DNA of 64,000 nucleotides from Halorubrum halodurans. GTDB lineage: Archaea > Halobacteriota > Halobacteria > Halobacteriales > Haloferacaceae. Made by a program: the position numbers and the translations under genes. The first letter of the stretch is position 1. The number at the start of each line of letters is the position of its first letter. The DNA lies in NCBI RefSeq assembly GCF_002252985.1, contig NZ_NHPJ01000094.1:1-64000 (forward strand), given 5' to 3'. A model generated the notes under the pieces. It was not told the origin of the DNA. It searched no databases and was given only the letters and a program-made list of their open reading frames with translations. Of this stretch, positions 1 through 64,000 are shown one piece after another.

Positions 1-228
1 CGCGGCGAGGCGTTCTGACTCCCCGTCCCGGATCACGGTCGGTTCCCCCTCGAGAACGTGGAAGACGTTCGTCGCGTCCGCGTGCTCGTGGGCGTCGATC
101 TCGCCGCCGGGCGCGAGGACGAACGCCTTCACGAGCACGTCGTCGGTGACGACGAGTTCGGCGGTGGCGACCTCGCCGTCGGCGGGGTCGAGGTCGCCGA
201 CCGCGTCGGCGTATCGGTCGAGCATCAT
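1..228 (-). CDS. Cupin domain protein (3' end cut off by window)
   Basis: The first 76 residues of a small cupin are visible; the gene runs off the left edge. Two consecutive ATG codons (228 and 225) are possible starts. The cupin motif 1 pattern is present: a GGE turn followed by HEH, four residues later NVFHVLEGE, giving the two metal-binding histidines and a downstream glycine. Cupins of this size bind a divalent metal in a beta-barrel and range from isomerases to dioxygenases, so the reaction cannot be named. It lies 50 nt downstream of the hydrolase gene on the same strand and may be co-transcribed with it. Confidence 0.8.
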   Translation of the reverse strand, partial: MMLDRYADAVGDLDPADGEVATAELVVTDDVLVKAFVLAPGGEIDAHEHADATNVFHVLEGEPTVIRDGESERLAA

Positions 229-277
229 ACCCGAGGGGTCGGGCCGCGGGGGTTAAAACGCGTCGCCGCGGGCGGCC

Positions 278-1228
278 TCACTCGCGCGCGCCCGGCGGCA
301 GCGGGTCGGCGTGGTCCGATATCGCCCTCGCGACGCGGTGGGGGTCCTCGTGGATCACCCAGTGGGTCGCGTCGTCGATCGTGAGGAGCCGGCCGTCGGC
401 GCAGTGTTCGAGGCTCTCGCCGGCCAGCCGCTTCTCGAGGAACGGATCGTTCGCGCCCCAGACCACGAGCGTCGGGACCGTCACGCGCGGCGTGTCCGGC
501 TCGGGGCGCTCGCGGACGATCGCGCGGTACCAGTTCACCATCGCCTCGAACGCGCCGTCGCGGTCCCACGCGCGCCGGTAGCGTCTGAGGTCCTCCTCGC
601 CGAACGTCCCCGGATCGCTCGTCTCGCGGAGGGCCCGCACGCCGATCCGCCAGTTGCCGGCGCGCGCGACCGCCTCCGGCAGCCGAGGGAGCTGGAAGGC
701 GAGCACGTACCAGCTCTTGCGGCGCTGCCGCCAGGAGGTCCGGAGCGCCCGCTCGAAGACGGTCGGATGGGGAACGTTGACCGCGACGAACTCGGAGACC
801 CGGTCGGCGTGGTGGATCGCGAGCCACCAGCCGACCGCGGCTCCCCAGTCGTGGCCGGCGACCGCCGCCGTCTCGCGCCCGTACGCGTCGATCAGTCCGA
901 CGACGTCGCGGGCGAGCGCTCCGATCCGATAGTCCGCGACGTCGGGGGGTTTCTCCGAGAGGTTGTAGCCGCGCTGGTCGGGCACGACGACGCGGTAGCC
1001 GTCGTTCGCGAGCGGGGCGATCGTCTCGTGCCAGCCGTACCAGAACTCCGGGAAGCCGTGGAGGAGAACGAGCAGCTTCCCGTCCTCGGGTCCGGCCTCG
1101 ACGACGTGGAGGCGGACGCCGTTCGTCTCGACCGTCCGCGACGTGCCCGGAACGTCCTCGGGGATCTCGTCAGCCGGGACCTCGACCGGTGGAGACGTCC
1201 CCGCCGTGCCGTCTGCGGTACCGACCAT
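278..1228 (-). CDS. Alpha/beta hydrolase, epoxide hydrolase-like
   Basis: A 316-residue cytoplasmic alpha/beta-fold hydrolase. The HGFPEFWYGW segment (residues 57-66) carries the HGxP oxyanion-hole motif. GHDWGAAVGW (125-134) puts an aspartate, D127, at the nucleophile elbow. The C-terminal ATHW gives the catalytic histidine near residue 289, and GANDPFL supplies the usual acid. An Asp nucleophile with HGxP is typical of epoxide hydrolases and haloalkane dehalogenases; serine esterases differ at this position. The frame is open further upstream, but the ATG at 1228 is preferred because the extra residues are arginine-rich and unlike the family. The start is divergent from livH. The substrate is unknown. 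Confidence 0.88.
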   Translation of the reverse strand: MVGTADGTAGTSPPVEVPADEIPEDVPGTSRTVETNGVRLHVVEAGPEDGKLLVLLHGFPEFWYGWHETIAPLANDGYRVVVPDQRGYNLSEKPPDVADYRIGALARDVVGLIDAYGRETAAVAGHDWGAAVGWWLAIHHADRVSEFVAVNVPHPTVFERALRTSWRQRRKSWYVLAFQLPRLPEAVARAGNWRIGVRALRETSDPGTFGEEDLRRYRRAWDRDGAFEAMVNWYRAIVRERPEPDTPRVTVPTLVVWGANDPFLEKRLAGESLEHCADGRLLTIDDATHWVIHEDPHRVARAISDHADPLPPGARE

Positions 1229-1348
1229 ACCGACCGATCGGTCCGGGACGACTAATAGGTACGTCCGCCGGGACGCGGGTTCGTCGGCGGATCCGACGCG
1301 ACCGTGCCGGACGCGACCCGGTCGAGTCGGACGGGAGGTAGAAAACGT

Positions 1349-1382
1349 CTTATACGTAGATTTCACAGGATCGTCTGAGGAG
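1349..1382 (+). promoter_or_regulatory. TATA-like box and Shine-Dalgarno before livH
   Basis: CTTATACG at 1349-1356 resembles a haloarchaeal TATA box, and TGAGGAG at 1376-1382 is a Shine-Dalgarno sequence 9 nt before the GTG at 1392. Together they fix the livH start at 1392 and argue against the longer open frame upstream. Confidence 0.6.
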
Positions 1383-1391
1383 TGTTATCAC

Positions 1392-2504
1392 GTGAGTATC
1401 TCTGAAACGTACGTCCGATACCGCCGAACCCTCGGCGAGGAACCCCTCGCCATCGGGGTCGTTCTCGTGGCCCTCTGGATGGTGTGGGCACTCGTGAGCG
1501 GACTCTGGACGGGGGGGATCCAGGTCAGCAGCCTCGCCTCGCTGGTCTGGGACGGCCTGCTTCGGGGGCTGATCATCGGCCTGGCGGGAATCGGACTCTC
1601 GATGACGTACAGCATTCTCAACTTCGCGAACTTCGCACACGGCGACTACCTCACGAGCGGCGCGTTCGCCGGGATGGCCACCAGCTACCTCGTCGCCGGG
1701 ATCGGCGAGAACAGCGTCGGCGCGCTGCTGCTCGTCGGCGCCGGCGGCTCGGTGTTCGGCGGCGCGCTCGGGATCGGCGTCACCACGTCGCCGATCGCCG
1801 TGGTTCTCGGCGCGATCGTCGCCGGGGGGCTGACGATCGCGCTGGCGCTTTTCATCGACCGGTTCGTGTACAAGCCGATCCGCGACGAGAGCGGCATCGC
1901 GCTGCTCATCACGAGCATCGGGGTCGCGTTCGCGCTCCGGTACCTCATCCAGTTCGTCTTCGGGGCCGGCGTGCGCGGGACGACCGCGGCCGGGTCGGTC
2001 CCCCGGATCAACGTTCCGGCGTTCGACGGGACCTTCCGGGTCACCGCCCACGACGCCTCGCTGATCGTCGTGGCGGGCGGGCTGATGCTCGGCGTCCACC
2101 TGCTCCTACAGCGGACCAAACTCGGGAAGGCGATGCGTGCGATGTCCGACAACGAGGACCTCGCGCGGATCACCGGGATCCCGACGGAGCGGGTCATCCG
2201 CACGACGTGGATCGTCGGGGCGGGGCTCACGGGCATCGCTGGCTACATGTTCGTCCTCTGGAAGGGGACGCTCGGCTTCAACGACGGCTGGCTGCTGTTG
2301 CTGCTCGTGTTCGCCGCGGTCATCCTCGGCGGCATCGGGTCGATCTACGGGGCGATCGGCGGCGGGATCGTCATCGGGCTGACCGCCTCGGTGTCCGTGA
2401 TCTGGATCCCCTCCGAGTTCGGTCGGGCGGCCGCGTTCATGGTGATGATCGTGATACTACTGTTCAAGCCGGAAGGCATCTTCAGCGGGAGGACCACGGC
2501 ATGA
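1392..2504 (+). CDS. livH: Branched-chain amino acid ABC transporter permease LivH
   Basis: A 370-residue inner-membrane permease of the LivH family, with about eight hydrophobic segments. The family hallmark SILNFANFAHGDY lies near residues 73-86, and the ATPase-contacting loop (AMSDNEDLARITGI) near 248-262. It would pair with LivM to form the channel for branched-chain or related amino acids taken from LivK. Translation starts at a GTG with a good Shine-Dalgarno. Its stop overlaps the livM start (ATGA), so it heads the livHMGF operon. An N-terminal transmembrane segment precedes the conserved core and makes it longer than many bacterial LivH proteins (about 300 residues). Confidence 0.93.
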   Translation: MSISETYVRYRRTLGEEPLAIGVVLVALWMVWALVSGLWTGGIQVSSLASLVWDGLLRGLIIGLAGIGLSMTYSILNFANFAHGDYLTSGAFAGMATSYLVAGIGENSVGALLLVGAGGSVFGGALGIGVTTSPIAVVLGAIVAGGLTIALALFIDRFVYKPIRDESGIALLITSIGVAFALRYLIQFVFGAGVRGTTAAGSVPRINVPAFDGTFRVTAHDASLIVVAGGLMLGVHLLLQRTKLGKAMRAMSDNEDLARITGIPTERVIRTTWIVGAGLTGIAGYMFVLWKGTLGFNDGWLLLLLVFAAVILGGIGSIYGAIGGGIVIGLTASVSVIWIPSEFGRAAAFMVMIVILLFKPEGIFSGRTTA

Positions 2505-3889
2505 GCGTCGACGACCTTCGCGGGCGGTTCGAGGGACTCTTCGAGCGGGACGTGACGCTCGTGCTCGCCGTCCTCGGAACCATCTACCTGGCGTACGTCC
2601 TCGCCGGGGTCGCGTTCGGCTACGGGCTCCGCGGACAGCTGAACTCGATCGCGAACCTCACCTTCTACGTCGGCGCGTTCGGCATGCTCGCGCTGGCGTT
2701 GAACCTTCACTGGGGGTACACCGGGCTCTTCAACATCGGCATCGTCGGCTTCATGGGGATCGGCGTCTACGTGACGGCGCTCGTCTCGAAGCCGCCGGTC
2801 GCACAGGGCGGCGCGGCACAGGTCGGCGGCCTCGGGCTGCCGCTCGGCGTCGGCATGCTCGCCGGCGTCGTCGTCGCGGGTGGGTTCGGGCTGTTGGTCG
2901 CGCTCCCCGCGCTCCGGCTGCGGGCCGACTATCTCGCCATCGTCACGGTGGCGTTCTCGGAGATCATTCGGTTCACGATGATGTCCCGGACGTTCCAGTC
3001 GTACACCGTTCCCGACACGATCGACCTCACGGTCGCGGGCGTCCAGCTGTTCAGCCTCGACCCGACGGCGGACACGATCGGCCTCGGCGGCGGCGGCGGG
3101 CTCATCCTGAACTACGCCGATCCGCTGGAGGCGCTCCTGCGGACGCTCTTCCTGTGGGAGCCCTACCTCGGGTTCGTCGCGTTCGTCCAACGAACGCTGA
3201 TCCCGAACAACCCGAAGCCGGTGATCGACGGGCTCCTCTACGGGATCGTGCTCCTGATCGGCGTCGGGCTGTTCTACCTCCTGCTCTCGCGGACCGGGAA
3301 GTCACCGTTCGGGCGCGTCCTGAAGGCGATCCGCGAGGACGAGGACGTCGCGAACGCCCTGGGGAAGGACACCGACCGCTTCAAGCTCACCGCGTTCGTG
3401 CTCGGCTCCGCGCTGATGGGGCTCGGCGGGATCCTGTGGTACTCCAGTCGCGGGAGCATCACGCCGCCCTCGTTCCGGCCGAACATCACCTTCTTCGTCT
3501 GGATCGCGCTCATCATCGGCGGTGCGGGATCGAACACCGGGAGCTTCCTCGGCGGGGCGATCTTCGCCGGGCTGCTGTACGAGGGGCCGCGGTACGTGAA
3601 GAACCTCGTCGAGGCCGCCTTCAATCTGGGGGACGCGCCGCGGAACTTCGGCGAGGCGGTCGCGGCGTTCGGGTCGCTCGATCCCGTCCCGTTCCTCGTC
3701 TACACGCTCGACAGCGTGAGCCAGCTGCGGCTCGTCATCATGGGCGTGGTGTTGATCTGGCTGATGCACAACCGGCCCGAGGGGCTGCTCGGGCACCGCA
3801 AGGAGACGGCCTCGAGCGTCGACCTCACGCGACCGAGCGGCGGGGACGCGGGCAACGCCGCGGCCGCCGACGGAGGCGAGAACCGATGA
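2501..3889 (+). CDS. livM: Branched-chain amino acid ABC transporter permease LivM
   Basis: A 462-residue permease partner of LivH. It shows LALNLHWGYTGLFNIG near residues 65-80 and LRLRADYLAIVTVAF near 137-152, both typical of LivM. The ATPase-contacting loop (RAIREDEDVANALGKDT) is near 275-291. An unusual insertion of roughly 50 residues (about 190-245, starting with a glycine run) separates two transmembrane segments, and a hydrophilic acidic tail follows the last one. The start overlaps the livH stop and the stop overlaps the livG start, both as ATGA, implying translational coupling through the operon. Confidence 0.93.
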   Translation: MSVDDLRGRFEGLFERDVTLVLAVLGTIYLAYVLAGVAFGYGLRGQLNSIANLTFYVGAFGMLALALNLHWGYTGLFNIGIVGFMGIGVYVTALVSKPPVAQGGAAQVGGLGLPLGVGMLAGVVVAGGFGLLVALPALRLRADYLAIVTVAFSEIIRFTMMSRTFQSYTVPDTIDLTVAGVQLFSLDPTADTIGLGGGGGLILNYADPLEALLRTLFLWEPYLGFVAFVQRTLIPNNPKPVIDGLLYGIVLLIGVGLFYLLLSRTGKSPFGRVLKAIREDEDVANALGKDTDRFKLTAFVLGSALMGLGGILWYSSRGSITPPSFRPNITFFVWIALIIGGAGSNTGSFLGGAIFAGLLYEGPRYVKNLVEAAFNLGDAPRNFGEAVAAFGSLDPVPFLVYTLDSVSQLRLVIMGVVLIWLMHNRPEGLLGHRKETASSVDLTRPSGGDAGNAAAADGGENR

Positions 3890-4908
3890 GCGAGAGCGAC
3901 GACACCGCCGTCGACGGATCGACGCCGACCGAGGAACCGGTCGAGAACGACGGGGTCGAGGGCGACCGAACCGACGAGGCGGAACCGACGGAGGGGCCGA
4001 TCGAGGGCGACTCGGCGTCGGCCGCCGGCGACGGCTCCACGACGGCCGCCGGCGACGACACGGACGGGGCCGAACCGGGCGGCGCGGAGACGCCGGACGG
4101 GACCGTCCACGCGCCGGAGGACTCGGGCGTGTCGGTCGACGCGACGCCCCTCGAGGTCGAGGGACTCAGGCGGACCTTCGGCGGCATCGTCGCCGTCGAC
4201 GACGTCAGCTTCGACGTCGAGCGGGGAACGATGACGGGGCTCATCGGTCCGAACGGGGCCGGCAAGTCGACGACGTTCAACCTCATCACCGGGATGTTGG
4301 ATCCCGACGCGGGGACGGTTCGATTCAACGGCGAGGACATCACCGGCCTCGAGCCACACGAGATCGCGAACCAGGGGCTCGCCCGGACGTTCCAGATCGC
4401 TCGCGAGCTCGAGGAGATGACCGTCCTCGAGAACATGATGCTCGCGCCGAAGGGGCAGATCGGCGAGTCGCTGTGGCGCTCGGTCATGCCGATCACCCGC
4501 CGCGAGGTGCGCGAACAGGAGACCGAACAGCTCGAACGCGTCTGGGAGGTGCTCGACTTCTTCGAGATCGATCACCTCGCCGAGGAGTACGCGGGCAACC
4601 TCTCGGGGGGGCAACGGAAGCTGCTCGAGATGGCCCGCGCGCTGTTGACCGACCCCGACATGCTGCTTCTCGACGAGCCGTTCGCCGGGGTCAACCCCTC
4701 GCTGGAGAAGCGGCTGCTCGAACACATCCACGAGCTGCGCGAACGGGGGTACACCTTCCTCATCGTGGAACACGACATGGACCTCATCATGAACAACTGC
4801 GAGCGGGTCATCGTCATGCACCAGGGCCGCGTCCTGAAGGACGGGACGCCGGCGGAGATCAAGGAGAGCGAGGAGGTCATCGAGGCGTACCTCGGGGGTG
4901 AGGTGTGA
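3886..4908 (+). CDS. livG: Branched-chain amino acid ABC transporter ATPase LivG
   Basis: A 340-residue ATPase. The conserved domain starts only near residue 83. Walker A is GPNGAGKST (about 119-127), the signature LSGGQRKLLEMARAL is near 238, and Walker B LLLDEPFAG is near 259-267. The LivG hallmark NQGLARTFQIARELEEMTVLEN is split by the usual loop. The first 82 residues are an acidic, low-complexity extension rich in Glu, Asp, Gly and Thr with no hydrophobic segment; bacterial LivG (about 255 residues) lacks it. The ATG at 3886 overlaps the livM stop, which supports the long start. Confidence 0.92.
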   Translation: MSESDDTAVDGSTPTEEPVENDGVEGDRTDEAEPTEGPIEGDSASAAGDGSTTAAGDDTDGAEPGGAETPDGTVHAPEDSGVSVDATPLEVEGLRRTFGGIVAVDDVSFDVERGTMTGLIGPNGAGKSTTFNLITGMLDPDAGTVRFNGEDITGLEPHEIANQGLARTFQIARELEEMTVLENMMLAPKGQIGESLWRSVMPITRREVREQETEQLERVWEVLDFFEIDHLAEEYAGNLSGGQRKLLEMARALLTDPDMLLLDEPFAGVNPSLEKRLLEHIHELRERGYTFLIVEHDMDLIMNNCERVIVMHQGRVLKDGTPAEIKESEEVIEAYLGGEV

Positions 4909-5609
4909 GCCTCCTCGAAGTGCGTGGCCTCGACGCTGGCTACGGCGACCTCCAGATCCTCACGGACGTCGACCTCGACGTCGACGACGAGGAGTACGTC
5001 ACGATCGTCGGGCCGAACGGGGCCGGCAAGTCGACCGTGATGAAGTCGGTCTTCGGGCTGACGACCCACATGGGCGGCACCGTGACGTTCGCCGACGAGG
5101 ACATCAGCGGGACGAAGCCGGAGGACGTCATCCACAAGGGACTGGGGTACGTCCCGCAGAACGAGAACGTCTTCGCGGAGCTCTCGGTCCAGGAGAACCT
5201 GGAGATGGGGGCGTACATCCTCGACGAGGTGCCACAGGACGCCCTCCGGACCGTGTACGACCGGTTCCCGATCCTTGAGGAGCGGAGGGACCAGCGCGCG
5301 GGGACGATGAGCGGGGGGCAACGACAGATGCTCGCGATGGGGCGGGCGCTGATGCTCGACCCCGAACTCCTGTTGCTCGACGAGCCCAGCGCCGGCCTCG
5401 CGCCCGACCTCGTCGACGAGATGTTCGACAAGATCGACGAGATCAACGGGAGCGGCACGGCGATCCTGATGGTCGAGCAGAACGCGAAGGAGGCGCTCAG
5501 ACGCTGTGACCGCGGCTACGTGCTCGCGAACGGACGGAACCGGTTCGAGGACGACGGAACCGCGCTGTTGAACGACGACGAGGTTCGCCGGGAGTTCCTC
5601 GGCGGCTAG
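4905..5609 (+). CDS. livF: Branched-chain amino acid ABC transporter ATPase LivF
   Basis: A 234-residue ATPase, the normal LivF length. Walker A is GPNGAGKST at residues 36-44, the LivF-specific GLGYVPQNENVFAELSV follows, the signature MSGGQRQMLAMGRAL is near 134, and Walker B LLLLDEPSAGLAP is near 152. It dimerises with LivG to drive the LivHM channel. The start is a GTG at 4905 overlapping the livG TGA by four bases, and the gene closes the livHMGF operon. livK lies convergently downstream on the opposite strand, so expression of the binding protein is controlled separately. Confidence 0.93.
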   Translation: MSLLEVRGLDAGYGDLQILTDVDLDVDDEEYVTIVGPNGAGKSTVMKSVFGLTTHMGGTVTFADEDISGTKPEDVIHKGLGYVPQNENVFAELSVQENLEMGAYILDEVPQDALRTVYDRFPILEERRDQRAGTMSGGQRQMLAMGRALMLDPELLLLDEPSAGLAPDLVDEMFDKIDEINGSGTAILMVEQNAKEALRRCDRGYVLANGRNRFEDDGTALLNDDEVRREFLGG

Positions 5610-5732
5610 TCGGCGTCGATCCGCGCGGATCGTCGTCCCTCCTCGATAGCTCGCCACCGGGCCGCCGCTCGCGTCGGCCGTCGACTCGGAAAAACGCGGT
5701 GTTGGCTGCCGGATCGCCGGCGACGCCGCCGA

Positions 5733-7043
5733 TCAGTTCCCGCTCGAGAGCGCCTGTTCGATGACGTTGGAGTACGACGACTCGCCGATGTTGAAGCTGA
5801 TCTGGTCGTACACCTCGCCGTCGAAGGTGTCCTCGAACACGTTGCTGAACCGCTCGGAGAGCTGCTGTCCGTAGTCGTTGTTCACGTACAGCGTCGCGGC
5901 GGTCTCGGCCTCGAGCCGCTCGGAGGCGACCTGCGCCATGACGCGTCCCTGGAGCTGGTCGCTCGGGGCGGTCCGGAAGATGTAGTCGTCGTCGTCGAGG
6001 TTCGTCACCGACAGCGCGGTGCTGGAGGGCGAACAGCCGACGACCTCGTTCGGGATGAACGTCTCCTGACACACCGGGACGTTCACGCCGGAGGAGGCGG
6101 TCCCGCACACCGCCGGGACGCCCGCGCTGACCAACGACTCCGCGCCGCTGACCCCCTGGTCGGGCGAGGTGTTGGTGTCCTCGAACTGGGCGTTCACGGT
6201 GAGGTCGAGGTCGGACTCGTTGACCTGCTGGGCCGGGAGCTCGGCCGCACGGATCATCGGCTGTCCCGTCGACGCCAGGTCACCCGTCTCGGGAAGCAGG
6301 ATCCCGACGCTCACCTCGCGGCCGAAGCCGCCGGGCGAGGAGTCCGCGGAGGGGCCCGCCCCGTCGGGGTTCTCGCCCTCGAAGTTCTGCGTCTCGGCGA
6401 CGTCGACCGAGTCGGCGTCCTGTCCGGCGAACTCCCAGATGGAGTAGGCCGCGGACGCCGGGTCGCCGTTCCCATCGAAGTTGACGGCGCTCGACGCGCC
6501 CTGGTAGTTGATGTCCTCGCCGTTCGCGGCCGCCTCGACGGCGTCGAGGAACCCGTCCGGACCGTACTCGGTGCCGCCGGGGTTCGCGATGCGCCGGAGC
6601 TGGTCGCGGATCGCGGTGCCGTCGTTCTCGCCCGCCGCGACGTTCGCGAGAATGAGCGCGGCCGCCGAGTCGTACGACTGCGAGGTGAACACGCCCGGCG
6701 TCTCGTCGTACGTGTCCTGGTACAGGCTCTCGAACGCCGCCTGGTTCGGCCCGCCCGCCGCCGGCGCGGTACCGGTGACGTTGTTCATGTCGTTGCCGAC
6801 CTGGCCGGGCAGCGCGGGGTCCTGGAGTCCGTCGGGGATCAGGATGTCCTCGGCCCCGTCGGACGCGCTGTAGTAGTCACGGAAGAGCTGGATGCCGCTT
6901 TCCGGGTAGCCGATGACGGTGAGCAGGTCCGGGCCGCTGCCGCCCCCGCCGCCGCCTCCGCCGCCCGAGCAGCCGGCGACGCTGACCGCGCCCGCGACAC
7001 CGATCCCCTTCAGTACGTCACGCCGTCTCTTGTGGTATGACAT
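5733..7043 (-). CDS. livK: Branched-chain amino acid-binding lipoprotein LivK
   Basis: A 436-residue exported binding protein of the type I periplasmic family (ANF-receptor-like). The N-terminus has a twin-arginine stretch (RRRDVLK, residues 6-12), a hydrophobic core and a lipobox ending in Cys25, then a glycine run. It is therefore a Tat-exported lipoprotein held at the outer membrane face, as is usual in haloarchaea. The motif GILLPETGDLASTGQPM starts the ligand-binding fold. It would feed LivHMGF, whose operon it faces tail-to-tail. ATG at 7043 is chosen over an in-frame GTG two codons earlier. The specific ligand cannot be read from sequence. Confidence 0.9.
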   Translation of the reverse strand: MSYHKRRRDVLKGIGVAGAVSVAGCSGGGGGGGGGSGPDLLTVIGYPESGIQLFRDYYSASDGAEDILIPDGLQDPALPGQVGNDMNNVTGTAPAAGGPNQAAFESLYQDTYDETPGVFTSQSYDSAAALILANVAAGENDGTAIRDQLRRIANPGGTEYGPDGFLDAVEAAANGEDINYQGASSAVNFDGNGDPASAAYSIWEFAGQDADSVDVAETQNFEGENPDGAGPSADSSPGGFGREVSVGILLPETGDLASTGQPMIRAAELPAQQVNESDLDLTVNAQFEDTNTSPDQGVSGAESLVSAGVPAVCGTASSGVNVPVCQETFIPNEVVGCSPSSTALSVTNLDDDDYIFRTAPSDQLQGRVMAQVASERLEAETAATLYVNNDYGQQLSERFSNVFEDTFDGEVYDQISFNIGESSYSNVIEQALSSGN

Positions 7044-7236
7044 ATCCACTCATATAGGGTCCACTTTGATAAGTATATCCCTGTCAACATCCCCACACGT
7101 ATTGTCAACGACGTGTATGTATGGAATGTACTTCCCTCGGGCGCGGCCGACCTCACGGCTCGAGGGCATGATCGCGAGCTGATGGAAGCTCGGTTCCGGC
7201 GACCCCTCCGCGGACTCGCCGCCGGGGCGCTCGCGC

Positions 7237-7866
7237 TCACCGACCGTCGGGCCGTGCCGGGTACGACTGCCGCGAGCCGTGGGACCGTCGCGCGAGGAGG
7301 CGTGCGCTCGCTCGCCGGCGGTCGTCGGGCCGCTCCTCGGCCGTCTCGTCGTAGTGGAGGACGGTCAGTCCGAGACCGGCCCGCAGGAGCTCGTTCGCCC
7401 CGAACCGGTAGCGGTCGGTGCTCGGGCCGGACGGGGTCGGCTCGGCCGACCGGAGGTGCCCCTCGACGAAGAGGTAGCCCCCCTCGGCGAGCGACTCGCG
7501 GAGGTCGGTGAACCGGTCGAGCGTGTGATAGAAGCTCACCGTGACCAGGTCGTACCGCTCCGTCGGGAACTCGTGCGCCGTGGCGTCGGCGTGGACCGTC
7601 TCGATCCGTCCCTGGAGGCCACGCTCCGCCGCCCGCTCCCGGACGATCCGGAGCCCCTCCCTCGAGGCGTCCAGCGCGTCGACCTCGTAGCCGGCCGCCG
7701 CGAGGAACAGCGCGTTCCGTCCGGTCCCCGTCGCCAGATCGAGCGCCCGTCCGTCGGGGATCGAGGGCTCGTAGGAACGGAGGACCGGAGACGGCTCCGG
7801 ATCTCGGGGGTACTCGCCGCTCGCGAACCGCTCGTCCCAGTCGGTCGACTCGTCGCCGTCGGTCAT
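7237..7866 (-). CDS. Class I SAM-dependent methyltransferase
   Basis: A 209-residue protein with a Rossmann-type methyltransferase fold. Motif I is ALDLATGTGRNALFLAAAGY (41-60), followed by EVDALDAS carrying the acidic residue that usually holds the SAM ribose. YDLVTVSFYHTLD matches motif IV and YLFVEGHL follows. The arrangement resembles the TehB/UbiE-like group of small-molecule methyltransferases. The extra C-terminal stretch is arginine-rich. The substrate is unknown. The ATG at 7866 is chosen because upstream residues in the open frame do not look like this family. The gene is divergent from the CinA C-domain gene. Confidence 0.85.
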   Translation of the reverse strand: MTDGDESTDWDERFASGEYPRDPEPSPVLRSYEPSIPDGRALDLATGTGRNALFLAAAGYEVDALDASREGLRIVRERAAERGLQGRIETVHADATAHEFPTERYDLVTVSFYHTLDRFTDLRESLAEGGYLFVEGHLRSAEPTPSGPSTDRYRFGANELLRAGLGLTVLHYDETAEERPDDRRRASARLLARRSHGSRQSYPARPDGR

Positions 7867-7941
7867 ACGCGTCGATCGCCGAAGGCCGACATAAACCTCC
7901 GCGTCGGGCGTTTCAAGCACGCCGCGGCCGGAGCTACCTCC

Positions 7942-8511
7942 ATGACCGACGACCAGACGGCGGATGGCGATCGCCCGCGGGACGGGCGGTCGGGGACGCG
8001 GGGCGGGGCGCCCGAGGCGCTCCTCGGCGAGCTGTTGACCGACCGCGGGGAGACGCTCGCGACCGCCGAGTCGCTGACGGGCGGGCTCGTCGGATCGACG
8101 GTGACCGACGTGCCCGGATCGAGCGCCTACTTCGATCGAGGATACGTGACCTACGCGTACGACGCCAAACGCGAGGAGCTGGGGGTCGCCCGCGAGACGC
8201 TGGACGAACACGGCGCGGTCAGCGGACCGGTCGCCCGCGAGATGGCCGCCGGCGCCCGCGATCACGCCGACGCGACGTGGGGCGTCTCCACCACGGGGAT
8301 CGCCGGTCCCGACGGGGGAACCGCGGAGAAGCCCGTGGGACTGGTGTACGTCGGCGTGGCCTACGCCGCCCCGTGGGGAACGGAGGCGTCGTTCACGCGG
8401 AGCGTCCGCGCGGAGTTCTCGGGCGGCCGCGACGCCGTGAAGCGAGCCAGCGTCGAGCGCGCGCTCGACGAGCTCGTTCGGGCGATCCGCGAGGTCGACC
8501 GGGAGGAGTGA
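7942..8511 (+). CDS. CinA C-terminal domain protein (nicotinamide-nucleotide amidase)
   Basis: A 189-residue stand-alone CinA C-terminal domain. Family motifs seen are TLATAESLTGGLVGSTVTDV, FDRGYVTYAYDAKREELGV, and WGVSTTGIAGPDGGT near the middle. In bacteria this domain (PncC) deamidates nicotinamide mononucleotide to nicotinate mononucleotide in NAD salvage. A 30-residue polar N-terminal extension precedes it. The other half of classical CinA, the MoaB/Mog-like domain, is encoded separately at 10410-11240 on the opposite strand. The stop codon lies in a short tandem repeat. Confidence 0.87.
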   Translation: MTDDQTADGDRPRDGRSGTRGGAPEALLGELLTDRGETLATAESLTGGLVGSTVTDVPGSSAYFDRGYVTYAYDAKREELGVARETLDEHGAVSGPVAREMAAGARDHADATWGVSTTGIAGPDGGTAEKPVGLVYVGVAYAAPWGTEASFTRSVRAEFSGGRDAVKRASVERALDELVRAIREVDREE

Positions 8512-8556
8512 GGTCGGCGGCGAGGCGCCGAGGAGTGAGGCCGGCGGCGAGGCGGC
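8503..8556. repeat. Two-copy 27-bp tandem repeat over a stop codon
   Basis: GAGGAGTGAGG(T/C)CGGCGGCGA is repeated with a 27-bp period starting at 8503 and 8530. The first copy contains the TGA that ends the CinA C-domain gene. It looks like a small local duplication. Confidence 0.7.
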
Positions 8557-8583
8557 ACGCCGATCGGGCGGCCGGTCCAGGAT

Positions 8584-9474
8584 TCACGCGAGCGCGATCC
8601 CGTCGTCGGTCTCCGCCACGTCGACGGGGCCGTCGATCTCGACCGAGTCCCCGACGGCGACGACGGACCCCCACGACTCCCGCGGGACGACCGTGTTCAC
8701 CATCAGCCGGAAGTCGTGATCGAACCGGTCGCTCTCGGTCCACTCCGGCAACGTCTCCCGGCGCCTCCGGAGGAACGTCTCCCGGAACCCGTCGATCTCG
8801 ACCGCGGTGTCGGGGTGCCGCGACGGAACGACGCACCGCTGGCAGGGGTTGACGCCGACGAGGTCGGCGTCGCCGATCGAGAACCGGATCCCCGTCCCGT
8901 GGTCGTCGAACAGCCGGTCCTCGAAGAAGGCGGGACGGTCCTCGAGCACGACGTTCGGCCTGAACCGCCGGCGCGCCTCCGTCGCGTCCACGATCCCCTC
9001 GAACCACGAGGCGACCGTCTCGAGCGTCCCCGTCGAGGTCACGGTCGGACCGGGGGCCGCCCGGTCGTCCGGGAACCCGCCCGCCGGCTCGCGGACGAGG
9101 TCGACCTCGTACCCGAGGTACTCGCCCACCCACGCCGCCAGCGCGTCGCCCGCCTCCGGCAGCGCGAACGTCCGCTCGTCGGCCGCCGCGTCGCCGCGCG
9201 CCGGGCGCTCCAGCGTCACCGCCGTCGGCGTCGCGTCGGCCTCTCCGGCGAGATCGTAGCTCGCCCGCAGGCGCTGGATCGCCGGCTCGCTCTTCCCGTT
9301 CACGTACCCGCCGCCGCTCCCGACCGACGCGACCTCGGGGTCGACGCCGGCCTCGACGAACGCGTACGATCGGTCGCCCCGGAGCGCGCCCTGCGGGCCG
9401 AGCTCCGCACGCTCGACCGCGACGCCGTCGAGCGACTTCACCGGGTACGCGAGGAGGTCGCCGAGTCGTGTCAT
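8584..9474 (-). CDS. MOSC domain-containing protein
   Basis: A 296-residue protein with an N-terminal MOSC beta-barrel (starts LGDLLAYPVKSLDGVAVERAEL) and a C-terminal MOSC domain containing LVGVNPCQRCVVPSRHPDT, including the conserved cysteine. This is the arrangement of YcbX/mARC-type molybdenum-cofactor-binding proteins, which reduce N-hydroxylated compounds with a redox partner. There is no fused ferredoxin domain, so an electron donor must come from elsewhere. The gene ends just after the CinA C-domain gene (convergent) and starts 67 nt after the proteasome gene on the same strand. Confidence 0.87.
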   Translation of the reverse strand: MTRLGDLLAYPVKSLDGVAVERAELGPQGALRGDRSYAFVEAGVDPEVASVGSGGGYVNGKSEPAIQRLRASYDLAGEADATPTAVTLERPARGDAAADERTFALPEAGDALAAWVGEYLGYEVDLVREPAGGFPDDRAAPGPTVTSTGTLETVASWFEGIVDATEARRRFRPNVVLEDRPAFFEDRLFDDHGTGIRFSIGDADLVGVNPCQRCVVPSRHPDTAVEIDGFRETFLRRRRETLPEWTESDRFDHDFRLMVNTVVPRESWGSVVAVGDSVEIDGPVDVAETDDGIALA

Positions 9475-9540
9475 ACCTCCCGTTCGCGGGTCCGGACCAA
9501 AAGCGTGACCGTGAGCCGTCGTCCGCGCGGTCGAGTCGCG

Positions 9541-10335
9541 TTACTCCGCGTCGCCGTCGGCGTCCTCGCCCTCGGCGTCAGCGTCGTCAGCCGACGTCTC
9601 GTCGTCCTCGTCGCCGGCGAGCCCGGCGGCCTCGAACGCCTCGCTCACCTCGCTTTCGGGGACGGTGCGGTAGCCGTCCGCCTCCGTGACCGTCGCGACC
9701 GCGAGGTCGCCGGGGACGAACTCCGTCTCGTGGGCCGCGAGCGCGCGGACGCCGAGTTCGATCCCCGCGTCGAGCGAGAGGCCCTCCTCCCACTCCTCCT
9801 CGAGGACGTCCTGGATCTCCTGTCTCCCGCCGCCGATGACGGTCGCCTTCCACTCGTTGGGGGTGCCGGAGGGGTCGGCCGCGAACAGGCGCGGCTCGCC
9901 GTTCTCGATCCCGCCGATGAGCAGCGCCGCGCCGTACGGCCGGGTGCCGCCCCGCTGGGTGTTCTCCTGGATGTGGTCCGTGACGAACTTCGTCAGCGTC
10001 TCGACGCCGACGGGCTCGCCGTAGCGGAGGCGGTTGCCCTGCGCCTGCCGACGTGCGAGGTCGATGAGCTGTCGCGCGTCCGCGACGTGGCCGGCGCTCG
10101 CGGTGCCGAGGTGGTCGTCGAGCTTGTGGAGCTTCTCGATGCTCTCGGCCTCCATCAGCGTCGAGGTCGCCCGCGACATCGCGACGAAGACGATCCCGTC
10201 CGCCGTCCGGACGCCGAGGCTCGGCGCGCCGCGCGAGACCGCCTCGCGGGCGTACTCGACCTGGTAGATGCGGCCGTCCGGCGAGAACAGCGACGTCCCG
10301 CGGTCGTACGCCTGCTGGTCGTTGCCGCCCATCAT
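9541..10335 (-). CDS. psmA: 20S proteasome alpha subunit
   Basis: A 264-residue alpha subunit. The gating N-terminus QQAYDRGTSLFSPDGRIYQV and the SIEK lysine of the ATPase-docking pocket (by alignment from memory to Thermoplasma K66) are both present, so the ring should gate and dock normally. GHVADARQLIDLARR and GGTRPYGAALLIGG are family motifs. The C-terminal 40 residues are a highly acidic tail. Haloarchaea often have two alpha subunits; the NDxQAYDRGTSLFSPDGRIY start recalls the alpha2 (PsmC) type, so psmC may be the better symbol. A second methionine one codon later is an alternative start. Confidence 0.92.
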   Translation of the reverse strand: MMGGNDQQAYDRGTSLFSPDGRIYQVEYAREAVSRGAPSLGVRTADGIVFVAMSRATSTLMEAESIEKLHKLDDHLGTASAGHVADARQLIDLARRQAQGNRLRYGEPVGVETLTKFVTDHIQENTQRGGTRPYGAALLIGGIENGEPRLFAADPSGTPNEWKATVIGGGRQEIQDVLEEEWEEGLSLDAGIELGVRALAAHETEFVPGDLAVATVTEADGYRTVPESEVSEAFEAAGLAGDEDDETSADDADAEGEDADGDAE

Positions 10336-10409
10336 CGCTTCTCACCCGCTCGCGCGGTGACGTGCTCGCTCATTACCCTTTATTACGCCGGACGGTTGAA
10401 AAACCCTCC

Positions 10410-11240
10410 TTAACCGGTACGCGCGGGGTCCCGATCCGATCGGTCCGGCGTCGAGCGGTTCGAGTCCCCGTTCGTGCGTTCGTCGCCGTCGTCGCCGTCC
10501 CCCCAGTCGCGCGAGACGGGGGTCTCGCTGGCGTCGATGGTCCCGAGCAGCCAGTCGCTCCCGGCGGCCAGCTCCGCCTCGTCGGTCCCGACGAGCTTCA
10601 GCCGGTTGTGACCCGCCTCCCGGTCGGGATAACAGCCGACCGTGATATCGTACCGCGCCATCGCCTCCTCGAGGGCCGGGACGATGTTCGCCTCGGGCTC
10701 GACCGTGTAGAGGAACCGGGACCGGCGCTCGCCCGCGAACTCGTCGGCGACGGAGTCGAACATCGCCTTCAGCTCCTCGGGGATCCCCGGCAGGACGTAC
10801 ACGTTCTCGAGCACGCAGCCGGGCGCGAGCCCCGCCTCGTTCAACAGCGCCCGGCTCCCCTCCGGGAGCGCGGCCTCCCGGTCGACGTCCACGTCGAGGT
10901 CGCGGTCCGGGATCCGGGTCGCGATCGCGGCCAGCCGCTCCTCGACGTCGGCGCGCGCCAGCTCCGAGACGGCGAGGTCGCGCCCGAACGCGTCAGCGAC
11001 CGCCTCCATCGTCACGTCGTCGGGAGTGCCGCCGATCCCGCCGGTGACGATCACGCGGTCGAAGGCGTCGCCGTAGGCCGCGACCCGCTCGGCGATCGTC
11101 TCCTGATCATCGGGAACCGAGAGGATCCGCGTCACCGAGACGCCCCGATCGGCCAGCCGCGCCGCGAGCCAGTTGGCGTTCGTGTTCACCGTGTCGCCGG
11201 AGAGCAGCTCGTCGCCGACCGTGATCAACGCGACGTCCAT
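10410..11240 (-). CDS. Molybdopterin-binding (MoaB/Mog-like) domain protein, CinA N-terminal type
   Basis: A 276-residue protein with the MoCF/MoaB-like fold of the CinA N-terminus: ALITVGDELLSGDTVNTNAN at the start and VIVTGGIGGTPDDVTMEAVA near residue 65. A middle segment (YVLPGIPEELKAMFDS) matches the COG1058 family. In bacterial CinA this domain has ADP-ribose pyrophosphatase activity. The last 35 residues are a disordered Asp/Arg/Gly-rich tail. The CinA C-terminal domain is a separate gene (7942-8511). There is no evidence for a role in molybdopterin synthesis beyond the fold. Confidence 0.86.
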   Translation of the reverse strand: MDVALITVGDELLSGDTVNTNANWLAARLADRGVSVTRILSVPDDQETIAERVAAYGDAFDRVIVTGGIGGTPDDVTMEAVADAFGRDLAVSELARADVEERLAAIATRIPDRDLDVDVDREAALPEGSRALLNEAGLAPGCVLENVYVLPGIPEELKAMFDSVADEFAGERRSRFLYTVEPEANIVPALEEAMARYDITVGCYPDREAGHNRLKLVGTDEAELAAGSDWLLGTIDASETPVSRDWGDGDDGDERTNGDSNRSTPDRSDRDPARTG

Positions 11241-11322
11241 GCGACCTCCCCTCGGACCGGCGGGGACATAAGCGGTTCCACGGCGCGGACGCGCCGGAGA
11301 AGCGGAGCGGTAGGCGGGTCGC

Positions 11323-11883
11323 TCACTCCGCGACCCGCTCGTAGGTGACGAACGCGAGGTCGCCCTCGCGCTCCCGGTCGACCTCGACCCACTCGTCGGG
11401 GTCCCACGCCGGGAAGCGCGTGTCGCCGTCGGGCGACTCCGGCACCTCCGTGAGAACCATCCGGTCCGCGAGCGGGAGGAACGCCTCGTAGACGCTCGCG
11501 CCGCCGATCACGTAGATCTCGTCGACGCCGCGCTCGGCCGCGGCCGACCGTGCGCGCGCCGCCGCCTCCTCGACGCCGCCGGCGACGGCAACCCCCTCGG
11601 GGAGATCCGGGTCGCGCGTCGTCAACACGACGCTCGTCCGGTCCGGGAGCGGGCCGCCGATCCGGTCGGCGATGCTCTCGTACGTGACGCGGCCGAGGAC
11701 CACGGGGTGCCCGCTCGTCAGCCGCTTGAAGTGCGCCAGATCCGCCGGGTAGTGCCACGGCATCCCGCCGTCCGCGCCGATGACGCCGTTCTCCGCGACG
11801 GCCGCGACGAGGACGAAGGACACGTCGTCGGGGTCGACGGCGGGATCGACTGCGTCGTCGGTGTCGGAGTCGGTCCCCGCCAT
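11323..11883 (-). CDS. folA: Dihydrofolate reductase
   Basis: A 186-residue DHFR that reduces dihydrofolate with NADPH. It shows VAENGVIGADGGMPWHYPAD (substrate-binding loop with the catalytic aspartate in PADLAHFK), VVLGRVTYESI, and YVIGGASVYEAFL with the GG of the cofactor site. An acidic N-terminal extension of about 20 residues precedes the core. The ATG at 11883 overlaps the last base of the thyA stop (TGATG), so the two genes are translationally coupled. The pairing fits their chemistry: ThyA produces dihydrofolate, which FolA recycles. Confidence 0.94.
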   Translation of the reverse strand: MAGTDSDTDDAVDPAVDPDDVSFVLVAAVAENGVIGADGGMPWHYPADLAHFKRLTSGHPVVLGRVTYESIADRIGGPLPDRTSVVLTTRDPDLPEGVAVAGGVEEAAARARSAAAERGVDEIYVIGGASVYEAFLPLADRMVLTEVPESPDGDTRFPAWDPDEWVEVDREREGDLAFVTYERVAE

Positions 11884-12911
11884 CACTCCGCGACCGCGAA
11901 CGAGATCCCCTCGGCGCAGTCGTAGTCGACGACCTCGACGTCGTCGTAGGTCAGCTCGTCGAGCGGCACGTCCGCGATCTCGATCCGGGGCCGGTCGCGG
12001 GGCTCCCGCGAGAGCTGTTCGAGGAGGCCGGGGACGTGGTCGTGCCCCTCCTCGCCGTCGGCCTCCGCGGGGGCGGCGTCCTCGAGCCAGCCCCTGACGT
12101 CGCGGTAGTCGGCCTTCCCCTCCGCGTCCGCGAGCCGGTCCTGGAGCGCGGGGAGGTTCTCGCCGTACCACGCGCCGCGGTCGCCCCGGCCGCAGTAGGC
12201 GTGCGCGTCGACGATCGTGTGGCCGAACTCGCCGACCTCGAACCCGGTCCGTTGTGCGAGCGCGTTCGCGAGCAGCGCGTACGCCGCGACGTTGAACGGG
12301 ACGCCGAGCGCGATGTCGCCGGACCGCTGGGTGAGATGGAGGTTGAGCCTCCCGCCCTGGACGGTGACGACGAAGGTGTAGTGACACGGCGGCAGCGTCG
12401 AGACGGTCGCGTTCGCGGGGTGCCACGCGTTCACCACCATCCGGCGGGAGTTGGGGTTCTCCTCGAGCGTGTCGAGCACGTAGGCGATCTGGTCGAAGGT
12501 GCGCCGCGTCGTCCCGTCCGCGTCCTCCTCGACGGTCACCCAGCGGTGACCGTCCTCGGGCCACGTCTCGCCGGGGAGCGCGTCGCCGTCGTCCGGCACC
12601 GGGTACCGCCGCCAGAACCGGCCGTACGCCGTGTCGAGACGGCCATCCTCGTCGGCCCAGGCGTCCCAGATCTTCGTCTCCTCGCGGAGGTTCTCGATGT
12701 GCTCCTCCCCGGAGAGGTACCAGATCACCTCGTGGATGAGCGAGTTCCAGCGGTAGCCGTCCATCCGCTTCGTCGTGAGGAGCGGGAACCCCTCCGCGAG
12801 GTCGACGGTGTAGCCGGCGCTGAACGTCGCGATCGTGTCCACGCCGGTCCGGTTCGGCTTGTACGTGCCCGTCGAGAGCGCGTCGTCGACGAGGTCGAGG
12901 TACTGTTGCAT
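11883..12911 (-). CDS. thyA: Thymidylate synthase
   Basis: A 342-residue ThyA making dTMP from dUMP with methylene-tetrahydrofolate. Features include TYKPNRTGVDTIATFSAGY near the start, LTTKRMDGYRWNSLIHEVIWYLSG, the catalytic cysteine in LPPCHYTFVV, RSGDIALGVPFNVA, and HTIVDAHAYC. It is longer than bacterial ThyA (264) because of acidic insertions, one between VPDDGD and HRWVTVEEDADG and another near AEADGEEGHDHVPG. Halophilic proteins often carry such insertions. ATG at 12911 begins the recognised MQQYLDLVDDAL start. It is the first gene of the thyA-folA pair and is divergent from the aminotransferase. Confidence 0.94.
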   Translation of the reverse strand: MQQYLDLVDDALSTGTYKPNRTGVDTIATFSAGYTVDLAEGFPLLTTKRMDGYRWNSLIHEVIWYLSGEEHIENLREETKIWDAWADEDGRLDTAYGRFWRRYPVPDDGDALPGETWPEDGHRWVTVEEDADGTTRRTFDQIAYVLDTLEENPNSRRMVVNAWHPANATVSTLPPCHYTFVVTVQGGRLNLHLTQRSGDIALGVPFNVAAYALLANALAQRTGFEVGEFGHTIVDAHAYCGRGDRGAWYGENLPALQDRLADAEGKADYRDVRGWLEDAAPAEADGEEGHDHVPGLLEQLSREPRDRPRIEIADVPLDELTYDDVEVVDYDCAEGISFAVAE

Positions 12912-13059
12912 CGTGTGTCGTGGGGAGTCGCCCCGACGCTTACGGCGTCGGCGCGATCGGTCCGTCGGAACCCACGCGTCGCAAAACATAAACCTACGTC
13001 CTTTGGGATCCGTTCGCCCGACCGCAGCAACTAACCTCGCGCCGCCCGCAGTGGCCGAC

Positions 13060-14232
13060 ATGGACATCGATCCGTTCGGGCTCGAGCGGTGGTTCGCGAG
13101 GTACGAACACGAGGCGGACGTCATGCTCGCCGAGAGCGGGATCCGGTCGCTTGAGGCGGACCGGTTCGACCTCGACCCCGGCGAGGTAGGGTACGTGATC
13201 CCCACGAACGGCGACCCGGAGTTCCGCGCCCGCGTCGGCGACCGGTACGGCCGGAGCGCCGACGAGGTCCTGTTCACCTGCGGCACCCAGGAGGCGAACT
13301 TCCTGACGTACCTCTCGCTCGTCGCCTCGAGCGACCCCGTCGGCGACGACGGGATCGGATCCGGCTCGCACGCCGTCGTCGTCACGCCGACCTACCAGGC
13401 GCTCCACGCCGTGCCCGAGGCGTTCGGCGAGGTCACCCGCGTCGAGCTCTCCCCGCCGGAGTGGGAGCTCGACCCCGACGCGGTCGCGGACGCGGTCCGC
13501 GAGGACACGGCGGTCGTCGTCGTGAACAACCCGAACAACCCGACCGGGCGCTACCACGCCGAGGAGCGGGTGCGGGAGGTGTACGACGTCGCCGCCGAGA
13601 ACGACGCCTACCTGCTGTGTGACGAGGTGTACCGGCTGCTCGCGTCGTCCCCGCAGAAGCCGGTGGCGAGCTTCGGCGCGCACGGGATATCGACGACGAG
13701 CCTGACGAAGGCGTACGGACTCTCCGGGCTGCGGTTCGGCTGGATCGCCGGCCCGGAGCCGGTGATCGAGCGCGCCTGGCGGTGGAAGGACTACACCACC
13801 ATCTCGCCGAGCATCTTCGGCCAGCACGTCGCGAAACAGGCGCTCGGCCGGCGCGAGGAGGGGATCCTGGCGGAGAACCGGGAACTGGCCGACGGGAACC
13901 GCGAGCGGATCGCGGCGTGGGTGGACCGGCACGGGCTGGAGTGGCACGAGCCCGCCTCCGTCAACGCCTTCCCGACGATCCCCGAGGGGTTCGCGGACGC
14001 CCGCGAGTTCTGTCGGACCGTCGTCGAGGAGGCGGGCGTCGTACTCGCGCCCGGCGACCTCTTCGGGTTCTCGGACCGCTTCCGGATCGGCTTCGGGCAC
14101 CGACGGGAGACCCTCGAGGAGGGGCTCGATCGGGTGAGCGGAGTCATCGAGGCGCACGCGGCGGGCGGCAGTGAGGCGAACGGCGACGGAGAGACGGTCG
14201 ACGACGCGGTCCCGGACGGGGGGAGCCGCTGA
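13060..14232 (+). CDS. PLP-dependent aminotransferase, class I/II
   Basis: A 390-residue fold-type I aminotransferase. It shows [12 protein letters not shown] (asparagine contacting PLP), [10 protein letters not shown] (aspartate on the pyridine nitrogen) and [15 protein letters not shown] (Schiff-base lysine). The N-terminus [20 protein letters not shown] resembles a haloarchaeal group related to capreomycidine-synthase or aspartate-type enzymes; the amino acid substrate cannot be inferred. A polar C-terminal tail follows the conserved [14 protein letters not shown] helix. Its stop directly abuts the ATG of the next small gene, suggesting co-transcription. Confidence 0.9.
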
Positions 14233-14502
14233 ATGGGACTCGCCGGCGACCTCAAGGACGACCTCGTCGGGCTCGTCAGGAACCCGACCGACGAACAGAA
14301 GGCGATCCTGGTCGCGATCGTCGCCATCGCGGTCGCGGACCGCTACTTCCTCTGGATCGACTTCCCGTTCGTGGTGCGGACGACCGCCGCCGTCGGCGTC
14401 GGGTTCATCGCGCTGTTCGTCGCCAGCTACCTCCTCACCGGCCGTCTCGTTCCGCCGGACGAGGACGACGAGGAGGAGTACGACGACGAGCTCAGCCCGT
14501 AG
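14233..14502 (+). CDS. Small two-pass membrane protein, unknown function
   Basis: An 89-residue protein starting on the base after the aminotransferase stop. Two hydrophobic segments are visible, about residues 24-41 and 48-70, followed by a strongly acidic tail ([14 protein letters not shown]). No catalytic motif is seen. Tight linkage suggests co-expression with the aminotransferase, but nothing else points to a function. I do not recognise a named family. Confidence 0.75.
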
Positions 14503-14574
14503 GGCGCCCCCTCGCGGATCGGCGGATCGGCGGGAAGCGACGACGTCGACGCCGCAGCGACGACGTTCCAAACC

Positions 14575-14581
14575 GTTTATA
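14575..14581 (+). promoter_or_regulatory. TATA box of eif5A
   Basis: GTTTATA lies 25-31 nt before the aIF5A ATG with no Shine-Dalgarno between, so the transcript is probably leaderless. Confidence 0.65.
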
Positions 14582-14605
14582 CCCGCGCCGGGGGTAAGCC
14601 GGTGT

Positions 14606-14983
14606 ATGCCGCGAGAGCAGAAGCAGGTTCGAGAACTCCAGGAGGGGAGCTACGTCATGATGGACAGCTCGCCCTGCAAGATCAACCACTACAGCACCGC
14701 GAAACCCGGCAAACACGGGAGCGCCAAGGCCCGCGTCGAGGGCAAGGGCGTCTTCGACGAGAAGAAGCGCTCGCTCTCCCAGCCGGTCGACGCGAAGGTG
14801 TGGGTGCCGATCATCGAGCGGAAACAGGGCCAGGTCGTCTCCGTCTCCGGCGACGACGCGCAGGTCATGGACCTGGACACCTACGAGACGTTCACGATGC
14901 GGATCCCCGAGGGCGAGGACTTCTCCTCCGACGACACCATCGAGTACCTCGAGTACGAGGGCCAGCGCAAGGTCGTCGGGTAG
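14606..14983 (+). CDS. eif5A: Translation factor aIF5A
   Basis: A 125-residue archaeal eIF5A/EF-P homologue that relieves ribosome stalling. The modification loop [14 protein letters not shown] places the hypusinated lysine at residue 36; the C-terminal half ([16 protein letters not shown] onward) is the S1/OB-like domain. Its own TATA box gives a leaderless start. The agmatinase-like gene begins 4 nt after the stop. In Haloferax the aIF5A lysine is first modified with agmatine and the product then needs an agmatinase-like enzyme to become deoxyhypusine, so this pairing is functionally meaningful. Confidence 0.95.
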
Positions 14984-14987
14984 TCGG

Positions 14988-15812
14988 ATGTTCCCCGGAG
15001 CGACCGCCGACCGCGACGCGGCCTCGTACGTGGTCGTCGGCGCTCCCCTCGACGCCACGACCACGTTTCAACCCGGCACCCGGTTCGGACCCGACCGGGT
15101 CCGGCGCTTCTCCGAGACCTACGACGACTACGACCGCCGAACGGACAGCCACTTCTCCGCACTCGGCGTCCACGACGCGGGCGACGTCGCCCCCTGGGAC
15201 GACACGCGCGAGTACCTCGATCACCTCGCCGCCGAGCTCAGAAGCGTCGTCCTCGACGGCGCGATCCCGCTCGCCCTCGGCGGGGAACACACCGTCACCT
15301 ACGCCGGCGTGGAGGCGGTCGCCCCGGACACCCTCGTCGTCGTCGACGCCCACCTCGACCTCCGGGCGGAGTACGGCGGCAACCCGTGGAACCACGCGTG
15401 CGTCACCCGCCACGCGCTCGACGTCGTCAACCGGGCGGTGATCGTCGGCGCGCGCACCGGCTCCCCCGAGGAGTGGGACCGCGCCGCCGAAGGCGACGTC
15501 GAGGTCGTCGCGCCCGAGGACGCCCGCGGCTGGATCGACGACCTCGATCCGGGCCGGTTCGACGACGGGTCGACGTACCTCTCCGTCGACGTCGACGGGG
15601 TCGATCCGGGGTTCGCGCCCGGCACCGGGACGATGGAGCCGTTCGGGCTCCACCCGCGCGAGGTTCGCGACCTCGTGCGGACGGTCGCGCCGCACGCCGA
15701 GGGCTTCGACGTCGTCGAGGTGAACGACCGCGACGACGGCCAAGCCGCGGCGCTGGGGGGAAAACTGATCCGGGAGTTCGTCCACGCACACGCCGGCGGC
15801 TCGTCGACGTAG
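14988..15812 (+). CDS. speB: Agmatinase-like ureohydrolase
   Basis: A 274-residue ureohydrolase. The binuclear manganese ligands are in place: H101 in GGEH, D120/H122/D124 in VDAHLDLR, and D201/D203 in SVDVDGVDP. The family hydrolyses guanidino groups to release urea. The usual SHG loop is replaced by NPWNHACVTR, and the C-terminal GT..P.GG region reads GTGTMEPFG, so the substrate pocket differs from free-agmatine enzymes. Adjacent to eif5A, it may act on the agmatine-modified protein. Whether it acts on free agmatine or on aIF5A cannot be read from sequence. Confidence 0.9.
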   Translation: MFPGATADRDAASYVVVGAPLDATTTFQPGTRFGPDRVRRFSETYDDYDRRTDSHFSALGVHDAGDVAPWDDTREYLDHLAAELRSVVLDGAIPLALGGEHTVTYAGVEAVAPDTLVVVDAHLDLRAEYGGNPWNHACVTRHALDVVNRAVIVGARTGSPEEWDRAAEGDVEVVAPEDARGWIDDLDPGRFDDGSTYLSVDVDGVDPGFAPGTGTMEPFGLHPREVRDLVRTVAPHAEGFDVVEVNDRDDGQAAALGGKLIREFVHAHAGGSST

Positions 15813-15848
15813 GCCGTCAGGGTCGCGCGCGGCGCGTCGCCTCGTCTC

Positions 15849-16100
15849 TCAGTGGAGCTCGGAGAGCCGGCTGCGGGCGGCCGCGACCGCCTCCATGGTG
15901 TCGATCCACTCGCGGGTGTCGGTACACCAGATCCGGTCGCCCTCGACGCTGACGCAGAACACCGACTCCGAGGACGGCGAGAGGATCACGTCGTCGACGT
16001 CCGGTCGGTCGCCGAGGTAGGCGTCGATCAGGCGTCTGGCCGTCTCGGCCTCCGAACGGAGGCGGTTCCCGGAGGCGTACTCGATGGCAATCTCGGCCAT
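15849..16100 (-). CDS. Small protein with Rdx/SelW-like layout but no CxxC
   Basis: An 83-residue protein starting MAEIAIEYASGNRL. The order of elements (beta strand ending in EY, a helix AETARRLIDAYL, then VILSPSSESVFCVSVEGDRIW) recalls SelT/SelW/Rdx thioredoxin-like proteins, in which EY is followed by CxxC. Here those positions read A-S-G-N, so the redox pair is missing. A TATA-like element (TTATTAAT on the minus strand, about 16124-16131) lies 24-31 nt upstream of the ATG at 16100, favouring a leaderless start here over the in-frame codon at 16121. The family assignment is my inference from pattern only. Confidence 0.7.
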   Translation of the reverse strand: MAEIAIEYASGNRLRSEAETARRLIDAYLGDRPDVDDVILSPSSESVFCVSVEGDRIWCTDTREWIDTMEAVAAARSRLSELH

Positions 16101-16277
16101 ACCGGATCGTTGGATGTACACGATTAATAACTACTGTTTCCGGGCAGCGATTGCGGGGACCGGAGAGACGGAACGGGATGGACGCGGCGGAACGGAACAC
16201 GACGCGACGGAACGGGACGCGACGGAACGGAACGCTCCCGTCAGTCGTGACGGCGTCGGCCCGGCCGACCCGTGAGG

Positions 16278-16284
16278 CTATATT
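16278..16284 (+). promoter_or_regulatory. TATA box of the M20 peptidase gene
   Basis: CTATATT lies 22-28 nt before the ATG at 16306. This supports that ATG, with a leaderless transcript, over the TTG three codons upstream. Confidence 0.55.
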
Positions 16285-16305
16285 CCCCGCCGGACATTGC
16301 CGACC

Positions 16306-17631
16306 ATGACCACTCCGATTCACGAGCGACCGGCCGATCTGCTGTCGGAACTCGTTCGATTCGAGACCGTGAACCCGCCGGGCGGAGAGCGGGCCTGTAT
16401 CGAGTACGTCGACGGCCTTCTGACCGAGGCGGGGATAGCGACCGAGACGCTGGCCGCCGATCCCGAGCGACCGAACCTCCTCGCCCGCCTGCCGGGCGGC
16501 GACGCGCCGACGCTGCTGCTACAGGGCCACGTCGACGTGGTCCCCACGGAGGGACAGGAGTGGGACGAGCCGCCGTTCTCGGGGACGCGGAAGGACGGGT
16601 TCGTCTGGGGTCGCGGCACGCTGGACATGAAGGGGGGCGTCGCGATGATGGTCGCGGCGATGCTTCGGGCCGCCGAGGAGGGCGTCGAACCCGCGGGCGA
16701 CGTGCTGTTGGCGGTGCTCTCCGACGAGGAGACGGGCGGCGACGTCGGCGCGAGGTATCTCGTCGAGACCCACCCCGAGCGCTTCGCGGACGTGGAGTAC
16801 GCCATCGGCGAGTTCGGCGGCTTCCCGCTACGCATCGACGGGACGGAGTTCTACCCGATCCAGGTGGCGGAAAAGCGGGTCTGCTGGCTCGAGGCGACGG
16901 TGACCGGCCGCGGCGGCCACGCCTCTCGGCCGCAGCGCGACGGCGCGATGCACGCGCTCGGGGAGCTGCTCACCCGATTGACCGAGCAGCGCCTGCCCGT
17001 CCGCATCACGCCGCCCGCCCGGGAGTTCGTCGAGGCGATCGCCGCCGAGGCCGAACCCGAGCGAGCCGAGCAGTTACGGGGACTGTTGAACCCCGAACGC
17101 ACCGACGAGATCCTGGACGAGCTCGGCCCCGTCGCCGAGCGGTTGGACCCGATGCTTCACAACACGGTGAGCCCGACGGTCGTCGACGGCGGCGGGAAGG
17201 TGAACGTCCACCCGGCGGAGATCGACCTCCGCCTCGACGCGCGGCTGCTCCCGGGCGTGACGCCCGAGGAGTTCCTCGAGGAGGTCCGAGAGGTCGTCGG
17301 CGACGTCGAGGGCGTCGAGTTCGAGGTCACGCGGTTCGACGGCGGCGAGGGCAAGCGCGTCGACATGGGGCTGTTCGATCTGCTGTGCGACTCCCTGACG
17401 GAGAACCACCCCGAGGCCGTCCCTGTCCCGTTCCTGCTCACCGGCGCGACCGACGGGCGGTTCTTCGAGCAGCTGGACGTCCAGCCCTACGGGTACACCC
17501 CGCTGAAGCTCCCCCCGACGTTCGAGTTCGAGGCGCTGGTCCACGCCGCGAACGAGCGCGTTCCCGCCGAGGCCATCGCGTTCGGAACCGACACGCTCTC
17601 GACGGTGATCCGGGAGTACGGCTCCGCGTAG
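16306..17631 (+). CDS. M20 family metallopeptidase / deacylase (ArgE-DapE type)
   Basis: A 441-residue M20 enzyme. Zinc-binding motifs are visible: GHVDVVP (H75, D77), GRGTLDMKGG (D107), DEETGG with catalytic E141 and ligand E142, and a dimerisation domain with GRGGHASRPQRDGAMHAL. Members remove acyl groups from amino acids or cleave dipeptides (ArgE, DapE, CPG2, carnosinase). No neighbouring arginine or lysine biosynthesis gene helps to choose. It is the last core gene before the tRNA-Pro island, whose left boundary repeat begins 136 nt after its stop. Confidence 0.9.
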   Translation: MTTPIHERPADLLSELVRFETVNPPGGERACIEYVDGLLTEAGIATETLAADPERPNLLARLPGGDAPTLLLQGHVDVVPTEGQEWDEPPFSGTRKDGFVWGRGTLDMKGGVAMMVAAMLRAAEEGVEPAGDVLLAVLSDEETGGDVGARYLVETHPERFADVEYAIGEFGGFPLRIDGTEFYPIQVAEKRVCWLEATVTGRGGHASRPQRDGAMHALGELLTRLTEQRLPVRITPPAREFVEAIAAEAEPERAEQLRGLLNPERTDEILDELGPVAERLDPMLHNTVSPTVVDGGGKVNVHPAEIDLRLDARLLPGVTPEEFLEEVREVVGDVEGVEFEVTRFDGGEGKRVDMGLFDLLCDSLTENHPEAVPVPFLLTGATDGRFFEQLDVQPYGYTPLKLPPTFEFEALVHAANERVPAEAIAFGTDTLSTVIREYGSA

Positions 17632-17766
17632 GAGGAACGGCCGGCTTCCAGCGTTCGAATTCCGGATACCTGCCTCGACCGGAGGCGGACGACGTGGCGG
17701 ACGCCTTCGGGACACGCCGGCGGCAGCCTCGGGACGGTGCGGGTTCCTCGTTACCCGTGGTCGCAG

Positions 17767-17794
17767 AGTGGGGTGAAAACGGGCCGGCACGAAT
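17767..17794. repeat. Left attachment-site repeat (tRNA-Pro 3' fragment)
   Basis: This 28-nt stretch matches 25911-25938 with a single mismatch (C versus T at position 14). It consists of AGTGGGGTGAAAA followed by GGGCCGGCACGAAT. In the right copy the second part is the 3' end of an intact tRNA-Pro gene. The left copy therefore is a tRNA 3' fragment in direct orientation, as left by a site-specific integrase. No integrase gene remains between the copies. Confidence 0.8.
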
Positions 17795-17863
17795 GCTCCG
17801 AGGCACTCGGCGCGTCTACGTGCCTGAAAGCGAGAAGAGTCCTTGTCCGAGCGGTAGTGGGAG

Positions 17864-18850
17864 TTATCCGCTCGTTTCGTTCACCACTGTGATATTCGAC
17901 TCATTGGGATCGATCGCGACGCTATCGGTCCGTACGATCGTATCGGATCCATCGGCTGACCCGTTTTCGTCGATCATTTTGATGTTTGATTCGTCGATCT
18001 GTATCTCTACCCACGTGTGAGCGACGGTCTCCGAATCGAGATCGACGGTCAGCATGACTGTACTTCCGCTCCCGTCCGGATGCTCGAGTTTGATATCGAC
18101 GTGCTCGTCGGCAGTTGCCTCCACGACCGTTGCCTCCAACTCTGTCGCGTCTATGTGTGTCTGAACGTTGTAGCTGGCCTGCTCGTCGGCCACGATGAGA
18201 CGTTCTATCAGCTCCCGGTCGTCTCGTTCCAACACACCGATGTCGTTGCTGTAGTTCAACTCTACCGCGTCGAGATCGGGACGCGTAGTCTGGACCGTGA
18301 TCGTCTCGTTGGTCCGGTTCACCGTTCCCCGAACCAACGGAAGGCAGTCGTCAGTGGGTCGGACGCGGATCCCGGCAATATCCAGCGGCTCCTCGCGTGC
18401 TGTGGACTCGTAGTACTGATTAACCCGTACCTCCAGCTGGCTGTACTCGCTAAGTCCGACGCGATCGCCGGTCTGTTCAACGATGAGTTCGGCAAGCCGT
18501 TGACGGCCGATCTCGTCGACGACCGAACCATTATGATGGGAAACGAGGGTGACGGTCACGTCTTCGACCCGATGGCTGGTACCGTTTCGCTCCGTACTGT
18601 TCAGACGGAGAGCGCCGCCACACGTACGTTGAGCCTGGTGTAAGGTGTACTCGTCTCCGTCAGTCTGGGTTAGTGAGCCGTTGAACTGCTGCTGGTCTCC
18701 GTTCAGTTGCGCTACGTTGTCTTCATCGGCGGGATTGCCTGTCGCTTCCGGGGACAGGGTAGCTCCCGCGATGACGGCGATACCACTGGCAGCGAGCAGT
18801 ACAGTCGCGATACTGAGGGCGTATATCGCGAGTCTGTAGTCACGTTGCAT
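17864..18850 (-). CDS. Exported, membrane-anchored protein with PepSY-like pattern, unknown function
   Basis: A 328-residue protein with an N-terminal hydrophobic segment (about residues 9-30: YALSIATVLLAASGIAVIAG) acting as signal or anchor. The remainder is extracytoplasmic, polar and rich in N-glycosylation sequons, including several at the C-terminus (NESNITVVNETS). Two cysteines (in RTCGGAL and DDCLPL) could form a disulfide. The stretch VMLTVDLDSETVAHTWVEI resembles the closing strands of PepSY-type domains and echoes the C-terminus of the divergent protein at 19110. GC is clearly lower than in core genes. AAGGA precedes the ATG at 18850. I do not recognise a characterised family. Confidence 0.75.
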   Translation of the reverse strand: MQRDYRLAIYALSIATVLLAASGIAVIAGATLSPEATGNPADEDNVAQLNGDQQQFNGSLTQTDGDEYTLHQAQRTCGGALRLNSTERNGTSHRVEDVTVTLVSHHNGSVVDEIGRQRLAELIVEQTGDRVGLSEYSQLEVRVNQYYESTAREEPLDIAGIRVRPTDDCLPLVRGTVNRTNETITVQTTRPDLDAVELNYSNDIGVLERDDRELIERLIVADEQASYNVQTHIDATELEATVVEATADEHVDIKLEHPDGSGSTVMLTVDLDSETVAHTWVEIQIDESNIKMIDENGSADGSDTIVRTDSVAIDPNESNITVVNETSG

Positions 18851-19007
18851 GATTCTTGCTTCCTTCACACCGCTTGTGTCGTGTCATTGGTTGGTCCGAC
18901 GACAGCCGGGCGGGGACCGACGGAACGGCCACGGGTACCGTGGAGACGGACTCGGCCGATTGTGGGCGGTCGTCCGACTGCGTCACTTCACGCTTGTAAG
19001 AAAGTCC

Positions 19008-19015
19008 ATATAAAT
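19008..19015 (+). promoter_or_regulatory. TATA box of the exported protein / membrane-wHTH operon
   Basis: ATATAAAT is a strong archaeal TATA sequence. Transcription would start about 25 nt downstream, near 19038-19042, which is the left edge of the palindrome at 19040-19074. Confidence 0.6.
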
Positions 19016-19039
19016 CACAGTTGGAAACGGCTAGTGAAC

Positions 19040-19074
19040 ACGCCTGAAACGCGTTTCACAGGTGTTTCAGGCGT
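19040..19074. promoter_or_regulatory. Nested palindrome, likely operator
   Basis: ACGCCTGAAAC (19040-19050) and GTTTCAGGCGT (19064-19074) are perfect 11-bp inverted repeats with a 13-nt spacer. A second perfect 12-bp palindrome, GAAACGCGTTTC (19047-19058), overlaps the left arm, giving three TGAAAC/GTTTCA half-sites, with another GAAAACGCTGAAA just downstream. It sits at the predicted transcription start, which is a typical repressor position. The regulator encoded at 19903 is a candidate binder, by inference. Confidence 0.6.
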
Positions 19075-19109
19075 TGAAAACGCTGAAAATCATCAGATTC
19101 ATACTGCCG

Positions 19110-19766
19110 ATGTTTCGAAAGTCAACCATGCCCCAGGTCCCCTATTCCCGAGTGGTACTGGTCCTCTCGCTAGCCGTCCTCGCAAGCAGTATTGCGGTGT
19201 TTGGCAGCGCTACTGGCATCACTCCGGACAAAACCCACGAGTTCACTATTGAGGATGGTGCGTTCGTCGTTACAACCGGTAGTGGCCAGCACGTGCTGGT
19301 CGAAGACGCTCACACGATCAATCGAATCGAGATCAGCCATGAAGACAGCCGCTACCTCGTTCAAACAGTCAACCACGGCCCACCCCCGGTAGACGCGCAG
19401 ACACGCCTGCGTGTACGGCAGATCGTCACGTCCGCCGAGATCGTCGGCAGCGATGTCCCACCGGCGAACAGTGCTGCGTATACTGTCCGTCGGATCCCGT
19501 CACGCCTCCCCAGCGATCGTGCGGCAGTCATCGGAGCAACAGCGAACGAATCCCTACAGACGGTGATCTCTCCTAACGCCTCCGCGTTCACTGTCCGACA
19601 AAATGACGGCAGCATCGTTTTCGAGCGGCGCGAATCGTGGTGGAGTGGCGATCGGATGCTCGTCGTCGTGACGCCGAACGAATCCGGAACACGGTACAGT
19701 GCTGTGGTTAATCTCCGCACCGAGACCGTCGAATCACTCGTTCGACTCGACAGAGGTGACCGATGA
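19110..19766 (+). CDS. Exported protein with PepSY-like C-terminus, unknown function
   Basis: A protein of 218 residues from the ATG at 19110 (ATG at 19128 is also possible). An N-terminal hydrophobic segment (VVLVLSLAVLASSIAVFG) follows a short basic region, so it is exported or anchored. The body is polar, and its end, YSAVVNLRTETVESLVRL, parallels VMLTVDLDSETVAHTWVEI in the divergent gene at 17864. Its stop TGA overlaps the ATG of a 47-codon ORF, which in turn overlaps the next gene, so the three are translationally coupled. An in-frame GTG at 19062 lies inside the palindrome and is less likely. No catalytic motif is recognised. Confidence 0.72.
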   Translation: MFRKSTMPQVPYSRVVLVLSLAVLASSIAVFGSATGITPDKTHEFTIEDGAFVVTTGSGQHVLVEDAHTINRIEISHEDSRYLVQTVNHGPPPVDAQTRLRVRQIVTSAEIVGSDVPPANSAAYTVRRIPSRLPSDRAAVIGATANESLQTVISPNASAFTVRQNDGSIVFERRESWWSGDRMLVVVTPNESGTRYSAVVNLRTETVESLVRLDRGDR

Positions 19767-19906
19767 GAAATATCGGCCCCACCTACAATCGGATTGATCT
19801 CCGTGGTCAGACACTGGTACAGTTCCTCTTCGTCACCAGCCAAACCGAACCCCCGGAGTGGGGGAGACTCAGGTCGATCAACGGTCACACCGGTGAAACG
19901 AGATGA
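19763..19906 (+). CDS. Small coupled ORF (47 residues), unknown
   Basis: This ORF begins with MRNIGPTYNRIDLRGQ and ends with NGHTGETR. Its ATG overlaps the stop of the exported-protein gene and its TGA overlaps the ATG of the membrane-wHTH gene, both as ATGA. Such double coupling is hard to explain by chance and suggests it is translated, either as a product or as a bridge that carries ribosomes to the regulator gene. No transmembrane segment or motif is seen. Confidence 0.5.
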   Translation: MRNIGPTYNRIDLRGQTLVQFLFVTSQTEPPEWGRLRSINGHTGETR

Positions 19907-20454
19907 CACAGATATCTTCCCGACCGCGCTCTGAACTCCTCGCTGTCGGTATCTTTGTCACTGCTGTAACGATCCTCGTCACGCAGTTCATAAGCGCAAC
20001 GCCAGCCGCCGTCGCGGTTGGTGACGAGAGTACACGAATTGGGAATCTCGGATGGCAATTCACGCTCCGCGACGTGGCCCTCATTACTATTTCAGCGTAT
20101 GCCGCCGGCGGAAGCACGATCGTACTCCTCACCGAGGCGGATCCGACGTCGTCGACGATCGCGGACGCCGAGCAAACGGACGCTTCCACACGGCAGTCTA
20201 CCAGCGAGTCCAGTAACGAGCTACTGGAGGCCCGCAGAGAGGAGTGGGAAACCGTTTCGGAACGACTCACGAGCAACGAGGAGGTGGTTTATCAGGCGGT
20301 GCTCGAGGCCGACGGCGTCCTCCCACAGAGCGAGATAGTCGACCGGACAGACCTCTCAAAAGCGACAGTCAGCCGTACGCTCGATAGTCTGGAGGCGAAA
20401 AACCTCGCCGAGCGAAAGCGCCACGGCATGGGGAACACGGTACTGCTTACGTAG
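19903..20454 (+). CDS. Membrane-anchored winged-helix transcription regulator
   Basis: A 183-residue protein. Two hydrophobic segments (about residues 12-31, LLAVGIFVTAVTILVTQFI, and 55-75) anchor it. A polar linker follows, and residues 105-183 form a MarR-like winged helix: EEVVYQAVLEADGVLPQSEIV, then DLSKATVSRTLDSLEAKNLAER with the recognition helix and a basic wing. Haloarchaea have membrane-bound wHTH proteins of this layout that may sense signals at the membrane. It is the last gene of the coupled operon behind the nested palindrome, so autoregulation is plausible. The exported partner may act as sensor or ligand. Confidence 0.8.
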   Translation: MTQISSRPRSELLAVGIFVTAVTILVTQFISATPAAVAVGDESTRIGNLGWQFTLRDVALITISAYAAGGSTIVLLTEADPTSSTIADAEQTDASTRQSTSESSNELLEARREEWETVSERLTSNEEVVYQAVLEADGVLPQSEIVDRTDLSKATVSRTLDSLEAKNLAERKRHGMGNTVLLT

Positions 20455-20928
20455 GCTGGCCGTCGTGAGTACGATCATAACGGCATACTTCCCCGACTGA
20501 CCGCCTGTAGTCACGCAGATTTGAGGGGCCGCGATCCGATACACGAACTGTTTGCTGCGCCGCCGCGCTAGTTCGCTTCAGCCGATGACGAGCGAACTCG
20601 TCTTCGCCACCGTTTCACGGTGGTTCGTAACGTGGTGGGGTCCCCCCTGTGATTTCACTTCCGCACACGCGCGTGCGTAAGCGCCCGACCACGACAAGCG
20701 ATCGATATTTCCGGCGAGTGACCGTCAGATTCCGAAAAAAGACTTACAGAGACCCTCAATCGGTGATTGGTTTCTGCGGGTGTGCTGAATACAGAGCGCG
20801 AATCGGGTAGAAGACATTTGCCAGACGAACCACGGGACTGAACCATTAGCGGGCACCGTGACGACTCGGATCGTGTTGGGCGTTCTCACCACGCAAAAGC
20901 TATTCTGTGGGGTCGCCTGCGTCGGCAC
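20455..20928. other. 474-bp gene-free stretch with a dispersed repeat
   Basis: No supportable gene is seen. The right half holds copy 1 of the island's dispersed repeat. A TATA-like CAAAAGCTATTC lies about 35 nt before the DMT transporter GTG. Confidence 0.6.
20665..20803. repeat. Dispersed non-coding repeat, copy 1
   Basis: Begins ACACGCGCGTGCGTAAGCG and ends TGCTGAATACAGAGCGCGAA. It aligns along its length with 24129-24259, sharing GATCGATA, GATTCCGAAAAAAGAC and TTGGTTTCTGCGGGTGTG with substitutions and small indels. Similarity also reaches upstream (CGAACTCGTCTTCGCCACCG near 20590 versus CGAGTTCGTCTTCGTCACCG near 24101). A third piece of the right edge, GAATACAGAGCGCGTAT, occurs at 21944-21960. 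It probably derives from an old mobile element, but no transposase frame survives. Confidence 0.65.
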
Positions 20929-21846
20929 GTGAAGCGCTACGAGAACGCCCTCGGGTTCCTCGCGCTCGCCGCCCTCTGGGGCGCCTCCTATCCCGCTATA
21001 CGCGCCGCGAAAGCGGGCGTCGAGCCGCTGCTGATGGCCGCACTCCGGTTCGACGCCATCGGCGTCGTCGTCCTCGGCTACGCACTCGCCCGCAGCCAAC
21101 AGGTCCGCCCCACCAGCGCCGACACCACGGCTATCCTGATCGGTGGTGTCGGCATGATCGCTGTCCACAACGGCCTCCTCTTCGTCGGCCAGACCATGGT
21201 CACTGGGGCCGTCGGCGCGGTCGTCCTCGCCACCGTCCCCATCTGGAGCGTCGCGTTCGCCGTCGTCGCTCTCGACACCGCCCGCCCGACGCCCACGCGC
21301 GTCTTCGGTATCCTCCTCGGCCTCGTCGGCACCAGCATCCTCGTCGTACCCGGCCCCACCGACATACAGCCACCCGACCCACTCGGCGTCACACTCATGA
21401 CCGCGAGCGCGGTCACGTTCGCGCTCGCCGCCGTCGCCCTCCGCCGCGAAACCCCCACGCTCGGCGTCGCCGCCCGCCAGGGCTGGATGATGCTCGTCGG
21501 CGGCATCGTCCTCCACGTCGCCAGCCTCGCCCGCGGCGAACCCCAGACCGTCGCACTCACCCCGGACGTACTCATCGCGTTCGGGTTCCTCGTGCTCGCC
21601 GCCGGCGTCGTCGGCTACCTCCTCTACTACACGCTCCTAGACCGCCTCGGTCCCGTCGAGGTCAACCTCTTCGGGTACGTCGCCCCCGTGTTCGCCGCCA
21701 TAACCGGATGGCTCTTCCTCGACGAACGCCTCGCCGCGACCACCGTTGTCGGCTTCCTCGTCATCGCCGTCGGCTTCGTGCTCGTCAAACGCGACGCTAT
21801 TCGCGACGCGCTCATCGACGAGGCCGTACCAGCGACCGGCGACTAA
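20929..21846 (+). CDS. EamA/DMT-superfamily transporter
   Basis: A 305-residue membrane protein with ten predicted transmembrane helices arranged as two EamA repeats. Motifs include AALWGASYPAIRAA at the start, ALRFDAIGVVVLGYALAR, and in the second repeat GPVEVNLFGYVAPVFAAITGWLFLDE, a hallmark of the drug/metabolite transporter superfamily. Members export amino acids, nucleosides or toxic compounds; the substrate is unknown. The start is GTG (20929). Codon use leans to C-ending codons (GCC, CGC, CCC) more than neighbouring core genes, consistent with a different origin within the island. Confidence 0.88.
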   Translation: MKRYENALGFLALAALWGASYPAIRAAKAGVEPLLMAALRFDAIGVVVLGYALARSQQVRPTSADTTAILIGGVGMIAVHNGLLFVGQTMVTGAVGAVVLATVPIWSVAFAVVALDTARPTPTRVFGILLGLVGTSILVVPGPTDIQPPDPLGVTLMTASAVTFALAAVALRRETPTLGVAARQGWMMLVGGIVLHVASLARGEPQTVALTPDVLIAFGFLVLAAGVVGYLLYYTLLDRLGPVEVNLFGYVAPVFAAITGWLFLDERLAATTVVGFLVIAVGFVLVKRDAIRDALIDEAVPATGD

Positions 21847-22149
21847 CTGGCTCGACCAGCAACCGCCGTCCTCGCGGCGGTCGTCTGCTACTCGGTTGGC
21901 CTTTGTTGAACCCTCCAACGGCGACACCTCCTCCATTCGCGTGGAATACAGAGCGCGTATCTCCCACAGAACCATTCTCCAACTTGATCAGAGTAGATCG
22001 CACAGTACAGCCTCTGTATCTCGCACACCGATCCTATCAGTTCCAAAGGTTTTCAACAGAGCCGCTGACGACGGATTTCCGGGAGTCCACATCAAAGCCT
22101 CACCTCATGGATCGAGCCGCATTTGTGCCGAGGGAGTCGGTGGGGCGGT
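21847..22149. other. 303-bp gene-free stretch
   Basis: No supportable gene is seen. It contains CCGCCGTCCTCGCGGCGG, a GC-rich hairpin just after the DMT transporter stop, and the repeat fragment GAATACAGAGCGCGTAT at 21944-21960. GC is lower than in the flanking genes. Confidence 0.5.
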
Positions 22150-22992
22150 TTACACGAGGGCTGGAGCGACGCCGAGGGCGGCGGTTCCGAGAAGGACCGC
22201 GCCGTATCCGGTAGCGACGAGGAATACCGTGCGTCGGGGATGGTCGACGAGGCCCCGACGGTGTCCGGCTGCCGCGAGGTAGCCAGTCAGCGGCAACAGC
22301 TGGAGGGCGTGGAGGCCGACGAAGTGCGCAAGGCGAAGGTCTCCGACGAGCTGCCAGCCGACGACCGGGACCGTTGGCTCCGTCGTCTCGACGACCCGTG
22401 ACTGGATCGCGATCATCGCCGCTCCTTCGAACGCGCCGACGACGAACCACCCGATCCCGAGGAGGATGCCCGCGGCGAACGCCGGATGGACGTCGAAGGC
22501 GTTGCCGCGCGCGCGGACCGCCAGCGCGGCGATCGCGACGGTGACGACGACGATCGTGACGCCCATCACCCCTCCGATCGCCGCGTCGAGGACCGTCGCC
22601 CGATTGAAGTGGGACCCGACGCCGCGAGCGGCCTGTCCGCCGATGAGGGCGATCTCAAGGAGGAGACCGACGCCGACGATCCGGGAGACGCGGCGGCGAA
22701 CGTCCGGGTCGACCGGGAGGTGGACGCCGAGCCAGCCGAGCGTCGCGCACGCGAGCGCGATCGAGCCGGCGAACTTCGTCGGCTTAAGCCACGCCGGTTC
22801 CCCGTTGACGACCGTCGGGTCGAGGACGATGCCGACGGCGAAGACACCGAACAGAACGGCGTTGATCGCGGCCACGGCGGACAGAACCGGGTCGCGGCGC
22901 CGTAGCTCTCCGATCGACGTGGCCATCGTCCGCGCGATCGCCCGTAGCGTCGTCCGTCCTCTCGTGGCTACAGCGGCCGACTCGGAGTTCAT
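22150..22992 (-). CDS. Multi-pass membrane protein, unknown function
   Basis: A 280-residue integral membrane protein with about seven hydrophobic segments. Conserved-looking polar motifs inside or between helices are GEPAWLKPTKFAGSIALACA, GGQAARGVGSHFNRAT, and VGDLRLAHFVGLHALQLLPL with histidines in the last helices. This layout recalls an uncharacterised bacterial membrane family with WLKP.KF, ARG..SHFN and GDLR.AHF.GLH motifs (from memory, without a family number). The histidines could bind a metal or haem, but that is conjecture. It is transcribed divergently from the HTH_10 regulator across a 76-bp gap holding a perfect palindrome, so the regulator probably controls it. Confidence 0.75.
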   Translation of the reverse strand: MNSESAAVATRGRTTLRAIARTMATSIGELRRRDPVLSAVAAINAVLFGVFAVGIVLDPTVVNGEPAWLKPTKFAGSIALACATLGWLGVHLPVDPDVRRRVSRIVGVGLLLEIALIGGQAARGVGSHFNRATVLDAAIGGVMGVTIVVVTVAIAALAVRARGNAFDVHPAFAAGILLGIGWFVVGAFEGAAMIAIQSRVVETTEPTVPVVGWQLVGDLRLAHFVGLHALQLLPLTGYLAAAGHRRGLVDHPRRTVFLVATGYGAVLLGTAALGVAPALV

Positions 22993-23029
22993 ACCGTCGT
23001 GTTACCGGGCGATTCATGTGTGTGTGACC

Positions 23030-23041
23030 CCAACATGTTGG
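23030..23041. promoter_or_regulatory. 12-bp perfect palindrome in a divergent promoter
   Basis: CCAACATGTTGG lies between the starts of the membrane protein (22992, minus) and the HTH_10 regulator (23069, plus). Its position fits an operator controlling one or both genes. Confidence 0.45.
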
Positions 23042-23068
23042 CATCTGCTCGATGCGGCAGTGATCGAC

Positions 23069-23704
23069 ATGATCGACGCTCGGTTCCGCATTCGCCTCCC
23101 GCCGGACCTGTACATCGCCGACCTGTCGGAGGCGTTCCCCGACGCGACGTTTCGACTGCTGTCCGGCGTCCGCAGCGGCGCCACCGCGAAGGAACTCGGT
23201 GAGGTGCTGACTCCGGCTCCGGGGTCGGTCGCGGCGGCGTTTCGCGAGCACGATGCGGTCGACGCGTACGAGGTGTTGGAACGCACCGACGACCGGCTCC
23301 TCACGACGTACGAGACGACCGACGTCGACCTCTACGCCTTCGTCGAGGCCGGGGGATTCCCGCCCGAGTTTCCGATCGAAGTGCGGAACGGGTTCTACGA
23401 GTTCGACCTGACCGGCACTCGCGAGGAGTTCGACCAGCTCCGAGAGACGCTGGAAACGAGCGGTACCGAGTACGAACTCCTCTCGAAGGTGAACAAGAAG
23501 CGGGCGGACCGACTCCTCACACGCCGACAGGAGGAGCTCCTCGCCGCCGGCCTCAGAGAGGGGTACTTCGAGGTCCCGCGAGGGTGTACCCTGGCGGATC
23601 TCGCCGACGCGGTCGGCGTGGACAAGTCGACCGCGAGCGGGATCGTCCGCCGGGCGCAGGCGCGGCTTATCGCGTGGTACCTGACCGACGTGACGGCCGA
23701 GTGA
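23069..23704 (+). CDS. HTH_10 (Bat-like) transcription regulator
   Basis: A 211-residue regulator. The N-terminal part (MIDARFRIRLPPDLYIADLS...) is the sensory-like domain of small bacterio-opsin-activator-type proteins, with ERTDDRLLTTYET typical of the fold. The C-terminal HTH_10 domain reads LTRRQEELLAAGLREGYFEVPRGCTLADLADAVGVDKSTASGIVRRA when pieced together (about residues 152-200). HTH_10 proteins control metabolic or stress genes in haloarchaea. An in-frame GTG at 23060 is an alternative start. The divergent membrane protein is the likely target; no ligand is evident. Confidence 0.87.
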   Translation: MIDARFRIRLPPDLYIADLSEAFPDATFRLLSGVRSGATAKELGEVLTPAPGSVAAAFREHDAVDAYEVLERTDDRLLTTYETTDVDLYAFVEAGGFPPEFPIEVRNGFYEFDLTGTREEFDQLRETLETSGTEYELLSKVNKKRADRLLTRRQEELLAAGLREGYFEVPRGCTLADLADAVGVDKSTASGIVRRAQARLIAWYLTDVTAE

Positions 23705-24501
23705 CGGGCGGGCGGGTTCGTCACGATTCCTCGCACAGATCTGCTCCGTTGAATCCCCAGAAGGCGTCGGGATCGGATCACTCCGTACTCGGTGTAGGAG
23801 CGATGTCGAGGGAATTCAGCCGATGGATCTGCGCAGAGAAAGAGCGGATCGAGACCACGGGATGGATCCCGTCCAACTCATCGACGACGACGAACGAGAT
23901 AACCCCGTTCTCGGCGATCGAGACCCCGTGTCATCGCCGGATCCAACGGAGCACCGGAAGCCGAAACGATCGACCGGTCGCTCGATCCCCGCCTCGAAAC
24001 CCGACCCGTAGGTCCGCTCGTTTTCTCTCGTCGAGCCGTTCGCTGAGCGCTCGTCCGACCGTCCTCGACGTCGAGTGGCTCCCTCGCTCCAGCTGCTCGA
24101 CGGGCGAGTTCGTCTTCGTCACCGTCCCATTCGCGCGTGCGTGAGCGCCGCGACCGCGACGGCGATCGATAGCTCCGGCGATCGACCGACGGATTCCGGA
24201 AAAAAGACCCTCGACCGGTCATCGGTTTCTGCGGGTGTGCCGAATACGGGGCGCGTATCCCACACGGCACCTGACGAGAGCTGTCTCTCCCGTGAACGAA
24301 CGCGTCCGAGGTCGATACGGTCCGAGGTCCCGACCGATCGTGGTCTTCCAGGGCAGGCCGAACTCGAACGGGTCACGTGGCTGCTCGACAACGAGTTCGA
24401 CGCTGATGTCGCCGTGCGCGAGAGTGACGCGGCTGCGGGCGAGTTCGCGTCGAGGGTCGAACCCCGAAGGCCGGCGACCCGTATTTCCGACGAGGACTGG
24501 A
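23705..24501. other. About 800-bp gene-free stretch with repeats and debris
   Basis: No convincing coding frame is seen on either strand. Codon use in all open frames is unlike neighbouring genes. It contains copy 2 of the dispersed repeat (24129-24259). The rest is probably decayed sequence, possibly from mobile elements, but I cannot name a source. Confidence 0.5.
24129..24259. repeat. Dispersed non-coding repeat, copy 2
   Basis: Begins ATTCGCGCGTGCGTGAGCG and ends GCCGAATACGGGGCGCGTAT. It matches 20665-20803 along its length at reduced identity and in the same orientation. Confidence 0.65.
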
Positions 24502-24846
24502 TCAGTGAGCCGGGGTATGTGCGCCCGAGACCGTCGTCAACAGCACGATTCCGACGAGTATGAGACCGACGCCGACGACTGCGGCCGGGTCGATCGACTC
24601 GCCGAAGAAAACGAGACCGATCGCCGTCGTCCCGACGATACCGACGGCTGACCAGATCGCGTACACCTTCCCGATCGGCAGCGCTTCCAGAGCCAGCCCG
24701 AGGAAGTAAAACGAACTCAGATATCCGACGACCACGCCGCCGGTCGCGACGTAGTTTGAGAACCCGTCCGACAGTTTGAGCGCGGTCGTCCCGACCAGTT
24801 CCGCTGCGATCGCGAGCGCGAGCGCCAGCACCAGCGCGGGATTCAT
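24502..24846 (-). CDS. Small multidrug resistance (SMR) family transporter
   Basis: A 114-residue four-helix protein of the EmrE/SugE group. Helix 1 carries the essential membrane glutamate in AIAAELVGTTALKLSDGF, helix 2 is VATGGVVVGYLSSFYFLGLAL, and helix 3 contains AIWSAVGIVGTTAIG with the conserved tryptophan. EmrE-type dimers exchange protons for cationic drugs; SugE/Gdx types export guanidinium. The SDGF-then-YV.TG pattern looks more like the EmrE branch. The frame is open further upstream, but ATG at 24846 begins the recognised NPALVLALAL. It is divergent from the TrmB regulator at 24982. Confidence 0.9.
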   Translation of the reverse strand: MNPALVLALALAIAAELVGTTALKLSDGFSNYVATGGVVVGYLSSFYFLGLALEALPIGKVYAIWSAVGIVGTTAIGLVFFGESIDPAAVVGVGLILVGIVLLTTVSGAHTPAH

Positions 24847-24981
24847 GGCCGGATCGAGGCCGACTACGGGAAAGTAGGTTCTCCAATGTGTTGCCACTTG
24901 CTCTCCGTTGTGGAACGATAACGGTGAGTTCATCCTGTAGTAGACCGTCAGCGTTTCTTCGACCGTGGGTGAACGCGGGAT

Positions 24982-25776
24982 ATGAGCGACCTCGTCGAGC
25001 TAGGGCTATCAAACTACGAAGCCAGAGTCTACCGGACACTGCTCGGTCTCGGATCCGCCCCAGCGCGGACGATCTCGGAGGCCAGCGAGGTTCCTCGAGG
25101 CCGGATCTACGACGTTCTGAACGTCCTCAACGGTCGCGGTCTCATCAGGACACACGACTCCCGAGACCCAACCCACTACACGGCCGTCGACCCCGACACT
25201 GCCGTCGACAGTCTGCTGGACGAGCGGAGGCGCGAACTGTCCGAACGGCGTAGGCACTACGAGTCGGTCGCCGAGTCAGTGAGCGAGCGACTCTCACCGG
25301 CGATACCCAAAGAGAGTCGCTTCTGGGCAGCTTCCCTCGGAAGCGAAGATGCTCTCTCGCTCGCTAGTGACCAGCAGGAGATCGCCGAGGATCGTATCAC
25401 GTCCGTGGTCGCCGCACCTTACGAGAACGCGCCGTGGAAGCGGTACGCTTCCGAGATCGACGTTATCGAGCGTGAGATGGACCCGTCGCTGGACGTTCGC
25501 GTGCTCTGCAGCGAGGATCTGCTCTCCGGGGTCGATGCCGCGGTTCGTGAGGATCTCCTTGGTCTTTCAGCAAACCTCGCCGTCCGGGAGACACCAGACG
25601 TCTCGATCACTGCCGACGTCGTCGATGGGCACACAGTCTACGTACACGTCGCCGATCCGTTCGATCCGAGCGAGCGACTCGGGGTCGTCGCGGTCCGGGA
25701 CGAAACGTTCGCGGACTCCATGGAAACCGCCTTCGAGAGCGCATGGGGGGATGCTCGACGGATTTCGGGTCCGTGA
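24982..25776 (+). CDS. TrmB family transcription regulator
   Basis: A 264-residue protein. The N-terminal TrmB winged helix is clear: LGLSNYEARVYRTLLGLG, then ISEASEVPRGRIYDVLNVLNGRGLI. A coiled helix (LLDERRRELSERRRHYESV) follows, with a C-terminal ligand-binding domain. TrmB proteins respond to sugars or other small molecules. This one faces the SMR exporter across a 135-bp divergent promoter, so control of efflux is a reasonable inference. It is the last gene before the right attachment repeat. Confidence 0.87.
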   Translation: MSDLVELGLSNYEARVYRTLLGLGSAPARTISEASEVPRGRIYDVLNVLNGRGLIRTHDSRDPTHYTAVDPDTAVDSLLDERRRELSERRRHYESVAESVSERLSPAIPKESRFWAASLGSEDALSLASDQQEIAEDRITSVVAAPYENAPWKRYASEIDVIEREMDPSLDVRVLCSEDLLSGVDAAVREDLLGLSANLAVRETPDVSITADVVDGHTVYVHVADPFDPSERLGVVAVRDETFADSMETAFESAWGDARRISGP

Positions 25777-25910
25777 TACGGGAAGGATCCGCCGAGTCAG
25801 CCGTTCGTTATACGCTCCGACCGCTCGACCGACGTTACTTGTGGGCCCCGATTCACGCCCGTCCCGTAGGTTTCACGCCCGCTACGGATCCGTCGCTATC
25901 GTCGGTGCGA

Positions 25911-25938
25911 AGTGGGGTGAAAATGGGCCGGCACGAAT
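25911..25938. repeat. Right attachment-site repeat, overlapping the tRNA-Pro 3' end
   Basis: This copy pairs with 17767-17794. Its last 15 nt are the 3' end of tRNA-Pro on the minus strand and the first 13 nt lie just downstream of the tRNA. The intact tRNA at this end places the island on its 3' side, from here back to 17767. Confidence 0.8.
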
Positions 25939-25996
25939 TTGAATCGTGGTTACGGCCACCCGAAGGCCGAAGGATACCAAGCTACCCCACCGGCCC
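25924..25996 (-). tRNA. tRNA-Pro (CGG anticodon)
   Basis: Read on the minus strand, the 5' acceptor GGGCCGG pairs with CCGGCCC before the discriminator A. The D-arm is GGGT/ATCC. The anticodon stem CGGCC/GGCCG closes the loop TTCGGGT, giving anticodon CGG. The T-arm is CACGA-TTCAAAT-TCGTG. CCA is not encoded. Its 3' end served as the attachment site of the 17.8-25.9 kb island. Two unpaired bases between the D and anticodon stems, where one is usual, should be checked by a covariance model. Confidence 0.88.
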
Positions 25997-26020
25997 GCAT
26001 CCCAACGGAGGCCGTTCGTT

Positions 26021-26028
26021 CTTTTAAT
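26021..26028 (-). promoter_or_regulatory. TATA box of tRNA-Pro
   Basis: On the minus strand this reads ATTAAAAG, 25-32 nt upstream of the tRNA 5' end, as expected for an archaeal tRNA promoter. Confidence 0.55.
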
Positions 26029-26061
26029 CCTTCCGAAAACGGGGTCGGCGGCATCGGCGGG

Positions 26062-26445
26062 TCAGGGTTCGAAGTACCGGTCTCGGTGCGCGCGGCAGCC
26101 GGGATTGAACGCGGCCCCGCAGCGCGGACAGGCGTCGTCGCAGTCGAGGTACTCGCGGGCGCTCAGCCGCCCACGGCAGCGCCCGCAGAACACTACAGGC
26201 TCGTCGAACCGGTCGCGGGGCCACGGCTCCGCGTCGTGGTCGGCCGCCGCGTCGTGACAGCTCGCACACGGGTAGTACGTCTCACAGCAGCCGAACCGCA
26301 GGGCGATCACGTCGACCGCGGCGTGCCAGTGGGCACACCGGGTCCGGGGATCGACCGCCACCCCACGAAGGGGGACGGGGAACCGGTCGTCGAGCGCGGG
26401 AGCGTAGGTCGTCCGCGTCGCGTCGGGGTCGTCGGCGTCGCTCAT
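26062..26445 (-). CDS. CHY zinc finger protein
   Basis: A 127-residue zinc protein. The region CAHWHAAVDVIALRFGCC, then YYPCASCHD, CGRCRGRLSAREYL and CPRCGAAFNPGCRAH is the CHY-type zinc finger with Cys/His ligands binding several zinc ions. The domain is about 90 residues and fills most of the protein; the first 30 residues are a polar leader. A Shine-Dalgarno-like GGAG precedes the ATG at 26445. It starts 14 nt after trmY on the same strand, so they are likely co-transcribed. In eukaryotes this domain occurs in ubiquitin ligases; the archaeal role is unknown. Confidence 0.88.
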   Translation of the reverse strand: MSDADDPDATRTTYAPALDDRFPVPLRGVAVDPRTRCAHWHAAVDVIALRFGCCETYYPCASCHDAAADHDAEPWPRDRFDEPVVFCGRCRGRLSAREYLDCDDACPRCGAAFNPGCRAHRDRYFEP

Positions 26446-26459
26446 CTCTCCGCTCCCGT

Positions 26460-27056
26460 TCAGTACGCGGTGTAGCCGTCCGTGTCGAGCCAGTTGTGGA
26501 CGACCGAGACGGTGTGGTCGGCGTGGAGCCGTTCGGGGCCGACGCGAAGCCGCCGGTCGCACGCCTCCGCGAGCAGCGACGACTCCGTCTCCGAGAAGTC
26601 GTGATGGTCCGAGAGGACGAACACCGGATCGGCCGGCGGCTCCGCGTCGACGAGCGGGTCGCCCGCCTCGTGAAGCTGGACGAGCGATCCCTCGGCGGCC
26701 AGCCGGTCGAGCGTCCGCGACAGTCCCATCCGACGCAGCTCCACGCCGGGAGAGACGTCCGCCGGCATGTGGCCGATCGCGTCCTCGCGGGCGGCGAGTG
26801 CGTCACGGACCCGCGCGGCGACGTTCCGCTCGTCGGGGTGGAGGTGTCGAAGGGTCGCGGCGTCGAACGTGACGGTGAACTCGTCGGCACAGACGAGGTG
26901 GACCCTGGCGTCCTCGCGGATGCCGTGTGAGAGGAAGACGCCGGTCGACACGCATCGACAGAGCAGGTCGAGCCGGCCCGCGCCGGGGATGTCCGAAAGG
27001 GAGATCGCGTCCGGGTCGGTGGGGACGTCGTGGCCGACGACGACGAACTGGCGCAT
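26460..27056 (-). CDS. trmY: tRNA (pseudouridine-54-N1)-methyltransferase
   Basis: A 198-residue SPOUT methyltransferase that converts pseudouridine 54 in the tRNA T-loop to N1-methylpseudouridine, an archaeal counterpart of ribothymidine. It starts MRQFVVVGHDVPTDPD and contains LSDIPGAGRLDLLCRCVSTGVFLSHGI, HLHPDERNVAARVRDAL and the knot motif VFVLSDHHDFSE. All are typical of TrmY. The gene leads the trmY-CHY pair and is divergent from the small zinc finger gene. Confidence 0.93.
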   Translation of the reverse strand: MRQFVVVGHDVPTDPDAISLSDIPGAGRLDLLCRCVSTGVFLSHGIREDARVHLVCADEFTVTFDAATLRHLHPDERNVAARVRDALAAREDAIGHMPADVSPGVELRRMGLSRTLDRLAAEGSLVQLHEAGDPLVDAEPPADPVFVLSDHHDFSETESSLLAEACDRRLRVGPERLHADHTVSVVHNWLDTDGYTAY

Positions 27057-27106
27057 ACGGGCCGGTCCGCCCGAACCGTGATAAGCGCCCCGGCCGACGG
27101 TCGACC

Positions 27107-27274
27107 ATGAGCGTCACCGGACTCTGTCAGATCTGTGAGAACGCCCCGGCACGGCACGGCTGTCGGTACTGCGGACGCCAGGTCTGCCGCGACCACTGGA
27201 ACGAGGCGGTCGGCGCGTGTACCCCGTGTGCGGAGTCGTCGGGCGTCGACGACTCGGACGGATCGACCGGCTAG
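27107..27274 (+). CDS. Small HIT-type-like zinc finger protein
   Basis: A 55-residue protein almost entirely made of a treble-clef-like zinc site: CQICENAPARHGCRYCGRQVC, then DHW and CTPC. The spacing C-x2-C, C-x2-C, C-x3-H, C-x2-C resembles HIT-type zinc fingers. The tail is acidic and disordered. Proteins this small may bind RNA or a protein partner; no function is assigned. It is divergent from trmY (50 nt) and its last 4 nt overlap the pyrF end in convergent orientation. Confidence 0.78.
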   Translation: MSVTGLCQICENAPARHGCRYCGRQVCRDHWNEAVGACTPCAESSGVDDSDGSTG

Positions 27275-28101
27275 CGGTGCCGGTTCAGCCGCCGCTTCAG
27301 TCGTTTCGCCGCGTCGCCGGCGGCCCCGAAGTACGTCGCCTCGTCGTCGGACCGAGCCGCCTCCTCGCCGGCGAAGACGATCCCCCGCGAGGAGTTGACC
27401 AGTCCGACGTCGACGTCGACGCCCGGATACGCCGCGAGTCCGTGTTCAACCGCCGCCTCGGCGTCGCCGCCCTGCGCGCCGACGCCGGGGACGAGGAACG
27501 GTATCTCCGGGACGATCGCTCTGACCTCCGCGAGCTCCTCGGGCGTGGTCGCGCCGACGACGAGGCCGACGTTCCCGTTGGCGTTCCAGCCGTCCGCGAG
27601 CGCGGCGACGCGCTCGTACAGCGGCTCGCCGGAGTCGAGCTCGAGGTCCTGGAGGTCGCTCCCGCCCGGATTCGACGTTCGGCAGAGCACGAACACGCCC
27701 GCGTCCTCCCGGTCGAGGAACGGCTGGAGCGAGTCGCGACCCATGTACGGGTTCACCGTGATCGCGTCGACCCGCTCCAACACCTCGGCGTACTGCCGCG
27801 TGGTGTTGCCGATGTCGGCGCGTTTGGCGTCGAGGAGGACCGGAACGTCCTTGCCGGCCGCATACGCGACGGTCTCCTCGAGCGCGCGCCAGCCGTCGGC
27901 GTCCTCGTAGAAGGCCGCGTTCGGCTTGTAGCAGGCCGCGTGCTCGTGGGTCGCGTCGATGATACGCCGGTTGAACGCCCATCGCGGCAGGTCGGCGTCG
28001 GAGAGGAACGACGGGATCCGGTCCGGGTCCGGGTCGAGTCCGACGGAGACGACGCTGTCGGCCCGTTCGATCCGATCCGCGAGCCGCTCGAAGAAGCGCA
28101 T
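27271..28101 (-). CDS. pyrF: Orotidine 5'-phosphate decarboxylase
   Basis: A 276-residue OMP decarboxylase completing UMP synthesis. Active-site residues are in VLLDAKRADIGNT (D91, K93, D96), with substrate contacts VSVGLDPD near residue 20, CYKPNAAFYE, and the phosphate loop LVPGVGAQGGD. The sequence is of the longer subfamily (about 270 residues) seen in haloarchaea, actinobacteria and some proteobacteria. carB, which feeds the same pathway, lies upstream on the same strand, separated by 264 bp that hold a duplicated non-coding element. Confidence 0.93.
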   Translation of the reverse strand: MRFFERLADRIERADSVVSVGLDPDPDRIPSFLSDADLPRWAFNRRIIDATHEHAACYKPNAAFYEDADGWRALEETVAYAAGKDVPVLLDAKRADIGNTTRQYAEVLERVDAITVNPYMGRDSLQPFLDREDAGVFVLCRTSNPGGSDLQDLELDSGEPLYERVAALADGWNANGNVGLVVGATTPEELAEVRAIVPEIPFLVPGVGAQGGDAEAAVEHGLAAYPGVDVDVGLVNSSRGIVFAGEEAARSDDEATYFGAAGDAAKRLKRRLNRHR

Positions 28102-28174
28102 ATCCGGTGTCTTGCGGCTTCCGGACTAAGCGTTGTGTTCCACGCCGGAGCGGGCGGGCTCGTCGAACCCGGCC

Positions 28175-28310
28175 GGATCCGGGAGGCGAGACGACGGTTC
28201 AAACCCGATAGGGCCGCACGCCCGCCGTGAGCTGAGAGCCGCCCCGCGGCGGCCGAGGCGGGTGTGTGGCGATCCGCCGCGGGAACCGACCACGCCGCCG
28301 CCTGTTCGCC
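28175..28310. ncRNA. Duplicated non-coding element, copy A
   Basis: A GC-rich element of about 136 nt that aligns from end to end with 43237-43374. Shared blocks in the same order are GGATCCG, CGGTTCA(A/T)ACCCGAT, CCGTGA(G/C)CTGA, CGCGGCGGCCGAGGCGGG, CCGCCGCGG, CGACC and CTGTTCGCC, separated by segments of nearly equal length with different sequence. Constant spacing with variable loops suggests a structured RNA or a conserved 3'-UTR or terminator element. It lies 56 nt after the carB stop. The strand and any transcription are not known. Confidence 0.5.
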
Positions 28311-28365
28311 ACGTCTCGCCGGCAGCGACGCGACTCCCGGTCGCGGACCGATCCGTCCCGGCGTG

Positions 28366-31300
28366 TCACTCCCCCCAGTTCTCCACGCGCTTCGGGCGGT
28401 CCGACACCGCCATCACGTCGAGATCGTCGCCCGCGTGATCGATCGCCTCGAGCGCCGCCCTCGCGCTGGCGTGCGTCGAGAAGTACGTGATCTCCTCCTC
28501 GACGGCCACCTCGAGCAGTTCCCGCTGGCGGGAGACGATGAGGTCGATCTCGCCTCGACGCGCCGCCTCGATGAGGTCCGTCGCCGTCGACAGCTCGAAG
28601 CACTCGGAGAAGCCCTCGACGAGCGCCTCACCCTCCGCCGTGTCCGGGTCCGGAAACTCCTCGGCGGAGAGGTCGACGACCGCGGTCCCCGACTCGGGGA
28701 TCGGCTTGCCGGTCGCGTCCTGCGCCTTGTCGTACGCCTTCCCGAACGAGCGTGCGGTCCCCATCACCTCGCCAGTCGACTTCATCTCCGGACCGAGCCG
28801 CGGGTCCGACCCCGGCAGACGGTCGAACGGCAGGACGACCTCCTTCACGCTCAGCTGCTCCGGGATCTGCTCGTCGACGTCCAGGTCGGCGAGGCTCACG
28901 TCGTCGGTCATCACCTTCGCCGCGAGCTTGGCGATCGGGACGCCCGTCGCCTTCGAGACGAACGGCACCGTCCGCGAGGAGCGGGGGTTCGCCTCGAGGA
29001 CGTACACCTCTGCGTCCTCGTCGGCGTCGTGAACGCCCGTCACCGCGAGCTGGACGTTGAGCAGTCCGACGGTGTCGAGCGCGCGGGCGATGTCCTCGGT
29101 GACCTCGCGGACCCGCGCGAGGGTGTCGTCCGCGAGCGAGCGCGGCGGGATCATACACGCGGAGTCGCCGGAGTGGACGCCGGCGCTCTCGACGTGCTCC
29201 ATCACGCCGCCGATCAGCACGTCCTCCCCGTCCGCGACCGCGTCGACGTCGAGTTCGACCGCGTCCGCGAGGAACTGGTCGATCAGGATCGGCTTGTCGG
29301 GGGAGACACGAACCGCCTCCTCGATGTACTCCTCCAGTTCCGCGTCGTCCTCCACGACCCGCATCGCGCGGCCGCCGAGCACGTAGGAGGGGCGCACCAA
29401 CACCGGGTAGCCGATCCGGTGGGCCAGACCGAGCGCCTCCTCGCGGCTCGTCGCCGTTCCGCCGTCCGGTTGGGCGACGCCGATCTCGTCCATCAGGACG
29501 TTGAACCGGTCACGGTCCTCCGCCAGATCCATCGCCTCGACGCTCGTGCCGAGGATCGAACAGTCGAGCCCGCGACGCTCGATCTCCGCTTCCAGCGGTT
29601 CGCCCACGTTGACGGAGGTCTGGCCGCCGAACTGGACCATCACGCCGTCCGCGCCCGTCGTCTCGATCACGTCCGCGATCTCCTCGGCGGAGATGGGTTC
29701 GAAGAAGAGCCCGTCGGAGGTGTCGTAGTCCGTCGAGACCGTCTCCGGGTTGTTGTTGACGACGTGGGCGTCGACGCCAAGCTCGCGGAGCGCCCGAACC
29801 GCGTGGACCGCACAGTAGTCGAACTCCACGCCCTGTCCGATCCGGATCGGGCCGCCGCCGACGACGACGACGCTCTCGACGTCGGGATCGACCCGGACCT
29901 CGTTCGCAGCGCCGGCCGTGTCCGCCCCGGCGAGGAACTCGGGGAGCCGGGCGGAGTAGTAGTACGGCGTCGACGCCTCGAACTCGCCCGCGCAGGTGTC
30001 GACCTGCTTGAACGTGCGGTCGGGGACCGTCGACTCGACCTCGCCGACGTCGGCCGCCGTGCCGCCGTCGCCCGCGACCGCGGCGATCTCGGCGTTCGTC
30101 CGGCCGGCCATCGCGGCCGCGGTGAAGTCGCCCTCGGCGGCCGCCGCGGTCGCGTCGGCGACGTTCTCGAAGCGCTCGACGTACCACCGGTGGATGTCGG
30201 TGAGCTCGACCACGTCGTCGACGCCGTATCCCCGGTCGAACGCCTCGAACATCGCGTACGGACGGTCGGGGCTCGGCCGCTCGAGGTACTCAGTCTCCAG
30301 TTCCTCGTCGGAGACCGACGCGAAGTCGACGGCGGGGTCGTACTCCGAGGAGCGGAGGGCCTTCGTGAGGCTCTCCTCGAACGTCCGGCCGATCGACATC
30401 GCCTCGCCGGTCGACTTCATCGCCGTTCCCAACTCGAAGTCGACGTCGTCGAACTTGTCGATGGGCCACCGCGGCACCTTCGTCACCACGTAGTCGATGG
30501 CGGGCTCGAAGGCGGCCGTCGTCTCGCCGGTGATCTCGTTGTCGATCTCGTGGAGCCGCTTGCCCAGGGCGACCTTCGCGGTGACGCGGGCGATCGGGTA
30601 GCCGGTCGCCTTCGAGGCCAGCGCGGAGGAGCGCGAGACGCGGGGGTTCACCTCGACGACGCGGTACTCGCCGCCGGGCGTGCCGTCGTCGTGCCACGCG
30701 AACTGGATGTTACAGCCGCCCTGGATGCCGAGATCGCGGATCACCTCGAGCGCCGCGTCCCGCATCTCCTGGTGGCCGTCGTCCGGGATGACCTGCGAGG
30801 GGGTGACGACCGTCGACTCGCCGGTGTGGATCCCCATCGGGTCGATGTTCTCCATGTTACAGATGATGATACACGAGTCGTCCGCGTCGCGCATCACCTC
30901 GTACTCCAGCTCAACCCACCCGGAGATCGACTCGGTGACGAGCACCTCGCTGTTCCGGGAGAGTCGGAGGCCCTTGCGGACGCGCTCGACGAGTTCGTCG
31001 AAGTCGTCGACGACGCCCGAGCCGGAGCCGCCGAGGGTGTAGGTCGTCCGGGCGATGACCGGAAGGCCGCCCACCGCGTCGACCGCCTCCTCGACGCGGT
31101 CGACGAGGTCCGCCTCGGTCAGCGCCGCGACCGACTCGTCCTCGTCCAGCGAGATGGTCGTCGACTTCGGGACGGGCTGGCCGAGGTCCTCCATCCGCTG
31201 GCGGAAGAGGTCGCGGTCCTCCGTCGCGTAGATGGTGTCGAGCGGCGTCCCCATCACCTCGACGTCGTACTCCTCGAGGATGCCCTGTTCCGCGAGCTCG

Positions 31301-31590
31301 GCGGTGACGTTGAGACCCGTCTGTCCGCCGAGCCCGGCGATGACGCCGTCGGGCTCCTCGATCCGGACGACCTCGGCGATCGCCTCGGGGGTGATCGGTT
31401 CGATGTACACCCGGTCGGCGGTCTCGGGGTCAGTCATGATCGTCGCCGGGTTCGAGTTCACGAGGACGACTCGTGCCCCCTCCTCCTGGAGCGCGCGACA
31501 CGCCTGCGCCCCGGAGTAGTCGAACTCCGCCGCCTGTCCGATCTGGATCGGCCCGCTGCCGATGAGCAGTATGGTCCGGTCCTCGCTCAT
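28366..31590 (-). CDS. carB: Carbamoyl-phosphate synthase large subunit
   Basis: A 1074-residue CarB, the normal length, making carbamoyl phosphate for pyrimidines and arginine. It has two ATP-grasp halves: the first begins TILLIGSGPIQIGQAAEFDYSG split at the usual glycine loop, and the second begins VVVVGGGPIRIGQGVEFDYC near residue 545. VVEVNPRVSRSSALASKATG and VLEANPRSSRTVPFVSKATG are the paired metal-binding motifs. The C-terminal MGS-like regulatory domain ends the protein. A TTATTA element about 27 nt before the ATG (minus strand, near 31613-31620) suggests a leaderless start. carA is not in this window. Confidence 0.96.
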   Translation of the reverse strand: MSEDRTILLIGSGPIQIGQAAEFDYSGAQACRALQEEGARVVLVNSNPATIMTDPETADRVYIEPITPEAIAEVVRIEEPDGVIAGLGGQTGLNVTAELAEQGILEEYDVEVMGTPLDTIYATEDRDLFRQRMEDLGQPVPKSTTISLDEDESVAALTEADLVDRVEEAVDAVGGLPVIARTTYTLGGSGSGVVDDFDELVERVRKGLRLSRNSEVLVTESISGWVELEYEVMRDADDSCIIICNMENIDPMGIHTGESTVVTPSQVIPDDGHQEMRDAALEVIRDLGIQGGCNIQFAWHDDGTPGGEYRVVEVNPRVSRSSALASKATGYPIARVTAKVALGKRLHEIDNEITGETTAAFEPAIDYVVTKVPRWPIDKFDDVDFELGTAMKSTGEAMSIGRTFEESLTKALRSSEYDPAVDFASVSDEELETEYLERPSPDRPYAMFEAFDRGYGVDDVVELTDIHRWYVERFENVADATAAAAEGDFTAAAMAGRTNAEIAAVAGDGGTAADVGEVESTVPDRTFKQVDTCAGEFEASTPYYYSARLPEFLAGADTAGAANEVRVDPDVESVVVVGGGPIRIGQGVEFDYCAVHAVRALRELGVDAHVVNNNPETVSTDYDTSDGLFFEPISAEEIADVIETTGADGVMVQFGGQTSVNVGEPLEAEIERRGLDCSILGTSVEAMDLAEDRDRFNVLMDEIGVAQPDGGTATSREEALGLAHRIGYPVLVRPSYVLGGRAMRVVEDDAELEEYIEEAVRVSPDKPILIDQFLADAVELDVDAVADGEDVLIGGVMEHVESAGVHSGDSACMIPPRSLADDTLARVREVTEDIARALDTVGLLNVQLAVTGVHDADEDAEVYVLEANPRSSRTVPFVSKATGVPIAKLAAKVMTDDVSLADLDVDEQIPEQLSVKEVVLPFDRLPGSDPRLGPEMKSTGEVMGTARSFGKAYDKAQDATGKPIPESGTAVVDLSAEEFPDPDTAEGEALVEGFSECFELSTATDLIEAARRGEIDLIVSRQRELLEVAVEEEITYFSTHASARAALEAIDHAGDDLDVMAVSDRPKRVENWGE

Positions 31591-31862
31591 TGTCGCGACC
31601 GAGTACGCTCATCGTAATAAGGCCGACGATAAAGTACGAATCTCGCAGCCTCTTTTCGATTTTCGCAAGACACTCGTCCACACGGGCCATGGCACGTGCT
31701 GGATCGGCGTCGACGACCCGGTCGTCGAGTGGCACCGCGGCGCGGTCCGCGACCCGCTCACGCCCGAACGATCCATGCCCGAACGATCCGAACTCGACCC
31801 GTTCGCCGACGTCGCTCCCGGTCGGGCCGACGTCGGCTCCGGCCGTGGAGGAGGGACGACCG

Positions 31863-32069
31863 CTAGGTGCTCAACTCGTACCGATACGGCCGCCCGACGA
31901 TCACGTCCACTTCGCCGCGTTTCGCCCACCGTCCCAACACGGTCGCGACCCGGTGCGGGCTGTCGATCCCCTCGGTCTCCTCCAAGAGGGCCAGGATCTC
32001 CCGCGCCGTCAGCGGCTCCTCGGCGTCGGCGAGCACACCGCGGATCCGCTCGTACTCGTGGGTGTGCAT
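31863..32069 (-). CDS. Small winged-helix DNA-binding protein
   Basis: A 68-residue protein that is essentially one winged helix: YERIRGVLADAEEPLTAREILALLEE, then HRVATVLGRWAKRGEVDVIVG and a wing. The region resembles MarR/HVO-type small regulators found widely in haloarchaea. A TATA-like CCTATACC on the minus strand (32092-32099) lies 23-30 nt before the ATG at 32069, so the message is probably leaderless. Targets are unknown. The 270 bp between this gene and carB hold no gene I can support, apart from the carB promoter. Confidence 0.8.
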   Translation of the reverse strand: MHTHEYERIRGVLADAEEPLTAREILALLEETEGIDSPHRVATVLGRWAKRGEVDVIVGRPYRYELST

Positions 32070-32191
32070 GTGTCTTACAGTACGCGCGCCGAGGGTATAG
32101 GTTTCAGTGAGACAGGAGTCGGACGCGCGTCGGACACACGAGCCCGCTACCGCCGGTCCACGGTGCCGCCGGCGACGGACCCGGCCGCCGA

Positions 32192-32725
32192 TCAGACGTA
32201 CGGGTCCTCGGCCTCGAGGTCGCGTTCCGCGCGATACTGCTCGACGAACTCGCGCACGTCGAACTCCATCATCTCCCGCTCGAACTCGGAGAGGGCGTCG
32301 TCGTCCTCGGCGTGGCTGACGGCGTGTTCCATCAGCTCGACGACGAGTTCGACGATCACCTCGTGGAGCCGACGGGAGTCGAAGTCCGACACCCACACCA
32401 TCGCGTAGCCGACCTCGCCGTCGCCGCTGGCGTCGTGTGTGACGACCGACTCGGGGAACTCCTCCAAGACGACCCCGAGGAGGTGCGGCGTGTCGAACTC
32501 CGGCATCTCCTCGCTCGTCGTCTCTATCGCCTCCCGGAGGACGTCGACGAGGAACTCGGGGAGAAACCGCTCCGGCGGGTGGACGTCCATCACGACCGCG
32601 TGCGTCTCGCCGCAGTCACACTCGAACTCCCGCATCCCGAGATCCAACTCGCCGAGGCCGACGGTCTCGCCACACGGGAGCTCGAGCGCGTGGTCGTCGT
32701 CACCGGGAACGCGCGGCTGGGCCAT
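32192..32725 (-). CDS. DUF5815-type conserved haloarchaeal protein
   Basis: A 177-residue acidic cytoplasmic protein. It has a small N-terminal Cys pair (ELPCGETVGLGE and EFECDCGETHAVVMDVHPP), then a helical body with many glutamates and aspartates (LVVELMEHAVSHAEDDDALSEFE). I recognise it from memory as the DUF5815 family restricted to haloarchaea; no function is known. The CxC and upstream Cys could bind a metal. It is 82 nt downstream of cdcH on the same strand. Confidence 0.75.
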   Translation of the reverse strand: MAQPRVPGDDDHALELPCGETVGLGELDLGMREFECDCGETHAVVMDVHPPERFLPEFLVDVLREAIETTSEEMPEFDTPHLLGVVLEEFPESVVTHDASGDGEVGYAMVWVSDFDSRRLHEVIVELVVELMEHAVSHAEDDDALSEFEREMMEFDVREFVEQYRAERDLEAEDPYV

Positions 32726-32807
32726 GCCACGCCTTGGCCGTTGTGGCGGTTAAAAGGCGCGGAAGCGGGCGGACCCGCGCCGGCGACGGGCGAGGGCCGA
32801 CGGAACC

Positions 32808-35030
32808 CTACTGGAACCCGACGCGGCCGCCGGTGTCCCGGAGCGCGTCGCGGCCGCCGCCCTTGAACTCGCGTTCGACCTCCTCGTAGTAGGACATGAT
32901 GTCCTCGGTGATGGTCGGCCGGACCGACTCCATCGCCCGCCGGAAGTGTTTCATCTCCACCTCCTCCGCGTCGTCGTCGTCCCGCAGCGCCTCGATGGCG
33001 GCCTCGCGGGCGATCCCTTCGAGGTCGGAGCCGACGTAGCCGTCGGTGATCTCCGCGACCTCCCGGAGGCTGACGTCGGGCGCGAGCGGGGTGTCGTCGG
33101 TGTGGATCTCGAGGATCCGCTCGCGACCCTCCTGGTCCGGCTGGCCGATCATCACGAGCCGGTCGAACCGGCCCGACCGGATCAGCGCGGGGTCGATCAT
33201 GTCCGGGCGGTTGGTCGCGCCGATCACCATCACGTCGCCCATCTCCTCCAACCCGTCGAGCTCCGTCAGCAGCTGGTTGACGACCCGCTCGGAGACGTTG
33301 TTGCCCATCTCTTGGCCACGGGAGGGCGCGAGGCTGTCGAGCTCGTCGAAGAAGATCACGGTCGGACTCACCTGCCGGGCCTTCCGGAACGTCTGCCGGA
33401 TCGCCTTCTCCGACTCGCCGACCCACTTCGAGAGCAGCTGCGGCCCGCGGACCGAGATGAAGTTCGCGTTCGTCTCGTTGGCGACCGCCTTCGCCATCAG
33501 CGTCTTGCCGGTCCCCGGCGGGCCGTACAACAGCACGCCCTTCGGGGCCTCCACGCCCATCCGCTCGAACTTCTCCGGGGTCGTGAGCGGCCACTCGACG
33601 GACTCTTGAACCTGCTGTTTCGCGTCGGTCAACCCGCCGACGTCCTCCCAGGAGACCTTCGGGAGCTCGACGAGCACCTCCCGCATCGCGGAGGGTTCGA
33701 CCTCCGTGAGCGCGCCCGCGAAGTCGTCGCGTTTGACGATCATCCGGTCGATGAGGCTCGGCGGAACCTCCTCCTCGTCGAGGTCGATCTCGGGGAGGTA
33801 CCGCCGGAGCGCCTTCATCGCGGCCTCCTTCGTGAGGCTCTCGACGTCGGCGCCGACGAAGCCGTGGGTCTCGTCGGCGAGGTGGTCGAGCGAGACGTCG
33901 TCGGAGAGGGGCATGCCGCGGGTGTGGATCTGGAGGATCTCCTTGCGGCCGACCTCGTCGGGGACGCCGATCTCGATCTCGCGGTCGAACCGGCCGGGGC
34001 GGCGGAGCGCGGGATCGACGCTGTCGACGCGGTTCGTCGCGCCGATGACGACGACCTGCCCGCGGGTCTCGAGCCCGTCCATCATCGTCAGAAGCTGGGC
34101 GACGACGCGCCGTTCGACCTCGCCGGTCACGTCCTCGCGTTTCGGCGCGATGGAGTCGAGCTCGTCGATGAAGACGATCGACGGCGACTCCTCCTTCGCG
34201 TCCTCGAAGATCTCCCGGAGCTGCTGTTCGGACTCGCCGTAGTACTTCGAGATGATCTCGGGACCGGCGATCGAGAAGAACGAGGCGCTCGTCTCGTTGG
34301 CGACCGCCTTCGCGAGCAGCGTCTTCCCCGTGCCCGGCGGGCCGTGGAGCAGCACGCCCTGCGGGGGCTCGATCCCGAGTTTCGAGAAGATCTGCGGGTG
34401 TTTCATCGGGAGCTCGACCATCTCGCGGACGCGCTGGATCTCCGACTGGAGCCCGCCGATGTCCTCGTATGTGATCCCGCTGCCGGTCTTCTCGAACCCG
34501 GAGATCGGCTCCTCGCGCAGTTCGACCTCGGTGTCCTCGGTGATCAGACAGACGCCGTCGGGCTCGGTCTCGACGGCGATGAGGGGGATCGCCTGTCCCG
34601 GCGAGCGCATGAACGGATGGTTCGTCGAGGACATCACGGGGACGATGTCGCGCTCGACGACCGGGCGCTTGAGGATCTGGCGTTTCACCATGCCGGCGGC
34701 GTCCGAGCCGAACTGGACGGACGCCTCCTCGGGCGGGGCCAGGACGAGCGTGTCGGCCTTCTCCGCCTCGGCCTTCCGGATGGTGACGCGCTCGCCGATG
34801 CCCACGTCGGCGTTCTGGCGGGTGAACCCGTCGACGCGGACCGTGTCGGTGTTCCAGTCCTGCCGGTCGGCGCGCCACACCTTCGCGGCGGTCGTCTCCG
34901 CGCCCTCGATCTCGATGATGTCGCCGGGCGAGAGCTTGAGGTGGAGCAGGGTGTCGGGGTCGAGCCGCGCGATGCCGCGCCCCGAGTCGTTCGGGTACGC
35001 CTTCGCCACTTCGAGTTGGACTTCGTTCAT
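32808..35030 (-). CDS. cdcH: CDC48/VAT-type AAA+ ATPase
   Basis: A 740-residue double-ring unfoldase. The N-terminal double-psi barrel/Cdc48-N domain begins [20 protein letters not shown]. Ring D1 has Walker [19 protein letters not shown] near residue 227 and Walker [13 protein letters not shown]. Ring D2 has Walker A near residue 501 and [12 protein letters not shown]. Second regions of homology ([26 protein letters not shown]) carry the arginine fingers. It unfolds substrates, in part for the proteasome. ATG at 35030 matches the recognised N-terminus; the longer open frame upstream is not used. The C-terminus lacks a HbYX ending (GGRVGFQ). Confidence 0.94.
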
Positions 35031-35260
35031 GGTTCCTCGCGGGGGATAGCCGTACCTGCACCCGGTTCGGGAATAAGCCTGTTGCTCCGAGGGGTCCCTC
35101 CCGTCGACCGGACGGTCCGTGGTCCGTCCGTGATGGGACATGACATCTTATCACATGGTACTGCCTCCGTGGTTAAAACGCCGTCGTCACCGTGCGTTTT
35201 CGCCGGGGGACCGGGCCGGCGTCGGAACGGCGGGTCGGCGGTCGTCGGCGGGTCGACCGG

Positions 35261-37246
35261 TCAGTCCGCGATCTCGAAGACCGCGACGTCCTCGACGGTC
35301 AGCCCCTCCGCCGCCGCCCGCGACTCGCCGGAGACGAGGTCGGTCGCGTCGACCGCCTCGTCGACCCCGACGACGGCGGGTTCGGAGCCGAAGTTGAGCA
35401 GCACGACGTAGCCCGCCTTCCCGCTCTCGCGTGTGAAGGCGACGACGTCGTCGGGGGCCGCCGCGCCCGCCGTCTCGTAGTCGATGCGGCCGAGGTCGCC
35501 GGCGGATCCGAGGACCGGATACGCCTCGCGGAGCGCGAGCAGGTCGTCGTAGTGGTCACGGATCTCCTCGCGGGCGTGGTCCCACGCGAGCGGGTCGCGG
35601 TTGCCGCGCTGGCCGAGCTCCTGGCCGCCGTACAGCATCGGGATCCCCGGCAGCGTGAACAGCGCGCCGGCGGCGGCCTTCGCGGCGTCGTCGCCGCACT
35701 CGACGAGGTACCGCGTCTCGTCGTGGTTCTCCAGATACAGCATGAACGCGGCGTGGTCCGGGAAGCCGGAGCGCGCCCGGCCCTCTATCGCGTCGAGGAC
35801 CGACTCGGCCGGTTCGTGGCCGCGCCCGACCTGCCGGAGGGTGAAGTACAGCGTGGTGTCGAAGTGGACGTCGAACATCCCCTCGTGGAAGTCGGCGATG
35901 TAGGGGATGGTCTCGTCGAGCAGGAGGAACTCCGGGTCCTCGGCTTTCAGCCGCTCCCTGAGTTCCTTCCAGAACGACTCGGGAACCGCCCACGCCATGT
36001 CACACCGGAAGCCGTCGGCGACCTCGGCCCACGTGTCGGCGGCGTCGAGGAGGTGCCGACGGACCTCGAGGCTGGCGAAATCGAAGTTGGCGATCAGCTC
36101 CCAGTCGAAGTAGGTACCCGGCTCGCCGGAGTCCTGCCACTCGTACCGGTCACGGTACGGGGAGTCGGGGTTCCGGTAGGCGTCCTGGAACCACTCGTGG
36201 TCCCGTGCGGAGTGGTTCAACACGAGGTCGAAGAGCACGCGCATTCCGCGGTCGTGGGCCGCGTCGACGAACGCCTCGTAGTCCTCGCGGTCGCCGAGGT
36301 CGTCGGCGATGGAGAAGAAGTCCGTGATGTTGTAGCCGTGGGGCGCGCCGTCGTGTTGGAGCACGGGCGTGAGCCACAGCGTGTCCACGCCGAGCTCCTC
36401 GAGGTAGTCGAGCCGCCTCTCGAGCGCCTCGAAGGTGGTCTCGGCCTCGTCGTCGTCGGCCGCGTAGCCGCGGACGTAGATCTCATAGAGCGTGGCGTCC
36501 GTCGCCCACGCCGGCGGGTCGTTGAGTCGCGTGACGCCGACGTCCTCGCCGTCCCCGAGCCGGTCGACGCTCACCGCGTCGGCGACGCTGTAGCTCGCGC
36601 CGACGGCGACGCCGTGGACGCGGACCCGCTCGTCGATCGCCGCGAGCGGGATCCGAAGCTCGCGGCCGTCGACGGTCACGTCGCCGCGGGTCACGCCGTC
36701 GCGGTCGTCGAGGAGGAACTCCACGTCGAGATCGCTCGCGGCCCGCGCCGAGTCCGGGTGTGGCGTCGGCGTCGCGCGGACGACCGCCTCACCGCCCGCG
36801 ATCTCGGCGTCGAGTCTCACCCGCGGTCTGCCGTCGTCACGGTCGGGAGCCTTCGCGCCCGCGCCCGACCCGGAGCCCGAGACGAGACCGCTCTCGCCCC
36901 CGCTTCCGCGGGCGGAGCCGCTCTGCCCGGTGTAGCCGCTCTCCCCGCTGTAGCCGCTCCGGCCGGCGGCTCCCGCCGCGCTAGCATCGCCGGTCGGTCG
37001 ACGATCGCCCGGAAAGACGCGAACCGTGAGGTGGTGGCGGTCCTCGGGGGTCTCCAGCGCGATCCGGTAGCGTCCGGGCGTGTCCGGGACGAACTTCTCG
37101 ACCGCCTCGTTGCCGACGGTCGCCTCGCTCGCGATCGGCGCCTCCGTGACCGTCCACCGGTAGGTGGCCTGGGGGTCCGGGTCACGCGGCGCCAACTGTA
37201 CCACGTCGCCGACGGCGGCGAACTGCGGCGGGCCTGGATGGTCCAT
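35261..37246 (-). CDS. GH13 family glycoside hydrolase (alpha-amylase-like), cytoplasmic
   Basis: A 661-residue GH13 enzyme acting on alpha-1,4 glucans or related sugars. Region I FDLVLNHSARDHEWF is near residue 341, region II GFRCDMAWAVP near 411 with the nucleophile aspartate, region III LLLDETIPYI near 440 with the acid glutamate, and region IV YLENHDETRYL near 505. There is no signal peptide, so it acts inside the cell. Two beta-rich N-terminal modules are joined by a Ser/Gly-rich linker (about residues 95-133, with SGYSGESGYTGQSGS repeats). It is divergent from larC. Exact specificity is unclear. Confidence 0.9.
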   Translation of the reverse strand: MDHPGPPQFAAVGDVVQLAPRDPDPQATYRWTVTEAPIASEATVGNEAVEKFVPDTPGRYRIALETPEDRHHLTVRVFPGDRRPTGDASAAGAAGRSGYSGESGYTGQSGSARGSGGESGLVSGSGSGAGAKAPDRDDGRPRVRLDAEIAGGEAVVRATPTPHPDSARAASDLDVEFLLDDRDGVTRGDVTVDGRELRIPLAAIDERVRVHGVAVGASYSVADAVSVDRLGDGEDVGVTRLNDPPAWATDATLYEIYVRGYAADDDEAETTFEALERRLDYLEELGVDTLWLTPVLQHDGAPHGYNITDFFSIADDLGDREDYEAFVDAAHDRGMRVLFDLVLNHSARDHEWFQDAYRNPDSPYRDRYEWQDSGEPGTYFDWELIANFDFASLEVRRHLLDAADTWAEVADGFRCDMAWAVPESFWKELRERLKAEDPEFLLLDETIPYIADFHEGMFDVHFDTTLYFTLRQVGRGHEPAESVLDAIEGRARSGFPDHAAFMLYLENHDETRYLVECGDDAAKAAAGALFTLPGIPMLYGGQELGQRGNRDPLAWDHAREEIRDHYDDLLALREAYPVLGSAGDLGRIDYETAGAAAPDDVVAFTRESGKAGYVVLLNFGSEPAVVGVDEAVDATDLVSGESRAAAEGLTVEDVAVFEIAD

Positions 37247-37480
37247 TATTACTTCCCGACTCGGCCACTTCGGGCTTAGGTGTTCGGAAATCACAGCGGA
37301 CAGACATACTGAACGTCCCTGATACATCGGTGCGTCGAGAGCGACTCAGCTCGGCGGTACCACGACGTTCAGCGATCCGCGATCGTTCCCGATAGGTGAT
37401 TGATATCCCGTGTAGTGGCGTTCGATCCGTCCGTGGGTTCGGATCCGACGACCGCGCTCGCGGCGGCGAGTGGGACGGCT

Positions 37481-37487
37481 CTTTATC
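37481..37487 (+). promoter_or_regulatory. TATA box of larC
   Basis: CTTTATC lies 23-29 nt before the larC ATG with no Shine-Dalgarno, indicating a leaderless message. Confidence 0.55.
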
Positions 37488-37509
37488 CATCGACCGCGTT
37501 CGCCCCTCC

Positions 37510-38898
37510 ATGCGTACGCTCGCTTTCGACGGTCGAACCGGCGCGGCCGGGGACATGATCTGTGCCGCGCTGATCGCGGCCGGGGCCGACGCCGCGGTGC
37601 TCGACACGGTCGAGGACCGGCTTCCCGTCCGCTATGCGGTCGGCGAGACGACGAAGAACGGGATCCGGGCGACGACGGTCGACGTGCTCCTCGACGACGA
37701 GGGGAGCGGCGTCGACCCCGGCGCTCGGGAGGCCGACAGCGACCGCTCTCAAGATCAACACGAGCATCACCACGATCAACACGACCACGAGCACGACCAC
37801 GACCACGAGCACGCACACCAGCACGGACATGCCGAGGGAGCCGGCGTCCACCGGACCTACCCGGAGGTCGTCGAGCTCGTCGAGTCGATGGACCTCCCGG
37901 CGGCCGTCGAGGCGACCGCGCTCGAGGCGTTCGAGCTGCTCGGCCGGGCGGAGGCGTCGACGCACGGGACCGACCTCGAGGAGACGGCGTTCCACGAGGT
38001 GGGCGCGGACGACGCGATCGCCGACGTCGTCGGCGCGGCGCTGCTCCTCGACGACCTCGACGTCGACCGCGTCGTCACCACGCCCGTCTCCGTCGGCGGG
38101 GGAGACGTCGAGATGGCCCACGGCGTCTACCCGATCCCGGCCCCGGCGGTGGTCGGGATCGCCGAGCGTGCCGGCCTCACGCTCGTCGGCGGGCCGGTCG
38201 ACCGCGAACTGCTGACGCCGACCGGAGCGGCGATCCTCGGGGCCGTCGCCGAGGGCGTCGACGCGCTGCCGGCGCTCCGCGTCGACGGCGCGGGGTACGG
38301 CGCGGGCGACGCGACCTTCGATCGCCACCCGAACGTGCTCAGGGCGGTGATCGGCGACGGCGGGGGGACCGTCACGGCCGAGGCACACGGGCACGACGCC
38401 GGCTCCGGCGGGCTCGTTCACGACGACATCGCGGTTCTGGAGACCAACCTCGACGACGCCGCGCCGGAGGTGCTCGGCGGCCTCCAGGAGTCGCTCGCGG
38501 CGGCCGGCGCCCGCGACGTGACGATCGTGCCGACGACGATGAAGAAGTCGCGGCCGGGCCACCTCGTGAAGGCCATCTGTAAGCCGGCGGACGCTGCGGC
38601 GGTCGCGGAGCGGCTCGCTCGGGAGACCGGCACGCTGGGCGTGCGACAGGCGGGCGCGAGCCACCGCTGGATCGCCGATCGCGCCTTCGAGACCGCGATC
38701 GTCCCGGTCGACGGGGTCGATCACGAGGTGTCGGTGAAGGTGGCCTCGACCGCCGACGGCGACGTCTACGACGTGAGCGCCGAGTACGACGAGGCGGCGG
38801 CGGTCGCCGCCGAGGCCGGGATCCCCGTCCGCGAGGTGCTCCGCCGGGCGGAGACGCGCGTCCGCGACGACCTCGGCGACGTCGGCGCCGACGAGTGA
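37510..38898 (+). CDS. larC: LarC, nickel-pincer cofactor biosynthesis (nickel insertion)
   Basis: A 462-residue LarC. The N-terminus RTLAFDGRTGAAGDMICAALI and the motifs HEVGADDAIADVVGAALL, GGGDVEMAHGVYPIPAPA, LETNLDDAAPEVLGGL and MKKSRPGHLVKAICKP are diagnostic. LarC is a CTP-dependent cyclometallase that inserts nickel into the pyridinium dithiolate ligand of lactate racemase and related enzymes. A histidine-rich insert of about 30 residues (near 80-112, alternating His with Asp/Glu) probably binds nickel. In many bacteria larC is split by a frameshift; here it is one intact frame. larA, larB and larE are not in the window. Confidence 0.93.
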   Translation: MRTLAFDGRTGAAGDMICAALIAAGADAAVLDTVEDRLPVRYAVGETTKNGIRATTVDVLLDDEGSGVDPGAREADSDRSQDQHEHHHDQHDHEHDHDHEHAHQHGHAEGAGVHRTYPEVVELVESMDLPAAVEATALEAFELLGRAEASTHGTDLEETAFHEVGADDAIADVVGAALLLDDLDVDRVVTTPVSVGGGDVEMAHGVYPIPAPAVVGIAERAGLTLVGGPVDRELLTPTGAAILGAVAEGVDALPALRVDGAGYGAGDATFDRHPNVLRAVIGDGGGTVTAEAHGHDAGSGGLVHDDIAVLETNLDDAAPEVLGGLQESLAAAGARDVTIVPTTMKKSRPGHLVKAICKPADAAAVAERLARETGTLGVRQAGASHRWIADRAFETAIVPVDGVDHEVSVKVASTADGDVYDVSAEYDEAAAVAAEAGIPVREVLRRAETRVRDDLGDVGADE

Positions 38899-39020
38899 GT
38901 CCGCGAGGGGGTCCCGGATCCGCGAGTACGACCGGGTGACCGACGCGAGGACGCCGGAACCTCGACGGAAAGACGACAGGCCTATGCCCGACGCCCGGCC
39001 ACTCGGAGGTAAGTCACCCT

Positions 39021-40325
39021 ATGATCGAGCGTATTCACACGTCGGAGGTCGACCCGGACGCGGACGAGGTCGCGATCGCGGGCCACGTCCACGAGATCCG
39101 TGACCTCGGCGGCCTGGTGTTCCTCATCGTGCGCGACCGCGAGGGACTCATCCAGGTCGTCTTCAAGGAGGAGCGCGAGCCGGAGCTGTTCGAGGCCGTC
39201 CAGGACGCGGGCTCCGAGGACGTCGTCCGGGTCGTCGGCGAGCCGCTCGAGAGCGACCAGGCCCCCGGCGGCGTCGAGCTCGCGCCGACGGCCTACGAGG
39301 TGCTCGACGAGGCGGACTCGCCGCTTCCCCTCGAGATCTCGAAGGACGTCGACGTCGACCTCTCGACCCGGCTCGACAACCGCGCGCTCGACCTCCGGAA
39401 GCCCGAGACGCTCGCGGTGTTCTCGCTGCGCTCGAAGCTGATGACCGCGATGGAGGAGTGGTTCGACGAGGAGGGGTTCGTCGACATCAAGACCCCCCTG
39501 ATCTCGAAGGGCGGCGCGGAGGGCGGCGCGGAGCTGTTCCCGATCCTCTACTACGACCGCGACGCGTTCCTCTCACAGAGCCCGCAGCTGTACAAGCAGA
39601 TCCTGATGGCCGCCGGCTACGAGGCCGTCTACGAGACCGGCACCGCGTTCCGCGCGGAGGACTTCGCGACCTCACGACACGTCTCGGAGATCGCGATGTT
39701 CGACGTCGAGCTGGCGTACATCGAGGACCACAACGACGTGATGGACGTTCAGGAGGAGTCGCTCAGACACGCGATCCGGGCGGTCGCCGAGAACGCGGAG
39801 CGCGAGCTCGACCTCCTCGACGTCGACCTGACGGTCCCCGAGGAGGACTTCCCGCGGATCACCTTCGAGGAGGCGCTCGACCTCCTCGAGACGGAGTTCG
39901 GCCACTTCCCGGACGATCCGACCGACCTCGACACGAAGGGCGAGAAGCTCCTCGGCGAGCACTTCGCGGAGCAGGGCCACCCCGCCTTCTTCATCGTCGG
40001 CTACCCCGACGAGAAGTTCTACTACATGCAGGACGTCGAGGGCGACGAGATCGCCTCCCGGAAGTTCGACCTCATCTACGAGGGCCAGGAGCTCTCCTCG
40101 GGCGGCCAGCGCGAACACGACGTGGAGCGCATGGTCGAAGTGATGGAGGCGGAGGGCGTCGAGCAGGCGAACTTCGAGTTCTACATCGAGGCGCTGAGCT
40201 TCGGGACGCCCCCGCACGGCGGGTACGGGCTCGGGATCGACCGGCTCGTCCAGCAGGTCGCCGGCCTCGACAACATCAAGGAGGCGATCATGTTCCCGCG
40301 CGACCCGAACCGGCTGGAGCCGTAA
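39021..40325 (+). CDS. aspS: Aspartyl-tRNA synthetase, probably non-discriminating
   Basis: A 434-residue archaeal AspRS. The N-terminal OB-fold anticodon domain contains [21 protein letters not shown]. The class II catalytic domain has the motif 2 region [15 protein letters not shown] near residue 210 and motif 3 [10 protein letters not shown] near the end. In archaeal AspRS a tryptophan in the first OB strand (GWVHE) goes with strict tRNA-Asp recognition, while histidine there goes with charging tRNA-Asn as well. Here it is H22, suggesting a non-discriminating enzyme that relies on a GatCAB-type amidotransferase. GGAGG at 39005-39009 precedes the ATG. Confidence 0.95.
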
Positions 40326-40340
40326 GACGGCGAGACCGGT

Positions 40341-41300
40341 CTACCCCTCTCTTTCGGTCGCCGCCGCATCGAGCAGCGCCTCGTACGCCGGCTCGTATCG
40401 GTCCGCGATCGTGTCGGGATCGCCGCGCTCCTCGCCGGACAACGCAGGCAGCCGAGTCGTCGCGAGCGGCTCGATCATCTCCGTCAGCGTTCCCGTGTGC
40501 TCCTCGAGGCTGCCCTCCCGCGGGCTTCCGGAGGCGACCGCGCGGGCCTTGCGGTAGCGGTCGCCGGCGTAGACGCGCGCCCGGCCGGGGTCGACGACGG
40601 CGACCGCGTCGTACTCGACCGACAGCGGCGCGGCGACGTCCCCGTAGGACTCGACGACGACCGGGACGGTCGCGTCAGCCACCCGGTCCGCGAGCCGGTC
40701 GAACGCGGGGAGGTACGCCTCCGCGGTCACCTCGTCGAGTTCGGCCACGTCGTCGACGCGGACCGCGTCGGCGAGCGGGAGGCGTTCCCGGAGCGACTCC
40801 GGGATCAGCCCCGCGTCCGCGGCCGCACCGTTGAGCACGAACCGCGAGCCGCCCTCGTCGGCCGCGGGGGACGTGACCCGGTCACAGAGGAAGGTCCGGT
40901 CCGACTCCCCCAACAGTCCGGTCCGGCCGGGCGTCGGAAGCCACAGCCGGTGAAGGGGGTTGATCGACTCCGGCGTGACCGCGCCGCGGGCGGACGCGTC
41001 GTCGCTGCCGGCCGCGTCGCCGGCCGACGCGCCCAGCGGACGCGTGCTCGCGGCCGCGAGCTTCCGAGCGTCCTTCCCGTACAGCCGCCCGGACCCGGCG
41101 GCGATCCGGACGTCGTCGTGGTCGAACCAGTGGTCGTTGCCGGCGCGGGGTTTCACCCCGACAGCGTCGCCGACCCGCGCCGTGAGCGTTGCGAGCAGCC
41201 CCGTGGAGAACGTCGTCTTTCCGGCGTCGACCCGCGCGCCGCCGGCGACGAGCAGGGTCGGCGGATTCGACGGGTTCCCGTCGTGTGCGTTCGCGTTCAC
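40341..41300 (-). CDS. P-loop ATPase/GTPase-like protein, haloarchaeal
   Basis: A 319-residue protein with a Walker A motif near the N-terminus (LLVAGGARVDAGKTTFSTGLL, split at the lysine, about residues 17-37), like the dethiobiotin synthetase/CobQ class of P-loop enzymes. The middle contains VGVKPRAGNDHWFDHDD and VVVESYGDVAAPL; conserved PESINPLHRLW may contact a substrate. I recognise it only as a predicted P-loop ATPase of archaea. The start is a GTG overlapping the TAG of the upstream gene by one base, so the two are coupled. Confidence 0.82.
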   Translation of the reverse strand: MNANAHDGNPSNPPTLLVAGGARVDAGKTTFSTGLLATLTARVGDAVGVKPRAGNDHWFDHDDVRIAAGSGRLYGKDARKLAAASTRPLGASAGDAAGSDDASARGAVTPESINPLHRLWLPTPGRTGLLGESDRTFLCDRVTSPAADEGGSRFVLNGAAADAGLIPESLRERLPLADAVRVDDVAELDEVTAEAYLPAFDRLADRVADATVPVVVESYGDVAAPLSVEYDAVAVVDPGRARVYAGDRYRKARAVASGSPREGSLEEHTGTLTEMIEPLATTRLPALSGEERGDPDTIADRYEPAYEALLDAAATEREG

Positions 41301-41632
41301 TATTCCTCGGCGTCGGGCTCGTCAGCGTCGTCACCGACGTCGCCGGCGGCGGCATCGTCGCTGGCGTCCTCGGCGAGCCCGTAGTAGCCGGGGCTGTCGT
41401 CGGTCGGCGGATCGGCGACGACCATGTCGTCGGCGTGGACCATCACCCACGGGATCGCCCAGTCGATCAGCACGGCCTCGGTGTCGGCGTCGATCTCGGC
41501 GTCGGGCTCGAGCCCCTGGAGCAGCCGCCCGATCTCCGGGATCGTGTACAGCAGGTCCGGCTCGAACAGCTCGGCCGGCTCGTAGAAGTCACACGGGAAC
41601 GTCTCCTCGAAGGCGGATCTCGGTTCCGGCAT
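41300..41632 (-). CDS. DUF5827-type conserved haloarchaeal protein
   Basis: A 110-residue acidic protein starting MPEPRSAFEETFPCDFYEPAELF and continuing LYTIPEIGRLLQGLEPDAEI and WAIPWVMVHADDMVVAD. I recall this pattern as DUF5827, restricted to haloarchaea, with no known role. The last 30 residues are a disordered Asp/Ala tail. It is translationally coupled (TAGTG) to the P-loop protein gene, which suggests the two work together. Confidence 0.78.
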   Translation of the reverse strand: MPEPRSAFEETFPCDFYEPAELFEPDLLYTIPEIGRLLQGLEPDAEIDADTEAVLIDWAIPWVMVHADDMVVADPPTDDSPGYYGLAEDASDDAAAGDVGDDADEPDAEE

Positions 41633-41749
41633 GTCGGGCGGCTACGCTCGCGGTTCCGTAAACGCTGGCGATGTTCGCCGCTGGCGGGGTGCGACGGTGT
41701 CAAAAAACGTCGGGGTTCGACGCGCGGGGCGCGCGTTCCGGCTGTCGGG

Positions 41750-42349
41750 TTACTCGAACAGCTCGACGGCCTGCTCGTAGCGGGCGGACGGCTCCTCCCA
41801 GTCGACGACCTCGAAGAAGTTGTCGACGAACTCGCCGCGAGCCGGGCCGTAGTCGTGGTAGTAGGAGTGCTCCCAGACGTCCAGCGCGAGGATCGGGTGG
41901 CCGCCCCAGATCGCACCCTGGTCGTGTTTGTCGACCACGACGTTGCGGAGCTGGTTCGAGAACGTGTCGTAGACGAGGAGCGCCCAGCCGCTCGCCGCGG
42001 AGGCCGCCGCCTCGAACTCGCCCTTCCAGGCCTCGTACGAGCCGAAGTCCTCCTCGATGCGGTCGGCGAGGTCGCCCTCGGGCTCGTCGCCGCCCTCCGG
42101 CGACATGTTCTGCCAGAACAGGTCGTGGAGGATGTGTCCCGAGGAGTTGTGGGTCACGTTGCGGATCGCGCCGCCCGACGAGGAGAAGTCACCCTCCTCG
42201 CGGTTGGCCTCGAGCGTCTCCTCGGCCGCGTTCCAGCCGTTCACGTACCCCTGGTGGTGGGTGTCGTGGTGCCATTCGAGCACCTGCTCGGAGATGTGCG
42301 GTTCGAGCGCGTCGTAATCGTACGGGAGCGGATCGAGTTCGTAGCTCAT
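41750..42349 (-). CDS. sod: Superoxide dismutase (Mn/Fe)
   Basis: A 199-residue superoxide dismutase. Metal ligands are H27 (LEWHHDTHHQGYV), H75 (GHILHDLFW), and D157 and H161 (ALDVWEHSYYHDY). YELDPLPYDYDALEPHIS is the usual N-terminus and GAIWGGHPILALDVWEH the signature. Haloarchaeal enzymes of this family usually carry manganese. No signal sequence is present, so it is cytoplasmic. ATG at 42349 is chosen; the longer open frame runs through the promoter. An inverted repeat just upstream may regulate it. Confidence 0.95.
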   Translation of the reverse strand: MSYELDPLPYDYDALEPHISEQVLEWHHDTHHQGYVNGWNAAEETLEANREEGDFSSSGGAIRNVTHNSSGHILHDLFWQNMSPEGGDEPEGDLADRIEEDFGSYEAWKGEFEAAASAASGWALLVYDTFSNQLRNVVVDKHDQGAIWGGHPILALDVWEHSYYHDYGPARGEFVDNFFEVVDWEEPSARYEQAVELFE

Positions 42350-42359
42350 GCTTGTATCA

Positions 42360-42380
42360 CCTATCCCCAACATGGATAGG
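42360..42380. promoter_or_regulatory. Inverted repeat upstream of sod
   Basis: CCTATCC and GGATAGG form perfect 7-bp arms around a 7-nt loop (CCAACAT), 11 nt before the sod ATG. AT-rich TTAAAGATAAT lies just beyond, at the TATA position. The arrangement fits an operator at the transcription start or a 5' hairpin. Confidence 0.45.
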
Positions 42381-42595
42381 AAACCTGTTAAAGATAATGC
42401 GGTACCTGATACCACACGTCACCGGACGCGAGTGTTACCGGACGCCGACGAACGCGGACGGTACGCTCGCGGTTCGGGCGAAACGGGGTTTCCGGGGGCG
42501 ACCGCGGATCGATCAGTCCACTCGGACAAATGTAACCACTATAAGTTACTCTCATTTTCGAAAACGACAAACAGCAAGACCCTGCCGCACTCGGA

Positions 42596-42679
42596 CGGTG
42601 GGGCTGGGATTCGAACCCAGGAAGCCGTGAGGCTACCGGTTTTCAAGACCGGCGCAATGGGCCACTCTGCCACCCCACC
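42596..42679 (-). tRNA. tRNA-Ser (TGA anticodon)
   Basis: On the minus strand the acceptor GGTGGGG pairs with CCCCACC before discriminator G, the serine identity base. The anticodon stem CCGGT/ACCGG closes CTTGAAA, giving anticodon TGA. A long variable arm (AGCCTCACGGCTT) marks it as class II. The T-arm is CTGGG-TTCGAAT-CCCAG. CCA is not encoded. No attachment-site fragment was seen nearby. Confidence 0.94.
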
Positions 42680-42742
42680 CCGAGTTGACGTGTCGGGGCC
42701 CCCCGACTAAGGGATGTCGGTGTCGGGCGGTGCCGCGAACGC

Positions 42743-43201
42743 TCACCGAAAGAGCCGGAACGACCCTTGCCCGACGACGACCTCCGAGGAGCCGTTCTCG
42801 GTCGTGCTCGTCACCGACATCTCGCTGACGCCGATGGAGCCGCCGGAGCGGACGACCGTCGCCTCCGCCTCGAGGTCGCCCTTGGCGGGTCGCAGGTAGT
42901 TCGTGTTGAGGTTCACCGTCGCCACGTCGCCCGAGAGCGGGTCCTCGAAGGCGGTCCGCTGGGCGAGCCCGCCCGCCGTGTCGATGAGCGTCGCCGCGAC
43001 GCCGCCGTGGATCGTCCGCCCGTCCGCGTTCGTCAGCTTCCGGTCGAACGGGATCGACAGCACCATCCGCCCGCGCTCGACCACGTCGACCGACGTGTTG
43101 AGCCACGAGAGGTAGCCGTGCTCCTCCTCGATCCGGCGTTCGATGAGCGACACCGCCTCCGCGGGAAGCGGATCCGTCTCCGAGACCTCTCCCTCGTCCA
43201 T
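42743..43201 (-). CDS. PaaI-type hotdog thioesterase
   Basis: A 152-residue hotdog-fold protein. The diagnostic helix region is TIHGGVAATLIDTAGGLAQR, where the HGG start and the buried aspartate are catalytic in PaaI/4-hydroxybenzoyl-CoA thioesterases. VATVNLNTNYLRPAKGDLEAEATVV is the central strand pattern. It would hydrolyse an acyl-CoA in the cytoplasm; the natural substrate is unknown. Its end is 64 nt from tRNA-Ser. Confidence 0.88.
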   Translation of the reverse strand: MDEGEVSETDPLPAEAVSLIERRIEEEHGYLSWLNTSVDVVERGRMVLSIPFDRKLTNADGRTIHGGVAATLIDTAGGLAQRTAFEDPLSGDVATVNLNTNYLRPAKGDLEAEATVVRSGGSIGVSEMSVTSTTENGSSEVVVGQGSFRLFR

Positions 43202-43236
43202 ACCCCGGAATCGCCGCCGACCCGTTTGTATCCAGG

Positions 43237-43374
43237 GGATCCGCGTGAGCGACCCGGCGGTTCATACCCGATCCCGCGGCAGACCCTCCGTGACCTGACG
43301 AACCGCCCGCGGCGGCCGAGGCGGGAGCCCGGCGCACCGCCGCGGAGCACGACCGCGAGCGCCGGCTGTTCGCC
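43237..43374. ncRNA. Duplicated non-coding element, copy B
   Basis: The partner of copy A (28175-28310), about 138 nt. It has the same ordered blocks: GGATCCG, CGGTTCATACCCGAT, CCGTGACCTGA, CGCGGCGGCCGAGGCGGG, CCGCCGCGG, CGACC and CTGTTCGCC. It lies 54 nt after the stop of the LytM-like gene and just upstream of the thioesterase start, almost the same offset as copy A has from carB. Confidence 0.5.
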
Positions 43375-43427
43375 CGATCATCTCCTCGCGAGCGGACGCT
43401 CCACTTCGGCGGCCGGCGGTCGGCGGC

Positions 43428-44318
43428 TCACCCGACGCCGAGCCGGATCGGGTCGTCGCTCCGCTCGATCGTGATCTCGACGGCGTCGCCGACCGCGAAC
43501 TCGTGGTCCGGACAGACGACCTTCGCGCCGTAGTCGCCGTCGCGGGCCGCGAACAGCGACAGCCCCGTGACGCGGTCCCCGTTCGCGGTCACGTCGATCG
43601 GCGCCCACGCGATCCCCCGATCGGCGGCCACGCCGACCCGCGTTCCCCACAACGAGACGGCTCGACCGGCGTCGACGGCGGCGAACGCGCCGCCGCCCGC
43701 GTAGTGGGCCAGGCCGCCGTCGAGCGGCACGCCGCCGTCGCTCGCGATCGCCGCGAACTCGCCCGGAGCCGGATGCGTCGGCGCGTCCAGGGTGACGTGG
43801 CTCGGCCCGCGTTCGAGGACGACGCCGGTGCCGTCCCAGGGAACGCCCGCGACGGCCGCGTCCACGTCGACCGGGAGCGACCCGCTCGCGCGGCGCGCGT
43901 TCGCCCCCGGCGGGCGGAACCCGAGATGGACGTGGTCGTCGACCCACCGTCCGAAGAATCCGGAGCGCGTCATCGGGCCGAGGGAGTCGCCCACGTCGAT
44001 CCGGTCGCCCGGCTTCACGCTCGGGGTCACGTGAAGGATCCGTGCGACCGTGCCCGGCGCCGTCCCGGTCCGCCGACACCACGCCTCGTCGAGGTCGACG
44101 ACGATCAGGTGGTCCTCGGACGCGGCGTACGATCGATCGGGGCAGCCGACGGTGTACGTCTCCCGGACGACGCCGGAGACGGGAGAGATGCCGTCCTCGC
44201 CGTCGGGATAGAGGTCGATCGCGTTCCCCGCGTCGTGTGCGGGGTACGGGGAGTTGAACCGCGAGAACCGCCGATAGCGGGAGACGACCGCCGCGGGGAT
44301 CCGGACCGGAGCGGTCAC
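43428..44318 (-). CDS. LytM/M23-like peptidase-domain protein
   Basis: A 296-residue protein whose first half resembles M23 (LytM) peptidases: PAHDAGNAIDLYP gives an H...D pair, RILHVTPSVKPGDRIDVGDSLG is the usual middle, and DDHVHLGF provides the HxH motif. The second half is beta-rich and unassigned. No signal peptide is visible. Haloarchaea lack murein, so another substrate or a binding role must be assumed. The GTG at 44318 overlaps the histidine kinase TGA (GTGA), which indicates translational coupling. A longer frame with an upstream start is possible but would overlap the kinase more. Confidence 0.75.
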   Translation of the reverse strand: MTAPVRIPAAVVSRYRRFSRFNSPYPAHDAGNAIDLYPDGEDGISPVSGVVRETYTVGCPDRSYAASEDHLIVVDLDEAWCRRTGTAPGTVARILHVTPSVKPGDRIDVGDSLGPMTRSGFFGRWVDDHVHLGFRPPGANARRASGSLPVDVDAAVAGVPWDGTGVVLERGPSHVTLDAPTHPAPGEFAAIASDGGVPLDGGLAHYAGGGAFAAVDAGRAVSLWGTRVGVAADRGIAWAPIDVTANGDRVTGLSLFAARDGDYGAKVVCPDHEFAVGDAVEITIERSDDPIRLGVG

Positions 44319-45991
44319 GTCGACGCGACCTCGATCCCGTCGATCTCGAAGCACGCGCCGCCGCCCGCCTCGTCGACGACCCGGACGGACCAGCCGTGCG
44401 CGTCGACGATGTCGCCGACGATCGCGAGCCCGAGGCCCGTGCCGTCGTCGAGGGAGACCCCGCGTTCGAAGACCCGACCCCGTTCGTCCGACGGGATCCC
44501 CGGTCCGTCGTCGGCGACCCGGAGCGTGACTCCGTCGTCGGTTCGCTCGGTTCGAACCCGCACGGTCACGTCCTCGCCGGCGTGCTCCACCGCGTTACGG
44601 AACAGGTTGGCGAGGAGCTGCCGGAGCCGGTCGGCGTCGGCCGACACGGTCTCGTCGGCGGCGTCGACGACCAGCGTCGCCGCTCCGGTTTCGAGGCGCG
44701 ACCAGACGGTCCGGACCGCCGCGTCGATCGAGACGGGTTCGACCTCGTCGACGGCGCGTCCCGCGGTGGCGAGCGAGAGGAGTCCCTCGATCAGCTCGTC
44801 CATCCGTTCGTGGGCGTCCGCAGCCCGTTCCAACGCCCCGTCGTCGCCGTCGCCGTGACGGGCCAACTCGACGGCCGCGGTCGCGGCTGCGAGGGGGTTT
44901 CGGAGGTCGTGGCTGACGACGCCGGCGAAGTCCTCGAGCCGCTCGTTCTGGCGTTCGAGCTGGCGCTCTCGACGCTCCAAGGCCTCCTGTCGCCGCTCGC
45001 GTGCCGTCACGTCCCGAAGGAGGAAGACGTGCCCCCGGTCCGTTCCGTGTGGGTCCGTGATGGGATCCTCCTGGACGTCGAACCGGCGGCCGCCGATGGT
45101 GATCGGATGTTCGTCGCCGGACTCCAGCTCGGGAAACGCCGTCGACAGCGACTCCCCGACCGCGTCGGCGGGGAGGATCCGCTCCGCGGCGGGGTTGAGG
45201 TCGCGGATCCGGCCGTCGGAGCCGGCCACGATCACGGGGTCCTGCATGACCTCGACCGCGGTGTCGCGCGCGACGACCGCGGCGTCGAGGGTACCGAGCC
45301 AGAACACCACGCCGTACAGGAACACGCCGTGGACGACGAACGCCGCGGGCGTCCAGTCGACCGTCGGGTAGCTCCCGAAGTCGACGACGGTCGCGATCCC
45401 GGCGAGCAGCGGAAACAGCGTTCCGAGGAGGGCGACGAACGTCTGGAGCCGATAGCGGTTCCCGGTTCGGCGATAGAGGTCGACGATCACGAGGAGACCC
45501 GCTGCGTACAGGCCGTAGGCGTACACAACGAAGATGAGCCCCGCCGGGCCGAGCCCGGTCTGGACGAGCGTGAACGGTCCCTCGACGATCGGCTCGAAGG
45601 ACCGCCGCGCCAGCCCGTGCGTCCGGCTCGACCACGCCAGGAGCACCCAGAGGAACGCCGGCGTCGCGAGGCCGATCAGCCGGCGCTCGGTCCGCCACTC
45701 GTCGCGGCCGGCGTACGCGAACGCGAAGACGATCCAGAGCACGGGTAGCGCGGCGAGGAAGGGCGTCGCGACCTGGAGCGCCCCGATCATCACCGACGGG
45801 TCCGGGCTCGCGACCCTGACCGCGTACAGGACGGCGACGACGCCGGCACAGCCCAGGTAGAGCGAGACCTCGAGCCCTCCCGGCTCGTCGCGCTCGGTCC
45901 ACGCGGTACGACCGAGCAGGAGACCGACGGCTCCCGAGAGCAGGCAGGCGAGAAGGTACGCCTGGACCGGAACGGCGGTCGGGTCGCTCAT
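44315..45991 (-). CDS. Membrane histidine kinase with 7TM sensor and PAS domain
   Basis: A 558-residue sensor kinase. Seven hydrophobic helices fill residues 8 to about 225 (the N-terminal 7TM region common in haloarchaeal kinases). A PAS domain follows (VEVMQDPVIVAGSDGRIRDLNPAAERIL), then a short coiled coil (RRQEALERRERQLERQNERLE), the HisKA H-box FAGVVSHDLRNPLAA with the phospho-histidine near residue 357, and HATPase motifs LLANLFRNAVEHAG (N-box), VADDGPGIP and GTGLGLAIVGDIV. No response regulator is adjacent. The stop overlaps the GTG of the LytM-like gene, tying the two together. Confidence 0.9.
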   Translation of the reverse strand: MSDPTAVPVQAYLLACLLSGAVGLLLGRTAWTERDEPGGLEVSLYLGCAGVVAVLYAVRVASPDPSVMIGALQVATPFLAALPVLWIVFAFAYAGRDEWRTERRLIGLATPAFLWVLLAWSSRTHGLARRSFEPIVEGPFTLVQTGLGPAGLIFVVYAYGLYAAGLLVIVDLYRRTGNRYRLQTFVALLGTLFPLLAGIATVVDFGSYPTVDWTPAAFVVHGVFLYGVVFWLGTLDAAVVARDTAVEVMQDPVIVAGSDGRIRDLNPAAERILPADAVGESLSTAFPELESGDEHPITIGGRRFDVQEDPITDPHGTDRGHVFLLRDVTARERRQEALERRERQLERQNERLEDFAGVVSHDLRNPLAAATAAVELARHGDGDDGALERAADAHERMDELIEGLLSLATAGRAVDEVEPVSIDAAVRTVWSRLETGAATLVVDAADETVSADADRLRQLLANLFRNAVEHAGEDVTVRVRTERTDDGVTLRVADDGPGIPSDERGRVFERGVSLDDGTGLGLAIVGDIVDAHGWSVRVVDEAGGGACFEIDGIEVAST

Positions 45992-46095
45992 CGATACCGG
46001 AACCAGCCCAAGGACCAGCAAAACCTTTGCGCCATTCCCCGAAGCGACCGCGTCCGGACGCAAGCGGTTTGTCGGTCGCCCCCGTCGCGGCCCCC

Positions 46096-46803
46096 ATGCG
46101 GGTGCTTCGGGGACGGGGGGCGACCGTTCGGGCCGACCGCGAACACACCGCCCGGCTGCTCGCCGACGCGGCTGACGGGAGTCCCGGCGTCCGGGTCTGG
46201 GCACCGCCCCGGCAGGTCGCGTTCGGTCGCCGCGACGCGCGGGAGTCCGGGTACGACCGGGCGCGTCGGGTCGCCGAGGCGGCCGGGTTCGCCCCGGTCG
46301 AGCGCGACGTCGGCGGGCGTGCGGTCGCGTACACCGGGCGGACCCTCGCGTTCGCGCTCTCGGTCCCGCTCGACGGGGACCGAGGCCGGATCGACGAGCG
46401 CTACGCCGACGTCACCCGCGCGGTGCGATCGGCGCTCGGGAGGGTCGGAGCCGCGGTCTCGCCCGGCGAGCCCTCCCGCTCGTTCTGTCCGGGCGATCAC
46501 TCCCTCCGCGTCGCCGGGGGCGGGAAGGTGGCGGGGACGGCCCAGCGGGTCCGTGCCGACGCCGCGCTCGTCGCGGGCTGTCTCGTGGTCTCGCGCTCCG
46601 ACGCGGCGGCGCTGGCGACCGTTCTCGAACCGGTGTACGACGCGCTCGACGTTCCGTTCGATCCGGAGTCGATCGGGAGCGTCGCGGAGGCCGGCGGGCC
46701 GGTCGAAGCCGAACGGATCGCGCGGGCCGTCGAGGAGGCGCTGATCGACCTGGCGGACGCCGACTCCCCGCGGGTCGATCGGGTCGGAGCCGAGCCCTGG
46801 TGA
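46096..46803 (+). CDS. Lipoate-protein ligase A-like protein
   Basis: A 235-residue member of the biotin/lipoate ligase fold. It shows VRVWAPPRQVAFGRRDARESGYD, ERDVGGRAVAYTGRTLAFAL and SLRVAGGGKVAGTAQRVRAD, where the lysine near residue 143 matches the LplA catalytic lysine, then LVAGCLVV. These motifs fit the LplA/LipB/BPL superfamily, which attaches lipoate or octanoate to lysines. Assignment within the superfamily is uncertain. ATG at 46096 is chosen; the upstream open frame lacks family features. It is divergent from the histidine kinase. Confidence 0.85.
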   Translation: MRVLRGRGATVRADREHTARLLADAADGSPGVRVWAPPRQVAFGRRDARESGYDRARRVAEAAGFAPVERDVGGRAVAYTGRTLAFALSVPLDGDRGRIDERYADVTRAVRSALGRVGAAVSPGEPSRSFCPGDHSLRVAGGGKVAGTAQRVRADAALVAGCLVVSRSDAAALATVLEPVYDALDVPFDPESIGSVAEAGGPVEAERIARAVEEALIDLADADSPRVDRVGAEPW

Positions 46804-46873
46804 GCCGAAACGGCCCACGACGCGGCGAGACGACGCTTCGCCGCGCTCTCGGCGTATCGCGCTTTCGACGTGC

Positions 46874-46880
46874 TTTTTAT
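46874..46880 (+). promoter_or_regulatory. TATA box of rps6e
   Basis: TTTTTAT lies 23-29 nt before the S6e ATG at 46903 with no Shine-Dalgarno between. This supports the internal ATG as the start of a leaderless message. Confidence 0.6.
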
Positions 46881-46902
46881 TCGCGGGCGTCTCGGTCCGC
46901 GC

Positions 46903-47283
46903 ATGGCCGAATTCAAAGTCGTCGTCGCCGACCCCGAGACCGGCGAGACGTTCCAGCGAGAGGTCGACGGACAGGACGCGAACCGATTCCTCGGTCGAGA
47001 CGTGGGCGACGAGATCGGCGGCGACGCCGTCGGACTCTCCGACCACACCGTCGAGATCACCGGCGGCTCGGACGAGACGGGCCGACCGATGCGCGAGGAC
47101 GTCTCCGGAACGCGCCTGAAGGAGCTGCTCCTCGAGGGCGGCGTCGGGTTCAAGCCGTCCCGCGAGGGCGAGCGAAAGCGGATCACCGTCCGCGGTCGCG
47201 AGATCGCCGACGACGTGGCCCAGATCAACGTCTCCGTCGTCGACGGCGAGGGCGACGTCGCCGCGGCGTTCGACGACGAGTAA
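46903..47283 (+). CDS. rps6e: Ribosomal protein S6e
   Basis: A 126-residue small-subunit ribosomal protein found only in archaea and eukaryotes. It begins MAEFKVVVADPETGETFQRE and contains DANRFLGRDVGDEI, ITGGSDETGRPMREDV and RLKELLLEGGVGFKPSREGERKRITVRG, the classic S6e core. The archaeal form lacks the phosphorylated C-terminal tail of the eukaryotic protein and ends with an acidic stretch. The start is set by the TATA box 23-29 nt upstream. Confidence 0.96.
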   Translation: MAEFKVVVADPETGETFQREVDGQDANRFLGRDVGDEIGGDAVGLSDHTVEITGGSDETGRPMREDVSGTRLKELLLEGGVGFKPSREGERKRITVRGREIADDVAQINVSVVDGEGDVAAAFDDE

Positions 47284-47292
47284 TCCGGCTTC

Positions 47293-47760
47293 ATGCCCCG
47301 CGTTCCCTCCGACGACGAGAGCGTCGCGTCCGTCCGCGTGACGCTCGCCCGCAGCGGCGGCACCCGCCGACCCTGCGTCCGCCTCCCGGCCGACGCCGAC
47401 CTCGAGGGGCGCGTCGAGTCGGGCTCGTGTACGTCGCTCGCGCTCGCGGACGGTGACCTCGTCCGGCTGGTGATCGACCGCGAGGAGTGCCACGCGCGGG
47501 TCCTCGCCGACGCCACGGGGCGGCTGCTCCGCGGGGCGTACGACAACCGGCGGCTGGCGCGCGATCCCGGCGCGGGCGAGAACCGGCTCGCCGCGTGGCT
47601 CGACGCAAACGACCGGGAACCGGGCGAGAGCGTCGTCCTCGACGTCGTGGTTCCGGGCGAGCTGTACGGGCTCCGGATCCCCGGCGAGCGCGCGGTGTAC
47701 GACGCGAACCGCGGTCCACGGTCCTCGCTGTCGGACATCGCGCGGGACCTCGACGGCTGA
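47293..47760 (+). CDS. Conserved haloarchaeal hypothetical protein
   Basis: A 155-residue cytoplasmic protein starting 9 nt after rps6e, probably co-transcribed. The sequence alternates beta strands (VRVTLARSGGTRRPCVRLP, LADGDLVRLVIDREECHARVL) with polar loops and ends SSLSDIARDLDG. It looks like a small barrel-like fold; no catalytic motif is seen. I do not recognise a characterised family. Confidence 0.78.
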   Translation: MPRVPSDDESVASVRVTLARSGGTRRPCVRLPADADLEGRVESGSCTSLALADGDLVRLVIDREECHARVLADATGRLLRGAYDNRRLARDPGAGENRLAAWLDANDREPGESVVLDVVVPGELYGLRIPGERAVYDANRGPRSSLSDIARDLDG

Positions 47761-47871
47761 GACGCGATCGCCGGGGGCGCGAGCCGTCGTGCGGCGATCG
47801 AGACGCGACCTCGCGGTCCCGACCGGCGACGGGCCGGATCGCTTATTCTCTCGCGACCCCGATCCCCGTAC

Positions 47872-48957
47872 ATGAAGGAGGTCGACGCGGATCTGACGGC
47901 GCTCGACCGGGGGATCATCAACGCGTTCCAGGGTGGGTTCCCCGTGACCGCGCGCCCGTTCGAGCCCGCCGCCGCCGCGCTTCGTGACCACGGACTGGCG
48001 GTCACCGGCTCCGAGCTCTGCGAGCGCGTCCGGGAGCTCGACGAGTCGGGCGTGCTCTCGCGGTTCGGCGCGCTCGTCAACGCCGAGGAGATCGGCGGCG
48101 CGGCCTCGCTCGTCGCGATGCACGCGCCCGAGGACCGCTACGAGGCGATCGCGGAAACGGTCAACGACTTCACCGCGGTGGCACACAACTACGAGCGGGA
48201 GCACCCCCACCTCAACATGTGGTTCGTCGTGAGCGTCGCCGACCACCCCGACCCCGACAAGGACGGGAGCGACCGGGTCGAGGAGGTGCTCGCGGAGATC
48301 GAGGCGGCCACCGGCCAGGAGACGTACAACCTCCCCAAACTGCGGGAGTTCCACGTCGGCGCGAAGTTCCTCGTCGACGGGCCGGTCGCCGACGGCGACG
48401 TGGACCTCTCGGGGCTGGCCCCCGACGTCGAGCCGTCCGGTCGCTCGACGCTCTCGCCCGCCGAGCGTGACCTCGTCGTCGAGATCCAGGGCGGGCTGCC
48501 GGTGACGGAGACGCCGTACGCGGACGTGGCGGCGGCGATCGACGCCGACGTCGACTGGGTGATCGAGACGATAGAGCGGTTCCGGCTGGAGGGGAAAGTG
48601 CGTCGGGTCGGGGTCATCCCCAACCACTACGCGCTCGGGTACACGGAGAACGGGATGACCGTCTGGGACGTGCCCGAGGAGGTCTTGGACGAGGTCGGCC
48701 CCACGGTCGCGGATCTGGAGTTCGTCACGCACTGCTACCAGCGTCCCCGGCACGCGGGCGTCTGGGAGTACAACTTCTTCGCGATGACGCACGGCCGGAC
48801 CGAGGCCGAGAGCGAACGCCGCGTGGCGGAGGTGAAGGAGACGATGGCCGACTACTGGGACGTCGGCTCCGACGACTGGGACACGCTGTTCTCGACCCGA
48901 ATCCTGAAGAAGACCGGGATCCGGATCGAGGAGCGCGCCGACAGCAACACGGCCTGA
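47872..48957 (+). CDS. ahbAB: Siroheme decarboxylase, fused AhbA-AhbB
   Basis: A 361-residue protein made of two related halves, each with an AsnC/Lrp-type winged helix plus a ferredoxin-like domain. The first half starts LTALDRGIINAFQGGFPVTARPF, the second LSPAERDLVVEIQGGLPVTETPYA, a clear internal duplication. HNYEREHPHLNMWFVVS and THCYQRPRHAGVWEYNFFAM hold the histidine-rich haem-site regions. AhbA and AhbB decarboxylate siroheme to didecarboxysiroheme in the alternative haem route. Elsewhere they are separate subunits; here both are in one chain. met8- and hemA-type genes follow, forming a tetrapyrrole operon. Confidence 0.9.
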   Translation: MKEVDADLTALDRGIINAFQGGFPVTARPFEPAAAALRDHGLAVTGSELCERVRELDESGVLSRFGALVNAEEIGGAASLVAMHAPEDRYEAIAETVNDFTAVAHNYEREHPHLNMWFVVSVADHPDPDKDGSDRVEEVLAEIEAATGQETYNLPKLREFHVGAKFLVDGPVADGDVDLSGLAPDVEPSGRSTLSPAERDLVVEIQGGLPVTETPYADVAAAIDADVDWVIETIERFRLEGKVRRVGVIPNHYALGYTENGMTVWDVPEEVLDEVGPTVADLEFVTHCYQRPRHAGVWEYNFFAMTHGRTEAESERRVAEVKETMADYWDVGSDDWDTLFSTRILKKTGIRIEERADSNTA

Positions 48958-48983
48958 TACGCCGTGGCGACGACTCCCACACC

Positions 48984-49646
48984 ATGATACCGCTGTACCA
49001 CGACCTCTCCGAGGAGACCGTCCTCGTCGTCGGCGGCGGCGCGGTCGGCCGGCGGAAGGCCCTGAACTTCGCGGAGGAGGCGCGCGTCGTCGTCGTCAGC
49101 CCCGCGTTCGACGACCGACTGGTCGAGGCGGCTGCCGAGGACGACTCCCCGATCGGCCTGGTTCGTGCCGCCCCGAACGCCGACTCGGTGTCGGCGTGGG
49201 TCGACCGCGTCGATCCCGCGCTCGTGGTCGCCGCGACCGACGACCCGGCGGTGAACGCGGCCGCGGAGGCGGCGGCGCTCGACGCGGGGCGCCTGATCAA
49301 CCGCACCGACGTCTCCGGCGGGCGCGATCCGGGGAGCGTCGTCGTCCCGGCGACCGTCGCGGACGACCCGGTCAGGGTGGCGGTCTCCACGGGCGGGCGG
49401 AGCCCCGCGCTCTCGAAGGCGCTCCGCGAGCGGATCGGCGCCGAGATCGAGGGTGCCGGGGCGATGGCCGAGCTCACGGGGGAGCTGCGTGAGGAGCTCT
49501 CGGCGGCGGGCGTCGACCCCGAGATCCGCCGGGAAGCGATCCGCCGAGTCGTGCGATCCGAGGGGGTTTGGAAGGGTTTACAAAAGGGGAGATCCAAGGC
49601 TCGAATCGAGGCAGACAACGTGATAGAGGAGGTCGTCGACCGATGA
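48984..49646 (+). CDS. Precorrin-2 dehydrogenase / sirohydrochlorin ferrochelatase (Met8-type)
   Basis: A 220-residue enzyme with the NAD-binding VLVVGGGAVGRRKALNFAEEA (about 13-33), ALVVAATDDPAVNAAAEAAA and INRTDVSGGRDPGSVVVPA, followed by VAVSTGGRSPALSKALRERI, the Met8p/CysG-N signature. It oxidises precorrin-2 and may insert iron to give siroheme, the substrate of AhbAB encoded just upstream. The C-terminal basic helix is typical. Its stop overlaps the hemA start (ATGA). Confidence 0.92.
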   Translation: MIPLYHDLSEETVLVVGGGAVGRRKALNFAEEARVVVVSPAFDDRLVEAAAEDDSPIGLVRAAPNADSVSAWVDRVDPALVVAATDDPAVNAAAEAAALDAGRLINRTDVSGGRDPGSVVVPATVADDPVRVAVSTGGRSPALSKALRERIGAEIEGAGAMAELTGELREELSAAGVDPEIRREAIRRVVRSEGVWKGLQKGRSKARIEADNVIEEVVDR

Positions 49647-50989
49647 AGGAGCCGGGTGCGATCACGGGCGTGAGCGTCGCCCACGGCGACGCGACGATAG
49701 ACGAGATCGACGCCGCCGGCGGCGAGAGCGTCCGGGCGACCGTGTCGGACCTCCTCGCGCGCGACGGGGTCGAGGAGGCGTTCGCGCTCCGGACGTGTAA
49801 CCGCTCGGAGGCGTACGTCGTCACCGACCGGACCACGAAGGGTCGGGAGGCGCTCGAGTCGTTCGCGCCGTCGGTCCGCGGCGCGGCGGTCCGCCGGCTC
49901 GACCACGAGGGCAGTCTGGAGCACCTGATGCGGGTCGCCTCCGGCCTCGAGTCGCTCGTCCTCGGCGAGGACCAGATCATCGGCCAGATGCGGGAGGCCT
50001 ACGAGGAGTCCCGCTCGGCCGGCGGGATCGGTCCCGTCCTGGAGGACGCCGTCACGAAGGCGCTCCACGTCGGGGAACGCGCCCGCACGGAGACGTCGAT
50101 AAACGAGGGGGTCGTCTCGCTCGGCTCCGCGGCGGTCCGGCTCGCGGCCGGCGAGATCGACCTGACGGACGGCACCGCGGTCGTCGTCGGCGCGGGCGAG
50201 ATGGGCACGCTCGCGGCCCGCACGCTCGACGCCACGACGGTCTCGGAGATCGTCGTCGCGAACCGGACGGTGCCGAACGCGCGGTACGTCGCCGAGGAGG
50301 TCGACACCGACTCGTCGGTCGTCCACCTGAGCGACCTCCCCGCCGTGGTCCCGGACGCGGACCTCGTGATCACGGCGACCGGCAGTCCGGAGCCGGTGCT
50401 CGACCCGGCGGCGTTCACGGGCGTGGACCGGATCGTCTGTATCGACATCGCCCAGCCCCGCGACGTCGACCCGGAGACCGGCGATCTGGAGGGGGTCTCG
50501 CTGTACGACATCGACGCCCTGGAGGACGTCACCCGCGAGACCCGGAGGCGCCGGGAGACGGAGGCCCGCGAGGTGGAGTCGATCATCGACGAGGAGCTCG
50601 ACCGGATCCTCCGGTCGTACAAGCGGAAGCGCGCCGACGACGCCATCTCGGCGATGTACGCCGGCGCGGACCGGGTCAAGGCCCGCGAGCTCGACCGCGC
50701 GCTCACGAAGCTCGAGGCGCAGGGCGGGCTGACCGACGACCAGCGCGAGACCGTCGAGGCGATGGCGGACGCGCTGGTCGGCCAGCTGCTCGCGGCCCCG
50801 ACGCGGTCGCTCCGGGACGCCGCCGGCGAGGACGACTGGGAGACGATCCGGACGGCGCTCGAGCTGTTCGACCCCGAGTTCGACGCCCCGCCGGAGACGC
50901 CGGGCGGAACCGACGGCGAGGTCGAAGCCCCCGCCGGCGCGCCGTTCGACACGATCCCGGACTCCGCGACCGAGGAGCTCGACGACTGA
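49643..50989 (+). CDS. hemA: Glutamyl-tRNA reductase
   Basis: A 448-residue GluTR, the first committed step of tetrapyrrole synthesis. The catalytic cysteine is C52 in ALRTCNRSEAY. HLMRVASGLESLVLGEDQIIGQM and ALHVGERARTETSINEGVVSLGSAAVRLA are the conserved blocks, and the NADPH domain shows VVVGAGEMGTLAARTL near residue 183. A C-terminal dimerisation helix precedes an acidic disordered tail. The ATG at 49643 overlaps the upstream stop, so ahbAB, the Met8-type gene and hemA form one operon linking the start and the siroheme branch of haem synthesis. Confidence 0.95.
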   Translation: MKEPGAITGVSVAHGDATIDEIDAAGGESVRATVSDLLARDGVEEAFALRTCNRSEAYVVTDRTTKGREALESFAPSVRGAAVRRLDHEGSLEHLMRVASGLESLVLGEDQIIGQMREAYEESRSAGGIGPVLEDAVTKALHVGERARTETSINEGVVSLGSAAVRLAAGEIDLTDGTAVVVGAGEMGTLAARTLDATTVSEIVVANRTVPNARYVAEEVDTDSSVVHLSDLPAVVPDADLVITATGSPEPVLDPAAFTGVDRIVCIDIAQPRDVDPETGDLEGVSLYDIDALEDVTRETRRRRETEAREVESIIDEELDRILRSYKRKRADDAISAMYAGADRVKARELDRALTKLEAQGGLTDDQRETVEAMADALVGQLLAAPTRSLRDAAGEDDWETIRTALELFDPEFDAPPETPGGTDGEVEAPAGAPFDTIPDSATEELDD

Positions 50990-51467
50990 CGCCGGGTACG
51001 TTTTCGACCGAAACCCGCTTCTTACGGACGAGGTGGAGTCCCCGCTCTGGCACGTACGCTGGACGTTCTCGGCTTCCACGTCGAGGCGGGTTTCGTACGC
51101 TGTGAGGATGAAGCCGGACCGCGACTCGTTCACGTTGAACCCTTTCGAGAGACGGAGTTGACCATGCGTGTCTCCGAGAGGAGGAGTCGGCCGTGCTTAC
51201 GATCCGTTCCGCGCCCAAAGACGGGATACCCCCTCGATTTTACAGGTGGGCGGAAGACGGTTTAGCGGCCGAGACCCTCGAGATCCGGCCTGCCGTGAGT
51301 TCGCCAACTAGTGTGACATGACGAGCGGCTCTTCTCGAGTTTCCGCAAGTCACTCTTCGGATTCTTTTCTCTGGCGACCGTCCAACCGGCACGAGCGCGA
51401 CGCCGGCAGGTGTGGGCACGCTCGTCCGGGACGGTGGCGAACCGAAAAGAAGGCCGGACGGCTGACC
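50990..51467. other. 478-bp gene-free stretch beside the pot cluster
   Basis: No supportable gene is seen. The minus strand around 51000-51140 carries an open frame (ESRSGFILTAYETRLDVEAE) that reads like the tail of a larger protein but has no start or upstream part. It may be a remnant of an insertion element. It separates core hemA from the lower-GC transporter genes. Confidence 0.45.
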
Positions 51468-52361
51468 CTACTCGTCGGGTCCGCCGGCGACGTACTGGGT
51501 GACGTTTCCGAGGTTCATCGCCACTGCGAGGAGGATCGCGATCACGAGGACGATGAAGGCGGAGATCGCGTTCATCTTCGGCGCGGCGCCGTACTTGATC
51601 ATCGAGAACATCGCCGTCGTCAGCACGTCCATCGTGCCCTTGGTGAAGAACGCACGGATGAAGTCCTCAAACGATCGGATCCACGCGAACAGGAAGCCCG
51701 CGCCGACCGCCGGGGCGATGATCGGCAGCGTCACATCCCGGAAGGTCTCCAGCGGACTCGCACCCAAGTCCCGCGCAGCCTCCTCCAACTGTTCGTCGAA
51801 GGTGTACAGCCGGGCGGAGACGATGAGAAGGACGAACGGGAACCCGTACACGGAGTGGGTCAACACGAGAGTCAGGAACCCAGGGACGAACAGGTCACCC
51901 ACTACTGGGATCGCGGACAGCAGCGTCCGGAAGTAGATCAGGAGCGCGATACCCAGAACGACGCCGGGAACGATCATCGGTAGGATGCCGAAGGTCCGGA
52001 ACGCGGACTTCAGCGGGAACTCCCGGCGCGCGAGGGCGAACGAGGCCAGCACGCCGAGCACCGTTGCGATACACGCCGCAACCGTCGCGACCTGGGCGCT
52101 ATTAAACAGCGCCATCATCAGTCCGGGATCGGAGAACGTCGCGGCGTAGTGCTGGAGGGTGAATCCCTCGAACGGGAACAGGGTGCTCGCGTTCTGTGCA
52201 ACCGAGAGGAATACCATCACTGCGAGCGGGATCCACAGGAACACGAGCAACAGCCCCGCGATTCCGTAGAGTCCCCGGCGCAGCCAGCGCTCGCGGGTCC
52301 GGTGGTCAAAGAACCGTTCGACGGTCGTCACGTCAGTCGTGTTTTCCGTGTTAGTCGCCAT
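51468..52361 (-). CDS. potC: Spermidine/putrescine-type ABC transporter permease PotC
   Basis: A 297-residue permease with six transmembrane helices. It shows WIPLAVMVFLSVAQN at helix 1 and the EAA loop EEAARDLGASPLETFRDVTLPI that contacts the ATPase. It belongs to the PotC half of the polyamine/2-aminoethylphosphonate/iron group. ATG at 52361 follows the potB stop; a GTG at 52370 overlapping potB is possible. It is the last gene of the potD-potB-potC transcript. GC here is near 57%, lower than core genes. Confidence 0.9.
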   Translation of the reverse strand: MATNTENTTDVTTVERFFDHRTRERWLRRGLYGIAGLLLVFLWIPLAVMVFLSVAQNASTLFPFEGFTLQHYAATFSDPGLMMALFNSAQVATVAACIATVLGVLASFALARREFPLKSAFRTFGILPMIVPGVVLGIALLIYFRTLLSAIPVVGDLFVPGFLTLVLTHSVYGFPFVLLIVSARLYTFDEQLEEAARDLGASPLETFRDVTLPIIAPAVGAGFLFAWIRSFEDFIRAFFTKGTMDVLTTAMFSMIKYGAAPKMNAISAFIVLVIAILLAVAMNLGNVTQYVAGGPDE

Positions 52362-52362
52362 C

Positions 52363-53286
52363 TCAGACACCTCCCAGTTCGTCGACGTCGACGTAGCGGA
52401 AAGCCAGGGCGAACGCGACGACGATGGTCAAGACGATGAACATCGAGCCAGCGCTACCGTAGCCGATCGCATACAGCGAGTTGATGCGCTCCTCGATCAG
52501 TTGGCCGATCATCAATACCTTCCCCTGTCCGAGGAAACGTGGCGTGATGAAGGCCCCGAGGGAGGGGACGAACACGAACAGGCTCCCGCTGATGATTCCC
52601 GGTAACGCGAGCGGGAGAATGACGTCTTTCAGTACTGCCGGACGCGACGCACCGAGATCACGGGCCGCCTCGACGAGTGAGAAGTCGATGCCGTCGAGGC
52701 TCGCGTATAGCGACAGTAGCATGTACGGGAAGTATGCGTGCGTCAGACCGACGATGATCGCCGGGACCCCGAAGTTGAACACGGCTAGAGGCTCGGATAT
52801 CATCCCGAGTTTGAGCAGCGTCGCGTTGAGAACCCCGTTCGGACCGAACATCAACAGCCACGAGTAGGCCCGCACGAGGTACATCGTGAAGAACGGGAGG
52901 AGCACGAGGAAGATGACGACCTTGAACACCCGCCCGCCTTTCCGTGCGAGCAGATAGGCGAGGGGGAAGGCAAGCGAGAAACACATCACGGTCGTCACTA
53001 TGGCGATCACATACGAGAGCAGCAGCGACTCCATGAACGCGGTGTTCCAGAACGAGCTCTCCCAGGGTAGACCGGGGCCGGTAAGTTGCCCGTAGTTGTC
53101 CAGCGACGGCTGCCAGACGATGTTGTACGCCTCGTTGATGTTCATGAAGCTCACCGTCACCATGAACGTCAGCGGCGCCAACAGCAACAGGCCAAGCCAG
53201 ATCGTCGAGGGTCCGGCGGTCAGAGCGAGCTTGCCTCTGGCCGTCCGGAGCAGCGATCTGTTGTTGGTGTCTGTGCTTGCGGCCAT
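52363..53286 (-). CDS. potB: Spermidine/putrescine-type ABC transporter permease PotB
   Basis: A 307-residue permease with six transmembrane helices; the second segment group VVIFLVLLPFFTMYLVRAYSW is typical of PotB. The EAA loop is VEAARDLGASRPAVLKDVILPLALPG, in pieces near residues 200-225. It pairs with PotC to form the channel. It starts 1 nt after the potD stop, so translation is probably coupled. Confidence 0.9.
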   Translation of the reverse strand: MAASTDTNNRSLLRTARGKLALTAGPSTIWLGLLLLAPLTFMVTVSFMNINEAYNIVWQPSLDNYGQLTGPGLPWESSFWNTAFMESLLLSYVIAIVTTVMCFSLAFPLAYLLARKGGRVFKVVIFLVLLPFFTMYLVRAYSWLLMFGPNGVLNATLLKLGMISEPLAVFNFGVPAIIVGLTHAYFPYMLLSLYASLDGIDFSLVEAARDLGASRPAVLKDVILPLALPGIISGSLFVFVPSLGAFITPRFLGQGKVLMIGQLIEERINSLYAIGYGSAGSMFIVLTIVVAFALAFRYVDVDELGGV

Positions 53287-53287
53287 C

Positions 53288-54430
53288 TTACGCGGACTTG
53301 ATCTCCTCCCACGCAGTGAGCCAGGCGTCTTCGTTCTCGACAGACTTGAACGGGATCATCGACTCCAGCTGTGAGGGATCGATCGCTCCGAACATCTCGT
53401 TTTGCTCGTCGCTCAGGTGCTCCTGGGTCTTGGGGTTGACCGACGGAGAGTACCCGATCTTCGCCAGAGACGCACCGTTCTGGGGCGAGATGTACTCGTT
53501 GATGACCTTCCACGCGGCCTCTTTGTTGTCCGACGCCTTCGAGACGACCGCGGATTCGAACCACGCCAGCGATCCCTCCTTCGGTGCCGCCATCTTGGGC
53601 CAGGTCTTGCCGTTCGACCACATCTCGACGATCTCGTTGCGACCGGACTGGCCGATGACGAAGTTCCCCTGATTGAACTGCTTAATGTAGGTCGGGTCGG
53701 CGGCGATGTACCCTTGAAGCATGTCCTTCTGGTCGATCATCGTGTTCTTCACTTCCTCGATCTGGTCCTCCGAGAGGCTGACCGACGATCCCTCGAAGGC
53801 GTCGCGGTACCCGAGGTACAACGCGGCTCCCGACATGGCTTTGAAGTGGTTGTCGTACATGATGATGTTCCCCGAGTACTCGTCGTTGAACAGCATGTCG
53901 TAACTCTGCTCGTGGTCCTCGGAGACCTCCCGCGAGTCGTAGGAGTAGCCGTACCACCCGAAGCGGATCGGGACGCCGTACGTGTTACCGCCGCTGGTGA
54001 ACTGCGACTCCTGGAACCCCTTGAAGACCTCGTAAATGTCCCCACTATTGGTCATCACGTCCTCGTTGACCGGCGCGGCCAGGTCCGCGTCCATCATCTT
54101 CGGCACGTAGTTGTTGTTCGGGATCGCGATGTCGTACTGCTCGTTTTGACCCGAGTTCCACGAAGAGAACATCTTCGAAGAGGAGGTCGACTTCGTGATC
54201 TCCAGCGTGACTCCCACCTCGTCTTCGATCCTGGATTTGATGTCCGGGTCCGCGTATTCCTCCCACGTCAGGATGTTGATCGTCTGTGATCCACTGCCAC
54301 CACCGAGACCACCGAGACAGCCTGCGGTCCCCGTGAGTCCCACCGCACCGGCACCCGCTATGTAGGTCCGCCGCGAGACCGTACTGTTACCGCTCGATGC
54401 CTGATCGCCGTCAGTCTGACTGTCAGACAT
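53288..54430 (-). CDS. potD: Spermidine/putrescine-type ABC transporter binding lipoprotein PotD
   Basis: A 380-residue extracytoplasmic binding protein. After a 17-residue polar leader comes a twin-arginine signal (VSRRTYIAGAGAVGLTGTAGC) with a lipobox cysteine, so it is a Tat-exported lipoprotein. The mature part begins INILTWEEYADPDIKSRIED, the family's usual first strand. Ligand contacts typical of polyamine sites (acidic and aromatic residues, e.g. IRFGWYGYSYDSREV) are present, but the true ligand could be a polyamine, thiamine or another cation. It is the first gene of potDBC, divergent from potA across a 101-bp AT-rich promoter. Confidence 0.88.
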   Translation of the reverse strand: MSDSQTDGDQASSGNSTVSRRTYIAGAGAVGLTGTAGCLGGLGGGSGSQTINILTWEEYADPDIKSRIEDEVGVTLEITKSTSSSKMFSSWNSGQNEQYDIAIPNNNYVPKMMDADLAAPVNEDVMTNSGDIYEVFKGFQESQFTSGGNTYGVPIRFGWYGYSYDSREVSEDHEQSYDMLFNDEYSGNIIMYDNHFKAMSGAALYLGYRDAFEGSSVSLSEDQIEEVKNTMIDQKDMLQGYIAADPTYIKQFNQGNFVIGQSGRNEIVEMWSNGKTWPKMAAPKEGSLAWFESAVVSKASDNKEAAWKVINEYISPQNGASLAKIGYSPSVNPKTQEHLSDEQNEMFGAIDPSQLESMIPFKSVENEDAWLTAWEEIKSA

Positions 54431-54439
54431 ATCAACCGC

Positions 54440-54465
54440 GTAGTTTTTACTACCCTTTTATAAAA
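54440..54465. promoter_or_regulatory. Inverted repeats in the potD/potA divergent promoter
   Basis: GTAGTTTTTACTAC (54440-54453) is an inverted repeat with 5-bp arms and a 4-nt loop. TTTTATAAAA (54456-54465) is a perfect palindrome that probably contains the potD TATA box. Both lie within 35 nt of the potD ATG. Confidence 0.5.
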
Positions 54466-54500
54466 TTATGTATCATGACATTCGATCCTTCAGTCGGTAA

Positions 54501-54508
54501 GTTTATAC
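54501..54508 (+). promoter_or_regulatory. TATA box of potA
   Basis: GTTTATAC lies 24-31 nt before the ATG at 54532. This supports that ATG over the one at 54475, which is upstream of the TATA box. Confidence 0.6.
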
Positions 54509-54531
54509 TCGACTCTTGGAAACGCCGTGCC

Positions 54532-55629
54532 ATGGCATCGCAAGGGAAGACCGCTACAAGTGATGAGACACTCGTGGAATTGGACGACGTCCGCAAGGAG
54601 TTCGGTGACCTCGTCGCGGTCGAGGGCATCGATTTCACCGTTCGACAGGGCGAGTTTTTCACGCTCGTCGGTCCCTCGGGCTGTGGCAAGACGACCACCC
54701 TCCGGATGATCAGCGGCTTCGAACATCCCACCGACGGGGAAGTCCGCATCGGCGGACAGTCGATGGCGTCAGTCCCGCCAGAGGCGCGAGACACAAACCT
54801 CGTTTTTCAGCATCTGTCACTGTTCCCGCATTTGACTGTCGCCGAGAACACTGGCTACGGACTGAAAAAGAAAGGCCTTCCCGGAACCCACGACGACGAC
54901 AGGTCGGAGGAGAAAATCCGCGAGGAGCGTATCTCGGAATACCTCGATCTCGTGGACCTCTCGGGATTCGAGGACCGCAACCCCACGGAGCTGTCCGGCG
55001 GGCAGCAACAGCGGGTCGCACTCGCGCGTGCGTTGGTCAACGAACCCGCCGTGTTGTTGCTTGACGAGCCGCTCTCCTCGCTCGACCGGAAGCTGCGGAA
55101 GCTAATGCAAGTCGAGCTCCGGAAGATACACGAGAAGACGCAGGGTGCCTTCTTCTATGTGACCCACGACCAGGAGGTCGCGATGACGCTCTCCGACCGT
55201 ATCGCCGTGATGAACGAGGGTCACATCGAGCAGATAGGCAGTCCCGAAGAGATCTACCGCGAGCCCGCCACCCCCTTCGTCGCCAATTTCATCGGGGACA
55301 CGAACCTCTTCGACGCTGAGATCCGCGAGCAGGATGGAGCCATGGTCGCCGAGGTCGGGGGCGAGGAAGGGTTCACCGTCCCAGCATCCGGATCGGCGAG
55401 GGAGACCACCGTCTCGATCCGCCCCGAGGACTTCGAGATCGGCGAGTCGGGAGCGATCAGCGGCACGGTCCGGGAACGATACTTCCAGGGCGATCAGACG
55501 AACTACGTCGTCGAACCTGACGCCGCTCTCGACGAGATCCAAGCCGTGATTCAGGGGCGACAGACCGACATCTCCGTCGGCGATCGGACGGCTCTAGAGA
55601 TCGTCGAAGGGGCGCCCGTAGTCTTCTGA
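54532..55629 (+). CDS. potA: Spermidine/putrescine-type ABC transporter ATPase PotA
   Basis: A 365-residue ATPase. Walker A is GPSGCGKTTT (near residue 45), the Q-loop NLVFQHLSLFPHLTV, signature LSGGQQQRVALARALV and Walker B LLLDEPLSSLD; the C-terminal TOBE domain (after GDTNLFDAEI) is regulatory. It powers PotBC with substrates from PotD. It is transcribed alone, opposite to potDBC, unlike the usual potABCD order. The start is fixed by the TATA box 24-31 nt upstream. An insertion KKKGLPGTHDDDRSEEK lies after the Q-loop. Confidence 0.92.
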   Translation: MASQGKTATSDETLVELDDVRKEFGDLVAVEGIDFTVRQGEFFTLVGPSGCGKTTTLRMISGFEHPTDGEVRIGGQSMASVPPEARDTNLVFQHLSLFPHLTVAENTGYGLKKKGLPGTHDDDRSEEKIREERISEYLDLVDLSGFEDRNPTELSGGQQQRVALARALVNEPAVLLLDEPLSSLDRKLRKLMQVELRKIHEKTQGAFFYVTHDQEVAMTLSDRIAVMNEGHIEQIGSPEEIYREPATPFVANFIGDTNLFDAEIREQDGAMVAEVGGEEGFTVPASGSARETTVSIRPEDFEIGESGAISGTVRERYFQGDQTNYVVEPDAALDEIQAVIQGRQTDISVGDRTALEIVEGAPVVF

Positions 55630-55843
55630 ACGACTGCGGATCAAGAACCCGGCTGAAGTCGTTGGCTTCCCTCGTGTATCTCTGCGAATCGGTCGGTCGT
55701 TCATGGCGATAGCGAACGGCGACCGCTGCTGCCGCTCTGTTCGGTTTTGTTTCTCGGGTAGCACCCGTCTCGTCTGATCGATATCACGTCTAAACGGGGC
55801 CGAGTCGCCGTACGTCGCGAGCCGACGGGAACCCTTTTTCTTC

Positions 55844-55861
55844 GGCGTCCGTAGGGACGCC
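55844..55861. promoter_or_regulatory. Inverted repeat just before the Nif3 start
   Basis: GGCGTCC and GGACGCC form perfect 7-bp arms around GTAG, ending 1 nt before the ATG. It could be an operator at the transcription start or a short 5' hairpin. Confidence 0.4.
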
Positions 55862-55862
55862 C

Positions 55863-56627
55863 ATGGAGCTTCAGCGATTCGTCGACCGGCTTGACGACCG
55901 GCTCGACACCGACGCGTACGCCGACGTCGACGCCAGCGCGAACGGCCTCCAGGTCGGCCCGGAGACGGGGTCGGTCGAGCGCGTCGCGTTCGCGGTCGAC
56001 GCCGCGACGGCGACGATCGAGGCGGCGGCCGACGCCGGGGCCGACGTCCTCGTCACCCACCACGGGATCTCCTGGGGCGGGATCGACCACGTGACGGGGC
56101 GGACGTACGACCGGATCGCCGCGCTCGCGGAGCACGACCTCGCGTTGTACGTCTCACACCTCCCGCTCGACGGCCACCAAGAGCTAGGGAACGCCGCCGG
56201 CGTCGCCGACGCGATCGGGCTCGCGGAACGGGAGCCGTTCGGGACGCTCGGTCCGGTCACGATCGGGACGCTCGGGGAGACGGCAGAGCCGCTCCCGCCG
56301 GAGACGATCCGCGACCGCCTCGACGGGTTCGAGGGGGCCACGAACGGGACCCGCGTCCTCGCGTTCGGCCCGGACCGGATCGAGCGGGTCGCGGTCGTCA
56401 CCGGCTCCGGGGCCGACTGGCTCGACGAGGCGGCCGCGGCCGGCGCGGACGCGCTCGTCACCGGCGAGGGGAAACAGCAGGTGTACCACGACGCGCGGGA
56501 GGCGGGGGTCACGGTCTTTCTCGCCGGCCACTACGCGACGGAGACGTTCGGGGTGCGCTCGCTCCAGTCGCTCGCCGAGGAGTGGGGCCTGGAGACGACG
56601 TACGTGAGCCACCCCACCGGGCTCTGA
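55863..56627 (+). CDS. Nif3-like dinuclear metal centre protein
   Basis: A 254-residue Nif3/YbgI family protein. Metal ligands appear in VLVTHHGISWGG (two histidines), YVSHLPLDGHQELGNA (aspartate) and FLAGHYATETFGV (histidine and glutamate). ALVTGEGKQQVYHDAREAG is the conserved central motif. The family forms hexameric rings with two metals per subunit and is sometimes labelled GTP cyclohydrolase I type 2, but its true reaction is not settled. The 233 bp before it hold no gene I can support. Confidence 0.92.
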   Translation: MELQRFVDRLDDRLDTDAYADVDASANGLQVGPETGSVERVAFAVDAATATIEAAADAGADVLVTHHGISWGGIDHVTGRTYDRIAALAEHDLALYVSHLPLDGHQELGNAAGVADAIGLAEREPFGTLGPVTIGTLGETAEPLPPETIRDRLDGFEGATNGTRVLAFGPDRIERVAVVTGSGADWLDEAAAAGADALVTGEGKQQVYHDAREAGVTVFLAGHYATETFGVRSLQSLAEEWGLETTYVSHPTGL

Positions 56628-56704
56628 GCGGCGGACGCGCGCTCGGACAAACGACTCTTTGTGTATTCGCTACGTTATAGCCCGCTCCCGCCGTTCTCGA
56701 AGGT

Positions 56705-57475
56705 ATGCCACGACAGAGACGACGCCTCGCCGGGCTCGGGATCGCGATCCTCGTCCTCCTGGCCGGCTGTGCGGGCGTATCGGGCACCGTGGCCGACGGC
56801 GACTCGAGTTCGCCGGAGGTGACGGGGACGAACGACCTCGAGCGATCGATCGAGGTGACGGCGGAGGGCGAGGCGTCGGCCGAGCCCGACCGCGCGACCG
56901 TGCTGCTCGCGGTCGAGTCGGCCGCGTCCGACGCGGGAACCGTCCGCAGCGACCTCGCCGAGAGCGACGGGGCGCTCCGGAGCGCCCTCTACGACTGGGG
57001 GCTGAGCGAGGACGACGTCCGGACCGAGCGCTACGACATCCGGCAGACGCGCGAGATGCGTCCGGACGCGAACCGCAGCGAGTACGTCGGCGTCCACGTC
57101 TACGCCGTGAGCGTCGACGACGTGGACGCGGTCGGCGAGGTCATCGACGTCGCGGTCGACGCCGGCGCGGACGGCGTCCGGCAGGTCACCTTCGGGCTCT
57201 CGGACGAGCGCGCGGACGAGCTGCGCTCGGAGGCGCTCGGCGACGCGATGGACAACGCTCACGCCGAGGCCGACACGCTCGCCGCCAACGCCGACCTCGA
57301 GGTGACCGGCGTCTACACCGTCTCGACGACGAACGTGCGGACCATCCCGTACGCGGCCACGGCCCTCGCGGCGGAGGCCGACGACGCGAGCGGCGCGCCC
57401 CGAACCGGGATCGAGGCCGGCGACGTCGACGTGAGCGTCTCGATCCGAGTCGTTTTCGGCGCGGAGCGGGCGTAG
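56705..57475 (+). CDS. SIMPL-domain (DUF541) lipoprotein
   Basis: A 256-residue exported protein with a basic start, a hydrophobic core and a lipobox ending at Cys22 (LLAGC), so probably lipid-anchored outside. The rest is the SIMPL domain: SIEVTAEGEASAEPDRATVLLAVES, DWGLSEDDVRTERYDIRQ, VGVHVYAVSVDDVDAVGEVID and TFGLSDERADELRSEALGDAMDNA. Bacterial members form ring- or channel-like oligomers in the envelope with poorly known roles. A short spacer after the lipobox is polar and acidic. Confidence 0.88.
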   Translation: MPRQRRRLAGLGIAILVLLAGCAGVSGTVADGDSSSPEVTGTNDLERSIEVTAEGEASAEPDRATVLLAVESAASDAGTVRSDLAESDGALRSALYDWGLSEDDVRTERYDIRQTREMRPDANRSEYVGVHVYAVSVDDVDAVGEVIDVAVDAGADGVRQVTFGLSDERADELRSEALGDAMDNAHAEADTLAANADLEVTGVYTVSTTNVRTIPYAATALAAEADDASGAPRTGIEAGDVDVSVSIRVVFGAERA

Positions 57476-57649
57476 GGCGGTCGACGTTCCTCGACGCTCC
57501 TCCCTTTTATGCCTCCGCCGGACCGGCGGGGGACGACGTGACGAACGCACGCGGCGTGGACGTCGGTGACGTGTCTCGCGGTCCCAGTGTACATGTTTTG
57601 TGAGCATAATTCAACGCGTACTTATGTCCAAGAAGCATAACTCGCGTCG

Positions 57650-59083
57650 ATGACACGATCGTTCACGCCAACGACGATCGCGGACCTCGATCCGGAGCGG
57701 CGCCCGTCGTTCGCGGCGGCGCTGGTCCCGGTTCTCGCGGTCGTGGCGTTTCTCGGTATCGGGTCGGCGGTGCTCGGGTTGGACCCGCACCCGCCGCTTC
57801 TGTGGGGTATCGTCTTCGTCGGCGCGTTCGGACTGTGGCTCGGGTACGATTGGGACGAGCTGTTCGAGGGGATCGCGAACGGCCTCCTGATGGGGCTTCA
57901 GGCGCTTCTCATCATCTTCACCATCTACGGACTGATCGCGACGTGGGTGAGCGCCGGCACGATCCCCGGACTGATGTACTACGGGCTGGCGACGCTCACG
58001 CCCGCGACGTTCCTCCCGGCGGCGGCCGTCCTCGCCGGCGTCGTCGCGTTCGCCATCGGGTCGTCGTGGACCACCGTCGGCACCCTCGGCGTGGCGTTCG
58101 TCGGGATCGGCGCGGGACTCGGCGTTCCTGCTCCCATGACGGTCGGCGCGGTTCTCTCCGGAGCCTACGCCGGCGACAAGCAGTCGCCGCTGTCGGACAC
58201 GACGAACCTCGCGGCGGGCGTCACCAACACCGACCTCTACGCGCACATCCGACGGATGCGCGACGGCACGGCCGCCGCCTTCGGGCTCGCCGTCCTCGGG
58301 TTCGTCGCGCTCGGGCTCCGGACGGAGGGCGCGATCCCCGCCGGCCGCATCGCGGAGATACAGGGCGCGCTCGGCGAGACGTACGCGATCTCCGTGCTGG
58401 CGTTCCTCCCGCTCGTCGTCACGTTCGGGCTGGCGCTCCGCGGGTACCCCGCGCTGCCGACGCTCGTCGCCGGCGTCCTCGCCGGCGCGGCGACGACGGT
58501 CCTCGTCCAGGGGACCGGCTTCGTCGCCGCCTGGGAGGTGTTCATGTACGGCACCGCGCCGGAGTCCGGCTCCGACCTGGTGAACGAGCTGCTCGCGACC
58601 GGCGGGCTCACCGGCTCCGCCTGGACGATCACGGTCGTGGTCGCGGCGCTGTCGCTCGGCGGGATCCTGGAGCGGACCGGGGTGCTCGCGGTCATCGCCC
58701 ACGAGTTCACGACCGCCGTGCGGACCCCCGGCGCGCTGGTCGCCGGAACCGGCGTCGGGGCGGTCCTCATCAACGCGCTCACCGCCCAACAGTACATGAG
58801 CATCGTCCTCCCAGGGGTGACCCTCCGGAACACCTACGAGGAGTTCGGGCTCGACAGCGACCAGCTCTCGCGGGCGGTCGAGGCCGCGGGGACGCCGACC
58901 GGCGCGCTGTTCCCGTGGCACGCGGGAGCCGTGTTCATGACGAGCGTGACCGGCGTGCCGACGCTGGAGTACGCCCCGTACTACCTCTTCGCGTTCCTCT
59001 CGCCGCTCGCGCTGCTCGTCGTCGCCGTGACCGGGCGCTCGCTCGACGTCGCGGAGCGACCGACGCCGGCGGCCGCCGACTGA
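57650..59083 (+). CDS. nhaC: NhaC family Na+/H+ antiporter
   Basis: A 477-residue membrane antiporter with about eleven helices. Family motifs include [72 protein letters not shown] and [15 protein letters not shown]. It uses the proton gradient to export sodium, a basic need for a halophile, though some relatives exchange malate and lactate. An AT-rich stretch just upstream (57595-57640) probably holds the promoter. No regulator is adjacent. Confidence 0.92.
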
Positions 59084-59174
59084 GCCCTCCGCTCCGGGTT
59101 CGAGCGCTGCGGGGAGACCCCCTCGCCGCCCGCCCGAACGCAACCCTTACCGCCCGCCTGCCCGCAGTCGGGGT

Positions 59175-60656
59175 ATGCGCGACCACTTCGAGATCCGGGA
59201 CCACGACGCCGCCGGGCGGATCGGCCGGCTCGAGGTCCCCCGCGCCGGCGTGACCGTCGAGACGCCGGCGCTCCTGCCCGTCGTCAACCCCAACGTCCTG
59301 ACGGTCGAGCCCGAGCGGCTCCGGACCGAGTTCGGCGCCGAGATGCTGATCACGAACTCCTACATCATCCGGAGCACCGACCGGATCCGCGACCGCGTGC
59401 TCGAGGAGGGACTCCACGACTTCCTGGGGTTCGACGGCGCGATCATGACCGACTCCGGCTCCTTTCAGCTCGCCGAGTACGGCGACATCGACGTCACGAC
59501 CGCGGAGATCCTCGAGTTCCAGCGTCGGATCGGCAGCGACGTGGCGACGCCCGTGGACGTGCCCACCCCGCCGGACGTCGACCGCGACCGCGCCGAGCGC
59601 GAACTCGAGACGACCCGGCAAGCTCTCGCCGACGCCGAGGCGGCCGACACGGGCGGGATGCTGCTCAACGCGCCCGTCCAGGGCTCGACGTACCCGGACC
59701 TCCGGGAGGCGGCCGGCCGGCACGCCGCGGGAACCGACCTCGACGTGTTCCCGGTCGGCGCGATGGTCCCGCTGATGAACGCCTACCGCTACGCCGACGT
59801 CGTCGAGGCGGTCACGGCCGCGAAACGCGGGCTCGACCCGGACTGTCCGGTCCACCTCTTCGGCGCGGGCCACCCGATGATGCTCGCGCTCGCGGTCGCC
59901 ACGGGCTGTGACCTGTTCGACTCCGCCGCCTACGCGCTGATGGCGCGCGACGGCCGCTACCTCACGGTGTCGGGGACCGAACACCTCGCGGAGCTGTCGT
60001 ACTTCCCCTGTTCGTGCCCCGTCTGTGCCGAGCACACGCCCGCCGACCTCCGCGAGGGCGACGACGACCGGGCGGAACGGCTGCTCGCCGAGCACAACCT
60101 CCACGTCACCTTCGAGGAGATCCGGCGGATCAAAGCCGCCGTCCGGGACGGGACGCTCCTGGAGCTGGTCGACCGCCGCGCCCGCGGCCACCCGGCGATG
60201 CTCGACGGCTACCGCGCGCTCCTCGATCACGCCGGGCAGCTCGAGACGACCGATCCCGTCTCGAAGGACGCGTTCTTCTACACCTCCCACGAGTCCGCCC
60301 GCCGCCCGGAGGTCGGCCGCCACCACGACCGGCTCGCGCGCCTCGAGACGCCGGCCGACCTGCTTCTGACGGAGTCGAAGCCCCCCTCGAGCCACGACCA
60401 CGACGCGGTCTGGCGGGTCAAGCCGCCGTTCGGCCCCTTCCCGCGGGCGCTCTCGGAGACGTATCCGCTCACCGCGGAGACCCCCGACCGGGTCGACCCC
60501 GCGGCTCAGGCCGCGGCCGCCGAGGGGGTTCGGCGGCTCGCCGAGGCCAACCCTGAGACCGCGATCACGCTCGGCCACGACGGCTGGGCGGCGACGGCGC
60601 TCGAACGGGTTCCCGACCGCGTCGCCGTCGACGACCTCCGGGACCTCGGCCGGTAG
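59175..60656 (+). CDS. tgtA: Archaeosine tRNA-guanine transglycosylase (position 15)
   Basis: A 493-residue archaeal TGT that swaps guanine 15 in the D-loop for preQ0, the first step to archaeosine. The nucleophile aspartate is D93 in [30 protein letters not shown] and [30 protein letters not shown] follow, and the zinc site has CSCPVC plus H. The C-terminal region (residues about 340-493) is a catalytic-domain extension without the full PUA module, which haloarchaea often encode as a separate protein. ATG at 59175. Confidence 0.95.
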
Positions 60657-60686
60657 GCGTTCCCGTTCTGCCGGCTCCGGGTCCTC

Positions 60687-61142
60687 TCACTCGGCCGGTT
60701 CCGTGCGCTCCGGCATGCGGCCCGTGAAGTCCCAAGAGTGGAGCCGCTCCGGCTCGATCCGGACGTGGACCTCCTCGCGTTCCGGCCGCAGGAGTCGGTC
60801 GCCGAGTTCGTTGTCGGTCCCGCCGAGGTACCGCTCGAGGAGCGACCGGAGGAGCCGCTTCTCCTCGTCCGCGCTCGTCGTCGCCCGGCCGCGACCCCGG
60901 ACGCCCTTGTACGGCGGATCGTTCGTCGATATCTCGAAGGAGACGCGGTCGTCCGCCTCGAGGAACCGGACCACGTCGGCGTCCGCGCCCGTCGCACAGT
61001 GGATCGCGCCGTCCCACCGGAACCACAGCGACACCATCCACGGGTCGCCGGCGGGCGTCCGGCAGCCGATGCGGACCGGGATCGTCGCGTCCGCGAGGAA
61101 CTCGTCGACGCGCGCCCGGTCCCACGGGCCGGTGAGGTTCAT
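60687..61142 (-). CDS. Pyridoxamine 5'-phosphate oxidase-like flavin protein
   Basis: A 151-residue split-barrel protein of the PNPOx-like family. RIGCRTPAGDPWMVSLWFRWDGAIHCATGADADVV, in pieces, is the first strands and the FMN or F420 contact; VSFEISTNDPPYKGVRGRGRATT is the second half with the conserved GxxGRA. Such proteins bind FMN, haem or F420 and may act as reductases or haem binders. The substrate is unknown. It is convergent with tgtA. Confidence 0.86.
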   Translation of the reverse strand: MNLTGPWDRARVDEFLADATIPVRIGCRTPAGDPWMVSLWFRWDGAIHCATGADADVVRFLEADDRVSFEISTNDPPYKGVRGRGRATTSADEEKRLLRSLLERYLGGTDNELGDRLLRPEREEVHVRIEPERLHSWDFTGRMPERTEPAE

Positions 61143-61248
61143 GCGACCCGTTCGGGCGGGGACGGCCTAAAACCACCGTCGGGTTCGGCCGGTCGAGACG
61201 ACGGCTCCGCCGAGGAGCCGGCGGGCGTGCGGTCAAGCGCGGGAGCGC

Positions 61249-62208
61249 TCACGGGTCGACCCGCGCCAGCCACGCCGCCGGGTCGTCGAGCTCCCCCGCC
61301 GTCGGGAGGCGTTCCGGGCGCTCCCACACCGCGCTCGCGGCGGCGAGTCCCCGTTCGTCCGCGACCCGTTCGAAGAAGGCGGCCCCGCGCTCGTACTGCC
61401 GCCGTTTGAGGCCGAGTCCGAGGAGGCGGCGTGCGAGCCGCGTCACCGGTCCGCCGCCGCCCCGCCTGGCGTCGAGCTTCCGGCGGAGGTCGGCGTACTC
61501 GTCGTCGAAGGCGCGGTCCATCACCAGCTCGGCGTACCCCTCGACCGCCGTCATCGCGGTCTGAAGCTCGGCGAACGCGTCGGGATCGAGCCCGCTCGCG
61601 CGCAGTCCGTCGATCCCGCGCTCGACGCGCGACTCCAGGTACCCCGACAGCCACGGGGCCGCGCCGAACTCCGCGGCGTGGGTCACCTCGTGGAAGGCGA
61701 TCCACCGACGGAACCGCGGGTACGCGACGTCGAGGTCGGCGGCCACCGCGACGACGTTCGGGTGGACGAAGTAGAGGCCGTGGTCGGCGTCGGGGTCGTC
61801 GGCGAGCAACAGCGGGTCGTACTGGCCGAGCACGGTCCGCGCGAGAAAGCCGAGCGCGAACGCCATGGAGCCGGTGTTGACGACCCGCGAGAGCTCGGGC
61901 ATCGCCGGGGTCGCCGCCGCCTCGATCGGCTCCATCACGTTCCGGAACGTCTCGCGGTTCGCGTCGATCCAGTGGTGGCGGTTCTGGACCTCGATCGCGT
62001 CCGGAACGGCGAAGTCGACGCCGGCGACCTCCCGAAGCCGATCGCGCGCGTCCCGCACGTCGGTCGCGTAGCCCTCCCGATCGGCGGGCGTCAGGTCGAG
62101 GCGTCCCGGCTCCGTGCTCGCCTTGGCGGCCTCCCCGGCCTTCGCCCAGTCGACGAGGCCGGTGCCGGACGCCTCGGAGACCGCCCGGAGGCTTCGGAAG
62201 ACGTTCAT
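61249..62208 (-). CDS. Zinc metalloprotease-like protein (DUF2342 / F420-associated family)
   Basis: A 319-residue protein with an HExxH zinc motif, IAFHEVTHAAEFGAAPWLSGYL near residues 169-190, and a downstream ELVMDRAFD glutamate. The N-terminal half carries VQNRHHWIDANRETFRNVMEPIE and VVNTGSMAFALGFLARTVLGQYDPLL, typical of the DUF2342 family of putative hydrolases found in actinobacteria and haloarchaea, often in F420-producing organisms. Whether it is an active protease is unknown. ATG at 62208 begins the recognised NVFRSLRAVSE. Confidence 0.86.
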   Translation of the reverse strand: MNVFRSLRAVSEASGTGLVDWAKAGEAAKASTEPGRLDLTPADREGYATDVRDARDRLREVAGVDFAVPDAIEVQNRHHWIDANRETFRNVMEPIEAAATPAMPELSRVVNTGSMAFALGFLARTVLGQYDPLLLADDPDADHGLYFVHPNVVAVAADLDVAYPRFRRWIAFHEVTHAAEFGAAPWLSGYLESRVERGIDGLRASGLDPDAFAELQTAMTAVEGYAELVMDRAFDDEYADLRRKLDARRGGGGPVTRLARRLLGLGLKRRQYERGAAFFERVADERGLAAASAVWERPERLPTAGELDDPAAWLARVDP

Positions 62209-62312
62209 ACGATCGGGAGGCGTGCCGTCCTCAAGTCCCTTGTGTCGGTGCGGAGCGTGACGATGGCGAAGCGTGGCGATGGCAGGATCGCAACGGCAAC
62301 GAGAACCGACTC

Positions 62313-62612
62313 TCACGCGCCGAGGTCGTCGATCTCGGCCGCGTCCTCGAGGTCGCCGTCATCGAGCAGGCGCGCGGCCGCGACGCCGAGCGCCGCGAGG
62401 AGCGCGACGACCGCCAGGGCCGCCCCGATCGATCCCGCCGAGGGACGACACCCGAGCATCCCGCCGTCCGCGTCGCCGGGTGTCGTCTCGTCGGCTACCC
62501 GGTCAGTCTCCCCCTCGTCGGCGTCTTCGCCGCCGAGGAGCCCGTTCGTCCCGATCCGGACCGCTCCCTCCTCCAGGTGGATCTCGAGCAACGTGAACGA
62601 CGTGTCGGTCAT
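62313..62612 (-). CDS. Small single-pass membrane protein, unknown
   Basis: A 99-residue protein: an acidic N-terminal part (EDADEGETDRVADETTPGDAD), then one hydrophobic helix (SIGAALAVVALLAALGVAA, about residues 60-80) and a short acidic tail. A TTAA-containing TATA-like element lies about 25 nt upstream on the minus strand. It starts upstream of, and may be transcribed with, the metalloprotease gene. No family is recognised. Confidence 0.65.
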   Translation of the reverse strand: MTDTSFTLLEIHLEEGAVRIGTNGLLGGEDADEGETDRVADETTPGDADGGMLGCRPSAGSIGAALAVVALLAALGVAAARLLDDGDLEDAAEIDDLGA

Positions 62613-62745
62613 GCCCGACGCTTCGCGGGCCGACCGCTTAACCGTGGCGTCGGTCCGGACGGGCGCGCTCCCCCTCCCGCTGCCGCGGTCGTCGACCCGC
62701 GGGCGGGACCGCGAGCCTCTCTTCGCCCGACACGAACCGGAGCGC

Positions 62746-62838
62746 ATGGACGAGTCCCGCCGCGCGTTCCTCGCCGACCTGCTCGCGAGGGTCGTCGGCG
62801 CGGCCGGCGGCGTCGGCTCGTTCGCGGTCGACCTCTGA
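62746..62838 (+). CDS. Possible 30-residue peptide
   Basis: A short ORF starting MDESRRAFLADLLARVV and ending GGVGSFAVDL. SRRAFL looks like a twin-arginine start but the frame stops after the hydrophobic part, so it could be a truncated signal peptide or a real small peptide. There is no Shine-Dalgarno. It lies in the 368-bp interval between the small membrane protein and tRNA-Glu, where nothing else is supported. Confidence 0.3.
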   Translation: MDESRRAFLADLLARVVGAAGGVGSFAVDL

Positions 62839-62980
62839 CGCGCTCGCGGCCGATCGCCGCGGGCAGAGGCGACCGTGAACGACCGACTCGACCGCGACAA
62901 ACCGAGACACGGCGGGGTCGAAACGGAACTGTTTTACTGTGGAACGCCCTACCCGGAAACGCGACGGAACACGGACGCAC

Positions 62981-63055
62981 GCTCTGGTGGTGTAGTCCGG
63001 CCAATCATCTTGCCCTCTCACGGCAAGGACCAGGGTTCAAATCCCTGCCGGAGCA
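62981..63055 (+). tRNA. tRNA-Glu (CTC anticodon)
   Basis: The acceptor GCTCTGG pairs with CCGGAGC (one T-G wobble) before discriminator A. The anticodon stem TTGCC/GGCAA closes CTCTCAC, giving anticodon CTC. The T-arm is CAGGG-TTCAAAT-CCCTG. CCA is not encoded. Confidence 0.94.
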
Positions 63056-63222
63056 TCCAACTCCGTCGCCTTCCTTCGACGCGTTTCGCCGACCAGCCGC
63101 GGCTTCGTGCCCCGCCGTCGACCGTCCACGTGGAGCAGGACGCTCCCTGTCGGCGGTCACGCGGCCGCGCCGAGCGCGTCGAGCCGATCCACCGACACGC
63201 ACCGTTTTGACGCCGGGCTTCG

Positions 63223-63229
63223 AAGGAGG
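63223..63229 (+). promoter_or_regulatory. Shine-Dalgarno of the cupin/zinc-ribbon gene
   Basis: AAGGAGG lies 4 nt before the ATG at 63234 and selects that codon as the start of a leadered message. Confidence 0.65.
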
Positions 63230-63233
63230 CGGC

Positions 63234-63734
63234 ATGAACCGGGTCCGCATCGACGACGTGGAGAACGACGTACAGCCCGCCGCGGTGATGCGGAAGCTCA
63301 CCGAGCCGCTCGGGCTCACCGACGTCGCGATCAACTACTACGAACTCGAATCGGGCGACAGCTTCGCGTTCGCGTACCACAGCCACGAGGTACAGGAGGA
63401 GGTCTTCTGTGTCCTCTCGGGCACGGCGACCTTCGAGACCGAGGACGGCCCGGTCGCGGTCGGTCCGAACGAGATCGTCCGATTCGGCCGCGAGGAGTTC
63501 CAGCGCGGCTGGAACCACGGAGAGGAACGGGTTCGAGCCCTCGCGATCGGCGCGCCGCTGGAGTACGGGTCTCAGCCGAAACTCCGGTACTGCGAGGAGT
63601 GTGACGCCGAGACCGACACGGAGCTGAACCGGATCGACGACGACGGGGAGGAGGTCGTCGTCGCCCGATGCGTCGAGTGTGGGTTCGAGACCGGCCGCTG
63701 GTATCGCGGGTCGATGGACGGGACGGTTCCCTGA
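63234..63734 (+). CDS. Cupin with C-terminal zinc ribbon
   Basis: A 166-residue protein. Residues 1 to about 115 form a cupin: SGDSFAFAYHSHEVQEEVFCVLSG carries the HxH...E metal motif, and VAVGPNEIVRFGREEFQRGWNHGEE the second motif with its histidine. The C-terminal 45 residues are a zinc ribbon: CEECDAETDT and CVECGFETGRWYRGS. A cupin fused to a zinc ribbon suggests binding to nucleic acid or a protein partner, but no reaction is known. The start has a strong Shine-Dalgarno. Confidence 0.87.
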   Translation: MNRVRIDDVENDVQPAAVMRKLTEPLGLTDVAINYYELESGDSFAFAYHSHEVQEEVFCVLSGTATFETEDGPVAVGPNEIVRFGREEFQRGWNHGEERVRALAIGAPLEYGSQPKLRYCEECDAETDTELNRIDDDGEEVVVARCVECGFETGRWYRGSMDGTVP

Positions 63735-63775
63735 GCCGGACCGTCAGTCCGACGGGTACCGCATCCGTCCCGACC

Positions 63776-64000
63776 TCAGCCGGTCTCGACCGCCTCCTCG
63801 AGCACCGTCTCGTCGCCGTGTCGGACCTCGACCCGGTCGGGGACCGGAGCCTCCCTGAACGCGACCGCGACCTCGTAGGGGTGCGTCTCGCCGACGTCCG
63901 GGCACGCGTCGCCCTCCCAGTCGAGGTCGTCCTCCGTCGTCAGCCGGATCAGGAGACGGGAGCGGGTCAGGTCCGCCCCGACGAGGTCGATCCGGTAGCA
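63776..64000 (-). CDS. Conserved hypothetical protein (5' end cut off by window)
   Basis: The last 74 residues of a gene running in from the right edge, ending with TGA at 63778-63776. The visible part begins CYRIDLVGADLTRSRLLIRL and ends DETVLEEAVETG. It is beta-rich, with an exposed cysteine near DACPDVGETHPYEV. No family is recognised, and the missing N-terminus prevents a call on export. Confidence 0.6.
   Translation of the reverse strand, partial: CYRIDLVGADLTRSRLLIRLTTEDDLDWEGDACPDVGETHPYEVAVAFREAPVPDRVEVRHGDETVLEEAVETG

Follow-up and report, generated by a model that had tools for sequence, protein, structure and literature searches.

A probable decayed composite island at a recurrently used tRNA-Pro(CGG) integration site in Halorubrum halodurans

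The window analyzed here, a 64-kb stretch of the Halorubrum halodurans genome (G000, of whose contig C4 it is a part), contains an intact tRNA-Pro(CGG) gene on the minus strand (25924–25996, by tRNA detection), the attachment gene of the locus. Its 3' end (25924–25938) holds the core TGGGCCGGCACGA(AT), and these 15 nt of tRNA, along with the adjoining 13 nt of flank (25911–25923), make up a 28-mer (25911–25938), of which a displaced copy matching at 27 of 28 positions lies at 17767–17794 and is followed by an arm starting with gctccgaggcac.... An earlier note on this DNA had described the region as bracketed by the tRNA gene and a 28-nt direct repeat with one mismatch, composed of the tRNA 3' end plus the 13 nt downstream of it, and this anatomy, including its coordinates, is borne out. 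The sole mismatch sets a C at 17780 in the left copy against a T at 25924, the discriminator base of the tRNA, leaving the left copy with 12 of the 13 core nucleotides as against 13/13 at the tRNA. Stretched ungapped, the repeat spans 39 nt at 85% identity (17756–17794 versus 25900–25938); left-flank homology past about 40–50 nt is not significant, and the extension that we claim for the left copy is limited to that length. We also considered whether the entire 131-bp block termed F2 (see below) has a diverged counterpart left of 17767, and dropped the idea upon an alignment that was unconvincing relative to shuffled sequences. The shortness of the left-flank homology would suit a repeat that arose by chance in a variable but otherwise ordinary intergenic region, but such an origin is hardly credible given the 27/28 match itself: the second-best match to the 28-mer within the window reaches 17/28, a search of the whole own genome for further copies with up to two mismatches recovers two, both at this locus, and the reversed 28-mer, used as a control, has zero matches over 59 genomes. 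The left copy is, moreover, conserved in the independent, near-complete genome G018, where its context is the same, and it is therefore no assembly artefact.

The interval between the two copies is a mosaic of several modules. Its left part comprises three genes coding for an exported or membrane-anchored protein with no assigned family (17864–18868, minus strand), an exported protein with no convincing family (19062–19766, plus strand), and a likely membrane-anchored protein with a winged-helix domain of the DUF7343/MarR type (19903–20454, plus strand). This trio is of a plasmid type, left-hand island genes being present on Haloarcula plasmids: the Haloarcula taiwanensis plasmid pNYT2 (BVU17_18345-18355) carries it in the same order and orientation, with the first two genes at 73.5% DNA identity and a counterpart of the third by position only, although the pNYT2 version is plasmid-borne, whereas that in the window is chromosomal and lies at tRNA-Pro. 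G018 and G011 are the only other genomes of the genus in which the complete trio stretch (17864–20454) was seen. The winged-helix protein shows weak Csa3/CARF matches, which reflect the helix-turn-helix only, and it was rejected as a defence gene; no defence systems of note were recognized in the island. The trio is followed by a non-coding dispersed repeat (20573–20806) and a gene for an EamA-type (DMT) transporter (20929–21846, plus strand), which has a 94–95% identical relative at a different place in G008. Next comes a mobile pair (22008–23783) of genes coding for a membrane protein with no assigned family (22150–22992, minus strand) and an HTH_10 (Bat-type) regulator (23060–23704, plus strand); a second copy of the pair occurs in the same genome (G000:C43; 89%) with further copies in several other genomes. 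At about 23746–23958 lies a MITE-like element of ~213 bp with many copies in the genus; this repeat (taken as 23741–23953) was set aside as a candidate integrase-linked sequence because its terminal inverted repeats mark it as a MITE. A second dispersed repeat (23957–24259) is the final stretch common to the window and G018. Both non-coding repeats have matching sequences close to 203-aa Int2-type recombinases, in G060 and, within the own genome, on contig C32. The dispersed repeats previously noticed between the genes are real (20655–20804 and 24119–24259). The remaining, window-specific part of the island codes for a small multidrug resistance (SMR) transporter (24502–24933, minus strand) and a TrmB-type regulator (TrmB + DUF7436; 24982–25776, plus strand), neither of which has a DNA relative in the genus at the sensitivity used.

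Composition sets the island apart from its surroundings, in agreement with the GC drop at the left end and the differing codon use between genes that had been proposed earlier. GC falls from ~0.70 to 0.56–0.60 right after the left copy and amounts to 0.627 over the interval as against 0.689 for the window, while GC3 runs in blocks, with 0.92–0.97 in the left-flank genes, 0.65–0.69 in the first three island genes, 0.85–0.89 in the middle three, and 0.73–0.76 in the last two. The genes of the island are uncommon, have a foreign GC3, and in part reside on plasmids, and the island as a whole is both foreign in composition and restricted in distribution. No RNA families were detected within 15000–28500, and no phage DNA matching the island was found. 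No integrase family occurs among the island proteins, as the earlier note had stated, and neither the window nor the own genome (94.9% complete) encodes a tRNA-Pro-type integrase, the closest protein being 40% identical. Integrase genes are commonly lost from old islands, and their absence here is therefore not decisive against a tRNA-targeted island.

A further 51 genomes of the genus served for comparison. For about 50 genomes the sequence 3' of tRNA-Pro was retrieved, and all copies of the tRNA 3' end were catalogued. Simple string rules, whose assignments are less certain for three genomes with variant tRNA sequences, divide the DNA beside the tRNA into a plain flank F1 (n=28), a flank F2 (n=10, including the window and G037, which belongs to another family), and two arms, P_A (n=7) and P_B (n=7). 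The displaced P_B core TGGGCCGGCACGA lies at 12,028 (G062), 12,135 (G023), 12,994 (G026), and 874 bp (G028) from the tRNA. In all four the order is host flank, core, and foreign arm, which is the polarity expected for insertion into a tRNA end; in the first three the host flank is F1 or F2, and a tyrosine integrase is encoded beside the displaced core. The G026 integrase shares 94% identity with its counterpart in the provirus Humcor2 of Halorubrum coriense (MW344764), an alphapleolipovirus. The annotated attP of Humcor2 matches tRNA-Pro, reads as the 13 nt of the displaced core, and has the arm seen in G062; Humcor2 has been described as integrated at tRNA-Pro with a 13-bp att (PMC7911831). 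P_B is a Humcor2-like pleolipovirus provirus family, already known at tRNA-Pro, and for the sister elements insertion at the tRNA 3' end by a Humcor2-type integrase is established by their anatomy together with the published provirus. The window island resembles Humcor2 and its relatives in G026, G023, and G062 in the use of the tRNA-Pro 3' end and the 13-nt core, but Humcor2 is a complete virus of 11.8 kb, and of its genes for integrase, Rep, spike, and ATPase none was found in the window island.

The displaced core of the P_A family (F1, core, and tgtacatct) lies ~19.3 kb (G059) and ~33.9 kb (G005) from the tRNA, again with an adjoining integrase; P_A and P_B integrases are 64–65% identical, and a P_A right end of ~150 bp is common to seven loci. 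The G059 element codes for a PCNA-like protein, a methylase-like protein (so named from its sequence alone), and a 203-aa recombinase related to Int2 of PhiCh1, phiH, and ChaoS9. The P_A elements (G059, G005, G020, and a remnant in G018) share their core with the window, whose dispersed repeats resemble those near Int2-type recombinases like the one inside the G059 element, and the island half in G018 ends in a P_A arm; the window itself, however, lacks the P_A arm, integrase, PCNA, and methylase genes. Displaced cores thus recur in at least six other genomes, in five of them with an integrase gene alongside, which supports the view that the tRNA-Pro 3' end is a recurrent site-specific integration hot spot of tyrosine integrases that use the same core. 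The tyrosine-integrase insertion into the tRNA postulated in the earlier note stands insofar as the site is repeatedly used in this way in the genus, but not in the form of a single insertion flanked by its own two att sites.

At the window tRNA the flank is of the F2 class (25845–25923, truncated on its left side and with an approximate left edge), which is common to nine other genomes that lack the island and is therefore no element arm; in G018 the corresponding position is occupied by P_A. The arm after the left copy (gctccgag..., also gctccgaggcactcggcgcg) is present in the window and G018, is absent from the other tRNA-Pro loci compared, and matches no complete element. Collinearity between G018 and the window reaches from the left flank to 23775 and, in diverged sequence, onward to about 24259; the two have in common the left 6.5 kb of the island only, at ~96% identity over most of it. 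The left copy of G018 is the same as that of the window but lies 13,774 bp from the tRNA. Next to its tRNA, G018 carries the P_A arm and, 91 bp away, a truncated integrase gene, a fusion of the beginning of the P_A end gene with the C-terminal two thirds of an Int2-type recombinase, apparently produced by a deletion at a short repeat. The left and right ends in G018 are of different element types. In G011 (~90%) the M20 peptidase gene, the left neighbor of the island, and the first three island genes are collinear with the window, so that 2.6 kb of the island is held in common; beyond the trio the genes are different. The junction at which the left copy would be expected instead shows an end that we take to be IS200/605-like, its terminal 30 nt recurring in two other genomes, and a P_A arm adjoins a further copy of the tRNA 3' end, which is degenerate and separated from the tRNA by 131 bp. 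G011 is in part a relative of the kind that the earlier note had counted against its proposal, having the same gene order with no left copy, but this holds for M20 and three genes, and its remaining content differs; the gene content between the repeats does vary among relatives, as had been anticipated.

These observations bear on the simplest account, namely a single insertion of one 8,144-bp element, bounded by an attL (17767) and an attR (25911) of its own and changed since then only by the loss of its integrase. In its favor, the direct repeat of 28 nt is unique and lies where it should, the left part is foreign in composition, and the content is limited to near relatives. Nevertheless, it is at odds with the tRNA-side F2 of island-free genomes, with the different right end found in G018 behind the same left copy, with the separate histories of the modules, and with the blocks of GC3. 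We accordingly consider a single insertion of 8.2 kb, as first suggested, too simple and unlikely.

The M20 peptidase gene (16306–17631, plus strand) stands beside the locus only in G018 and G011, and conserved synteny with G061, G060, G063, and G025 ends at ~16160, before M20. In many relatives a block of AAT, eIF5A, and speB is situated ~8 kb beyond the tRNA, on its opposite side; in G061 and G060 this block is followed by DNA that in G018 is located ~211 kb from the tRNA, and in G067 thyA adjoins the tRNA instead. Gene order across the genus indicates that M20 is not an ancestral neighbor of tRNA-Pro and that the left flank is a product of rearrangement. The empty site foreseen in the earlier note, with M20 joined directly to tRNA-Pro by one copy of the 28-mer, was found in none of the 51 other genomes; a tRNA with no displaced core is common among the relatives, where the left flanks differ and none joins M20, and the same locus lacking the island was seen in no genome compared. 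With the left flank rearranged, no such site could be found, and its absence need not speak against insertion. The same synteny data, that is, the displaced AAT-eIF5A-speB block, its neighbor in G061 corresponding to the segment ~211 kb away in G018, and the break at ~16160, would also fit a history in which the copy at 17767 is a by-product of the chromosome rearrangement that moved a thyA-eIF5A-speB block beside the tRNA and took a piece of the tRNA-Pro 3' region along to the M20 side, the genes in between being mere accessory genes of a breakpoint region. This is improbable, given that one end of the repeat falls within the tRNA, close to the 13-nt integrase core, that displaced cores mostly coupled to integrases occur at the other loci described above, and that G018 retains an element arm and an integrase remnant at the tRNA.

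We propose instead that the region is probably a decayed composite island at an integration hot spot, with the left copy, which has the anatomy of one, as a displaced att site. Each insertion would rebuild the tRNA with an element arm beside it and push the old tRNA 3' end and its flank outward as a displaced copy, and the copy at 17767 would be such a site, predating the split of the window genome and G018. Later insertions, deletions, and exchanges would then have produced the patchwork of plasmid-type trio, EamA gene, mobile pair, MITE, and SMR/TrmB genes, and the same events would have cost the locus its integrase and, as regards the window, also the tRNA-side element arm, leaving an island presumably unable to excise alone. 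The organization of the locus is best read as that of elements which stacked up and were then altered by deletion and exchange; a later event of one of the latter two kinds would account for the presence of F2 where an element arm would be expected in the window. Weighing against the composite-island reading are F2 at the tRNA, the unmatched left arm, the C in place of T, and the short flank homology, as well as the failure to see an islandless locus and the rearranged left flank. It is possible, though we hold it tentatively, that the left copy marks a third element family, with the arm gctccgaggcac..., that uses the core of the pleolipovirus and P_A elements at tRNA-Pro. Were this so, the Halorubrum tRNA-Pro(CGG) gene would be a shared landing pad contested by unrelated elements, which would stack there and decay into islands specific to a species.

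Taken alone, the window island is an ordinary genomic island; across the genus, at least two and perhaps three kinds of mobile DNA have repeatedly inserted at a single tRNA gene, with forms from a complete provirus to a gutted island to be seen side by side at one site. This makes it a convenient site for following archaeal islands as they build up through stacking and are stripped of their integrases. Genomic islands near tRNA genes, with mutually exclusive content at equivalent positions, have been reported in Halorubrum ezzemoulense (PMC11078007); these are likewise accessory islands near tRNA genes, but the survey was conducted within one species (PMC11078007). Matches to the window island were also observed in G019 and on the plasmid NZ_CP030065 of Halorubrum sp. 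PV6.

In the window and in those relatives for which genes have been called, the attachment tRNA-Pro has trmY, coding for the tRNA pseudouridine-54 N1-methyltransferase, nearby (window 26460-27056). On the left of the island, the thyA-AAT-eIF5A-speB block (window 12001-17631) is rearranged: comparison of the loci places AAT-eIF5A-speB about 8 kb beyond tRNA-Pro in many relatives, on the side opposite to that seen in the window. Several genomes (loci L071, L077, L078, L079, L080, and L123) additionally display a degenerate second copy of the 3' half of tRNA-Pro, which is separated from the gene by about 131 bp on its downstream side; this copy can itself be used as an attachment site, as in G011, one of the closest relatives at this locus. 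In another compared genome, G005 (L100, L173), each att end carries tandem copies of about 90 bp with an N, resembling the assembly artefacts described in the Hrr. coriense draft (PMC7911831).

The Int2-type recombinases of 203 aa, which are 90-97% identical to one another, sit in different elements, viz., those of G059, contig C32 of the halodurans genome itself (G000), G072, and G060 (loci L090, L159, L163, and L169). Two of these have a tRNA-Lys within about 6 kb, and some are accompanied by recurring non-coding repeats. A gene pair coding for a membrane protein and an HTH_10 regulator occurs in two copies in the halodurans genome (window 22008-23783 and contig C43, L152), which are 89% identical; the pair is also found in relatives, on both plasmids and chromosomes.
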